Shown piece by piece: positions 1 to 64,000 of a DNA stretch of 64,000 nucleotides. The DNA lies in NCBI GenBank assembly GCA_964017065.1, contig OZ024787.1, forward strand, positions 6,569,301 to 6,633,300. Direction: 5' to 3'. How positions within the stretch are numbered: the first letter of the stretch is position 1; each line of letters begins with the position of its first letter. Both the position numbers and the translations under genes were made by a program. Origin of the DNA: Haliclona indistincta. Its lineage: Eukaryota > Porifera > Demospongiae > Haplosclerida > Chalinidae. The notes under the pieces are model-generated. The model had not been told where the DNA came from and ran no database searches. It saw only the letters and a list, made by a program, of their open reading frames with translations.

Positions 1-330
1 AATCTACCACTGGTTCACAATGTAAACAAACAAGGAACAAGCATAGAATGGTAACACGATTGACTTGCTAACAGACCATAGATCCCTACATCAGTAGCTG
101 TACATAAGATGTCACAAGTTGAATGCACGTCAGGTATCAGTCCGGCAACAGCACTAGCTGAACTAGCTATGGCCAACCACAGCAGCCACTGATGTAGGGA
201 TCTATGGTCTGTTAGCAAGTCAATCGTGTTACCATTCTATGCTTGTTCCTTGTTGGTTTACATTGTGAACCAGTGGTAGATTTCTTCATCACTACATCCT
301 TTTGATTTCGATAGAAATCTTTTTAATTTC
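1..330. repeat. Foldback element, cut by window edge
   Basis: Two arms face each other: bases 1-100 and about 185-290 are reverse complements, sharing the stretch around ATCCCTACATCAGTGGCTG and the AATGGTAACACGATTGACTTGC core. The same arm pair recurs at about 2590-2960, 6140-6545, 43060-43446 and 59610-59966, where it forms one end of a larger composite element. There is no coding capacity. The left end lies outside the window. Confidence 0.75.
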
Positions 331-883
331 TTTACAACATGCAGTACGTTTTCTACAACATGCAGTACGTTAGCTGTCCCAAACTAGCACTGTTGTTTCC
401 TGGTATGTCAAAGTTTACGACCATGTACTAAAGTCTGAATTGGCCACTCCCACTTCGGAACTGAAGCCACTTAAGTGCTGCGACCTCGTCATTTTTCAGC
501 CAATTTTGGTCTTCGTTTAGCCCTTGTGACTGATACAAAAACCTGGTGGTGTCCAGGTGAGCAAACAGCATAGTTTAGACCATATTTCATGCCCAAGTAT
601 GCATTTCCGGGCATCCTGAAGCCTTAAAATGCCAAAAGTGGCGAGGGGCCCGCCCCTTCGAACCCCGGGTTAACGGGGAGACACCCCCTTTAAAATTCCC
701 CCCGTACTGTACGTTTTAGTGGGGAGGGCGCGCCGAAAAACAGGTCATTTTTTCAGGTAAAGTCATCTTTTGCAAATAAACTTGATTTGACCTTTCTAGA
801 GCACTTTTTGCACTTTTTATGACGTCTAGAGTAGGTGGAGTCAATTATGGCGGCTAAAGCCGCTATAGGCCTTAAAGGGTTAA
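331..883. mobile_element. TTAA-flanked MITE (piggyBac-like), 5' part missing
   Basis: This is a member of a non-coding repeat family also seen at 12968-13553, 13550-18068 and, inverted, 32401-32974. Shared landmarks are TTTCTACAACATGCAGTA, the run around CAAAGTTTACGACCATGTAC, and the right end ATAGGCCTTAAAGGGTTAA. The right TTAA is at 880-883. The left terminus has been replaced by the foldback element. TTAA targets and CCCTTTA-type termini are what piggyBac-group elements use; the class is inferred from those alone. Confidence 0.6.
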
Positions 884-2372
884 TTAGCTAAAAATTTCAC
901 CTCTGCGCCGCTCATTGCCCACCCAATCTTGTTTTCCTGGATCCGCCACTGTAAGTAAACAAGATTTGAAATAAAAAGGATTATAACAATAGCAGTGTAA
1001 TGCTACCTCCCTATTAAATTAACCACAACTATCGAAAGCAGTTAATTTATGGAGGTAGCATTACACTGCTATTGTTACAATCCTCAAATCTTGTTTACTT
1101 ACCTTCACAATCTTGTTTCCATACTTTTTCGATACATGTACCAACCCTAAATCTCTTCCATTTTGTTAAAATGTTTTTATTACTTGTTTTTTTTTCTTTT
1201 TTATGTATTAATGACTTATTTGGCACTTATGCTAATACAGTGTAAAGAGAATTACTCCCCTCATCATGACTGCACTGCACTCGATCGACTCTGCACTGAA
1301 TACAACACATCTTGCTCATTATTCTTCAGCAGCCTGAACAGGCAAATGTGAAGATTTGCTCGTTGTCAGTGTCTGCTGTGAACACTGCTAGTGGCAGCAG
1401 CACTCGCGTTCCAAGCAATTTGTACTAAGGTGCGCTTGTATTGCATACACGGGCATGCACGAGTAGGCGTAACCTAGTAACGGAGTTCAAGCATGGAGTT
1501 ATGAATCAAAAATCGCAGTTTTCCTGAAAGTACTCGCTTCTGCCAGTGTTTTAGGCTTAAATAGATATCAGGTGCACTGCTCACAATGACTAGTGTAGTT
1601 TCTGTATAGGTTTTGTCTTGAATAGCTCACTCGTCACGGCACTAGGCTCTCTGAAGAAATATGAAGATGAACGAACGGGTGATCACGCGAACTCTGGTTT
1701 ACCACCTTAGACTTCGTTTCTGCTGTTACTAAAGGTCTTTGGCATCGAAAATATCGTCTAAGATGCCGCAGTTGGATAGAATCGCTTGAAACACCCGTGC
1801 GGCTAAGATATGAGCCTGCCTGCTGTAATTTTGCCTCAGTCCTGACGCTGAGACGCCATATTGTTTTTGTCGTACCAACATGTTTTCTTGACAAACTTAA
1901 TGGACTCATTGCAAGCGCTTATACATCAGCATGAACACCAGGTGATTAAACTACAGTTAGATTTTACGAGAGAAGATGAATACGCGATTAACTCGTTTTC
2001 AGTATGCCTGTATCCGCCATCTTGTTTTCGTGCCAACCCTAAATGCCACGTCTACCGCATGGCATAATAAAGCACCTAAGGTGCAGATGCCTAGGTGGAA
2101 TGAGTGACACTATATCCACAAACACAACTATCCACCATTCCACAAACACAGCAACTGCAGATGGACTTATACAGGATTTCTGTACACTTGTGTACAGCAA
2201 TCACAATGCAGTGCTTTTGTAATGCAATCAGAAGCCAATCAATGCTAACCATAATTCAACTGGGCTTGTCTACAATGTTAGCTAGCACAGCACACGCATA
2301 CCACGAGCGAGATAGCCTCCATAGCTTGCTTACACGATTTCTCTGGACCTGCGCTGCTATCCTGTAGTAAAC
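884..2372. repeat. Repeat-derived region without a gene
   Basis: A foldback with arms of about 50 bases occupies 945-1105 (TAAGTAAACAAGATTTGA at one end, its complement at the other). Bases 1480-2060 resemble 15420-15980, sharing the ACTCGCTTCTG.. AGTGTTT segment and the closing CGCCAT..TTGTTTT block. So this is another copy of the composite element body. The reading frames here are short and unlike any family I know. No gene is called. Confidence 0.55.
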
Positions 2373-3779
2373 TTATTAGGGAGGCACGGTAGTGGCCTCC
2401 ACGGATTGTACAAAGAGACCATCAGAGAGAAATTAGACATAATCTTATCAACTCTCATGCACCTATTATAATCTATCTTATCAACATTTAATTGCATAGT
2501 ACAGCAGACTCACAACAATTGCACAAAGCAGAACACACAGTAACAATCTTGTCTATCATACTACAAGAAAATAAAAAGATTTCTAAAGAAATCAAAAGGA
2601 TGTAGGGATGATGAAATTTGCTACTGGTCCACAACAAGGAACTACCATGGAATGGTAACACGATTGACTTGCTAACAGACCATAGATCCCTACATCAGTG
2701 GCTGCTGTGGCAGACTATAACTAATTCAGCAAGTTGCCGTTGACTGACACCGAAGTGCATTGAATTGAATTCAACTTGACTGTGACAAAATATATTGATC
2801 TTATGTACAGCCACTGATGTAGGGATCTATGGTCTGTTAGCAAGTCAATCGTGTTACCATTCCATGGTAGTTCCTTGTTGGTTTACATTGTGGACCAGTA
2901 GCAAATTTCATCATCCTTACATCCTTTTGATTTCTTTAGAAATCTTTTTATTTTCTTGTTTGTGTCCTTTTTAAAGTTTCAAATTTTTGGTGCAGTTTGA
3001 ATTCGGCAAGATCATGTATTTCTTTGCTTACACCATTAGTTTGGTTTGCTGTTGTTGATAATTTCTTTATGTGACCTTTTTAACTTGTAGCTCAAAATTT
3101 ATTATTCCTAAATACTGAAACTAGCTAATGCATTCTGCAAAGCATTCGAGCCCCGCCCACTCTAGTTTACAAAATTCTGTGCGGCTGTGTGATACTATCT
3201 GGCGAGCAGCAGAACGGTGATACTACACGAACATACTCGGTGAGTTGTTCTTCGAAGACTCCAGACGCCAATATGCGCTCTCCATATGGCGATACTCTAC
3301 TTCTAGAATTCGTGTGGTTGGTCACGTGCGTATTGCGTAATCACAATAATGGTGTCTAGCACTTAGCTGACAATTGTTCGTGATCGTGAACTCGTCAAAT
3401 TTATATCAATGTTACACTAAAAACTAAGTTCAAAAGGCACCTGCCAGAAGAATTTCACGACTGTTCGTGGGTGTTTTGGTCTCGGCACTGCTCGCGTAAA
3501 GGCGCTAGGCGAGTTGAAGAAAGAAGAAGAAGAAAACGAAGATGACGAAACACGATTTTCACCGTTTCCAGGTTCGTCACTTTATTGACCATTTCAAGCA
3601 ATCTCCTTGCTGCTGTAAGATGGCGCAACGCCAGAAAGCAGATCTAAGTGTCTTTGGACGTCTAAAATTCATCACCAGGCGAAATATCAGCGTTTGAATG
3701 CTAATACATTGTATGTAGCCGCCATTTTGTTTTCTCGTTCATCCCTACATAGGGAGACACTACCGTGCCTCCCTAATAA
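2373..3779. mobile_element. Composite foldback element A
   Basis: Both ends read TTATTAGGGAGGCACGGTAG, inward from 2373 and as the complement ending at 3779. Inside are a foldback (about 2590-2960, arms of 130-150 bases around a spacer) and a roughly 800-base body ending in CGCCATTTTGTTTTCTCGTTC and ATCCCTACA. The same body and hairpin end occur at 6135-7385, 42270-43446 and 58848-59966. No protein is encoded, so mobility would depend on an enzyme supplied elsewhere. Confidence 0.65.
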
Positions 3780-5301
3780 TCTGTACCGGAATTACACATG
3801 ATTAAACTTATTGCGAGCGTAAACTTTAAGATCCTATACTTTAGTTTTAGTAGGCCGATAACACGTTCTACATGTATGCACACACGTACTAGTTCACGAC
3901 TAGTGTCTACTTCACATTGGCTGAGCTACGGCTTTTCTTTAGTAAATGCTGGTACAGCGGTTTTATTACTCCTTCCAACAGCCACAAAATGTAAAGCCAA
4001 GAGTTCATTAAGTAAGAGTATGCAGCCGGCAATATACCCGTTGGACGGTGTTGGACATTTTCTACCTCACAAGTTTAGGCCACATAAACTAAATATTTAG
4101 ATTCTCATCCCCGCCCGCATCACTTATTTGACGGTTTTTGATAAAATTTTAACTCGTTTACTCAGGGTTAAACTTAGCTTGCTCAGCGATCATGGTGTTC
4201 GTTGTTGTCCAAATCCGTGCGAGATGTAGGGTTGTTAAGCTTTGGTTTGGTTGCATTGTGGCCGACCAGTCACTACTGATCGACGTGTACCACAAGTATT
4301 CGTCCGGGCAACTGGACTACTCAGAAGCTATCCCAAGCAGGACTGGGCCGATCACGTGCGCTCTTGGTCGAAGCAAGACCGACAACCTTGTCGAAGCAAG
4401 ACCGACAAAAATCAAATTTAAATTATAAATTGCCTCCCGCCTCATCAAATAATTTGAGCCAGGAGGATGAGAATCTAACTATTTAGTTTATGTGGCCTTA
4501 CACAGCAGAAAGCATTAGGGCCACTATGCTAATGATATTCACTGTTGTGTAATGATATTCACAACAGCAGTAATGATAATCATCGCGTGTATAGGTAAAC
4601 TTGTGATGTAGAAAATGTCCAACATCGTCCAATGGGGTATATTGAAGGCTGCATACTCTTACTTAAATGAGAAGGTTGGGTATAAAAGGGGTGTGCCCTG
4701 GGTTAAAATGGATACTCATGTACTTCCTCATGGAAGCGGTAGTGGGTAGCTCGCCAAGACTTCCTACACCCGGCGTTCAATGCACCACGGTGACCACTCA
4801 CAACACAATAGACAATACACTGTGCCAAGCCGCCAACACGCAAGTGCAACACGATAAGATTTTCGTTGCAAATGGCAGAAAGCAGTCTGACAAAGAAGCG
4901 ATCGCGATTGGGTGCACGTTTTCAGCTTGAAATCAACTTGAAGATTCTACTATTCTTGGGTCGTTTGGACAGAGCCAAGAGCGCAGCGAACAGCGATGGC
5001 TACTGACTAATACTGACTAATAGCTGGCTACCAACATACTTTCAACTACACAGACTCGCGCTCCATATGTAGCACGTGCTTGCTCTACGTTGGGTACGCA
5101 ATCGTTTCGATACGTTTTTGTTCCCGTTCGTATACTGGTGCTAGCGCTACGAGAAGTTCGTTACAAAAGGCGGGAGCCATTTTCTAATTCAATTTCAAAA
5201 CGTGCCGCCATTTTACTGCCCAGGGCACTCCCCTTTTATACGCCAAAGACAGGAAGCGGATGCGTACGCGCGCAATACGCATTTATAGTCAGCCTTCTCG
5301 T
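3780..5301. repeat. Gene-free region with a large inverted repeat
   Basis: Bases about 3995-4135 and 4465-4665 are imperfect reverse complements (GTAAGAGTATGCAGCC.. against GGCTGCATACTCTTAC, and GCCACATAAACTAAATA against its complement), with about 330 bases between. This fits an old foldback or MITE. The open frames at 3798-4100, 4192-4428, 4667-4930 and 5090-5305 have no recognisable domain and cross the repeat arms, so they are not called as genes. Confidence 0.5.
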
Positions 5302-5929
5302 TTAAGGTGACGGGGTACAGTTAAACCCCCGCGCTTATGAATATAAAGACTGTTCTACTGTTCTTTTGAACAGTCTTTATATGTAAAATATGTAAAATGG
5401 CTGTGATCGATCAGCTACATTTTTGTCGTCAACATTTGTGAAGAGTGCTTACTTGCTGACCATATACCAAGGCTGTTCCATTTGTAAAGACCTTTGGGCA
5501 GGGCCTGAGAGTAAAAGCTTCGCTTGGACGTCAAAAATGCGTGAGTTACGTGAGATATGGCGCTAGTTTTTGCCAAACGAACGGTGCTGTCAAGACTCAT
5601 CGGCGTTTTACTCCGAAATCGCTTGCCGGAATACCAAACAAACATACTCAGGCCCCTATAACGACTCCAGAAGTGTTGATTAGTAGTAAACTTCGCTGTT
5701 ATTCTGTCACAGTTTCTGTAAAATTTGACGACGAAAATCTAAATTCCTACGTCTAAGGTTTTGCCTCCTGCCGCCCGACTACAGCTCTGGATTTTCACAG
5801 CTCTCACGCTCCTCAAAAGAACAGTCTTTGGTGTGTCTTTGGATCGCCTTCATGGCGTTCTCACACTTTTTATGTGTTAATATTTATTTTATGAATATTT
5901 AATTAGGCAAACAGTACCCGTCACCTTAA
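5302..5929. mobile_element. TTAA-flanked MITE, second family
   Basis: The termini are TTAAGGTGACGGGGTAC on the left and its near-complement GTACCCGTCACCTTAA on the right, both on TTAA. Subterminal inverted motifs include GAACAGTCTTTATA near the left and AAAGAACAGTCTTTGG near the right. At 628 bases and with no transposase frame it is non-autonomous. The TTAA target suggests a piggyBac-type enzyme. Confidence 0.7.
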
Positions 5930-6134
5930 TGAACTCTTGGTATAGCATTATCCATGCCTTATTTGGAAGATTTATTACATTGCGTGATTCAGCTTGAACA
6001 CAGTTTACGCTCTACGGTTGACGCTTTTAGATTGTAAGAAGTATAGTAAAACCACTGTAACTTGACCTCAGCACAGAACAACCCAGCTGCCTCATGAATG
6101 TTAAAACCCCTGTCGGCGAGTAATAAATCACCAT

Positions 6135-7385
6135 TCATTATGTTAAGTAAATTAAAAAGATTTCTATCGAAATCAAAAGGATGTAGTGATGAAAAATCTA
6201 CCACTGGTTCACAATGTAAACCAACAAGAAACAAGCATGGAATGGTAACACGATTGACTTGCTCCATAGATCCCTACATCAGTGGCTGCTGTGGCCTGAC
6301 TATAGCTAGTTCAGCTAGTTACTGTTGACTGACACCTGACAAGCATTGAATTGAATTCAGCTGTTTGTGACAAAATATCGATCATAGTCTTATGTACAGC
6401 CACTGATGTAGGGATCTATGGTCTGTTAGCAAGTCAATCGTGTTACCATTCCATGCTTGTTTCTTGTTGGTTTACATTGTGAACCAGTGGTAGATTTCTT
6501 CATCACTACATCCTTTTGATTTCGATAGAAATCTTTTTAATTTACTTGTTTGTGTCCTTTTTTCTTTTTCAGTGAAGTGCAGTTCAATATCATGCATGTA
6601 CTGAGAAGTCTTTGTTTCCACCATTAGTTTAGTATTGCTGTTGTTGATGGCTTTTCTTAACTTGTAGCTAAAATTGACATATCAGCTCTACCTAGTCGTC
6701 TACGCATGCATGCATTGCATACGAGCCCCGCCCACCCTTGTTTGTAGACCTATACGGCGGTTATAATTATCTGGCAAGCGCAGAATGGCGATCCTACACG
6801 AGCTTACCGTTCTTCGAAGACTCCAGACAAATGACGGGTATGTGTTCTCCGTGATATTGATCCATACGGCGAGGCGACACTAATACTCTAGCTGCTTGGT
6901 CACGTGCGCTAGCCACTGCTTGGTCACGTGCGTATTGCGCAATCACAATAATGGCGTCTAACACTAAGCTGACAATGGATCACGATCGAGAAATCGCTGA
7001 ATTTATATCGCCGTTACGCTAAAAACAAAGTTCAAAAGGCACATGCCAGGAGAATTTCACGACTGTTCGTGGGTGTTTTGGTCTCAGCACTGCTCACGTA
7101 AAGGCGCTAGGCGAGTTGAAGAAAGAAGAAGAATAAGAAGAAAACGAAGATGACGAAACTCGATTTTCACCGTTTCCAGGTTCGTCACTTTAGTAACAAT
7201 TTCGAGTAATCTCCTTGCTACTGTAAGATGGGGCAACGCCAGATAGCAGATCTAAGTGTCTATGGACGTATAAAATTCATCACCAAGCAAATTTTCAGCG
7301 TTTGAATGCTAATACATTGTATGTAGCCGCCATCTTGTTTTCTCGTTCATCCCTACATTGGGAGGCACTACCGTGCCTCCCTAAT
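6135..7385. mobile_element. Composite foldback element D
   Basis: It starts with the foldback (arms about 6135-6300 and 6395-6545, outer edge AAATTAAAAAGATTTCTATC) and continues with the shared body to CGCCATCTTGTTTTCTCGTTC. It ends in a hairpin (GGGAGGCAC TACC GTGCCTCCC) followed by CTAA and a flanking T. It lies directly upstream of the truncated RNF213-like copy, and may have contributed to the loss of that copy's 5' half. Confidence 0.65.
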
Positions 7386-7691
7386 ACAAAATGCCACAAT
7401 TCTCGGTCAAATGCACATAGAGACTCGCCTGCCCCATGCCTTAGACACAAAATAAATTAATGCTTCCTTGAGGTGTTATTCTGATAAAGAATTTGCACGT
7501 ATTATGTTGTTGTGCCCGTGCCATGAGCATGTAATTCCACCAAGCCATCAGCAAATTTGGTGTTGTTTGGTGTAATTGTGATCTTCAGTGATCTTTATTT
7601 AGCCTTGTGTCAGAACAAAACAGCACAGAACAGTAATGTTATACAACATTGTAAGTGCACTATTAATTATTGCTTGTATAATCCACCACAG
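7386..7691. other. 5' flank and duplication breakpoint of RNF213-like copy 1
   Basis: Bases 7386 to about 7647 match nothing else I can see in the window. From about 7648 (AAGTGCACTATTAATTATTG) to the splice acceptor at 7690-7691 the sequence matches the intron before the corresponding exon of copy 2 (from about 51500). Homology therefore starts inside an intron, not at a gene start. I see no core promoter motif. Confidence 0.6.
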
Positions 7692-10600
7692 GTGCACATG
7701 TTCTCATATCAATGCAGTCAGCTCTCAACTCCAGAGAGTGTCATTGAGGAGTTCAACACAGCCAGGAGCTTCCAAGACAAACAAGATACAAGCAAGTTTG
7801 TCTCAATTGTAGTATTGGATGAGGTTGGACTGGCTGACGACTCTCCTAACCAGCCATTGAAAGCACTCCACCCACTACTAGAGGATGGGACTGAAGGAGC
7901 TGATGACTCCAAACAGGTGAGACATGATGGATGATCCTGCTAATGGGTGAAGCTAATGTGCTGTTTGGTGTAGATTGTTGCTCGTGAGAAGAGAGTTGCA
8001 TTCATTGGTATCTCTAATTGGGCACTGGATCCTGCTAAGATGAATCGTGGAGTGATGGTGACCAGAGGAAATCCTGACAGGACTGAGCTGGAACTTAGTG
8101 CTAGGTAAAGGATTAGTCACTAATGTATGTCATCACTCTATCCTCATTCTAGGGGTATATGTTCTAATGAGAAGAACGACCCAGTCAAGAAGCGACTGGA
8201 CAGGTACTTTTCTCCTTTAGCAGATTCCTACATTCAAATTTGTAAAGCGCAAGAGCAGCAATTCTATGGCCTCAGAGATTTCTACAGGTACTTTGTACTA
8301 ACAAATTTATTAACTTCAATATTTCTTCTAGTCTTGTCAAGATGCTGTACTGGATGTGTGAGAAGACTCAATCTGACCCAACTAATAAACAATTAGAACA
8401 CGCTATCAAACGCAACTTTAGTGGACATGATAAAGTGGATGCTTTTGAGATTTTTAAGTTAAATATTCTTGAACTTGAGACTGAACCACAACAAAATGAT
8501 GATTTGTCTGAACAGGTAAAGGAGTAGACTGTGGATATTCCTCCTGTGAATTTATATCAAAAATGTTTTTATCTTGTTGTAGCAACGAGCTGTTATGTAT
8601 CCTGACTGCACTCCACTGGGACTGATTAGAACCAGTTTGAAGACTAAGGAGACCACCTGGCATGGGTGAGTAGATGTCCTTTATATTTGCCTAACGTTTC
8701 TATCCTTTTTCTCTATAGGGAGAATCGTTACTTACTATTCCTGACAGAGAACTATGCAGCTCTGCAGGTGCTCAAGCGGTACCTACAGGAGGTGGTTGGT
8801 CTGCCAGCACCCAGCAGGGGTCCTGCTGGTGGAGCAGGAGGGCTAGAGGGACCCAGTATGGAGGAAGAAGGAGAGCAACAGAGGAAGAGAGATCAGCAAA
8901 GAAAAATGGAGCCCTTTGTGCTGTTTGGAAGCAGCTTTCCTAAAGACAGGGAATACACTCAGGTATAGCTCACAAGATGATCTACTATGATGCACAATAT
9001 GAATGTCATTCTGTGTTCAGGTGTGTCGTAACATCAATCAGATCAAGATATGTATGGAGACTGGTCGTACTGTTATTCTGCTCAATCTGGAGAACTTGTA
9101 TGAGAGCTTATATGACTTGCTCAATCAAGTGAGTATCACTGCTATACATGTTTAGTTGTGATTTTATTCTTGCATTTAGTATTACATTATGCTTGGTGGT
9201 AGTCGATATGTGGACCTGGGACTACAGACTCATCGTGCCAAATGCCGTGTACATGAAGACTTCAAGTTTGTTATTACTTTCTTGGCATTATTGATTTATT
9301 ATTGTTTCCTTAATAGGCTCATTCTGATTGCTGAAAAGGACACAGTTTATGATAAGTTTCCAATACCTCTCATCAATCGTTTAGAGAAACATTTTGTACT
9401 CACACGCACTGTGCTACTATCCTGGCAGGAGAGAGTGTTAGATGCTCTGATTGATTGGGTGCAACAGTTCAGCAGAGTTGAGAGGTAAAGGGAGAAAGGG
9501 AGAAAAACATTCCACTTCTGAATAGCTTGATCAACACTAAACTTTGATCATCTCCTTGTTCCAGGTTCACTGAGAAGGACTCATTTGTTGGATATCAGAA
9601 TGACACACCAGCATCTGTTGTGTTCCAGGCAACAGAACAACTGAGAGAAGAGCATGATTTTGAAGTGAATGAGGCAATGGAGGAGAGTGCTGAGTGGCAT
9701 GACATGGTCATGGAGCGCAGCAAGAACTTATTGATTCAAATTGCCTCTCCTGATGCCCTTATTAGGCTACAAAACATTAATATACCAGAAATTGTAGAGG
9801 AAAAGAAAAGAATTACCAGAGCGTACACTGAACAATGCCACACATCGATTCAAGACCTCCTGCGCCATCATCTGCTGTTACATCATGAAACAGAAGAACA
9901 AGAAGGAGGCTTTTTACTACATGTGAATACACTGACTTTGCATCTTACTAACCATTTTCTCTTTCATTCTCAGGTAACCACTCATAGTCACCTTCTATCT
10001 ACTACAGAGATGGAGGCACTAGGTCATGAACTACAATTCTCTCGTGACCAGATCAAGTGGTTCCTACTGCAGGAATTTGATACTGAAATGGACTTTAGCA
10101 ACAAAGTCAAGTTAGTGTGTTATACCTCACTTATTGTATGTGCTGTCTTATATTATGATACTGATTCTTTAGGTTTAGCTTTAGTCGGGAAGAATCCTTG
10201 CTCGTAGTCCAGTGTGACTCAGGTCATCTCTATGGTGACCTCATTGCTTGTGCTCGATATCGTGTTGATGATGAGAGAGAGAAGAGCAGTCACTTATGGA
10301 CACCAGAGTACGGTAGAACACATGTCCTCTTTATTGTCCATCTTCCACGACGAGGAGGAGAAGGTGATGGTGATGGTGCACTGGGTTCTTTCTTTGGGTT
10401 TCAAGGTGGAAAGTGGCTCTCTGCTCATATTGATGATCTGAGGGCTCCTAATGAAGCTGCTCTGAGTCTAGACGATGCTCTGCATATGTCTATTAGTAAC
10501 TTGTTCTATTGTGAAGGTGCTGCGCAAAAGAGTGTGGAAGAAGAAAGGGAGGAAGGTAGGATTAAAATGAGGGATATGATTGAAGAGGAGGGCAGAAGAA

Positions 10601-13600
10601 TTGTGCATAAGGAATCCTATCAATGCTATCGTCTGTATAGCTGCATTCAAGCAGCAGTGGCTCGTGCTGTCAACAGTGATAAGTCAAAGCAATGGGCAAT
10701 ACGTTGTGTCAATATTCTTCTTGACTTAATTCCACAACAACCTTCGTTCCCTCTTGCTAATGATGATATGTTCTATGCTGCTCTAGTGAGGCACATTCAT
10801 GCTGTACTGAAGGAGAGAGAGGAGGTAATGGGAGAGGAGACTGGATGGGTGCTTGATGAGGCCATGAGCAGGAAGAAGCTCCAGAGTGGAGGAACATTTC
10901 GTAATGTACTATCACGTAAACTTGATGAAGTCATCGTTCCAATATTTGCTGAGGTGCTAGTATCCATAGATCGATACTCTAATCTTGATCTTGTGAGGAA
11001 AGGCAGTCCACCTCACATTAGGCAGCTGTGGCTGAGTGCTTTCCCTGTACTCTGCAAGTTCAGTTATGCTGACATGACCACTCAGGGAGGAGATCAGTTG
11101 GCAGGGATGGGACTGAGGAGATCAACCAGTAGTGAACATTGCTGTCAGTTTCCATTCTTCTGGTTAGTGAAAGAGACAGTGGACTCACATTGGGAGAACG
11201 CCATTTCAATTACAAGTAAGACACTGGTAGACATGAGTCTGTATTTTTTTTGTATACCGTATAGCCGGTTATTTTCATGTGGATTTAATTTTCGAACGGC
11301 TGGTGCGGGTCGAAAATTAGATTTCGAAAAATTCTTTTTGCCTCTTTAGAAAGTTCTGTGACGTGGCTCTGTGACGAAAATTAGACCCAGCCAAAATTTG
11401 GCTAACGAAATATTTGACCAGCGAAAAAAACCGGCTATACGGTATCTTGTTGCATTAGGTGGCCAGCGTCAGCAGGTCCATCAGTACTTGTGTGAGCAGC
11501 TAGTTGGTACTGATATCAAAGAGCCACTTGAGAGTATCAATGAAGAGAACTTGCAGGATCTGTATCAATGCTATTTGAGTGACTACATCAGATGTATACA
11601 TCAAGTGACTCATAAGCAAGGAGATAGGGAACACTGGGTGAGCTCAAAGATAACTTTCTCTAAATTGTTATATAATTACAATTCCTCACACAGGTGATTG
11701 AAGCAGCTCTGGATGCCATCATCACTAGTCCTGATCTGTCTCCTCCTAACTCTCCTCATCCTCCTCTCCTATCTCGTGTAGCTGCTGTCCACACTGCCTA
11801 CCAACACTACCAGAGAGAGCTGCTCTGGTTTGGTAGCCTCACATCTCATCTTCCTGGAGTGCTGATATCACTACAAGATATCACTCACAACCCAGACAAG
11901 CTGGAGCTCCACCTGCAAGCAGTACAGATGGTATTGGAGAACGAGTTGATCCCTCCTCTCACAGCGAAGAACAAGAAGCATCTCCCACAATGGCTGATGT
12001 GGATGCAGCTGTGTCAGAATGCCATTGAATCGATTATAACACTAGGACGAGAGTCAGAGGGACGGGCTACAAAGCTATAGTGAGTGATTAACTTTTAAAC
12101 TATATGATATGATATAATGAGGTGTCCAATTTCCGTATTTACCTGGTGCATGGGCGGGTGTAAAAAACATGGCGCCACTTCACACTATGTAGCAAACTAA
12201 GTGCCATTTATCACGCTATTTGCATCGATTCGGGTAGCTTGCTGGTACAACAGTGTTATTTTTCCTCCAGGTACAGCGATTTTATTACTTCTTGCAAGGG
12301 TAAAGCGTAAACCGTAGAGCGTAGACCGTAGAGCGTGGAGCACTAATGCGCTAAAATGCCATTTTTGTCTTTGATCATACTCCATTGAGTCTTTGATCAT
12401 ACTCCATTGTGTGAATAAATACCAGTGATTTGACACATTAGTGACTGCAAGGTGACGCTTTACACTCAATTAGAGTATAGTGTGATGATGTTAACGGATG
12501 AAATTGATTAGAGACTGGCTACTACAGCTCGTAGTAGCCAGCTATTCTCGTAGTAATCAAGCGTTAACTCATAGTTATAAGGTATTTGATTGGTTTATTT
12601 TACCGGGAAAACATAACAAAGCAATGATGAATATTGTTAATAGCTAATTGAGTGTTTTTACTTTCTAGTCAGAGTAATTCTTCTATGAGGTCTCTTTTTG
12701 ATAGTATGTTCTGCATAACGAACAGACTATCATAAACAAGAGTGACGACTAGTTGACAAGTAGCGCAGATAGACCGCGAGTGGATGCGAACTAGAAATGT
12801 TGATCGCTTTCGATCGTCAGTCGCGAGTCCACACAGCATGTGGCAGGGGAGGAGTTTCAAAAGCCAGGGTGGAGCTTGTTATGGTGGCGCACATGGCTGG
12901 TGACCCAAGGAGCTTCTGTGTGGACAGTTTAATGCTAGGAGGCGCTTGACTTACCTTTCGATTAACTTTAACCCTTTAATTACTAAATTATCTTGCTGGA
13001 ATTTTAACCTTGTAAATGCTGACCAGTTCTCTCGCGAATAACTCATGTGTCCTTTGCGCTACTGGTCTCAAATTTGCGTCCTTTTTCGCCAGTGAGTAGC
13101 TGCAATTGCTCACACTCAAGTCGATCAATATGCTCCTCCCACTTCGGAAGTCAAGCCAATAAAGTGCAGCATCCTCGTCAAATTTTGCTCAAAATCAGTA
13201 CTTCGGGGGTGGCTACTGAAAAGTACATACAAATAGCAGTGGTTCAGGTGAGTGGAAAATGTAGCCCAGATCGTGGAGAATGTGGGGAAATGTGTTTCAA
13301 AGCGTCCTGAAGCTGTAAAATGTCCAAATTTTCTCAGCAGCCATTTTCTTTTTCTTAAAATGTTGTGAAATTTGTACTGAAGCCATAGAAATGTCGGGCG
13401 CCAATACATTTAGCGGAGGACCGGCCTGAAAACCACTGGGTTTTGTACAGTTTATTTAGCTTAATTTCGGAATATTTTAGCACTTTTTGATAAAGTTATT
13501 GTGTCTGAAGTATGTATGACGCCAAATCGCGTCATTAGGGCATAAAGGGTTAACTCTTTAGTGACTGAATTATTTTGACGAAAATTTGGCTTGCTCTAAA

Positions 13601-16600
13601 CTGACAGTTTGTCTTGCGATTTCTACAACATGCAGTATGCTAGCTGTTCCAAACTAGCACTGTTTTTTCCTGGCATGTCAAAGTTTACGACCATGTACTA
13701 AACTCTGAGTTGGCCACTCCCTCTTCGGAACTGAAGCCGCTTAAGTGCTGCGACCTCGTCATTTTTCAGCCAATTTTGGTCTTCGTTTAGCCCTGGTGAC
13801 TGATACAAAAACCTGGTGGTGTCCAGGTGAGCAAACAGCATAGTTTAGACCATATTCTATGCCCAAGTATGCATTTCCGGTAGGGCTGAAACGAATAGTG
13901 ATTTCTACTATTCGAATAGTTGCTGCCTAAACGAACGATTATTCGAATAATCTCTCATTATTATTCATTATTATTAATCAACTTCAACAATTACATTACA
14001 CATTAGTAGTAGGGAGGTTCTTGTTCAAAAAGACCAGCATATTGACATTTTCTGGCTTCAGGCTAGATCTAAGCTTAGTAATTAAAGTAAAGTAAAAAAG
14101 CTTTAATAAAAAAACTGAAAAGTGTAGGGATGACTCTTAAAAAAGGAAAGGAACAAGATGGGATGATGCTTGCAAAAGTAAAGGAACAAGATGGAATAAT
14201 GCTAAGCTTGCAAATGTAAAAGTCCCAAGTATCCCTACATCAGCGGCTTGCTGCAACACAACTGACAAATACGGAATCCTCTTCCTATACCTTTATAATC
14301 GTCGATTACTTCATCGGACTGCGTCCTCCAAACTCAGCTACCTGCAGCTTATTTACAACTGTCAACTACTTCATTGGACTGCGTCCTCCTAAACACAGAT
14401 ACCTCTAGTTATTTACAACCGTCAATTACTTCATCGGACTGCGTCCTCCAAACACAGATACATCTAGTTATTTACAACTGTCAACTACTTCATTGGACTG
14501 CGTCCTCCTAAACACATATACCTCTAGTTATTTACAACCGTCAATTACTCCATCGGACTGCGTCCTCCTTCAAGCCGCTGATGTAGGGATACTTGGGACT
14601 TTTACATTTGCAAGCTTAGCATTATTCCATCTTGTTCCTTTACTTTTGCAAGCATCATCCCATCTTGTTCCTTTCCTTTTTTAAGAGTCATCCCTACACT
14701 TTTCAGTTTTTTTATTAAAGCTTTTTTACTTTACTTGTTCCTGTTACTTTTTTGATCACTATCAGTTTGAACTTATTAGTTGTATTCTATGATAGATGCT
14801 ATTTCATTTTGACAACTCTGTGAGCAGCAGTTACTAGTCTAGCAGATGTGAACGTGCACAGGGTCTGGAGAGTAAAGAGTGTAGTTTAAAATAATGTTTA
14901 ATACTACCAATCATTCATTGAAAGGTTTAAAATAGTAAAGAGGTTAAGGACGCAGACAGCAAAATATCAAGTCCAGGTATGATTTGACAACATGATACTT
15001 GTTAGTACAGTAATGGATGAAGCCAGAGACTAATACTGACAATTAACTCATGATGCTGCAAGCCTAATAGTAGAAGCACGCCTAGTAGAACCTTGTTGAT
15101 GTCAATATCACACTCACAGAGGCTTCTAGTCCTTTACAACTTACGCTGCGTGGTGTAGGAACCTTACTGTGCGTAGAATCTCAGTTGCTGCCGGTAACTG
15201 AATCGTTCACGTCTGGGTATGTCAGTTTTAACCCGCCATCTGAAGCTTTAACGAACAGATCAGTGTTACTTAGGGTATATTACTGCTCTAGACAAATTTC
15301 ATACCTCTGGCTTGCGCGCTGAAGCGTCCAGAGCAGAGACAAAACGCAGTATCGGTCGAGATGGCTGCAAAACTAATGTGGGCGGAGTTAATGATACGAG
15401 CGACAAGAGGGTTAATTATTTAATGGCGTCTTCAGTCCAAAACGGCCCAAAAACCCTGTTTTTCAAGGATTACTCGCTTCTGGTAGTGTTTATTGCCTAT
15501 CTAAGAAGTAAGTGCACTATTCCAGATATATACACGTACAATTGTGCAGGTTTGGTAGTGATTCGTTCACTCAGGACAGTGCTAGGCTCGTTCAAAGAAG
15601 AAAGAAAGAAGAAGAAGAAGAAGAAAGAAGATGAACAATTCGCGTGGGCGGCGATTTTAGTTTACCACTTTAGAAACGTCTGTCAGCTTCGCCAAAGGTA
15701 TTTCCATGCTCAGAACAATCGTCTGATCAATCCTAGATGTATGGAATCTCGAGAAACGCTAAAACAACGAAGATCTGCGACGGCTCTCTGAGAGTCGCCA
15801 TCTTGATTTTCATCGTCAAGCAAGCAGTCCCGGCGACTTTCATAGACTTCCTACAAGCGCTTACACTTCAGATTCACTTAGAGACAGTTAAAATGCAGCA
15901 GAAATGTATAACAATAGAGATATGTGCGAAAACTCATTTTCACACATCAGTAGCCGCCATCTTAGTTCGAGGTCATCCCTACATATCATTGCCGATCGGC
16001 AATGATAATACTTCCAGAGGTGGAAAATACTCTTTCTGCTGGCACAGACGTAGCAGGGACACACATCAACCTTTTTGCAAGCTTTGCCACTCTGGGGAAT
16101 CTTTCATGATGTCTTCTCCACCATTCAAGAGCGTTTGAGTCTGGGTCAAGTGTAGGTTCCTTTATGAATTGCTGGAGTTCATCACCACTGGTAGCAATTG
16201 CTGGTTGCTTGGAGGAAGTTCCGAGAAGAAAATGCATAGCACTATCCTTTGATTTCTTGGTGGGTGGTTCCTCTGCTTCTTTACTCAAACTATCATCCAT
16301 TAGAGAGATAAGCTCTTCGCGCACTGCAACTCTCTGCTCTGCATCAAGAAAAGGTAAGTGGGAGTATCGAGGATCAACCGCAGCACAAAGGACTGGAATA
16401 GAATCCGATGAAGGGATAAACCTTTGTCGTAATTCTCGAGCTACTACCCTCTTGAAGGTCTTTACTGCTGACACATCATCTTCAGAAACAACCAAATGAT
16501 TGGAGAGAAGCCCATTGATTACTGAGTAAACTATGGAGCAAGATACATTCAGGTCTGAACTAAAGACTGTTGTAGCCATCTGAAGAGGCTTAAGAGCAGT

Positions 16601-19600
16601 TACCAGTTGTGACAGCAATTCCCATTGGCTTTCTTTTAGATCCAGGTGCCGGTGTTCTGGCTTGGTGATGGTAGGGTCATGGATAGTAGCATAAATGGCT
16701 ACACGTTGCTCAGCTAGACGGTCTAGCATAAAATAAGTTGAGTTCCAGCGTGTGGATACATCCTGAATTAAATGATGTTGTGGAACTTCTAGCTGCACTT
16801 GCTTCTCTCTGAGGCCTGACATGGCTACTACGCTATGTTTGAAGTGGCCAACAATCTTCCTCGCTATAGCTGTCATTTGGGTTATTGCCGGTGTATCCAG
16901 TCCAGAATTTATGCACAACTGAAGAGTGTGTGCAACACAGCCAAAGTGGGGCCAACCAGTTTGCTCTAGTCCATTAACAGCATTAGCCGCATTGTCATGA
17001 ACACAACCTGCTATGTGTTCTTTTGGAATGGACCAATCATCGGCAGCTTTGGTGAGTCTTTCAGCAATGTTCTTTCCAGTATGCCGCTCTGGCATTTCAT
17101 CAGTCAATAGTACATTGCTGCATAGCTCCCACGAGTCATCAATGAAGTGAGAAGTCAATGTCATGTAGCCTTGAGTAGCAGCGCTTGTCCAGATATCTGT
17201 CGTGAAAGCATCATTCTCACAGCTGGAGATTTTTTCAATAAGCTTTTCTCTCTCTGTGTTGTAAAGACGACGACAAACAGTAGCTATATGTGTGTGCGAA
17301 GGAATGCTGTATCCTGGTTCCATGTAGCTCATCAGAGACTTAAATCCACTGCCTTCGACCATATTTATTGGACGCAGATCTCTTGCTACCATCTCTGCTA
17401 TTCTCCTAGTTATTTCTGTACTTCTCGCAGTAGGACATTTCTTAGAAAGTACAAAGTCGTCCATAGTACGGTTCTTACTCGTAGAGCTAGAGTCAGCAGA
17501 TGCTTGATACTTGTCCGGATGCTTGCTTGTAAGATGGCTCTGCATTGACGATGTGCCACCGTGATATGCCAATACAGTTTCCTTTGGGTACGCACAGAGG
17601 CTACATTTAACGTTCTTCTCGCCTATCTTCTCGAAATACTCCCAAACAGGACTTTTCAGACGCTTGCTACTCGCTCGACTACTCGTCATATTGACTCGAC
17701 CATCACGCGTGCACGCTCACGTGCGCAACGTGGTGGGCGTGTCGATTATTCGAATAATAAAACAAAAGTCGAATAGTAGTATTAAACGAGTGAATATTCG
17801 AATACTGCACTATTCGTTTCAGCCCTAATTTCCGGGCATCCTGAAGCCCCAAAAATGCCGAAAGCGGCGAGGGGCTCCGCCCCTTCGAACCCCGGGGGGG
17901 AGAGTGGGGGGAGCGCGGCGAAAAACAGTGGGTTTTTTCAGGTAAAGTTAGCTTTTGCAATTAAACTTTATTTGACCTTTCTAGACCACTTTTCACACTA
18001 TTTATGACGTCTACAGTAGGTGGAGCCAATTATGACGGCTAAAGCCGCTATAGGCCCTAAAGGGTTAATGAATTTTTGTCAAAATTTGCAAATCTTACTG
18101 GAAATGCTCCAAAAGTGTTAGAAATGAACTCTAAGTGTTCTAAATAATCGTTTGAGGCAGTTTCTGAGAGAAATAGAGGGCGAAGAATTTTAATGTTGTT
18201 AAAGTTTGTGTAAGAGTACTGCTGAGTGTTGTTCGCCATCAAAGATTGCCCTTTCGCTGTTCAGAGCCACGTAAGAAACAACTTTAGCACCCCAAACACA
18301 AACGCTATTAATTTTCTTTGTTTACAAAATCCATCGTTGCTTAGCTACTCGTGGCTATACACTAAAATAGTTAGACGACTCGGTCAATGGGATCTACGCT
18401 GTTTAGAAACCTCGGCCGGGTTATGTAATGACCTCGCTACGCTCGGTCGTCACAATAAACCCGCCTCAGTTTCTAAACAGCGTAGATCCCATTGGCCGAG
18501 TCGTCTAACTATTTTAGAGTTACTGTATAGCCTTGGCGTCTAACTTATATTTGGATTTCTCGGGCTTTGCCCTCGGTATCCAAATTCCCATATACACCTC
18601 TACCTCGGTGTATAACCTACATTTATTGACTTGTGTAATACTTTCACCATAATTTATTATTCATTTTAGTGTTCAGTGGCAGCGTGTCAGAGCTGTTCAG
18701 TTATTTACAGAACACATCATCACTAAGCATTATAGTATTGGATTGGAAACATATGGAAAGAGACTAGACTTTGTGAGTACATTCAGTCATTGTGTTCTAT
18801 TATTTGTCTCTCCTCCATCTTTGCTCAGGGTCTAGAGACCAGATGTGACTTTACAAAAGATGATATGGTTGCTATTGTACAGAGGACTCTGCAAGCTATG
18901 GAAGGAGAACTAGAGAAAAAGAAAAAGTGAAACTTCAAGCTAACTTACCTTAGGCTGTATAAATTAAATTTTCTAATTTTGGTCCCCTTGATGGTCAATT
19001 TTGAAGATCGGTGTTCATAATAAAATTACAGGGCCGCTTTTGTGACTTTTGTCAATATCTATCCAGTAGTCAATTTATTGACCTTAAATGTCTGCAGGAT
19101 AACATATGTACAATAACCTGGTCGCCTAGTTATTTTTTCAATTTCTGTTCGACCAGAAATAAAAAATTAACTTTATGTGGTCTTAATTTTGTTTTTCTCT
19201 TTAACAGACTAGACAACCATGCAATGGCCTCCATCAGGGAATCATGTAGAGCCTTCTTCATGGAGCTGGTGTCTACACTGTGCTTTGGACAGACCACTCT
19301 CCCAGAGCCTGCTCTCATTAAGAGATTAATGAACATTGTGTTTAAAGATAATGACAAGACAAAAGAGTTCACATATTCTCACAAATCAGCAGCTGATAAA
19401 CAACCAGTGATAAGATCATTCCTACTACAACTACTGATGGAACATGAGTGAGTACAACATTGATATTTCTGCTACATATGTACATGATTGGAAACATAAA
19501 CACCCGTTTTTGTTCTTAATCTCATCAAAATTAGTGCCAATCCGTTTGTGCATTGTGATCTCTCTCTCTCTCTTATAGTACTGAACGTGTGCGAGTTTAT

Positions 19601-22600
19601 TTAGAAGATTACTTTGAGCGATCACAATCTTGTCATATCGTGGAACTAGAGCACCTCTCAATGCTTTGTATTCAGTGCTTCGAGGTGAGTATAGCAAAGC
19701 CTGCCAAGACTAAGTATTGGATTGGCCAGGCCAGGCCTGTCCATCCTTGCCTTTTTATGTATGCACTGTCTATACTACAATTTTCTTCATACAGGATGCT
19801 CTATTCAAACAGTATATACAGTATACTCTACAGCAGAGAATCAACCATTCACTACAGCTACTGAAGGATGGTAGTGAGGGGATGATGTCTCACTCCTTCC
19901 CTGCCCTGCCCTATCTGGAGGCAGTGGCTAAGCTGAGATACAGTCTATCAGTAGTTGCTGAATTACTACACACACAGCTAACAGCAGGAAGAGGAGAAGG
20001 AGGCCATTATCATACTCATGAAGCTCGCCTGCTCATAGAGGAGACTAAGCAATGTTGCTCCATTCCACAGCTCAACCAGGAGGAGGCAGGGCCTGGTGTG
20101 TACCTAGTGAAGCTACTGATGAGACAATATGGTCCATCCTTTCTGACCACCCTCACTAGTGACCCCGCCCTCCAGTGGGTGGTGCCTGAACACCTCAGAC
20201 AATCTGATGACAAGGTACCTAATTTTCTTCATTACTTCACTTGTATCAAGCACTCTGATATACTTATAGAAGAGTCAAAGAACAGACAGGTTTGTCATCT
20301 ATGATCCACACTACCCTCAACTACGCACTGCACTACTGGATACTGCTTATGGTCAACAAATGGAAGGTCTGAAGGAATTCTGCCAGGTGAGAAATGCTGA
20401 GTTTTTCACATTTCTCTACCTTGTCTACTCAGGGACTCACTCTCAGTGAGTCAGTACCTGTGTTACTGGCAGTGTATGAGGTAGTCACACAGAGTCACTC
20501 ATATCGTCAGCAATCCAAACACATTGATGTGAGTGTGTCAATTTTATTTCCTATAACCAGTCCTACACATACCATTTGTACTACAATGCATGGGTGTATT
20601 AAAGGTGCCGACACACCTCCAAATCTCATACACTCACGACTGGGTAGTTAGAAGGCAGCTAAATCACACCCATGAATTGCTTTCAATATAATTTATGTGC
20701 AAAGTCTCGGTGTTCCTCAACAAATGTTCGCTTCTAGCCAGGAATAAATGTTCGCTTGTCGATACACACTATGGCTAGCCAACAGGAAATGATGCAATTG
20801 ACTCAGCTCACTTATGAGCACACAATGCCTTGAGCGAGCGATGCCAAACGGTTCGGAATACAAAATACCTTGGGAACGCTGACTGGCTCCGCTCCTAGGC
20901 ATGCAACGCCTTCGAGCGAGCGATTCCTGGATTGCAAATGGGCACACAATGCCTTTAAACAGCAACGGCCACTTCGAATACACAGTGTAGACGCACAATG
21001 CCACCACATACAGTAGGACACCTAGCTAGCTGTAGATTCGATACAGCACAGCACAGTGAGACCTTAGCTACCTAGCTAGCCATCTTGCTGCGCACGAGGC
21101 ATAGAATGTGCACCCATGCATTGTAGTCAAACCAGATAAACTCCACCTACCTTGGGTTGCCGGATATATACTCGGCACTTAATTAATCAACAGCCTCATG
21201 TATATCCTGTAATCTGCAGTAGGTGTAGTTTATCGATAACATACCACACACCACATTCAACACAGGATGAGGTAGTTGGAGAAATATCCAGCTTTATGAA
21301 GAACCTGACCACACTTAACAGAGAGGTGCATGTGTGTTATATGTGTATTCCAATTATTTTTTCCTTTTCTTTTTTAGCTCAAGTGGACAGCTGAGGCTCT
21401 CATCAGAAACACTCAAGGAGGGCAATTAGATGCTCTGTGTTGTCGACCTGGTCACTCCCCTCATGCTATCCTCCTATCAGGTGTAGTGGTACACACTGCT
21501 ATCACCATCTACAGTAGGAGCACACTGGACATCATGACACCACTGTTCAATATGTTAGAGAAACCAGGAGATCTACAGGTATATAGTATATTAGATATTG
21601 ATGACACTTGACATGTTCACTATAGCAAGCATATCTACCAACCATGCCACAAGATGCACTACCTGAAGCACGGCGTATATTAGGAGGATCATTTTATGGT
21701 ACAATGTCTACTACATTACTCGGTGTGCATATAACTTTGTCTCTTCTCTACTATAGAATGTGCCAGAGGTCATCCATACTTCATCAGTGAGGTAAGTGAC
21801 TAATACTAATTGGCTACATAATGACATGATGAAACACATACAGTGTGATCATGCCATGGAGGAGAGCACATGTCCAGTATGTGGGTCTGGAATCAGTGGG
21901 AAAAGTCATGCACTAAGAAGTGACAACAAAGTGGCAAGACAGTTAGAACATGAGTCACTGGCTGTTTAGTAGATTTCACCATGTTTCCTTGTTGCCTTCT
22001 TTAGAATGGACAACACTCAGACAGGCCATGCTCTTGGTCCTCCTGAGCAGCGTGAGACTATTCCCTCTCCAGAGCGCAGTCTCTCACCAGCAGCATGTGC
22101 CATCCTCAGAGCCATCATGCACTCAGCACTACTCTGGGCTACCTGCAACAATGAGGTCTATACCATTACAGATCAGTGTATCTCAACTTTTATCTTCATC
22201 CACTAGAATGCAATGGAAGGTCTCAACCAGCTCATTCATGCAGCTGTGAGACCTCATGATATGGCTGGGTTCTTCTGGCGCCATCTTGAACATGATATCA
22301 CCATGCTGGGGAGGGCAGTTGGGAGGAGTGAGGATGATGTTTGCCTTCTCCTTCATCTCATTCTCAAGAACATGGCATTGAAGACTCCTGCTTCAAGTCA
22401 GTCGTGGTCTTCATCAATAATCTACTTCTTCCCATCTACTCACAGGCAGTGGTATGCAGGTGTATGCTAGTTTGCTAGCAACTAATGCAAGAGAACAATG
22501 GGAGAAGTGTTTTGAACAAGAGTACATACAACCAGTATTAGCAGTGAGTTAATAAAGAAATAGAGTGTGTAGGGAGTTAATCAATCCGCAATTTACAGGG

Positions 22601-23749
22601 TCTAGACAAACAGATAGGAGGTGCCATGAATCTCATAGCCAATGACAAGAAAGAAGGTACATGTAACAGCTATATCTACTGTATGCATTATTCATTACCT
22701 CTGCACAGATCGTGATCGTTTGTTCTGTACTGTATATGAGAAGTCCTCCATACCCTCCTCCTCTCTCCTCCCTCACCTGTGGACCTATCGCTCTCGTATC
22801 ACTCTAGAGCATCTGTTCCAGACCTTGCAGGCACAGAAGATGAAGGACACTTGTCCAATACTACACGAGTTCCTGAAGGAGGTGAGTGAGACTGTGCTGT
22901 ATTATGACCACCCTATGTCATTCTCTTGTCAGGAGTCCATATTGCGAGCCACACGTTATCTTCCTGAATTGGTACAACTACAGAAACAGATGTTCGATTT
23001 CAGTCATCGACGACTAGACAGGAAGGAGGCGGCCAAGCTGCCAGTACGAGACTATATCAAGAGCTTGAAGAATGGTGTGTGAATACAGTATTGAAATGTA
23101 TTACATATCTTAATAGAACACAAGAGAAACCAATTCCGTGAGCAATTGAAGTGTGTTAAGATAGTTTGGGATCTTGTAAAGGACAAACTTTCAGAATATG
23201 GTGAGTGTCTAATGTGTGACTGTTGTACATGTACACATGCCATCTCAGCTCGAGTGCGTGTTCCTGAGGAATATCTTGGTATGGTGATATCAGAGGAGCT
23301 CAAGGTGGAGTGGTTCATACCCACACTGACTGGTCCTGGGGTAGTGACTGTGGCCATGTTGGACCTGCTGGTTGGAGCTCACAATGACTTCATTGAGAAG
23401 AGCCATGCTGTGCTCAAGAAGAGACAAAGAACTGAGTGAGTACCAATTGGTCATTACATGGGCATAATATCATTCTTTTGCTTCCAGTATGAGCTGGAAG
23501 GAGCAGAGGATTCCTGTACCTCATGTACAGCTGTGTCATCTTCTGGACTATGAGCATCAGTTGCTGTCCATCGTTCTCTCTCACTGTCGCTACTCACTCA
23601 GACACGGTCATGGACAGGACATCAGATATGACCTGCCAGCACTGGAGAAACACATTGTGGATCGGTTCATTCACGGTAAACCACTTCTTGTGTTGGAGAT
23701 ACCTCAAGTAGTGTATCGGAGAGATGTCCACACTGCACAAGAAGACTAA
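7692..23749 (+). CDS. RNF213-like copy 1: 5'- and 3'-truncated AAA+/E3 ligase paralogue
   Basis: This is a tandem partial duplicate of the gene at 27886-63932. I read 35 exons: 7692-7916, 7974-8104, 8153-8287, 8332-8515, 8583-8665, 8719-8962, 9021-9128, 9180-9265, 9317-9484, 9565-9922, 9974-10110, 10173-11215, 11459-11637, 11694-12079, 18670-18772, 18829-18926, 19208-19447, 19579-19684, 19795-20214, 20270-20386, 20433-20528, 21266-21325, 21378-21578, 21626-21698, 21757-21791, 21844-21941, 22005-22155, 22207-22396, 22446-22543, 22599-22656, 22709-22881, 22933-23074, 23117-23200, 23249-23435, 23488-23749. They sum to 6,459 bases (2,152 residues). The product begins at the AAA4 Walker B half (VVLDEVGLAD), so it lacks both Walker A motifs, and carries the E3 region with the RZ finger but no RING. 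The first in-frame ATG is at 7698. The last exon ends early by a deletion. Every length difference from copy 2 is a multiple of three. Whether it is expressed, or has 5' exons outside the window, cannot be told from here. Confidence 0.85.
11255..11444. mobile_element. Short MITE in intron (CCGTATAGCC family)
   Basis: The termini are ACCGTATAGCCGGTTATTTTC and the complement of GAAAAAAACCGGCTATACGGT, about 190 bases apart. It sits in the intron between the 1,043-base exon and the 179-base exon of copy 1. Copy 2 has only a 51-base intron there (55350-55400), so the insertion came after, or was specific to, this copy. Related termini occur at 61180-61360 and, as fragments, near 32034 and 33960. 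Confidence 0.75.
12080..12967. other. First part of the expanded 6.6 kb intron of copy 1
   Basis: The corresponding intron of copy 2 is only 57 bases (56016-56072), so nearly all of this is inserted material. I see short direct repeats of the type CGTAGAGCGTAGACCGTAGAGCG near 12300-12345 and a small hairpin at 12510-12550 (GGCTACTACAGCTCGTAGTAGCC). The open frames on the minus strand are short and unlike known proteins. No gene is called. Confidence 0.6.
12968..13553. mobile_element. TTAA-flanked MITE, piggyBac-like family, diverged copy
   Basis: It begins TTAACCCTTTAATTACTAAA and ends CATAAAGGGTTAA, with TTAA on both edges (12968-12971 and 13550-13553). The middle resembles the 331-883 element (CTCCCACTTCGGAAGTCAAGCC, GTGCAGCATCCTCGTCA). 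It shares its right TTAA with the next element, so two insertions abut. There is no coding capacity. Confidence 0.7.
14086..15985. mobile_element. Composite foldback element nested in the hAT transposase gene
   Basis: A foldback with arms of about 165 bases occupies 14086-14740: AAGTGTAGGGATGACTC on the left, and its complement before TCATCCCTACACTTTTCAG on the right. It is followed by a non-coding body to GCCGCCATCTTAG and TCATCCCTACA at about 15983. This is the same architecture as the elements at 6135, 42270 and 58848, with different arm sequence. The insertion splits the last coding stretch of the hAT transposase. A perfect 20-base palindrome (TCATTGCCGATCGGCAATGA, 15986-16005) lies at its edge, within the hAT frame. 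Confidence 0.7.
14290..14575. repeat. Tandem repeats of about 59-60 bases in the foldback spacer
   Basis: About five units share TTATTTACAAC.GTCAA.TAC followed by TTCAT.GGACTGCGTCCTCC and end in ACACAGATAC.TCTAG. Alternate units agree better with each other (ACTGTCAACTAC against ACCGTCAATTAC), suggesting that a two-unit block of about 119 bases was duplicated. They sit between the two arms of the foldback and encode nothing obvious. Confidence 0.75.
15986..17689 (-). pseudogene. hAT transposase, BED finger type, ORF interrupted near the C-terminus
   Basis: The 567-residue frame starts at the ATG at 17689. It opens with a BED zinc finger (CSLC at residues 30-33, then H-x4-H at about 52-57), continues through an RNase H-like hAT core (HFGCVAHTLQLCI, TRWNSTYFML), and enters the hAT dimerisation domain (SVPAERVFSTSG) before stopping at 15986. 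The expected remaining residues lie on the same strand at about 14010-14075, where the frame reads LRSSLKPENVNMLVFLNKNL. A nested insertion therefore separates the last part of the dimerisation domain. The protein probably cannot form its normal C-terminal interface. Mobility of this copy is doubtful. Confidence 0.9.
18357..18525. repeat. Long near-perfect hairpin
   Basis: CTAAAATAGTTAGACGACTC at the left and its complement at the right enclose arms of about 65 bases around a 40-base centre that is itself palindromic in part (GACCTCGCTACGCTCGGTCGTC). It is probably a small foldback transposon in the same 6.6 kb intron. No coding capacity is seen. Bases 18069-18356 and 18526-18669 hold nothing I recognise. 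Confidence 0.7.
20580..21127. mobile_element. MITE in copy 1 intron (ACTACAATGCATGGGTG termini)
   Basis: The ends ACTACAATGCATGGGTG and CACCCATGCATTGTAGT are perfect complements, 548 bases apart. The inside is AT-moderate and non-coding. It interrupts the intron between exons 20433-20528 and 21266-21325. The equivalent intron of copy 2 carries an unrelated insertion (58848-59966). Confidence 0.8.
21757..21941 (+). other. RZ-type zinc finger exons of copy 1
   Basis: Two exons (21757-21791 and 21844-21941) encode ECARGHPYFISE then CDHAMEESTCPVCGSG. The Cys, His, Cys, Cys, Cys order matches the RZ finger that vertebrate RNF213 needs for ubiquitylating lipid A. Next to copy 2 (CGRAYVESTCPVCGSGIGG), copy 1 has DH for GR and SG for GG, but every presumptive metal ligand is kept. 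Confidence 0.85.
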
Positions 23750-24091
23750 GCATCTCTACTGATGATCACTTACAAAAACTGTATAAATTGTATATGTTCT
23801 TATCACACAATACGTTAGAATAATATGTATACACTTGCTCTTATCGTGTTTTAGTTTAGTGTGTAGCTTAATGATTTAGTGACAGTATTATTGTGTGATT
23901 TGATCTGTTTCTCAGTCAACAAACAAGTATTACACGTACAGAGAATGTGTTATACTTTAGGTCGAGTTGAGCATGTTCAAAGCATTTACCAGGACGGGCC
24001 ACGCCCATCTAGTACTGCTTTAACTACAAGGAGCACAGAGAATTAGTGTCCAGCAGTAAACAGATGCATTCAGGTTGTGAATGAGTGATAG
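23750..24091. other. Short convergent intergenic region
   Basis: This lies between the end of RNF213-like copy 1 (plus) and the ankyrin gene (minus). Its first 45 bases (GCATCTCTACTGATGATCAC to ACTGTATAAA) match the stop-codon region and 3' UTR of copy 2 at 63921-63953, showing that copy 1 still carries the original gene end. I see no canonical AATAAA on either strand. Confidence 0.6.
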
Positions 24092-26796
24092 TCAGGCGAT
24101 GACGCCTCTCGTCTGACCAACACTTGCAAATCTCCACCTTCGTGACTCTTCCCAAGGCTCTTGGCAGCTTGGAAGATGACATCTAGCAAAGTTATGTCGA
24201 GTAGCTACAGCAAACAAGCGACAATAGACGAACTGAATGGTGGACTCATCTAGAGGAGAGGTGCCATACTTGAAAGTGAGTTCATCATCTTCATTCACCT
24301 CCTCTTCTTGTATAAGATGAAGCGGAGATGTAGGAAGCTTGTCTGGAAAAGAAGAGAGAGAAAAAGGGATTGAACTGGGACTTCTTGATCGATACTTCAA
24401 CTGTTCTTGAAACAGCCATGAAAAAATTCCACATCGTTTTGCATCGTGCAGAGGTGAGGTCCCTTTAATATCAACGGTCATCAAAAGCTGAGGACATTTC
24501 TTCATGATGTAGAATCGGAGAGGAGACATTGCTCGACATGCTATATGAAGAACCGATTCGCCAGTAATGGGGTCATTGGAATATGGAGTCGCGTCGAACT
24601 TTTCCAGAAGACTCTGCACAATCGGTCCATTGTCACTTCTAGCAGCACTGGAGAAGAAAAAGAGGAGGACATATAAAGGCCTGAGCTGTTTACACAAAAG
24701 ATCAACAAGTCTCACTGTATCAACATACACCTGGTCCAGTGAACACTATGTACTGTAGCAGTGTAAACAGCCTAGCTAGCTGTATGCATTGATACACCTA
24801 CTGTCTACATTCCATTGTAACACACTAGAATAGCTTTCTACCCCATGACCATTGTTAGAAAATCACTTTTAATGTGAAAGACTACAATACAACGGTTTCA
24901 CTACTTCTTGGAAGGCATGGATCAAGCTTTAAGCTTTTGTGGTTGGCTGTACCCAGAAAACTTCACAATATTCAATACTCAGAGGAGGTCAGTTTTGCTA
25001 TTAGTGAGTAGTTAGTGTGGTTAGTGAGCATGTGAGCGAAAGTGAATGTAAAAGCTGCATGTTAAGCACTTGTAATCCTGATGAGCCAGCAATGTATCAC
25101 AGATTATTGAAGAATTTAGCATATGCTTGCACAGGCTAGAGTATAGACCATTTTAGGCGCAAATAGGCGCGAATTTTGGACCGCCATTTTGTCGGTATTG
25201 TGCTGCTGGTAAAACACAAGATATTCGTTTCTTTGCGCGCTTGGCAGGCTGCTTTCCACTAGCAAGCGATAGAATATTACATTGCAAGGTTAAGAGTTTA
25301 CAAACGAACATTACTGCCACAATCTCGGTCAAGAAAGCGAAGTTAGCAAGCAGTTGACTGCTAGAAACCGTTCCAGTTTTGCTGCTGTTCTGTATCAGCC
25401 AAGCTATTATCGATTGGACTGTTCGATCAAGGCCGCTATCCAGTATTGTTTGCTACCCTGATGTAGTTGCGCGTAGACACAGTGTGCCAGTAAAATCGAA
25501 CAAAATGTCAGTAGTTTCGTTCCATATCTCCCCGCTTTGCTGGCTGTTCGAGAGATAGAAACGCGCGTTTTCAAGCTCTAGTGACTCATATAAGCAATAT
25601 ACTTTCGCTTGTGTGTGCAAAGAACCTAGCTAAGCACGCAAAAAGACGAAACCTTGTGTTTTGCCTGCAGCACAATACCGACAAAATGGTGGCGTCGACA
25701 CGGTCATGTCCGGTGTTGTACGGGTGCGCACGGGAAAATGATTAGCGACTAAAATGGTCTATACAGTACACACACATACACCACATCACTCCATTAGTAA
25801 AACACACATGATGGAGATACCCTCCATAACGGTGCCTTCCTCAACTTTGTCCTCTTGCTTAAACACCCATATCTTTACATATGCAACATTCATTTGTTGC
25901 TCTATGTCATCATTTCTCATATTGCTATTCTCCATCCTTTTCTCTCTTTTAGCGAATTAGAGAAGAGTAAGAGAGTATAAAGATGAAACAAAGCCTCTTT
26001 CCTAACATCTATCCCTTCCCTATTTCTTTCTCTGCTCTATTCCATCCTATGCCTACCCTCTTCATTCATTCATCCTCCTACTCCCCTCTCTAATACTAAT
26101 AACTCACACAATCAGTAAGGGAGGTGCATCCTCATCCCCTCCATTAACATCATAACCACAGTGATTGACCAGCTTGTTCAACAGATCCTCAAACTCACAA
26201 AGGTCACTGGAGGGACCCTGACTGGTTTGGCATATCTCATAAACATCTACATTCAAATAACAACAACAAAACAACTTTTACAACACTTTAATGAAAACAT
26301 ATCTTTACAACACTTTACTGTTATTGGTAACAAAATGTAAGGCAGAGATTGTAGATTATAACCAAGGAGCCCTTTATGGGCTCTCCTGTTGTACCAGTGT
26401 GCAGATGTACATGCAAAAGCTCCATACTAGCTTACAACATCCTGCGCATACACAAACAAAGACAACCAAAACACATCTACTTCACCACTCACCTGCTTCC
26501 ATGGTTGCTCTGTGATAAGTGAATTTGACGAGATCATCTGCAATACAGAAAAATCAACCAATCACGTCATCTCCCACCATATGTACTTCCTCAGCACTCA
26601 CCTACACATCCTTGCAGGTACTTGGCGACCTCAGCGTGACCATTACGAGTGGCTAGGTCCCACGCGTACACATCTTGTCCGTCAATACTGACATGGCGAT
26701 ACAGGTCACACTTGTACATGAGGAGCAATTTGATGCATCGAAGATGACCATTGCTAGCAGCTATTGTGAATGGAGTCTGGAAAGAGAGGGGGAGAG

Positions 26797-26839
<43 letters not shown>

Positions 26840-27400
26840 AGGGAGGGAGAGAGAGCGGGGGGGGGGAGACAGGGGGAGGGAGGGATAGATGAGATAATGT
26901 GAGATAAAAATGATGAAATTTTGAAAGGGAATGTTGAAAGTTGACAGAGAGGGCCCAACAGTGCTGATCATTTGTAAAGCAACTGTACAACAACATGGCT
27001 GTATACTATTCTAATACACACACATGGAACTTGATGGAAGAGTTACATAAACACGATTCTGATTCAATAGTTCGTATTGCTCTCTCCATCACTCCCTGCT
27101 AGTAATCATTACATCAGCAATGTTAGTACCTGTCCATACTTGTCTGTGTGGTCAATATGATCAACAGCTGCAGTAGAAAATGACCAGTGTAAGAGATTGA
27201 GTGACTGTGAGTGTGCTGGTCAGTGCAGATGTGCTTGTGCTAAAGGGGAGTGGTTTCTCACCTCCTTTCTGATCTAGGATCAGTTGCAGGTTCTGCCAGT
27301 CGCCTTGGCGCGCTGCCTCGAACAGGAACGTGCCGAAACTCACGCGGGAGTTCTGCCGGTTGAATTCCCGGCTAACCTTGTTCGTTAATAGGCGCTGCAT
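24092..27400 (-). CDS. Ankyrin-repeat-type protein, six exons, 363 residues
   Basis: Exons on the minus strand are 27400-27262, 27167-27130, 26776-26602, 26537-26493, 26246-26108 and 24647-24092. They join in phase to 1,092 bases ending in TGA. Ankyrin-like helices are visible in FLFEAARQGDWQNLQLIL (exon 1), TPFTIAASNGHLRCIKLLLM and DLATRNGHAEVAKYL (exon 3), and SVLHIACRAMSPLRFYI plus GTSPLHDAKRCGIFSWL (exon 6). The C-terminus is acidic (IQEEEVNEDDELTF) and then Arg-rich. A 5' UTR intron probably runs 27552-27410. I do not recognise a specific orthologue; it is likely a cytosolic scaffold or adaptor. It lies head-to-head with the full RNF213-like gene. One possible 53-base intron in the last exon (near 24350) would break the frame, so I left it in. 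Confidence 0.8.
25141..25764. mobile_element. MITE in the last ankyrin-gene intron
   Basis: The ends TATAGACCATTTTAG and CTAAAATGGTCTATA are exact complements. Further inside, CGCCATTTTGTCGGTATTGTGCTGC pairs with GCAGCACAATACCGACAAAATGGTGGCG, so the inverted repeats extend beyond 60 bases with interruptions. No frame of note. The rest of this 1.46 kb intron (24648-26107) holds only AT-rich sequence. Confidence 0.75.
26797..26858. repeat. GA microsatellite
   Basis: A run of AGAGAG units (with a GGGAGGGAGG tail to about 26885) lies in the 353-base intron of the ankyrin gene upstream of exon 3. On the coding strand this is a CT-rich tract close to the splice acceptor at 26777-26778. It may vary in length between individuals. 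Confidence 0.9.
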
Positions 27401-27552
27401 TACAAAGAACCTACAATGGGTAATGGATAAGCAGAGTTCTCAGAATAAGATACATTATTCATAACGAGGACTCATGATCACGAGTTGTTCATGCGAAACC
27501 ATTTAGCGAGAAGCATGCAGTATCAATCACTAAAACCCAAAATATCTTACCT

Positions 27553-27821
27553 CTCCGGGGTGCACTTCTTGCTACTAGCTGACTGTATCTCCTCCACACG
27601 GCATCACCGCCGGATGATCGATCAAGAGCGCGAGTACGAGTACGATCGAGTGAACACTCTGACCGCGCCCATCCAGACAGATAAAGTGCCGCGCCCACTG
27701 TATTTAAGGGGATTCCCCTCGTGCTAAACCCAGAGGTGAATTCCTTGAGGCTTCTTTGTCGCAGATATTGGTGTTGGTAACTGACTAGAGTCTTTACGAG
27801 GTGCTAGTGTGACTGTCAGAG
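27553..27821. promoter_or_regulatory. Shared promoter region between the ankyrin gene and RNF213-like copy 2
   Basis: The two genes are transcribed away from each other. The ankyrin gene's probable first splice donor (minus strand, AGAG then GTAAGATATT) is at about 27552. The RNF213-like 5' UTR donor (AGAG then GTACGT) is at 27822, with the acceptor at 27881-27883 just before the ATG at 27886. Both start sites should lie within about 270 bases. A TATA-like TATTTAAG (27701-27708) and GCGCCCA boxes near 27665 and 27692 are visible. Start sites are inferred, not seen. Confidence 0.65.
27708..27718. promoter_or_regulatory. kappa-B-type site
   Basis: GGGGATTCCCC fits the Rel/NF-kappa-B consensus GGGRNWYYCC on both strands and overlaps the end of the TATA-like TATTTAAG box. 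It lies about 170 bases upstream of the RNF213-like start codon. Sponges and cnidarians have NF-kappa-B factors with similar site preference. Binding here is inferred from the motif and its position. Confidence 0.55.
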
Positions 27822-27885
27822 GTACGTTTACAAAACGAATTTGAAACCTCGTTTACAATGAGTGTGTCTTGTCATTTATTCAGAA

Positions 27886-30800
27886 ATGGCGGCGTCACCA
27901 GGTGGTGCTGGTGGTTCGTCACAGCCACCAGGACACCAAGCACCACCAAATCCTCAACTAACTCCTTGTATGTGGTGTGGTAGTCCACTTTCCCACCCAG
28001 GCGCACCTTTCTGCAATCAGTGCGGTGAACCTCAAAACAAGTGCAATCGCTGCCAGGCTCCTCTTGCTCCTTACTCTCCTTTTTGTTCTTACTGTGGTGC
28101 TCCACAACAACCACGCCATCAGCGAGAGGGTAGAATATGTGCAAATCCTCATTGCCAAAAAGTACTGATGCCAAGAGCTTCGTTTTGCGATAACTGTGGT
28201 ACTCCACAGCGTTCTCAAAAAACCATGGAACACAGCAGTGGGCAACATCCTCCTCACTATCCTCAGGTTTCTGCTAACTTGTCTCAACAACAACCACAGC
28301 AGTCATTTTTGCCTCATCCAAATGCTTTCCAGCCTTCTTTATTGGGTCCTGGTTATTCCATCTCCGGTCATCCAACAGAGCAATATTACCCATCCCAGGA
28401 GCAACAACCTGCCAAACGTTCTCCTGATAGTGATGATCATTTTGCGAACAAGAGAAGTAGAACTGATAACAATTCTCAAATCCTTATTCACAAGAGTGAA
28501 GATGTGGATCATCAACAGGCAGCGTCACAAACCCAGTTTACCTCTCCAACAACAGCTACTAGTGCATATGGCACTCCTGCACAACCACTGTCTGACTATC
28601 CTCAAGGCACTCCTCAACAACCAGGCTATTATCCTCTCGGTCTAGATACTACTACAGTTCAAAGCACTAGCTTACATCCAGCTACCGATACCCAAGGCAT
28701 TGCCATTCCTGGATATGCTTTTCAAGCAGGGCATTATCCAGTTATAGTCCATGGAATTTCCCAGCCTAGTTATCCTCGAGCTACACAATTAGCTCCATCT
28801 GGAATGCACGACCCTTCACAATCAAGCTATCCACCAAGAAGGCAAGCCACTTCTGAAACTAGTTATCCTCCAGCTAAACAAGGAACTATACAACCTACAG
28901 GAACACAAGAGACTTGTCAACCTGAAGGAACTTCTCAACCTAGCTATTCTCCTGGGACACTAGGCACTTCTGAGCCTAAGCAAGGTACAGTAACACAAGA
29001 GAGTCTTCAACATCCACGAATGCAAGTCACTTCTGAACCTGGCTATCCTCTAGCTAAACAAGGAATGCAAGAGACTCTTGATCACGATGATCCTACTGTT
29101 GTCCTTAATAATCAGCCTCCATTAAAAATTGGGAATAAACCATGGCTAATTTCTAAAACTGAACTTGACCGAGAAAAAGAAAGAAAACGCATTAGAACTT
29201 TGCCACTGGTACCTCACAGTGGTGACAGCGACAGTGAGTCTTTGTCTTCAAAAAAACGCCGTGCTGAATCAGGAACTAATTTTGAATCAGGGCCTCAATC
29301 TGAATCAGGACCTCGATCTGAATCCGGACCTCAATCTGAATCACGACCTCGATCTGAATCAGGACCTCAATCTGAATCAGGACCTCGATCTGAATCCGGA
29401 CCTCGATCTGAATCCGGATCTCGATTTGAATCAGAACACTCCGGACCTCGATCTGAATCTGGACCACGATCTGGATCAGGACATCGATCTGAATCAGAAC
29501 ACTCCGGACCTCGATCTGAATCAGGACATCCATCTGAATCAGAACACTCCGGACCTCGATCTGAATCAGGACATCCATCTGAATCAGAACACTCCGGACC
29601 TCGATCTGAATCTGGACCGCGATCTGAATCTGGACCGCGATCTGAATCAGGACATCAATCTGAATCAGAGCACTCCGGACCTCGATCTAAATCAGAACCT
29701 CAATCTGAATCAGGACCTCTATGTGAGTCAGAAAAATCTCAATCTAAGCCTAAAGAGTCTTGTTTTAGCCAAGAGAAACCTCGAGCGCTGCCAACTGTTA
29801 GCAATGAAGTATCATCTTCGAAAAAATTGTCATCGGATGCTCTAATTTCTCAGTCCAATTCCCCACACCAACATGAACCTGGTCAAGCTTTACCTTCAGA
29901 AGGAAGCTCGTCAAATTCTGGTGACTCTGTCTCTTCACCTCATCCCTCAAAGGATTCTAATTCAGAGAATGAAGAATATGACACACCTCATGGATCTCAA
30001 GCAAATTCAGATGAAGAGGATTCATCTTCGTCATCATCCTCGCCTCATCGATCACCAGTGCCAGGTAGTACTAGTGAGGCTAATTCTGATCCCCTACAGA
30101 CAGCCACATCTGGGGAGAAAAATGCGCAAGATTCTGCTGACAAACCAAAAAACCATGAGAATGAACAGAAAAGCCTCAATAACTTGGACAATACTACAGA
30201 GCCTGTTGAGCAAAAAAACACAGACACACCAGCACAGCCTGATTCTGCTAAGAAAAACGATCACGTTATTGGAGATAGCCAGAACGAGCCTGTAGCTGCC
30301 ACATCCTCTCATGATCCTTCCAGTGTGAGTGGAAAAGCCTCTTCTAGTGAACAAGCTGATTCAAGAAAAAAAACTGATGTTACACCAGCTGATAAAACAA
30401 AACAAGGCAAAAAGGTTCGTAAGCTTGGTAGTTTTGACATGATGTTATCGATTGTTCTTTTTATCAGAAAAATAAGGAAAAGAATGGCAAATCAGCTGAA
30501 AATAAATCTACTGAAACTCCTCAGAAGAGTGGTACTGGTGCTGCTGCTGCTGTTGATAAGAAAGAAGAAAAGAAAAAGAAAGAAGAAAAGAAAACAAGTG
30601 CTGCTGGTACTTATGCAGCTGCTGCAGGCAAAAAGGTTTGTTTATGATAAATGAGACTATTCAAATTCTTTTATTTTTTGGCTGCAGAAGGAAAAGGAAC
30701 AGACAACATCTGCAGGCTCTGATCCTCTTGCAAAATTCAGGTGAAATAAAATAATTATGTGTCTAGTATGGTTTTGTCACTCTGGACACTCGAGGCTGTA

Positions 30801-33800
30801 CCACTGATTAGAACACAGTTTAGCACTGAACAAATGCATGAAGATCTCCTGTTTTTACAATGTCGTGGTGTTCTTTGTATTCTCTCAGACCTCGAACAGG
30901 ACCTCTCCATCCTTTACTTGATCCATCAAAACAAAAGGCTATGAAAGTCAAATTTCTTACTATCCTCCCAAGAGAAGCCTGGGAATGGAACGACAAGTCT
31001 ACTGTGTACATTCGGTTTATGCTTGGTGAAAAGTATCGTGATATCGGGCCGGGAATTATTGCCAGGTACGATAGGTTTCTTCTGTAATAAATATTTTGAT
31101 TACATTTTAAAACAGGGATGCTGGCGATGGACTATCCGTTGTTAAGTTTACCATACAGGTGGATGTTGACATGTACATTAGAAGAGATAATATTTTATAC
31201 AAATATGTTGTGTTCTCTCGCCGGATGGAACAAGTTGACCACCCTTATGAGTATTTACATGGCCGTGGTAGTGCTTTCATTGACAGAGCTTTTAAAATAC
31301 CCAGGAACAAATGCATTGCTGGAAGTGAGTCATTTTGTGATAAATTTATTGTTCATCTTGAAATGATTTACATTTTCAGCTGTCATCAAGCACTTTGACA
31401 CTATGATTTATCCTGAAATAAGGGACAGTTCATTGCTTAACAGAGCTAAAGAAGGCTTTTTCAGCTTCTTTGGATCAGGACCAGACCATCAACGATTCGA
31501 CGTTCCAGATCCTTTCAAGATGAGAGAGCAGTGCTTAAAAATATATCTTGAACCATATAAGCAAGGACTCTTCAATGGAGTGTTTGAGGCCAATTTTGAC
31601 ATTCAAAATGCTGTGATGCATTTTAATGATTTGTATAAAAACTGTGTTCATCAGTATTGTGGCACTATAGCACGTGGTGTGTCTGACTGGGATATTCCCT
31701 TGTTACCAGTAAGAACAACTTAATCACGTTTAATTTACATGTATGGTTCATTATTAATGTAGGTTATCAAAAAATGGCTGCAAACATTTATTCAGGAGCT
31801 AGACCAGTCTAAGCTCAATCGAACTCCTAAACTGGTCTCAGCTGTTGTTGTGATGTGCTGTGCATACCGTGTGTATCAGACTGCCATTACTGAAAATGTG
31901 AACCACTGTGTTACTCTACTGAAAATGATGGCTCTTGATCCCAGTGGAGAAGGTTTTGTTTTTCTTTCAAGCCTTATGAAAGAGACAGACTCAAGGTGAG
32001 GTCCTTGGTTATAAGTTGCATGAGGTTAACTATACCATATAGCCGCCGGGCAGTAAATAAAATTTTAGCTCAATCTAATTTTCGACAACATGCGCTTGTC
32101 GAAAATAAAATCTAGTTTATTGCATTGGATAACGTGGAGGTATAGGACAATAGCCAAAGAAGTTTGGTATCAGCTCATAAGCGGAATACTTTCACTACGG
32201 GCTGTCCGTGTTGCATTTGGCTTGCATTGAGTTCTAATGTTGCCCATCGCCAAACATAAGAAACGTCTATTACAGACGCTTCGAGAACAGGATGCAGGCG
32301 AAGTAGCTTTAAAGATATCGATTGGCATTCCAGTATATGGCTGGCGTATTTTTAATTGTGCTGGAGGCTTGTACACCGCTGAATGATTGTCAACGACCTG
32401 TTACTTTAGCCTATTGTCGCCTTTTGGACATATTGACTCCACCTAGTCCTACTGTAGACGTCATAAATAGTGCAAAAAGTTCTTTAGAAAGGTGTAACTG
32501 TCTATTTGCAAAGATGGCAACACCTAAAAAACACTGTTTTCGGTGCGCCATATTCACTAAAATGTACAGGTATTGGGGGAGGCACAGTGGTGTCTCTCCA
32601 GGGTTCGAAGGGGCAGAGCCTCTGGCATTTTTAGGGCTTTGGGGTACCCGGAAATGCATACTTTAGCATAGAATATTATCTAAACTGTCCTGTTTGCTCA
32701 CCTGGACACCACCAGGTTTTTGTATTAGTCACCAGTGCTAAATCAGGTCCAAAATTAGCTGGGAAATGATGAGGCCACAACACTTACGTGGCTTCAGTTC
32801 CAAAGTGGGAGTGGTCAGCTTGGAGTTTATTACATGGTCGTAAACTTTGACATGCCAGGACGGTGCTAGTTTGTAATAGCTAGCGTACTGGATTTTGCAG
32901 AAAATTGCAAAACAAACTGCCAGTTTAGAGCAAGTCAAATTTCTGACAAAATAATTTAGTAACTAAAGGGTTAAGCTGTGCCAGTAAAGCAGCTTTTTAC
33001 TCATGTAAAAAGCTTTTATGTAGCATTGCTTCAACTAAATACCAACATTATTGGCTGATATTTATATGCGTTAAAAGTGGGCCATTTTTTGTTAAAAATG
33101 TTAGTTGTAGTTATCCATTGGCAGGGGACATTGCCTTCCCATTTTTTTTGCGATGAAAATTAATTAGTTAGTATTCATGTGCATGTTTAGAGGTGTGATT
33201 TTGTTGGCCACGTGGTTGATGAACTAGGTTTTTATCTCTGTTTACACCAAGCCAGCTGCCAACAAATATGTCTGCACTAGACAGGTATTGAAAATTGCTC
33301 TAGCAGTTTTATAGATAACTTGTCCCATCATTTCAGAAATCCTGCCTATGCCCCCTGCCATACATACATCTGTGCGCTATATGGCCTTCATATATGCCCG
33401 GTCTAATTAACCCTCGGCGCATGCGCGAGGTTACGGTACTTGCTCTGTCATTTGTTCTGTCCATCAAGTAGCAGAGACCATCGCTCACTTCTGAAACTTG
33501 GTAAAGGTATAAACAGGCTTAGCATGACAATGGCTTGCAATGTGACTCGTGGATTTTGCTAAAGTGCTTTCGTTCTCGCGAGTTATGGTTGGCTCACCTT
33601 GACGGTTGTCTTTGACTTTGACCTCACTGACGACAAAAGCGCCCATAGTTGACTACCTAGGTACTTGTAGATTCCATCTAAACTGCAGGACAGCTTTTGG
33701 GGTGCGTAGACATCTCAAGAAAAAGCCTATCAAAGCCTAGCTCAATGGCTACCTAAACAGTGTTCATGGTCACGTCTATGTGACACACCTTGTGTGCTGT

Positions 33801-36800
33801 TGGTTAGCAGTGCAATTTCAATAGCAAGCAGGTTGTAAAGCTCCTAAGGAGCTAACTCTACAATGTGCAACACGCCGAGGGTTTTGTGAAATCTGTTCAT
33901 TTTCAACAGGCACGTGCATGTCGAAAATTATTTACGAAATGTTTGACCAACGAAAAAAGCGGCCATACGGTAGGCTTCAAGTAGGATATCAAGTCAATAT
34001 ATATCCTACTTGAAGCCTATTAATATATCCGACTATAATTATGAACAGATTCACAAAACCCTTGGCGTGTACTGCACATTGTAGAGTTAGCTCCTTAGTT
34101 ATGGTTTGCAGAAGGAGCTTTGCAGCTAAAGTCAACCTGAAACTGCACTAATAACCAGAAGACAGCAAAGTGCTGACCACAAGGACAAGGTGTGTTGAGT
34201 GGGCGTGACCGTGAACACTGTTTAGGTAGCCATTGAGCTAGGCTTTGATAGGCTTTTTCTTGAGATGTCTATTACCGTGTTCACACGAGCGAGTTTATCG
34301 GGACGAGATCGATCCAATTCGAAACGGATCGGTATCGGATCGGTTGTTGGAGCGTTGTTCACACGTGCAACAGCGAAGACGAACCGAGGTCGATATGATC
34401 GTAGTAATGTGGGCGTGAGGTAAGGCGCGGTCAAAGCAAAAATCATGGTGTCTCATCGTGGAGCCAGTGTAGTCGGATTCCTGACGCTAATGGATGGACA
34501 GAGCGTCGAGAGAAGTTATAGGAGAGCAGGCCGTAGGCTTAGAAGGAGAGTGAGATCTAGAGGAAGAGTTGTGATTGCTATTGCAATGGCTGCAGTGATG
34601 CTGTTCGTGAATGAGTTCTATTTGGCAGCTGTTCCTCGGAGTATCTGGATGCGTCAGAGATCTTGTAATTGGTGGGAAGATGTCGTGTTGCAAAGCTTTC
34701 AGGATCACGATTGGATTGAAAACTTTCGAGTGAGTAAGAGCACTTTCCTCTACCTGTGTGACCAACTGAAATCTCGGATTGATAAACAAAATACTGTCAT
34801 GCGAAACTGTATTTCTTTAGAACGTAGAGTTGCAATTACACTGTGGGTGTTAGCGACAACATCTGAATATCGTACCGTGGGGCATCTGTTTGGTGTGGCG
34901 AGGAACACTGTTTGCGTCATCGTTCATGAAACATGCACTGCTATTGTGAAAAAATTGCTTCCAGTTTATGTACAGTTTCCAGAAAGAAATGGCCTGGTAC
35001 AGGTTATGGATGGCTTTAAACAAAATTTTGGAATCCCTCAATGTGCAGGGTCAATAGATGGTTCTCATGTTCCTGTTACACCACCTTGTATGAACCACAC
35101 CGACTACTATAACAGAAAAGGTTGGTATTCTATGTTGATCCAGGCTGTAGTCGATCATGAGTATCTTTTTCGAAACCTGTGTATTGGTTGGCCAGGTAGT
35201 GTTCATGACGCTAGGGTGCTGGCAAATTCTTCTCTCTATAAAAAGGTTATCAATGGCCAAATTTTTTTGGGCATTAGCAATCATGCACAGATTCAAGGAC
35301 ATCCCATACGACCATTTCTTGTTGGTGATTCTGCCTACCCTCTTCTCCCTTGGCTTATAAAACCCTTTTCTTTTTCTTCTTCTCTTACTTCTGAACAAAA
35401 ATTATTCAATTATAGGATATCAAAGGGCAGAGTAGTAGTGGAGAATGCATTTGGCAGACTTAAAGCTCGTTGGCGTAGATTGTCAAAGCAGATTGATATG
35501 CATATAGACAATGCTCCTCACATCATTGCTGCTTGTTGTGTGCTACATAATGTGTGTGAAGTACATAAGGATAATTTTGACGAAGACTGGTTGCAAGAAC
35601 TTGATACTAGCACGCATGTTCAACCTAGTTGTGTTTCATCAAACTCAAGCACCAATACAAGTGGAGGTAATGAAGTTCGTGAGGTTCTGGTGGACTACTT
35701 TAAGAATGAAAATTAAGTAACAAGTGATAACTTGAATAGTTGATAGTTGTTGAGTTGATAGTTGATAAATAGTTGAGTGATAAATGATTGATTAAATGTA
35801 ATGTGATACATGGTTGATTTGATACATGTGATAATGATAAACGTAGTGTCTACTGATCCTGTTCATTATTGCCATCATGACTCTGATAACACTGCTGTTG
35901 AGGCTGAATCATGGGATGAGGCTGATAGAATTGAGACGGATAGTGATATGGCGGGCTGCTTGGTTGTCCAGCAAATATCTGTGCCAACTGAAGCTTAAAC
36001 TGACGCTCCTCTCTCCGTTGTTCTGCTTCATTAGATAACCTCTTTTCTTCCACCTCAATAAACATCTTTTCTGTATCTCTCATGCCATCAGTAACCGTCT
36101 TCATTACCTTCGTTAGGACATTTTCTAGTTGCTCTTCTCTGGTTTTTCTCTTCTTTCTTGTCTTCTCTTTATCCTTCTTGCTAGCTTCACTGTTGTCAGA
36201 TGCAATACCAGAGCTTGTACTTGTGTTACCAGAACCAGAGCTTGTACTTGTGTTACCATCAGAACCAGAGCCTGTGTTGCCAGAGCCTGTGTTATCAGAA
36301 CCAGAGATTGTGTTATCAGAAGCAGAGCCTGTGCCATCAGAAGTGCTATCAGAGGAAGAGGATGAACTACTAGTTGACATAATACTGTGGTCAAGGCTTG
36401 GAACAGCGGACGTGCTGGTCTCCTCACCATCAGTGTCAGTATCTTCCTCTTCAACTGGGTTGTTGACATCCTTACTTGCTGATGAAGGTGGAGCTGGTTG
36501 ACTAACAGCACGATTGGAGGCATGACTATCAGTTGATTGTTGGTCGTCTGTTGTATCGAATATAACTGGTGGTCGTGTTGCCGGACGATGACCGAACACT
36601 TCATCCAATGCATCAAAAAACCTCCACTTCCCCCTACCTCTGCCTGTCATGCCATTATTGTCCTTGATCTTTTTGTACTGCTGTCGTAGCTTTTTTACTT
36701 TGCTCCTGCACTGTTCCCCCGTTCTTACATATCCTGCTCCGCGTAACTGAGTACAAAGCTTCTCGTAAACGTGTTTATTACGTTTTGATCCTTCTAGTTG

Positions 36801-39800
36801 CTCCTGGATCCCGTCTTCGTTCCAAATTTCGATCAGTTTAAACACTTCGTCGTCTGTCCAACCAGCCATTGTTCACGTGACTCGAAACACGCCCTAGTTA
36901 CGCCCACAACTAGTTCGATCTGAGGACCGATTCAGGTCCGATAGCGTTCAGACAGCACGCGGGATCGATCTCAAGCGATCCAGTTCGACGAGTTGAGGTG
37001 GTCCAAAGTAGAGCGAATCAGTTCGATTCGGTTCGATTTGGAACACGTTCACACTGCCAACGAGTTCGAATCAAATCGAACCGAATCGAACCAAGATCGA
37101 TCTCGTCCCGATAAACTCGCTCGTGTGAACACGGTATATGCATCCCCAGAGCTGTCCTGCAGTTTAGATGGTATCTACAAGTACCTAGGTAGTCAACTAT
37201 GGGCGCTTTTGTCGTCAGGGAGGTCAAAGACGACCGTCAAGGTGAGCCAGCCATAACTCCCGAGAACGAAAGCACTTTAGCAAAATCCACGAGTCACATT
37301 GCAAGCCATTGTCATGATAAGCCTGTTTATACCTTTACCGAGTTTCAGAAGTGAGCGATGGTCTCTGCAGCTTGATGGACAGAACGAACAAATGAAAAAT
37401 GCGCCATTGGTGCGGGTTTTGCCTCGGTGCATGTTACAATTTGAGCATGTAATGCTATAGGATTCATATTCAGTTGTCAGCATTCAAATAGCACAAGCAG
37501 AAGCAATGCAGCAATACAGCAATTTATAGTTATACAATCAGAAGCCAAACAGTGCTGAGTAATAATAAATTACTAGGAGATACGAATACGCATGAATGCC
37601 TCGCGCTGAGTTTATTAAGTAGTTATTATTGACCACCTAAAAATTTGGGGTGGGGCTTGACAGCAGACTGCTGGGCCAGTGCCGGCAGGCAGGTACAGAT
37701 ACAGCGAGCTAGCTTCCTGTTTTCGGCCACGTGGACTCGTGTCAGACGACCTAAGAGTCAATTCCGGTTCCGTGTATTGTTAGTACTGATGATTGCGTAC
37801 CTTGCTTCTTTTGTGGTGTTAGACTCAGGCACTGCTCTCTGTTTTCTCTCCCTGAGCCGAGCTAGCCACATGGCTTTGTCAGGAGTAGACTCTGGGATCT
37901 GATCCGCCATGGTCTCAGCCCATCGTTAATTTCTCTCATACGCAACCGGGTCCAGTGATCCTGTGACCCCATAGTATAATACGTAGTATGAGCCCTCGCC
38001 GTAACCCTGATTAGCATCCCTAAGCGTGACATCGATCTAAATATACATATTAACATTACTGAGAAAACGCACGACGCTCCAGTCCCCCGCACACCGTCGC
38101 GATTATTTGCCTCGCGCTAAGGCGCTCGGAAATTATCAATAAGTGGGTGTGCCTACAATGGCAGTGGTTCTGGTTACAAGTAGCTACCTAGCACAGTTTC
38201 TAAGTCCTGATCGTCAGCAAAAGCCATCTAGGTGAGCAAATCACGCCATAACTCTAGAAAAAAGCTTTGTATCGAACTTTCGCTAGTTCACATCCGAGAT
38301 AATAGCGAGTTCTACCTGCATGGCAAGTTTCAGAGCTTACCTTTCAGCGTGCGCCGCAAAAACAGTGTAACAGACAGACAGTATGAACGTCTGACAACGT
38401 GATTACAGTATGCCTCGTGGCTCCGCCCACCGAGGCATAACAAACGAACGACAAAGCAAGTGCCGTAACTCTTGCGCATGTGCCGAGGGTTAATGACAAA
38501 CTAATTACCGTAACCCTCGCGCATGCGCCGAGGGTTAATAACAGATGTTTTGATGTACCATTTTACCAGCAGACACTATTTAATAGATGTACTTGGGCAA
38601 ACAGTTTTGCTGTATGTAACCGTTTCTGGTTACATTTCTTATGTCTTGACCAATAATCATTTCATTTCTTTCTCTTAGAACTCTTGTAATAGATGCACTG
38701 AGTCTTGTGTTGGATCGATCAATTCCAATGATTAAAGAGGATCATGTTATTCACCTGTTGAAAGCCTTTCCTCTGTTACACTTCCTGCGAGGTAATTGTG
38801 TTCCCAAAGAACGAACTACTTTGCGGCCTTCTGCAATTAAATGGACTGATCTTACTGGTCCACTTAGGGGCACAGAGCACATGATGTATTACAAGAAAGA
38901 GTTAGTCTTTTTTCTTTTGTGCTGTCCAGTTCAGTAATTCAATTATTGTAGGTATATGAAAAATCATTTTGAAGAGCTACAAGAACTATTTTCTTTCGAT
39001 CACCTGCTATTGTTTATGGTTGGGTACATCTGTCCAAAGAGTGATATTTCAGATTTTTGTGATCACATTCACATACCTTATGCAATTGCTCTTGTGTCTA
39101 GGAGGCTTGAAAAAATTCAGCATTTGTCAAACCGAGAGGTAAGAATATTCATAATTATAACAGCATGATTGCTCTATACTTTGTGTACAGATTGCTGATA
39201 TATTGTGCAAACCTTTGAGTGTTCTTCAGCACAGAATAGACTTAGTGGAATCGTTTGAGTAAGCTCCACATGCATGTATACTCATTTCTGTGTGAATGTT
39301 TGCTACACAAAATTAGAGACTTTATTTGGCTTTCTGTATACAGTATGGAAGAGCTTGATCACTGTATGGAAGCAGCACATCTTGTTGTTAATGCTGTTCA
39401 ATCGAGGCTGGATGATATTGATGATAATCACAAGAAGTCCATAAGATCTTCAATTGCACTCATGCTGTACTTAATGGAAAAACTGGATAGTGTTCAGTCT
39501 TCTCATTATACTGCTGAACAAATGGAGCAAACGAGAGTAGGAATGAAGAAAAAAGCTTTAGAAACAATCAGCAAACTTTTGAAGAATTGGATGCAATATG
39601 GAAGGATGGGCACGAGTTTTGGTTGTCTCTTTTCACCTGATGTAGAGATAAAGGTATGTAATGTACTATAATACATTAATGTTGCACTTGCAGTAGTACA
39701 GCATACTGACCAAATTGCAGATTGCATTATAAAATGTAATTATTATCCTGCAGTTGTGGGAGAGTCTGTTAGAATTGAAGTGTCCAACTTCAGTGGAACA

Positions 39801-42800
39801 AGATTGGCATGGAGTAGTCAAGACGATTGTCACTAACAGAGTAAAAAATTTGACATTTGAATCTCGTGTTGATCGTTTTCTTGAGTTGGAGAGACGTACT
39901 ACCACTACCCATGCTCTCATTACCAACATATTCATGACTGAGGCTACTGCAGCTCTTGATGTACTTGTCTTTAAAAAGGTTAACATGTAAATTTTACGTT
40001 AGTACATTGGTATATGTATTTATTTTACAGTCTTCACACCAGTACTATACAAGGAGCAGTTATGACTACTTCGAAAAGTTCACAAAGCATCAATCAGCAC
40101 GTGTTGTGAATTTGCTTGGAAACATTTTGACAAAGAAGTATCCTAAGTTTGGAGAGAACCCTACCTTGCCACTGATGGACTTGCTAGAATGGGATTTGTG
40201 GCCAGCATATATCTCTATATATGGTTTGAACCTTTATGTTTACTATAGTACAGAAAGTTATTTGGTTTATATGGAATTTTTTCTAGAGGGTCACTGGAAT
40301 GGGTGGGAAATTTATGGAAGCCCTGATCATTTATAGTACTATGATATCAGTAACAGAAATTAAAATGTTTGTTCTATAATAGCAATAATATTATTATATC
40401 ATCCTTTTCTACATAGCTCGGAGGGCTCATATCACTAAAGAAGAAAGCAGAGTGGAATGGCAAGTCGTTTGTATATGTGCAATTAGCATACTCGAAGATG
40501 CTTGTTCCAAGATTTGTAATGGTGACATATGTATGCAAGACTTGAGCTTACTGAATAAAAAGAGGGCTCAAATGAGCAAACTGTGTTCAGCAGCCACTGT
40601 AGATGTACAAGAGCAATCTGGGATGCCCTCGGCTGATACTGTTATTGCTAACTTAGAGCTGAGATTGAAAGAGTATGAACAGTTTGAGCGGTATCGTAAC
40701 CAGTTAACCAACTTGCTTTCTTTTCTTGGTTCTGTGAGATTACAAGGTAAAATTCTATAGATAGTGTATGCTACAGAATTATGATTTTTACAGGAAGAGA
40801 CAAACTGACTGAACTTCTTCGAACTGATTTTGATAGATGCAATATCAACAAGTTGTGCATCAGTGTTGATAAACGGTGTGTGGTGCAGTGTTTTCCAACT
40901 GCTGCTCCTCTGGAATCATTCATGAAGAGCTTCTGGATAATGACAAAAGTGTGCAATAGCAAGATATTTTTTGATATTTGGAGCAACAGAGCTGTTCTTA
41001 TTGTAAAGAATCGATCACCTGTCCTTGCACTTGGTGAAGTTGAGAAAGAATTATGGACACCGGTATTCAATCAGTGTGAGGAGCTACTAGACAAGCTCAA
41101 AGATTGCTCCCTCTCTCTTCAAGTAGTGGATGAGGTTTTCAAGGATCAGCCTGATGTCTCAGGCAACATCAAACACCTGTATAGAGGAGTAGAGATGTGT
41201 CAGAAAGGTCAAGATGTAAAAGATTTTCAGTGGATGAAAGAAGTGATTGTGCGTATGAACCAGTACTGGAGGCTGTGCAGTTTTGCTGAGACTGCTGAAG
41301 CTTTTCTACAAATACGAGATGCCCTAAAGCTGACAGGAGATTTTGGGCTTGTGGAGAGAATAGCTTCACAAGTGAGACACTGTCTGTTGTCAATGATAGT
41401 TTTTACCTGTTTCCCTCCTGTATATAATAGGCTAGTACTTCAATGAAAGACCAGACACTTCAAGCTATTGACGAGAGTGTGGTCACTGCTGCAATGTTTC
41501 TTGAAGATTTTGCTAATGACCCAAACAAAAGAAAATGTTTGAAAGCATATGCTGAGTCACAGAGTATAGTAAAATGGATCCGTAAAGAGACCAAAGGTCA
41601 TTATATATATTTTCACTACCTCTTTATCATTCACTCACTCATTTCTTTCTTAGATGTGAATGATCTTCAGAACTTCGTCAACATCTCTCTGGCCACAGCA
41701 GCTGGTGGTGAGGATGCCTATACTAGAGACAGACTGTCCAATTTGAGGACGGTTGGTAGTGGCTTTGGAGCTCTCATATATCGACTACCATCTGATGCTG
41801 GCTATGAGACACTGGTTGATAGGTGCAAGTCACTGTGGGACACACTGCGATCAGCTCATAATCTTCCTCATATGATGGTACAATGATTATGTGCACAATA
41901 TCACATCTTTTTGTATTGTCATACACAGAGAGACTGTGCTAAGACAATAGAGTGGTATCAGTCAGTGAAGGAGACTCAAGGATCAGTGGAGGTGACCTCT
42001 TATGGTCAAATGAACAACATCAACCGATATGGTAGCTACACCATTGGATCAGGCAGAAAGAACATCCACACCAGTAGATCACAGGTGATCAGACTGACAC
42101 TGAGTGGATCAGAGAAGAGGCTACCCAAGGTCAACTATTCACTGGATGATCTTTCTGATCTGGAGAGCAAGTTGGTGCTGATCACTGGACGAGAGTCTAG
42201 TGAAATCAAAGATGTGGAAATGTTTCTACAGGTGGGCGTTTTTATCATCTGTTCATAGTAAAGATACATTAGGGAGGCACGGTAGTGACTCCCTATGTAG
42301 GGATGAATGAGAAAACAAGATGGCGGCTACATACAATGTATTAGCGTTCAAACGCTGATATTTCGCTTGGTGTTGAATTTTATACGTCCAAAGACACCTA
42401 GATCTGCTCTCTGGCGTTGCCCCATCTTACAGTAGCAAGGAGATTTCTCGAAATTGTTACTATAATGACGAACCTGGAAACGGTAAAAATCGAGTTTCGT
42501 CATCTTCGTTTTCTTCTTCTTTCTTCAACTCGCCTAGCGCCTTTACACGAGCAGTGCCGATACCAAAACACCCACAAACAGTCGTGAAATTCTTCCGACA
42601 GGTGCCTTTTGAACTTGTTTTTAGCGAAACGGCGATATAAATTCTGCGATTTCTCGATCGTGATCCATTGTCAGCTAAGTGTTAGACGCCATTATTGTGA
42701 TTGCGCTATACGCACGTGACCAAGCAGTGGTTAGCGCACATTACCAAGCACTAGCTTGAGTATCTCCATGCCGTATGGATCATGGAGAGCACGTATTTGT

Positions 42801-45800
42801 CTGGAGTCTTCGAAGAATGGTAAGCTCGTGTAGGATCACCATTCTGCGCTTGCTAAATGAGTATAACCGCTACAAACAATTGTGGGCGGGGCTGCATGAA
42901 TGCGTAGGCGAGCTGATATGTACAGCATAACAATTTTTAGCTACAAGTTTGAAAAGCCATCAACAACAGGAAACTAAACTAACAGTGGAAACATAGACGG
43001 CTCGGTACATCATGATATTGAACTGCACTTCACTGAAAACGAAAAAAGGACACAAGCAAGAAAATTAAAAATATTTCTATGGAAATCAAAGGGATGTAGG
43101 GATAAAGAAATCTGCCACTGGTTCACAATGTAAACCAACAAGGAACAAGCATGGAATGGTAACACGATTGACTTGCTAACAGACCATAGATCCCTACATC
43201 AGTGGCTGTACATAAGATCACTATTTAATCACAAGCTGAATGCACGTCAGGTGTCAGTCAACAGCAACTAGCTGAACTAGCTATAGCCAACCACAGCAGC
43301 CACTGTTGTAGGGATATATGGTCTGTTAGCAAGTCAATCGTGTTACCATTCCATGCTTGTTCCTTGTTGGTTTACATTGTGAACCAGTGGTAGATTTCTT
43401 TATCCCTACATCCCTTTGATTTCGATAGAAATCTTTTTAATTTTCTTTAATATTATGGGTTAGATACTGAAGTCTAAGGATTCATGCTTGTATGTTGGTG
43501 GTTGGTATTATGTTTGCACAGATCCATAGCATTTAGGGACTTAAAATCAGCCAATCAAACCACTGGGATTTAAACATACCATATTTGCGTTCTATTAGGT
43601 GCAGCTCGTGTATAGGCACATCGTATTTTAAGCGCATGTTTAGCTGCAATGCTCAATATACTTAAAACCCCTATTTATTAGGCGCACCTTGCATACTGCT
43701 GTGGAAATAATAGCGCATTAAAGCCATTAATTGAGCCTGATAACCCCGTCAGTACAGCATTATTGTCTAATCATATAATTTGACCTTTGGCTTATTAACG
43801 TTTTCTCTGTCTTCCAGAGCTTGGTGTGTGTTAGGAGGATAGCAGATGCTCTGATGGCACTGCAGCAGTATGGCAGTGGAGACTACATTGGATGGGAGAT
43901 GACATTTCCTTGTGCTCTACCAAATGTTGTAGAAGAACTTCAGAAAGTGGCTAGCGGGATGGAGACTGATCTGGACAAGTGGAAGAAAGAGATTCAGGAG
44001 AAGAGAGACGAGTTCTATGAGCTCAACTATTATACCACACAGCAGCTGCTGCTACTCAGAGAGGAGCTGGGGAGATTGAAGGAGCCCGGAGAGGATCAGG
44101 TGGAGCCACATGCAATGGCTCTCTTACAGAGCATCTCCAGAGAGGTGTCTGCTGATGCCATGAAGAGATATGTGCAACAAGTGGCTACCATCTTAGAGCA
44201 GCAAAGAGCATCATCTAGTACCACGGAGAAAGCAGTGAAGAAGAAAGTGCAGGAGCCAGTGAGCTCTTCCTCTCATGTGTCTGGCCAAGAAGCAGTAGCA
44301 GCATCAGTGCCATCACCATCACCAGCTGAGGCATCGTCTGCTCTCATGGCTGACTTGCTTAAGAGTGAAGGTGCCAAAACATCTGCTCCATTAGCACAGA
44401 CCCAGGAACATGAGCTCACTAATGACAGGAAAGCAATTCTAGTTAATCTAGAGGAGATGTTTGAGTTTCATAGACAACTAATTCTCTTGGCTTTTGAACG
44501 ATGTGATAGTCCAGTAGACCAGAATGAGGTATCCAGATGGTGTTTGGAGAATCAAGACAAATACAAATACGAAGATGAAGATAAAGATGAGGAAGATGAT
44601 GAGCCAATGGAAGAAGACACTCAGGATATGAATAGCGACAAGGAGGTTGTTACAGAAGAAGATGCTGTATCATTCATGGATGTAACAGCAGATGGTGCAC
44701 CACTTCCATCAGCTGAAGTGGTAGTGAAAGAGCGTGTTGCTGTAGATGAGCACCATCCTGTAGTTAAGAGACTGCTTGACTTAGACTATCCTCTTGACAA
44801 GTGTCTGGATGCAGCTGAAAGGTTCCCTGAGGACAGCCATGCTGCCTATGAGTATTTACAACAAACTGGAGAACAGGGTGATATCTTTGGAGAGGAAGAG
44901 GTGATGGAATGGTCAACAGTTGAAGCCTCTAGACCAGCAGCGGATTGTGAAGAACCAGCTGTGCATGTTGGGAGGTAAGACTGTTGACTTACTATTAGCC
45001 CATTAATGTATGTATAATTTTGTCAATGATTATAATTCGATCTTTAGCTCAAAGTTGGAAATTGTCAAGTGTCAGACTAAAGCTTATCTCACTCTATTGG
45101 AGCTAGGGATGGTACTGGATATAGTTAGAGATGATTATCCAAGTGAGTATACATACTTGGGCTCATGCTATTATGATATTTTGTGCATAATATATAGATC
45201 CTGTTCTTAGTAAGCGGCCATTTTCTGACAAGGTATTAAAGATTGGAGAGCCAAATCTTATAGTGACTCCACCAGGTAACAACCATTATATGTATAGTAT
45301 GTTCTGTGTGGCTGGTTGTGGGAGTATAATTTTTAAACCAATAACTTTATGCGGGATTATTTCAAACTGTTTTCAAAATGCAAGATTAAAAACTGACCGT
45401 GCATAGTAAGTATACGAGTAGTGCATTGAGAAGGAAAAGTTCATTTAATTTGAACTTGTTACCTATAAAACAACTTGAATTATAGCTGCTGGTCATATAC
45501 TACAACTGATTGTTGCAACTATTAATATATGTGTGTAGGGCCATACTTATCTGTAAGTATGGCCATACTGCCTATATTTATCTGTCTCAATGTTCACTCA
45601 CAGACAATGTGATCAAGACCACACTAGCCCTGTACATGGAGGGTGATGATCAGTCCCTACCCATGCCAACCTATGAGGAGGTGTTAGTGTGTAGTGAGAG
45701 GACCACAGATGAGGAGGTCACTCTGCTCTGGAAGAGAGCCATCAATGATCCCTTCAACTTCAGACTGTTCTGCCTCGTACATGCTGAGCGTCTCTCCTAT

Positions 45801-48800
45801 CAGGTGTGTGACAGAGCATTGTGGTCTCTCAGTCAACTATCACAGGGACAAAAAGGTTAGCAGCAACAACTTGCATATTGTCACACACAAATCGAGGTGT
45901 CTTGCTATCCTTAACTCGAGAGTCACTCATACCTAGTGAAATCAGGATACCTATGCACTAAGCAGATGCTATGTGCTTTGCTAAGCAACCCTCCTGGGGC
46001 CGGCTATGCCTCCCACTGCTGGTGTTGGCACCGTACGTCTCACCAACTTCTTTAGTGGTGAATTAGACACAGCCAGTGGACTTTGCTTCTCACTGTAGAC
46101 CAGGTACTCGTTTAAAGATGGGTGGGCTAATGAGCTAGAGGCACTTACATGAAACAATGGATGTTTTTTTCCCTCCTGCCCTAGTGGGGTGAGCCTTGGG
46201 TTGAGAACCCCAAACTCTGAGTCTAACCAGAGAACCACCAGGGCACACACACACACTGATGTGCTGAGTGTGCAGTATGTCTGTATATCTGTCTCATATT
46301 ATTTTCTTTCAGACTACAGGATTGTCATCATTTGTAGTAGTGAAGAAGAAGGAAAATCTCATGTTATCTCTAAGTTACAGCTCTTCAGACGGCCATTTTC
46401 AGCTTTACAACCCAATACCAGCTTTGCTGGCTATCTACTGAGGCATTTCAAAAGATGGCCTGAAGAGAAGAGAGTGAGCAGAGCAGTAGTTGCCTCTAGT
46501 GTAGATCCCGAGAAGTAAGCTATATGCCAAAAATGTTCCTCGGCTTACTAAATTTGCCTTGCCAGGTCATATGTGAGGGTGGTTACCTCTCAAAGAGCAG
46601 GAATGGGTAAGTCGCTGTACATCAAGCGACGTAGAGAAGCTCTCAAGGCAGCAACCATTCATGGTCCACATGAAGTGATAGTACCAATACATGGACCAGT
46701 AGTGACAGCTGACACTGTAGTGGGAGCTCTCAAAGAACACATTGGGATGTCTTGTCCCATCATATTCCATCTTGACATTGCTCCTAATGTGAGTACATGT
46801 ACATGCGTATACCTGTGCTCACTATCAACCACTTCTCTCTAGGTGTTATGGCAGGTGGACTCTATCTTGTTCTGTTTGTTGGTGCTGCAAGGACTATGTG
46901 ATAGCCAGGGTAATGTGTGGAGGTGTCATCCTGCTCATCTGTACATGATTGAGTCCACTATACCTAAGGTGATTAGTAGTGTTCAGTGTTCACTTAGTGT
47001 AGGTTATATCCCGCGTTAGCGGGATATACGACCCGTTATATCCCGCGGGAAAGGGCGCGCTCAAGTGAAGCCAAGGCGCTTCCGAAACTTCACGAGAGCG
47101 CTAGCCCTTTCCCGAGGGATATAACGGATCGTACGTCCCGCCAACATGTGATAAAGCTTACTTGTACCATGCTAAAGGCTGTTCTGATCTTGGGCACGTG
47201 ATGCGGAGGGAAATATGACCCGTTATATCCCTCAAATAGCGCAATCTGATTGGTCAGAATAGTCTTAGTATGGTATAATAATAATACTTTATTCACTCAG
47301 GGTGGTGAGGGCATGGCTGCTAGTCGCACTACTACACTCTTCAAGCTACTACCATCAGTTGAGTGTGTATCACCACGACAGTTACATGCAGGGCAGCAGC
47401 TACAATGTAAGTAATAGTGAGTCTCGGCGACCACAATCTTTAGCTTAACTTTTAGCTAACTATGTGCCAATGGATGAGGCAGAATTCCGTAGCCACACCT
47501 ACCAGCGTGTGTACCAGTACCTGCGTAGACACATTGCACGGATCAGTCTGGATCGGTTCAGTTATCGATCTGGATCAGTTGAAGGAAATACAACTGATTG
47601 TCTCCAGATTATGTTAAGGTATGAAATACTGCAGTGAAGTGCTAAAACTAAGCTCTTTTAGTGAGTGTGGAGTGAAGGATCCCTCATGGGTGGAGCTGAA
47701 CCATTTCCTCAAGTTCCTTGACATTCAGTTGAGCTCTTGTGAGAAGTCGATATTCTGCAATGAGGATCTTGTTGGTGATGTGATGTCAGGATTGAAGACT
47801 TTTGTAGTCAAGTTCATGATCAGAATGTCAAAGGTTAATTGGTATAGTTAAAGAGCACTAGTCAAGAATGAGGCCGAGCTGGTATCTCAAGCTCACCTTG
47901 GCATTGTATTGACATTGAGATTATGCTGATAATTTGTGCTAAGTTTTTTGGTAATGCTGTGGCACGTGTCTTCTTTTAGGCCATATGTCCACGTTATGTG
48001 CATTGCCATAGATTATAGGACGCATGCAGTACTTGTGTTGGGCATACATTATCTTATTCTTCTACTTGTGTTTCTACCATGCATGCAGGACTTTGCCACA
48101 TCTTCACTGAAAGGTGAGGTAGCTACTGAGAATGCGGAGGTCATAGCATTGGGAACACTTGAAGAGTACACCATTTCAGAGAGGAAGGAATGGGAGAAGA
48201 GGTAAGAAAAAAAAATCTTAAATAAGTAATCTTTTGAATTGTTTCTTTTGTAGCTATCATCCTTATCTGTTCTTTAATCGTGATGGTTTTAGTATGACAT
48301 TTGTTGGGTTCAATGCTAACAAAAATGGTGATCTTATTGATCCAGTCAAGAATGCTCGCATTGAAGGTCTAGAGAGAGTAGTCAGTGCTCAGTTACAAGC
48401 TGGACTCAGACAGAACCAGGTCAACTTGAGTGAGAACTATCAGCTGTGGAACAAGATGACTATGATGCAGAAGATGAGTCTAGTGATGGGTCTGGAGTAT
48501 GTGACTGATCCAGACTCATCATATGTACTCACTGTGGACAATGTGATCAAGATACTGGCAATACAAATGAGATTCAGGTGATGAGTCTTATAGTGGCTAA
48601 CTTAGTGGTAGCAAGGTGAATGATGGGATAACATTGCCTGTAAGCAGTATAAGCACCGCATGCGCCATTGCATATTCTGCTAGATACGTAGTTGCTGGCT
48701 GACTCTGTAACTCTATTTATGTCACTTTCGAAGCTCATCATGGCACATTAATTTCAAATTTAAACCCAGTGAATATGTTGCGCGCTTTTTGAAACTTGCG

Positions 48801-51800
48801 CAATTTAGAAACTGCGTTGTGCGAATTGATGGTTGCCAAATTGCATACTAATTTCGAAACTGCATGAGCAGTTTCGAAATGCGCAACGAGATCTACTGCG
48901 CAAAAAAGAAATTGTCGTCTACAGCATTGCAACACTATGGTTGCAAGCAGTGAACACATCTTTATACCTATTAAGCATGTGGAAAAGGTTAACACACTGC
49001 CACACGAAGGTCATGGATGCCAGCATCAACATGCACTGTGATTGATTCTAAAACTGTTTTTGTTGAGAGAAGTTCTCTAGCGATGCATGTGAGACAACTA
49101 CATTGTAGTACTACACAATCTGGTGAGACATACATGCTCCTTTGTGACTCACAATAATTATTAGTAAATACTGTTGTAATACAGCAATTTGGTCTCCTTG
49201 AAAAACTGGAAACCATCTGCAGGAGCTCAAGAGTTCAGTACAGTGATGATTTTTTGGCTGGCCCATGACGTATTATCAGTAGTAGTTGCCAGCTTCATAT
49301 GCATAGAGTAGGGCTCCCAAGTATGCAGAGGCAAAATTAATGTAGACTAAAACTACTGAGTACTGTGTACTTATATTGTGCAAGACGTACGCAATTTCGA
49401 AACTAGCCACGCAATTTGGCAACCATAAATTTGTGCAACGCAATTTCGAAATCGTGCAAGTTTCAAAAACCGCAGAACAAAATTACACCCATGCATAATT
49501 TTCTGCACAACTTACCGTTGGATGCCACTTCTCCTCTGCAGGTGTAATATACCAGTGGTTGTGATGGGTGAGACAGGATGTGGTAAAACTCGTCTCATTC
49601 GGTTCATGTGTGACATGATAGCACTCAGTGCTGGTGGAGGAATAGATAGTGTCAGAAACATGCTCATCATGAAGGTAGTGCCAGATTAGTGACTGCCATA
49701 TCTCATGTACATCTGATCCTTTCTCTACTGTAGGTTCATGGAGGATCAACAGAACAGGATGTGAGGAACAAGGTGCAGGAGGCAGAGGAGCTTGCTATGA
49801 TTAATAAAGACAAAGGGATTGACACAATTCTCTTCTTTGATGAGGCAAACACAACAGAAGCTATTGGCCTGATCAAAGAGGTCATGTGTGACAGACGTGT
49901 GTATGGACGAGAGATCAGTCGAGATGTGAACTTCATAGCAGCCTGTAACCCATACAGAAAGTGAGTGGCCAAATAACATGGCCAAAATTACTTGTGGCAA
50001 CTCTTGCTGCAGGCATACTGATGAAATGATTGGCAAACTAGAGTCAGCTGGTCTTGGTTTCTATGTGAAGGCAACAGAGACGCAGCAGAAGTTGGGTAAG
50101 CTGAAAGGAAGCTGATGTGCAGCACTTTGTTTGTTCTTTAGGTAAAATCCCATTACGTCAGCTGGTGTATAGAGTGATAGAGCTCCCTCCCAGTATGAGG
50201 CCATTGGTGTATGATTTTGGTCAACTCACTAACACTACTGAACAAGACTACACTGGACAGATAGTCATCAATCATTGCTCTGAGACTGAGACACTTCCAC
50301 AGCAGGTTATAACAGCAGTGTCTCGTGTGCTGGCTTGGTGCCAGAAGTTCATGAGAGGGAGAAGGGTGAATTTTCATCTTATATGTGTATTATGATTACG
50401 TCTACTGTTGTACAGGATGAGTGCAGTTTTGTCAGTCTTCGTGATGTTGAGAGAGCTATGGTGGTGTTCAAGTTCTTCATAGACAAGATGAGTTTGTTTA
50501 AAGACCTTATTGCTGAAAAGGCTAAAGATGAAGTGAGGAGTATATAATATAATCGATGTGATGTGATCTGTGTACTGTCTTTTTCTACCAAGGATGGCAA
50601 GACTCCTCTACAAGATGTCCCCACTTGGGCTTTAGTACTTGCTCTCAGTATCTGCTATCATGCTCGACTACAGGACAGAGATGATTTCGAGAATGGAGTA
50701 GTTCAACAATTCAGCCCACCACTAGCTCTTACTGGAGGAGTGCAACAGTTCAAAGATGAAATAAGATGGTAATCACTATTATACTATTATGTCAAAGTAA
50801 CCTTAATATATCCTTATATCTTCAGGTGTCAAGAGGTACTATTGGAGAACATGTTGTTGGGTCGTAACATTGCTAAGAATGCTGCTCTCAGAGAGAATGT
50901 GTTCATGATGACCATCTCTATTGAGCTCAGGATACCTCTCTTCCTGGTTGGTAAACCAGGCAGTTCAAAGAGTCTTGCCAAGTCTATTGTGGCTGACTCG
51001 ATGCATGGCAAAGCATCAGGGAAGGATCTATTGAAGCATTTCAAAGAGGTCTGCCAAAATAAGACATAACGCTATTAGAGTGACAGGAAGACCTGTAACT
51101 AGCTTATGGGCAGAGCCAGTGAAGGCATACAGTAGTCTATGTGACATTGTTTTGATCAGAACATTTAGTGCCTAGTTGTAAAAGTGTTCTTCAGTGATGA
51201 GGATACACACGCAGTTTGAATTATACTGACATCAGTTGCTATGCAGAGCAGCAAAACTGTTAAAATCAACGAATAGTAAACAGGAGAGACAGTGTCCTTG
51301 AGCAGGTAGAGTAGCTGTGAAATCTAATAGTACATATAACTTTGCTGGCAACCAGCTGCCATCATATAGTCACTATTGTTTAAATTTCTGATTTTATGCC
51401 TCATTGGACTGAGCCACTGGAAGGCATACAGTCCGTTTGTAGTACATCCATCGTATGTAAAGTCCACTCTTAACGATACTGTTCTGTCTCACTATATTGC
51501 AAGTGCACTATTAATTATTGCTTGTATAATCCACCACAGGTGCACATGTTCTCATATCAATGCAGTCAACTCTCAACTCCAGAGAGTGTTATTGAAGTGT
51601 TCAACACAGCCAGGAGCTTCCAAGACAAACAAGATACAAGCAAGTTTGTCTCAATTGTAGTATTGGATGAGGTTGGACTGGCTGAGGACTCTCCTAACCT
51701 GCCATTGAAAGCACTCCACCCACTACTAGAGGATGGGACTGAAGGAGCTGATGACTCCAAACAGGTGAGGCATGATGGATGGTCCTGCTAGTGGATGAAG

Positions 51801-54800
51801 CTAATGTGCTGTTTGGTGTAGATTGTTGCTCGTGAGAAGAGAGTTGCATTCATTGGTATCTCTAATTGGGCACTGGATCCAGCTAAGATGAATCGTGGAG
51901 TGATGGTGACCAGAGGAGATCCTGACAGGAGAGAGCTGGAACTTAGTGCTAGGTAAAGGAGTGTAATCAGTTAATCACTACTAGTTCGTCTTAATTTCAT
52001 TTGTTCACTTATCCTTCTAGGGGTATATGTTCCAATGAGGAGAATGACCCAGTCAAGAAGCGGCTCGACAGGTTCTTTTCTCCATTAGCAGATTCTTACA
52101 TACAAATTAGTAAAAAGCAAGACCGTCAATTCTATGGCCTCAGAGATTTCTACAGGTACAGCAAAGCTGTAAACATTGCAAAGCAAAGCTTCACTTACCT
52201 TCAATATCTCTTCTAGTCTTGTTAAGATGCTGTACTGGATGTGTGAGAAGACTCAATCTGACCCAACTAATAAACAATTAGAACACGCTATCAAAAGAAA
52301 CTTTGGTGGACATGATAAAGTGGATGCTTTTGAGATTTTTAAGTTGAACATTATTGAGCTTGAGACTGAATCACAACCAATTACTGAAGATATGTCTGAA
52401 CAGGTAAAGGAGAGCTACATGTGAATATAAAATGTGAATTTTTGTCATGTTATAGCAACGAGCTGTTATGTATCCTGACTGCACTCCACTGGGACTGATT
52501 AGAACTAGTTTGAAGAACAAGGAGACCACCTGGCATGGGTTAGTGATAAAAAAGTTATATTTTAATTGTATTAGCAGTCTTTTTTGGTTTACCTTCACAT
52601 TTGTATCCTTTTCTCTATAGGGAGAATCGTTACTTACTGTTCCTGACAGAGAACTATGCAGCTCTTCAGGTGCTCAAGCGGTACCTACAGGAGGTGGTTG
52701 GTCTGCCAGCACCCAGCAGGGGTCCTGCTGGTGGAGCAGGAGGGCTAGAGGGACCCAGTGTAGAGGAGGAAGGAGATATCCAGAGGAGGAAAGATCAGCA
52801 GAGAAAAATGGAGCCCTTTGTGCTGTTTGGTAGCAGCTTTCCTAAAGACAGGGAATACACTCAGGTATTGCTCTCAAGATGATCTACTATGATACACAAC
52901 GTGAATGTCATTCTTTGTTCAGGTGTGTCGTAACATCAATCAGATCAAGATATGTATGGAGACTGGTCGTACTGTTATTCTGCTCAATCTGGAGAACCTG
53001 TACGAGAGCTTGTATGACTTGCTCAATCAAGTTAGTGTCACTACTATACATGTTTAGTTGTGATTCTATTCTTGCATTTAGTATTACATCATGCTTGGTG
53101 GTAGTCGATATGTGGACCTGGGACTACAAACTCATCGTGTCAAATGTCGTGTACACGAGGACTTTAAGTTTGTGATTTTCTTTTGCTGTCAATATAGATT
53201 TGATTGTGTTTTTGAATAGGCTCATTCTGATTGCTGAGAAGGACACGGTTTATGAGAAGTTTCCAATACCTCTCATCAATCGTTTAGAAAAGCATTTTGT
53301 GCTCACACGTACTGTGCTACTATCCTGGCAGGAGAGAGTGTTGGATGCTCTGATTGAGTGGGTGAAACAGTTCAGTAGAACTGGAAAGTAAGTGTGTAAA
53401 GAATGATGTCCTACACACAAAACACAAACAAGTTAGTCTCGTACTGTGACTGTGTTATGGTCTCGGTTGAGCATGCACATAGCATCATTATGAGAGACAG
53501 TGATGCATTTAGCCAGTTCTTCACTTACCTAAGGTCCTCTTAAAGTTTTATATGACAAGTTGCTAGAATAGAATCAGTTACAGACTAGTTTTTGGCAATT
53601 AGCGATCGTGCAGGTAATCAACATACACTGAAACAACAATCGTGTACGGTTTACACATGTATAGGCATTATGGACATCATTCACAAAGTCAGAATAACTC
53701 TTGTTCCAGGTTCACTGAGAAGGATTCATTTGTTGGTTATCAGAATGACACACCAGCATCTGTTGTGTTCCAGGCAACAGAACAACTGAAAGAGGAGCAG
53801 GATTATGAAGTGGACGAGGCAATGGAGGAGAGTGCTGAGTGGCTGGACATGGTCATGGAGCGCAGCAAGAACTTGTTGATTCAAATGGCCTCTCCTGATG
53901 CCCTTATTAGGCTACAAAACGTTAATATACCAGAAATTGAAGAAGACAAGAAAAGCATTACCAGTGCATACACTGAACAATGCCACACATCGATCCAAGA
54001 CTTCCTGCGCCATCATCTGCAGTTACATAATGGAACAGAGGAACGAGACGGAGGCTTTCTACTACATGTGAGTAGACCATAACACTCACTGACTTTTAAC
54101 AATTGTTTCTTCCTTCCTCTCAGGTAACCACTCATAGTCACCTTCTGTCTACTACAGAGATGGAGGCACTAGGTCAAGATCTACAATTCTCTCGTGACCA
54201 GATCAAGTGGTTTCTACTGCAGGAATTTGATACTGAAATGGACTTTAGCAACAAAGTCAAGTTAGTGTGTTATACAATGTAATTATGTGCTGGCTTATAT
54301 TCATTATAGGTTAAGCTTTGAACACCGCTGTCGAGAAGACTCCTTGCTCATAGTCCAGTGTGACTCAGGTCATCTCTATGGTGACCTCATTGCTTGTGCT
54401 CGATATCGTGTCGATGATGAGAGAGAGAAGAGCAGTCACTTATGGACACCAGAGTACGGTAGAACACATGTCCTCTTTATTGTCCATCTTCCACGACAAG
54501 GAGGAGAAGGTGTTGGTGATGGTGCACTGGGCTCTTTTGTTGGGTTCCAAGGTGGAAAGTGGCTCTCTGCTCATATTGATGATCTGAGGGCTCCTAGTGA
54601 AGCTGCTCTGAGTCTAGAAGATGCTCTCCATACATCTATTAGTAACTTGTTCTATTGTGAAGGTACCGTGCAAAACATTGAAGAAAATTTGGAAGAAGAA
54701 AGAGAGGAAGGCAGGCTTGAGCAAGAAGCCAGGCTTGTATATAAGGAATCCTATCAATGCTATCGTCTGTATAGCTGTATTCAAGCAGCAGTGGCTCGTG

Positions 54801-57800
54801 CTGTCAACAGTGACAAGTCAAAGCAATGGGCAATACGTCGTGTCAATGTTCTTCTTGACTTGATTCCACAACAACCTTCGTTCCCTCTTGCTAATGATGA
54901 TATGTTCTATGCTGCTCTAGTGAGGCACATTCATGCTGTACTGAAGGAGAGAGAGGAGGTAATGGGAGAGGAGACTGGATGGGTGCTTGATGAGGCCATG
55001 AGCAGGAAGAAGCTCCAGAGTGGAGGGACATTTCGTAATGTACTATCACGTAAACTTGATGAAGTGATCATTCCAATATTTGCTGAGGTGCTAGTATCCA
55101 TAGATCGATACTCTAATCTTGATCTTGTGAGGAAAGGAAGTCCACCTTACATTAGGCAGCTGTGGCTGAGTGCTTTCCCTGTACTCTGCAAGTTCAGTTA
55201 TGTTGACATGACCACTCAGGGAGGAGATCAGTTGGCAGGGATGGGCCAGAGGAGATCAACCAGTAGTGAGTTTCGCTGTCAGTTTCCATTCTTCTGGTTA
55301 GTGAAAGAGACAGTGGACTCACATTGGGACAATGCAATTTCAGTAATAGGTTAGATATTGAGAGATGAAGAGTTGTTGGATGTGATAATACATTTTACAG
55401 GTGGCCATCGTCAGCAGGTCCATCAGTACTTGTGTGAACAGCTAGTTGGTACTGATATCAAAGAGCCACTTGAGAGTGTCAATGAAGAGAACTTGCAGGA
55501 TCTGTATCAATGCTATTTGAGAGACTACATCAGATGTGTACATCAAGTGACCCATAAGCAAGGAGCTGTTGAATACTTGGTGAGCTAACTCACTTTCTCT
55601 AACTTGTTACATTACATTTCCTCACACAGCTGATAGAAGCAGCCCTGAATGCCATCATCACTAGTCCTGACCTGTCTCCTCCTAACTCTCCTCATCCTCC
55701 TCTCCTCTCTCGTGTAGCTGCTGTCCATACTGCCTACCATCACTATCAGAGAGAGCTGCTCTGGTTTGGTAGCCTCACATCTCATCTTCCTGGAGTGCTG
55801 ATATCACTACAAGATATCACTCACAACCCAGACAAGCTGGAGCTCCACCTGCAAGCAGTACAGATGGTACTGGAGAATGAGATGATCCCTCCTCTTACTC
55901 CGAAGAACAAGAAGCATCTCCCACAATGGCTGATGTGGATGCAGCTGTGTCAGAATGCCATTGACTCCATTATAACACTAGGACGAGAGTCAGAGGGACT
56001 TGCCACAAGACTATAGTGAGTAAACTATATTGTCTCGTGCAATACTTTCATGATATTTATTATTCTTTATAGTGCTCAGTGGCAGCGTGTCAGAGCTGTT
56101 CAGTTGTTTGCAGAACACATCATCACTAAGCATTATAGTATTGGATTGGAAACATATGGAAAGAGACTGGACTTTGTGAGTACATTCAGTCACTTTATCA
56201 ACGTATTCACTTCACTTTCCACCATCTTAATCAGAGTCTAGAGAGCAGCTGTGATTTTACAAAGGACAGTACAGTTGCTGCTGTGCAGAGGACTCTGCAA
56301 GCTATGGAAGGAGAACTAGAGAAGAAGAAAAAGTTAGACTTTCTGAATACTTACAGTGCTTTTAATCTAGAGGAGCCACTTTTTATTCCCAGAGTTGTGT
56401 GTGTAGTTAGTCCACACAACTTTCTACATAGCCCTTTCTATTGCATTAATGCAGATTGCAACTATGAGGATGAGAAAATGCAAGACACACGATGCTCTAC
56501 AGCTCTCTCCCATTGAAGCTAATACAATAGCGCCATGTTTGTGACATCACTATAATTTGTACAACGTCACGACGAACCACACCTACGACACAGCAGCCAC
56601 AGTCTAGCGCCATAACGAGGCTTGGCGGTTATTATTCCTCGAGCTTAGCTAATATCTATGCTGTAGAAGCACGCTTAAGAACGGGCAAAGCGCAAAACAC
56701 AGCTTTTGATCGGCGCTATTCTTGCCGCTCGACAGTGAGCGGCGCAGCGCACGCAGAAACACGTAATCGATAAACGCTCATATTGGATGAATATCATTAT
56801 AACACGGCAGAGAATCGAAGTCACAGCCAAACTTTGTGTTCTCGCTGACCGCGTTTGCGCATGGATGAACGTATCGCGCTAGTTTAAAACTAGTGAAAAC
56901 TACAAGTATCTGGCTATCCAGAGATCAAGTGGTTTTTCTTAACTCGCAAAGATGTCCAGATTTCAGCGTTAACACTTTTATCACCAAAAATCGCCAATTT
57001 CTGGTACATTTAGGGCTCATAATTCACTATGCTTGCAAGTTAAGCTCTCTAACTTGCTGAGATTAAAACTGAATAGTCATTCAAGCAGACTGCAAAGGGA
57101 ATTTTCTTAACTCAGCTCCATACTATTTTCCTGGCCTTAACACATTTTTTCATAATTGCAAACCAATACCTGGTACACAAGCAGCAACAACTTTACTGTC
57201 AACTAGCATAATCAGTCCAGATTTTCTACACACACTACAGAATGATGTGTGAACACTCATAGCAAATTTCAGTCCAATAGCAACTATAGTTACTTTTTCT
57301 GAACACAAAACATACTTGTTAACCACAAAACACAAAAGTGGCTCCTCTAGATTAAAAGCACTGTAGTTCCAAGCTTGTTTTTTCTCTTTGACAGACTAGA
57401 CAAGCATGCAATGTCCTCCATCAGGGAATCATGTAGAGCCTTCTTCATGGAGCTGGTGTCTACACTGTGCTTTGGACAGACCACTCTCCCAGAGCCTGCT
57501 CTCATTAAGAGATTAATGAACATTGTGTTTAAAGATAATGATAAGACAAAAGAGTTCACATATTCTGACAAAGCAGCAGCTGATAAACAACCAGTGATCA
57601 GATCATTCCTACTACAACTACTGATGGAACATGAGTAAGAAAAGCATTAATAATGCCTTCAGAGTCGTTTGTATGGTACATGTCACAAAAAATAAAGCCT
57701 AATGAATAAATTCGCATTTTGCTTGTTGGTTCTCAATATCATCAAATTAGTACCAATGCATGCAGTGTGCATTTTGCTACTATTTTAATGATCTCTCTCT

Positions 57801-60800
57801 TATAGTACTGAGCGTGTGCGAGTTCATTTGGAAGATTACTTTGAGCGATCACAATCTTGTCATATCGTGGAACTAGACCACCTCTCGATGCTCTGTATTC
57901 AGTGCTTTGAGGTGAGTATTAAGACCAGGCCTGCCAAGGCTAAGTATTGATTGTTCTGCTCATCATTAATTTTTGTCTGGAAATAGCAAAGTCACTTATA
58001 GACATGCACTAATGTTGTCATGCAAAGCATCACTCAATTGAGTGTACCTCTGCATTGCCATCATACAGGATGCTCTATTCAAGCAGTATATACAGTATAC
58101 TCTACAGCAGAGGATCAACCATTCACTACAGCTACTGAAGGATGGTAGTGAGGGGATGATGTCTCACTCCTTCCCTGCCCTGCCCTACCTGGAGGCAGTG
58201 GCTAAGCTGAGATACAGTCTATCAGTAGTTGCTGAATTACTACACACACAGCTAACAGCAGAAAGAGGAGCAGACAGAGGAGGAGGCCATTATCACACTC
58301 ACGAAGCTCGCCTACTCATAGAGGAGACTAAGCAATGCTGCTCCATTTCACATATCAACCAGGAGGAGGCGGGGCCTGGTGTGTACCTAGTGAAGCTATT
58401 GATGAGACAATATGGTCCATCCTTCCTGACCACCCTCACTAGTGACCCCGCCCTCCAGTGGGTGGTGCCTGAGCACCTCTGGCAATGTGATGACACGGTA
58501 CTTAATTTCTTCATTACTTCAATAGTGTCAATCACTCTATTACTCATAGGAGAGTCAAAGAACGGACAGGTTTGTCATCTATGATCCTCACTATCCTCAA
58601 CTACGCACTGCACTACTGGATGCTGCTTATGGTCAACAAATGGAAGGTCTAAAGGAATTCTGCCAAGTAAGAAATTCCAAGGTTTTCCTTACTTCTTCAC
58701 CTTGTCTACTTCAGGAACTCACTCTTAGTGAGTCAGTACCTGTGTTACTGGCAGTGTATGAGGTAGTCACACAGAGTCACTCATATCGTCAGCAATCCAA
58801 ACACATTGATGTGAGTGTCTCAATTTCATTTCCTATAACCTGTCCTATTAGGGAGGCATGGTAATGCCTCCCTTGAACAGAAAAACAAGATGGCGGCTAC
58901 ATACAATGTATTAGCGTTCAAACGCTGATATTTCGCCTGGTGATGAATTTTTTATGTCCAAAGACACTTAAATCTGCTATCTGGCGATGCCCCATCTTAC
59001 AGTAGCAAGGAGATTGCTCGAAATTGTTATTGTTAACCTGGAAACGGTGAAAATCGATTCGTCATCTACGTTTTCTTCTTTCTTCAGCGCGCCTAGCGCC
59101 TTTACGCGAGCAGTGCCGAGACCAAAACACCCACGAACAGTCGTGAAATTCTCCTGGCAAGTGCCTTTCGAACTTTGTTCTTGGCGAAACGGCGATATTA
59201 ATTCCGCGATTGCTCGATCGTGATCCATTGTCAGCTAAGTGTTAGACGCCATTATTGTGATTGTGCAATACGCACGTGGCCAAGCAGTGGTTAGCGCACG
59301 TGACCAAGCACTAGCTTGAGTATCTCCGCGCCGTATGGATCATGGAGAACACATATCTGTCTGGAGTCTTCAAAGAACGGTAAGCTCGTATAGGATCACC
59401 ATTCCGCGCTTGCCAGATAATCGTAAGATCTACAAACTAGCTGATACGTACGGCATAACAATTATAGTTTTAGCTACAAGTTTAAAATTATTAATAATAA
59501 AGAAAAGCCATCAACAACACGAAAACTAAATCAATGGTGGAAACAAAGACGGCTCAGTACGTGCATGATATTGAACTGCACTTCACTAAAAAGTAAAACG
59601 GACACAAACAAGAAATTAAATAGATTTCTATCGAAATCAAAAGGATGTAGGGTTGTGAAATCTACCACTGGTTCACAATGTAAACTAACAAGGAACAAGC
59701 ATGGAATGGTAACACGATTGACTTGCCAACAGATCATATATCCCTACATCAGAGGCTGTACGTAGACAAGCTGAATGCACGTCAGGTGTCAGCAGTCAAC
59801 AGCAACTAGGTCAACCACAGCAGCCACTGATGTAGGTATCTATGGTCTGTTGCAAGTCAATCGTGTTACCATTCCATGCTTGTTCCTTGTTAGTTTACAT
59901 TGTAAACCAGTGGTATAGATTTCACAACCCTACATCCTTTTGATTTCGATAGAAATCTTTAATTTCTTGTACATATACCTTATACCATACACCACATTCA
60001 ACACAGGATGAGATAATTGGAGAAATATCCAGCTTTACCAAGAATCTGACCACGCTTAACAGAGAGGTACATATGTGTTATATGTGTATTCCAATCATTT
60101 TTTCCTTTTCTTTTTTAGCTCAAGTGGACTGCTGAGGCTCTCATCAGAAACACTCAAGGAGGGCAATTGGATGCTCTGTGTTGTCGACCTGGTCACTCCC
60201 CTCATGCTATCCTCCTATCAGGTGTAGTGGTACACACTGCTATCACCATCTACAGTAGGAGCACACTGGACATCATGAGACCACTGTTCAATATGTTAGA
60301 GAAACCAGGAGATCTACAGGTATATACTATAATTAGATATTGAACATACTTGACATGTTCACTATAGCAAGCATATCTACCAACCATGCCACAAGATGCA
60401 CTACCTGAAGCACGTCGTATATTAGGAGGATCATTTTATGGTACAATGTCTACTACATTACTCGGTGTGTGCATATAACTTTGTCTCTTCTCTAATATAG
60501 AATGTGCCAGAGGTCATCCATACTTCATCAGTGAGGTAAGTGACTATAATAATTGGCTACATAGTGACATGATGAAACACATACAGTGTGGCCGTGCCTA
60601 TGTAGAGAGCACATGTCCAGTATGTGGGTCTGGAATCGGTGGGAAAAGTCATGCACTAAGAAGTGACAACAAAGTGGCAAGACAGTTAGTACATGATTCA
60701 TTGGCCATCTTAGTAGTCACCATGTTTCCTTTGTTTTGCCTTCTTTAGAACGGACAACACTCAGACAGGCCATGCTCTTGGTCCTCCTGAGCAGCGTGAG

Positions 60801-63800
60801 ACTATTCCCTCTCCAGAGCGCAGTCTCTCACCAGCAGCATGTGCCATCCTCAGAGCCATCATGCACTCAGCACTACTCTGGGCTACCTGCAACAATGAGG
60901 TCTACCATTACAGCTCAGTGAAGCATTCCTATCTCACCTGTTATTTCCATCCACTAGAATGCAATGGAAGGTCTCATCCAGCTCACTCATACAGCTATGA
61001 GACCTCATGATATGGCTGGGTTCTTCTGGCGCCATCTTGAACATGATATCACCATGCTGGGGAGGGCAGTTGGAAAGAGTGAGGATGATGTTTGCCTTCT
61101 TCTTCACCTCATTCTCAAGAACATGGCATTGAAGACTCCTGCTTCAAGTCAGTTGCGTTCTTCTCTTCATCAATAATCTGCCGTATAGTGGGAAATTTTC
61201 GCGAGAGGAAATTTTTGCGAATTACAAGCTATTTGCGAAAATATTATCCGCGAATGACTGCAATAGTGCTGATTCGCGAAAATATTATTCACGAAAATTA
61301 ATGATCTATCTCGCGCATTCGCGAAAACTTTCTCCTGCAAAAATTTCCCGCTATACGGTACTTCTTCCTATCTACTCACAGGCAGTGGTATGCAGGTGTA
61401 TGCTAGTTTGCTAGCAACTAATGCAAGAGAACAATGGGAGAAGTGTTTTGAACAAGAGTACATACAACCAGTGTTATCAGTGAGTTAATAGAGAAAGAGT
61501 GTGTAGGGAGTTAATCAATCTGCAATTCACAGGGTCTAGACAAACTGATAGGAGATGCCATGAATCTCATAGCCAATGACAAGAAAGAAGGTACATGTAA
61601 CAGCTATATCTGCTGTATGCATTATTCATTACCTCTGCACAGATCGTGATCGTTTGTTCTATACTGTATATGAGAAGTCCTCCATACCCTCCTCCTCTCT
61701 CCTCCCTCACCTGTGGACCTATCGCTCTCGTATCACTCTAGAGCATCTGTTCCAGACCTTGCAGGCACAGAAGATGAAGGACACTTGTCCAATACTACAC
61801 GAGTTCCTGAAGGAGGTGAGTGAGACTGTGCTGTATTATGACCACCCTATGTCATTCTCTTGTCAGGAGTCCATATTGCGAGCCACACGTTATCTTCCAG
61901 AATTGGTACAACTACAGAAACAGATGTTTGATTTCAGTCATCGACGACTAGACAGGAAGGAGGCGGCCAAGCTGCCAGTACGAGACTATATCAAGAGCTT
62001 GAAAAATGGTGTGTGAATATAGCAGTGAATGAAATCTATCTGTTTAAAAATCTTAATAGAGCACAAGAGAAACCAGTTCCGTGAGCAATTGAAGTGTGTA
62101 AAGATAGTTTGGGATCTTGTAAAGGACAAGCTTTCAGAATATGGTGAGTGTCATGCGACTGACTATTCTACATGTTTATACACATGTCATATCAGCTCGA
62201 GTGCGTGTTCCTGAGGAATATCTTGGTATGGTGGTATCAGAGGAGCTCAAGGTGGAGTGGTTCATACCCACACTGACTGGTCCTGGGGTAGTGACTGTGG
62301 CCATGTTGGACCTGCTGGTTGGAGCTCACAATGACTTCATTAAGAAGAGCCGGGCTGTGCTCAAGAAGGGACAGAAAGCTGAGTGAGTACAAAAGAGATA
62401 GTAATGTATACTGTTGCACATCATTTCTTTCTTCTTCTATCCAGTATTAGCTGGAAGGAGCAGAGGATTCCTGTACCTCATGTACAGCTGTGTCATCTTC
62501 TGGACTATGAGCATCAGTTGCTGTCCATCGTTCTCTCTCACTGTCGCTACTCACTCAGACACGGTCATGGACAGGACATCAGATATGACCTGCCAGCACT
62601 GGAGAAACACATTGTGGATCGGTTCATTCACGGTAAACCACTTCTTGTGTTGGAGATACCTCAAGTAGTGTATCGGAGAGATGTCTACTCTGCTACATCA
62701 TTTGCTAACATCAGAAAGAAGGTGTCACCTCAGGTATTGCTAGAATAGATAATGTGTGGATCCTGAAGCCTCTCTCTCTCTCTCAGATCAAGCTGAGTCT
62801 AAGAGAGCAGCAAGATATTGTTGCTGAACTGAAGACGGTACAGAAAATACGTGACTGCCTCGATGTGGTTGAGATAGTGATGGGATTTCTTGCTTCTGGA
62901 GGACAAAAGTCTGACAATTGTCTTGAGAACTATCTTGAGACAGCACTGAAGATGAAGCATCGTTTCAACTGCAAAAAGGTGAGTTTGTGAAGGATGAATG
63001 AGAGAAATGATTCTGGCTTGTTAATTCCTAAGGCTCTGGAGTACTGCACTCTTGGTCATGTACTATCACTGTGGGAGACACTGTCAGTGGAACTAGCTAA
63101 GCTGCTCACTCTAACTGATCAGGTATACATGCTGTACATAGTCTGGGGGCCCGCCCCTTTCGCAACGAGGAAAGGGTCTGGTAAAAACCGTACACAAAAG
63201 TCGTGCAGCGGCTGTGCAATGTATTACATAATCATAAACCGCATGCGACACCGCGCCCACGCAAACAGCGTATAGACAGCAGCTGGACAGAGCTGAATGT
63301 TAGGACGCCTACGTAAACGTGGTCGTTACGTAATTAATGATATGCACTGCATCCTGATTGGGCGCACTATATGAGGTGCCGTCGCACGACTTTTGTGTAC
63401 GGTTTTTACCAGACCCTTTCCTCGTTGCGAAAGGGGCGAGCCCCCAGACTATGCTGTACATGTGTCCTAACTCTCATCAATATACTAATTGATGCTTGGT
63501 CAATAGGAACCATTCGACTCTCTTCGTGACAACTATCTGGTTGAACTAGGAGACAAAGAGGAGAAGCAGCTTGATAGAGTGCTCGCCAAGTGTGATCTTC
63601 CTGTGCTACTGTGCACTCTGTATGAGTTTATTGAGACCAATGTTCGCCACAGAGAACCCAGAGAAAGCGACTGGGAGTACGTATAACAATAATTATGTCC
63701 ACAAAACTTTGAGTTTTCTTCATGTAGCTATGTGATTCCATGATTTACTCTGTTTTTCTGTAGACTGGTAGACACGCTGGGGGCTCATCTTGATCAGTAC

Positions 63801-63932
63801 AGTCTCCCTCCACTACCTGACCTGGATCAGCTGCCAGGAGACATCACTATTGGACAAGCTGTGAGCACATGGAAACATGTCGTGATCTATCAGCACAAGA
63901 AGAGGACCAATACCACCCAGCATCTCTACTGA
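27886..63932 (+). CDS. RNF213-like giant AAA+ ATPase / E3 ubiquitin ligase, full length, RING-less
   Basis: The family is recognised from VVLDEVGLAEDSP, ALHPLLEDG, YVDLGLQTHR, FPIPLINRLEKHFVL and the RZ finger, all RNF213 signatures. My model has 76 exons (listed in the five block entries), 17,814 bases, 5,937 residues; human RNF213 is about 5,200. Order: three zinc ribbons, Pro/Gln-rich and repeat region, CBM20-like region, helical arm, degenerate AAA units with a P-loop in AAA2, active AAA3 and AAA4, E3 region, C-terminal domain. Vertebrate RNF213 is a cytosolic ligase acting on lipid droplets, bacteria and viruses; this role is inferred here. I chose the ATG at 27886 because it follows a 5' UTR splice acceptor and gives a Met-Ala-Ala start before the first zinc ribbon. 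Anomalies are the missing RING, an enlarged N-terminus and a 6.7 kb transposon-filled intron. Confidence 0.93.
27967..28197 (+). other. Triple zinc-ribbon module
   Basis: Three paired-cysteine modules follow one another: C28/C31 with C43/C46, C53/C56 with C67/C70, and C85/C90 with C101/C104. Each second half reads FC..CG (FCNQCG, FCSYCG, FCDNCG). Vertebrate RNF213 begins with a single such ribbon. The third module has C-x4-C rather than C-x2-C. Such ribbons usually bind zinc and mediate protein contacts; the partner here is unknown. Confidence 0.85.
29272..29720 (+). repeat. Coding minisatellite, SESGPRS repeats
   Basis: An 18-base unit of the type GAATCAGGACCTCGATCT repeats with substitutions, encoding SESGPRS, SESGPQS and SESGHPS. 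Within it a 48-base higher unit (SESEHSGPRSESGHPS) is repeated at least four times. All changes keep the frame. The result is a charged, disordered stretch of about 150 residues between the zinc ribbons and the folded core. Its length probably varies between alleles. Confidence 0.9.
32401..32974. mobile_element. TTAA MITE, piggyBac-like family, inverted copy
   Basis: This is the reverse complement of the family at 331-883. It keeps AACTAAAGGGTTAA at its right edge (TTAA 32971-32974), GGTCGTAAACTTTGACATGCC, and TGACTCCACCTA..GTAGACGTCATAA at the left. The left TTAA has decayed. No coding capacity. Confidence 0.7.
34445..35716 (+). CDS. Harbinger transposase (DDE_Tnp_4 type)
   Basis: 423 residues from the ATG at 34445, 172 bases inside the element, to TAA. 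After an Arg-rich start (residues 24-45) comes a helix-turn-helix-like stretch (LERRVAITLWVLATTSEYRT, VGHLFGVARNTVCVIVHE). The catalytic core follows: the first Asp in GSIDGSHVPV, then GWPGSVHDARVL, the second Asp in LVGDSAYPLLPWL, and the Glu in VVENAFGRLKARWR. Length and motif order match complete Harbinger transposases. It has no stop or frameshift. It should cut and paste the element together with the SANT protein encoded on the other strand. Confidence 0.92.
   Translation: MVSHRGASVVGFLTLMDGQSVERSYRRAGRRLRRRVRSRGRVVIAIAMAAVMLFVNEFYLAAVPRSIWMRQRSCNWWEDVVLQSFQDHDWIENFRVSKSTFLYLCDQLKSRIDKQNTVMRNCISLERRVAITLWVLATTSEYRTVGHLFGVARNTVCVIVHETCTAIVKKLLPVYVQFPERNGLVQVMDGFKQNFGIPQCAGSIDGSHVPVTPPCMNHTDYYNRKGWYSMLIQAVVDHEYLFRNLCIGWPGSVHDARVLANSSLYKKVINGQIFLGISNHAQIQGHPIRPFLVGDSAYPLLPWLIKPFSFSSSLTSEQKLFNYRISKGRVVVENAFGRLKARWRRLSKQIDMHIDNAPHIIAACCVLHNVCEVHKDNFDEDWLQELDTSTHVQPSCVSSNSSTNTSGGNEVREVLVDYFKNEN
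35850..36869 (-). CDS. Harbinger Myb/SANT-like DNA-binding protein
   Basis: 339 residues from the ATG at 36869 (minus), tail-to-tail with the transposase. The N-terminal 95 residues form a Myb/SANT-like trihelix domain (WTDDEVFKLIEIW, the Cys-Arg-Ser-Lys-Val-Lys-Lys-Leu helix, WRFFDALDEVFG). A Ser/Thr/Asp/Gly-rich spacer follows, containing GSGNTGSGS and STSSGSGNTSTSS repeats, then a Lys/Arg-rich coiled-coil-prone stretch (residues about 230-290) and a Gln/Tyr/Pro-rich tail. In known Harbingers this partner binds the element ends and brings in the transposase. The frame is intact. Confidence 0.9.
   Translation of the reverse strand: MAGWTDDEVFKLIEIWNEDGIQEQLEGSKRNKHVYEKLCTQLRGAGYVRTGEQCRSKVKKLRQQYKKIKDNNGMTGRGRGKWRFFDALDEVFGHRPATRPPVIFDTTDDQQSTDSHASNRAVSQPAPPSSASKDVNNPVEEEDTDTDGEETSTSAVPSLDHSIMSTSSSSSSSDSTSDGTGSASDNTISGSDNTGSGNTGSGSDGNTSTSSGSGNTSTSSGIASDNSEASKKDKEKTRKKRKTREEQLENVLTKVMKTVTDGMRDTEKMFIEVEEKRLSNEAEQRREERQFKLQLAQIFAGQPSSPPYHYPSQFYQPHPMIQPQQQCYQSHDGNNEQDQ
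38679..42231 (+). other. RNF213-like copy 2, block II: N-terminal arm / stalk (exons 8-18)
   Basis: Exons are 38679-38900, 38952-39138, 39191-39258, 39344-39653, 39754-39978, 40031-40223, 40417-40746, 40794-41371, 41431-41596, 41654-41877 and 41929-42231. They encode mostly helical sequence matching the arm of vertebrate RNF213: LLDLLEWDLWP-like helices, then CQKGQDVKDFQWMKEVIVRM, LQIRDALKLTGDFGLVERI and SVKETQGSVEVTS. Human RNF213 has the corresponding VKESLGLNGDFSVL and VNESHGSVE. No catalytic motif is seen. This arm curls around the motor in the vertebrate structure. Confidence 0.8.
42270..43446. mobile_element. Composite foldback element C
   Basis: The hairpin end TTAGGGAGGCACGGTAGTGA is at the left, then the reverse complement of the shared body (AACAAGATGGCGGCTACATAC onward), then the foldback (arms about 43060-43200 and 43290-43446). 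It lies in the intron 42232-43817. The remaining intron, 43447-43817, is AT-rich and unrecognised. Its orientation is opposite to that of element D. Confidence 0.65.
43818..48577 (+). other. RNF213-like copy 2, block III: linker and degenerate AAA units including AAA2 P-loop (exons 19-30)
   Basis: Exons are 43818-44974, 45048-45142, 45198-45275, 45604-45855, 46313-46514, 46566-46788, 46843-46968, 47301-47406, 47456-47618, 47662-47833, 48089-48201 and 48254-48577. Exon 19 is a long helical, then disordered acidic linker. Exon 22 (LPMPTYEEVLVCSERTTDEEVTLLWKRA) matches the vertebrate LPTYDEVLLC region. Exon 24 holds RAGMGKSLYIKR, the AAA2 P-loop, which binds ATP without turnover in the vertebrate structure. 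Exon 30 ends with the TVDNVIKILAIQMRFR helix leading into AAA3. Confidence 0.82.
46969..47300. repeat. Intron with foldback sequence
   Basis: Between exons 25 and 26, ACCCGTTATATCCCGCGGGAAAGGG at about 47034 pairs with CCCTTTCCCGAGGGATATAACGG at about 47106, enclosing GCGCGCTC and GAGCGC. A second copy of GACCCGTTATATCCCTC lies at about 47218. This is probably a small foldback element. It encodes nothing. Confidence 0.6.
48750..49495. mobile_element. MITE or foldback in the intron before AAA3
   Basis: Arms of about 80 bases pair across the intron: TTTTTGAAACTTGCGCAATT through ATGGTTGCCAAATTGC (48787-48845) against its imperfect complement at about 49385-49472. The many AATTTCGAAA motifs are internal. 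About 530 bases lie between the arms with no frame of interest. It sits in intron 48578-49541. Confidence 0.6.
49542..53387 (+). other. RNF213-like copy 2, block IV: AAA3 and AAA4 motors (exons 31-46)
   Basis: Exons are 49542-49674, 49734-49960, 50013-50095, 50142-50365, 50416-50532, 50593-50768, 50826-51048, 51540-51764, 51822-51952, 52021-52155, 52217-52403, 52456-52538, 52621-52864, 52923-53030, 53082-53167 and 53220-53387. AAA3 has Walker A MGETGCGKTRLI, Walker B ILFFDEANTT and a sensor-type Asn in AACNPYRK. AAA4 has Walker A VGKPGSSKSLAK, Walker B IVVLDEVGLA and sensor GISNWALDPAKMNRG. All key Lys, Asp and Glu residues are present, so both rings should hydrolyse ATP as in vertebrates. 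Exon 38 (51540) is where homology with copy 1 begins. Confidence 0.93.
51049..51539. other. Intron between AAA4 Walker A and Walker B exons
   Basis: This 491-base intron contains the duplication boundary: only its last 40 bases or so (from about 51500) are shared with the sequence upstream of copy 1. The rest has no recognisable repeat ends or frame. Confidence 0.6.
56354..57363. mobile_element. Non-autonomous Tc1/mariner-like element
   Basis: The termini CAGTGCTTTTAATCTAGAGG and the complement CCTCTAGATTAAAAGCACTG form inverted repeats of about 30 bases. They are flanked by TA on both sides (56352-56353 and 57364-57365). CAGTG ends and a TA target are hallmarks of Tc1/mariner. The 1,010 bases contain no transposase. 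It fills the intron between exons 53 and 54, leaving only about 52 bases of original intron. Confidence 0.85.
58848..59966. mobile_element. Composite foldback element B
   Basis: The hairpin end TTAGGGAGGCATGGTAATGC is at 58848, followed by the reverse complement of the shared body and then the foldback (arms about 59610-59755 and 59820-59966). It is in the same orientation as element C and occupies the intron 58811-60006. It is the insertion that copy 2 carries where copy 1 has the unrelated MITE 20580-21127. Confidence 0.7.
60501..60684 (+). other. RZ-type zinc finger exons of copy 2
   Basis: Exons 60501-60535 and 60587-60684 encode ECARGHPYFISE and CGRAYVESTCPVCGSGIGG. Cys, His, Cys, Cys and Cys line up with the vertebrate RNF213 finger (CPNGHPCSVGECG, then IICIDCHAPIGG). 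The Gly-Gly after the last Cys pair is conserved. In vertebrates this finger is essential for transfer of ubiquitin to bacterial lipid A. The preceding 73-base exon provides the helix leading in. Confidence 0.9.
61180..61360. mobile_element. Short MITE (CCGTATAG family) in copy 2 intron
   Basis: The ends CCGTATAGTGGGAAATTTTC and the complement of AAAAATTTCCCGCTATACGG are about 180 bases apart. Internal TTCGCGAA/GCGAAAA motifs repeat. In copy 1 the same intron is 49 bases (22397-22445) with no insertion. Confidence 0.8.
61816..61866 (+). other. 51-base intron that is open in frame
   Basis: GTGAGTGAG..TTGTCAG has good donor and acceptor, but reading through adds exactly 17 codons with no stop. 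The copy 1 equivalent (22882-22932) appears identical over its whole length. Removing it gives LKE|ESILRATRYLPEL, which aligns without a gap to vertebrate LQKEAELRLVKFLPEI, so I treat it as an intron. Confidence 0.75.
63140..63450. mobile_element. Foldback MITE with 11-base target duplication (Mutator-like)
   Basis: The arms are nearly perfect complements of about 67 bases, starting AGTCTGGGGGC. The flanks ATGCTGTACAT at 63129-63139 and 63451-63461 are identical. An 11-base duplication with long inverted repeats fits Mutator-like elements. It lies in intron 63123-63506 of copy 2, between the third- and second-last coding exons. It encodes nothing. Confidence 0.8.
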
Positions 63933-64000
63933 TCACTCACAAGAACTGTATAATCACATGTAGTAATAATTTGTCAATAGAGAGCTTTCTATAAATTAGT

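Follow-up and report, generated by a model that had tools for sequence, protein, structure and literature searches.

RNF213 (mysterin) of vertebrates combines a dynein-like AAA core, an E3 module that includes a RING, an RZ finger with a Cys/His dyad, and a C-terminal part; apart from the RING, these components and their order are shared by the sponge gene described below. As described in the sections of Ahel et al. (2020, PMC7311170) drawn on here, the RING lies between the final two E3-back helices, and mouse RNF213 in which residues 3941-3999 were replaced with GSGSG retained wild-type autoubiquitylation. In the parts of PMC12075652 used here, Cys4462 and His4483 form the active site of mouse RNF213, whose docking site for the E2 is the C-terminal domain (CTD) rather than the RING. 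According to the results given in PMC11549300, Salmonella and Listeria are still ubiquitylated by RNF213 without its RING, while ubiquitylation of Toxoplasma vacuoles is partly impaired. The RING is nonetheless of consequence in the accounts cited, as engineered RING-less RNF213 leads to cell death upon expression (PMC12440826), and the RING is both a site of mutations in Moyamoya disease and a binding partner of a Shigella effector (PMC12440826, PMC11549300, PMC7311170). ZNFX1-type proteins share the RZ finger with RNF213 but are helicases, not giant AAA proteins with an E3 module.

Here, we describe a natural RING-less variant of the RNF213 family from the sponge Haliclona indistincta, whose genome also holds a RING-bearing form. 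In the open-licence literature, we found no earlier report of a natural RNF213 without a RING.

Gene model of copy 2

The window, meaning the whole stretch of 64,000 nucleotides that was analysed, covers positions 6569301-6633300 of contig C5 in a genome of 144 Mb. It contains two gene copies of interest, of which copy 2 is an RNF213-family gene with an AAA core, an E3 module, and an RZ finger (Table 1). Exons in the 3′ half of copy 2 were modelled by hand from GT-AG signals. The resulting splice model contains no stops, its E3 and CTD exons are open up to the stop codon, and an independent spliced aligner reproduced the exons over the part tested (53711-57635). Against solved RNF213, the E3-back, shell, and core scored 195 bits with phmmer (E 1.7e-56), and AAA4 with the part that follows it scored 552 bits; the Pfam AAA match was barely above the cut-off. 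Walker motifs are present in AAA3 (GETGCGKT and FFDEAN) and AAA4 (GKPGSSKS and VLDEVG), and both modules are predicted to be active. The upstream model carries four frameshift marks, three of which precede the AAA core. A mark between AAA3 and AAA4 was dismissed as a model error, as an alternative intron placement reads open. Farther upstream, the frame with a double zinc ribbon probably serves copy 2 as its N-terminal exon, and it fits the family in that PF12773 is also listed for three bivalve proteins. Among the mobile elements of the window, the DDE_Tnp_4 and Myb/SANT frames form what we take to be a Harbinger-like pair.

Table 1. Positions of features in the window (position 1 is its first letter)
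Feature	Position	Strand	Remarks
hAT transposase with BED finger	15986-17713	-	upstream of copy 1 exon 52
Copy 1 exon 53	18829..18926	+	
Copy 1 intron 53-54	18927..19207	+	phase 2, 281 bases, without RING
Copy 1 exon 54	19208..19447	+	
Copy 1 RZ region	21756..21942	+	two exons; Asp for Gly after catalytic Cys
Open frame with N-terminal double zinc ribbon	27862..30651	+	930 aa; PF12773 34.4 bits
DDE_Tnp_4 transposase and adjoining Myb/SANT frame	34424-35713; 35850-36869	+; -	
Copy 2 AAA core and upstream stalk exons	40950..53373	+	spliced alignment to Lineus (nemertean) RNF213
Copy 2 E3 module and C-terminal domain	53710..63932	+	30 exons, 1923 aa, stop codon at end
Copy 2 exon 53	56235..56332	+	end of E3-back helix (...AVQRTLQAMEGELEKKK), phase 2 exit
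Copy 2 intron 53-54	56333..57394	+	GT-AG, phase 2, 1062 bases; expected site of RING exon
Inverted-repeat DNA transposon in copy 2 intron 53-54	56354..57363	.	1010 bp
Copy 2 exon 54	57395..57634	+	helix after the missing RING, then start of E3-shell (LDKHAMSSIRESCRAFFMELVST...)
Copy 2 first RZ exon	60501..60535	+	ECARGHPYFISE; zinc ligands C and H
Copy 2 second RZ exon	60587..60684	+	CGRAYVESTCPVCGSGIGGKSH; catalytic Cys and His, zinc pair

No RING at the junction of exons 53 and 54

An earlier note on this DNA had proposed that exon 53, ending in GELEKKKK, runs in phase into exon 54 with no cysteine cluster between them, and our splice model agrees. The terminal residues of copy 2 exon 53 are GELEKKK(K), at 56332, and exon 54 opens with (K)LDKHAMSSIRESC at 57395 and joins it in phase. 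The note had, however, placed the vertebrate RING after the E3-shell helix, which needs correcting to the position within the E3-back given in the cited sections of Ahel et al. (2020).

Most of the intron between these exons is taken up by an insert with perfect 32-base inverted repeats (56352-56383 and 57334-57365) and TA at each end. We regard this insert as a transposon because its first 87 bases (TA included) recur across the genome, with at least 40 matches, 26 of which, its own place included, are 100% identical over all 87 bases; this count comes from 40 scored out of 190 first-look candidates. Subtracting 1010 from 1062 leaves an intron of 52 bases, as the note had estimated.

Searching the genome with exon 54 gave ten matches, of which eight lie on C5; the remaining two are on C9 (39% identity) and C6 (37%). 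The C5 copies are named c1-c8, copy 1 being c5 and copy 2 c6. All eight have a phase-2 GT-AG intron between exons 53 and 54, which from c1 to c8 measures 56, 52, 73, 1304, 281, 1062, 251, and 53 bases. No frame of these eight introns contains a RING-like pattern, and this bears out the further proposal that the 281-base intron of copy 1 has no RING order of cysteines.

The situation on C9 is different. At the equivalent intron, this paralogue has a 192-base RING exon of phase 2/2, encoding CVSCECTLRPNDTVYLPCPEHHMFCNPCIKDAWKKGERNCIKC and flanked by introns of only 53 and 49 bases. The surrounding introns of C9 and C5 agree in position and phase (2, 0, 2, 2), but only C9 retains the RING exon. 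On C6, the same site holds a 57-base phase-2 intron and no RING as judged by a RING profile.

The distance between two anchors on either side of the site reflects this difference, at 63 aa in copy 2 and 66 aa on C6 vs. 129 aa on C9. In 14 of 16 animal RNF213 proteins the distance is 123-131 aa (the upstream anchor is absent in the other two), and in six mammal, frog, and fish proteins it is 130-131 aa.

RING searches in the window and its sister loci

Under Pfam, the 1923-aa E3 model of copy 2 gave an RZ match and a sub-threshold Nnf1 match but no RING at E values up to 10, a setting at which HMMER filters still drop most weak matches. The C9 RING itself reaches only 16.1 bits as zf-C3HC4_3 against a cut-off of 27. 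General profiles therefore miss divergent RINGs, and we built a family profile from the RING of 13 RNF213 proteins. Precomputed Pfam lists, such as those for the Lineus RNF213s, likewise show no RING, and we did not treat this as evidence because the sequences listed do carry one.

Applied to all six frames of the whole window, the family profile found nothing above 11.4 bits (E 0.094), and it had no match in 60 kb of the sister loci. When 6941 open reading frame pieces, drawn from ten loci and the window, were scored, C9 gave the sole match (36.6 bits, E 1.3e-9), with the next at 11.4 bits. A search with the C9 RING region revealed no second RING locus among the matches listed. Copy 2 has no cross-braced C3HC4 module, nor any RING in its E3-back. 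The profile search that the note had suggested as a check on the translated gene thus ended with no RING match from either Pfam or the family profile.

RZ finger, catalytic residues, and C-terminal domain

The RZ finger of copy 2 matches PF20173 at 57.4 bits and includes the catalytic Cys and His, so the note was right to call it intact. Across the C5 cluster, all seven copies that have an RZ finger retain the catalytic Cys and the final pair of zinc-binding Cys residues. The catalytic His is present in six of the seven, c3 having Ala, and the first zinc Cys is also present in six, a frame lesion removing that of c1. Introns of 34-37 bases just 5′ of the first RZ exon (60465-60500 in copy 2) were observed in six of the seven RZ-bearing copies.

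Outside the cluster, the RZ fingers of C9 and C6 are altered. That of C9 (L025:4595-4681; 44.1 bits to PF20173) has KCFC, that is C-x-C in place of C-x2-C, and its His lies one residue late, but the catalytic Cys is retained. The C6 finger has Phe at the position of the catalytic Cys and Arg at that of the catalytic His, and this paralogue (L026/L027), which has neither a RING nor an RZ catalytic Cys, is perhaps a ligase-dead member of the family.

The copy 2 model reaches the C-terminus, and the CTD Trp that contacts the E2 is kept in copy 2 and missing in C9 and C6. At this position, four invertebrate proteins of other species have F, I, or M (three proteins) or a gap (one), and the Trp of copy 2 would lend little support to E2 docking.

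State of the C5 copies

Frames are open from exon 52 to beyond the RZ finger in six of the eight C5 copies. Over this interval, c1 has three frameshifts and three stops. In c7, the match ends within the E3 core, near residue 1117 of the E3 model, and no RZ finger was found in the next 8 kb. We also observed that, past its break, c7 (C5:6704501-6714500) continues into stretches similar to an upstream portion of another copy, an arrangement suggestive of unequal joining of a tandem unit.

For the E3 region, dN/dS was 0.27-0.57 in all 15 pairs among six C5 copies (595-605 codons; c1 left out) and 0.25-1.09 in the six pairs that include c7 (143-145 codons). Values for exons 53 and 54 alone were noisy, ranging from 0.15 to 1.11 over 21 pairs. 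Judged by the ratios for the E3 region, the six copies are under purifying selection there.

Comparison with the engineered mouse deletion

To place the natural gap on the vertebrate protein, we aligned copy 2 with solved RNF213 chains, which we take, with the papers as a guide, to be human or mouse. With the mouse chain, phmmer matches stop at 3929 and restart at 4001, leaving 71 residues vs. 7 in copy 2, although the upstream stretch that sets the left edge of this gap is weak (18.1 bits). With the human chain, the upstream stretch stops earlier, leaving 112 residues vs. 42 in copy 2. The mouse positions are in 7oik numbering, obtained from the 6tay alignment with a constant offset of 523. 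We infer that the 7oik numbers are those published because the linchpin Leu3986 then directly follows the last RING Cys.

On this numbering, the natural gap encloses the engineered deletion, and the limits of the two agree within about 11 residues. Like copy 2, the engineered mouse protein, as its construct is given by Ahel et al., has no RING between the two E3-back helices; unlike it, copy 2 is natural, its state is fixed in a gene family, and it has helix sequence of its own instead of a linker. The note had seen in this gene a natural version of the engineered RING-less state, and the near-coincidence of the gap with the mouse deletion, together with the intact RZ finger, supports that view. 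Its other premise, that the RING of mouse RNF213 is dispensable for ligase activity, stands as far as the autoubiquitylation reported for that deletion goes.

RING loss in relation to other RNF213 proteins

Two protein searches yielded 16 animal RNF213 proteins, from nemerteans (2), bivalves (7, two of them titled hypothetical protein), a coral (1), and vertebrates (6), a small sample with no named sponge RNF213. All 16 have a RING-like module at the RING site, with strict C3HC4 in 13. In the other three, from the bivalves Crassostrea, Mactra, and Mya, the His ligand of the RING is replaced by Asp. At the linchpin position, directly behind the last RING Cys, the 16 proteins vary widely (K, R, L, N, H, Q, F, or M), and this variability fits a RING that would not be a classical E2 activator.

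An unrooted tree of 20 rows included five of the eight C5 copies (without c1, copy 1, and c7) and 13 of the 16 animal proteins (without three near-duplicates). C9 fell outside the group of C6 and C5 with support of 91/94, C6 being a long branch. We favour a single RING loss common to C6 and C5, as suggested by this topology; two independent losses were not rejected when tested on the tree (p-AU 0.166). Because C9 in the same genome and all 16 animal proteins carry the module, the loss is derived as far as the data go, and this answers the comparison of homologues that the note had called for. The RING looks ancestral, and the simplest reading would be that one symmetric exon was lost.

Other related loci in the genome

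Twelve loci on C10, C3, C2, C6, and C8 have an RNF213-like AAA4 region at 34-40% identity and lie outside the three RNF213 lineages. They are single open frames of about 390-560 aa. Four of these loci were searched with the RING profile, with no match (best 9.6 bits), and none of the twelve was among the matches listed in a genome search for RZ fingers. They may make up another family of giant AAA proteins. RZ fingers of the ZNFX1 type occur at two places on contig C2 (84-85 bits). A ZNFX1-like gene there (L030:767-6346) combines an RZ finger with a single open frame of 1860 aa, and of 7972 candidates scored, at least 3738 are related to it at E ≤ 0.001.

Discussion

We consider it probable, at roughly 80%, that the C5 genes are RNF213 members that lost one phase 2/2 RING exon and would work as RING-less vertebrate RNF213 does. 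The loss of one symmetric exon would have removed the RING and left the flanking exons 53 and 54 to splice in frame, so that the two E3-back helices that hold the RING would join directly. In the mechanism we propose, the AAA core would sense nucleotide, the C-terminal domain would dock the E2, and the RZ Cys would accept ubiquitin with assistance from the RZ His before transfer to a substrate. Copy 2 would most likely be a working RZ-only ligase. That the C5 genes are expressed and have a substrate is likewise something we infer.

The most serious alternative is that the C5 copies are RNF213-like ATPases that are no longer ligases, the RING having been lost first with the RZ finger to follow, and that it is the AAA core through which they now function, whether as coats, decoys, or regulators. 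In favour of it are the loss from C6 of the RING as well as both RZ catalytic residues, the Ala of c3 in place of the catalytic His, and the Asp of copy 1 beside the catalytic Cys. We nevertheless think this unlikely given the near-complete retention of the catalytic Cys and His across the cluster, the low E3 dN/dS in every pair of the six copies, and the E3 and CTD exons of copy 2 that stay open to the stop codon. A more general form of decay, in which the cluster is a tandem array made up mostly of pseudogenes and RING loss is part of its degeneration, would account for the lesions of c1, the truncation of c7 within the E3 core, and the hAT and other transposases in the window. Still, the loss is frame-neutral and common to all eight copies, six copies remain open from exon 52 to past the RZ finger, and dN/dS is well below 1; we give this alternative very little weight.

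The direction of change could also be reversed, with the RING absent in the ancestor and inserted later. Gain of a single exon is conceivable, the tree has no root, and two separate losses were not rejected. By contrast, a RING in this position is shared by C9, a cnidarian, a nemertean, bivalves, and vertebrates; its gain would take either two insertions at a single point or replacement at a later time, and we rejected ancestral absence as highly improbable on the strength of these shared positions. Least probable of all is that a RING exon is present but was missed, whether hidden in an intron, very divergent, or spliced from elsewhere. The low Pfam score of the C9 RING shows how this might happen, yet the family profile detects C9 easily and finds nothing in the window or the sister loci, and no other RING locus was listed in the search with the C9 region. 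Because introns of 52-73 bases in four copies cannot hold a 192-base exon, this explanation is weakened further, and we rejected a RING that is intron-hidden or very divergent.

With an ancestral RING lost from the C5 lineage as the preferred reading, the cell death seen with engineered RING-less protein and the disease mutations in the RING mean that the RING does something that the C5 genes forgo. Tentatively, and with less than even odds in our estimate, RING and RZ may have been split among paralogues as separable functions: C9 has the RING and an altered RZ finger, the eight C5 copies have no RING and seven of them an RZ finger, and C6 has neither the RING nor the RZ active site. If so, the C5 set would be a dedicated family of RZ-only defence ligases, and C9 would perform the non-catalytic job of the RING.

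Going by their sequences, the C5 genes argue that an RZ-only RNF213 may persist under selection, and copy 2 offers a RING-free protein of natural origin for biochemical and structural work. In this one animal, evolution has already run the comparison, placing a lineage that lacks the RING next to a paralogue that bears it.
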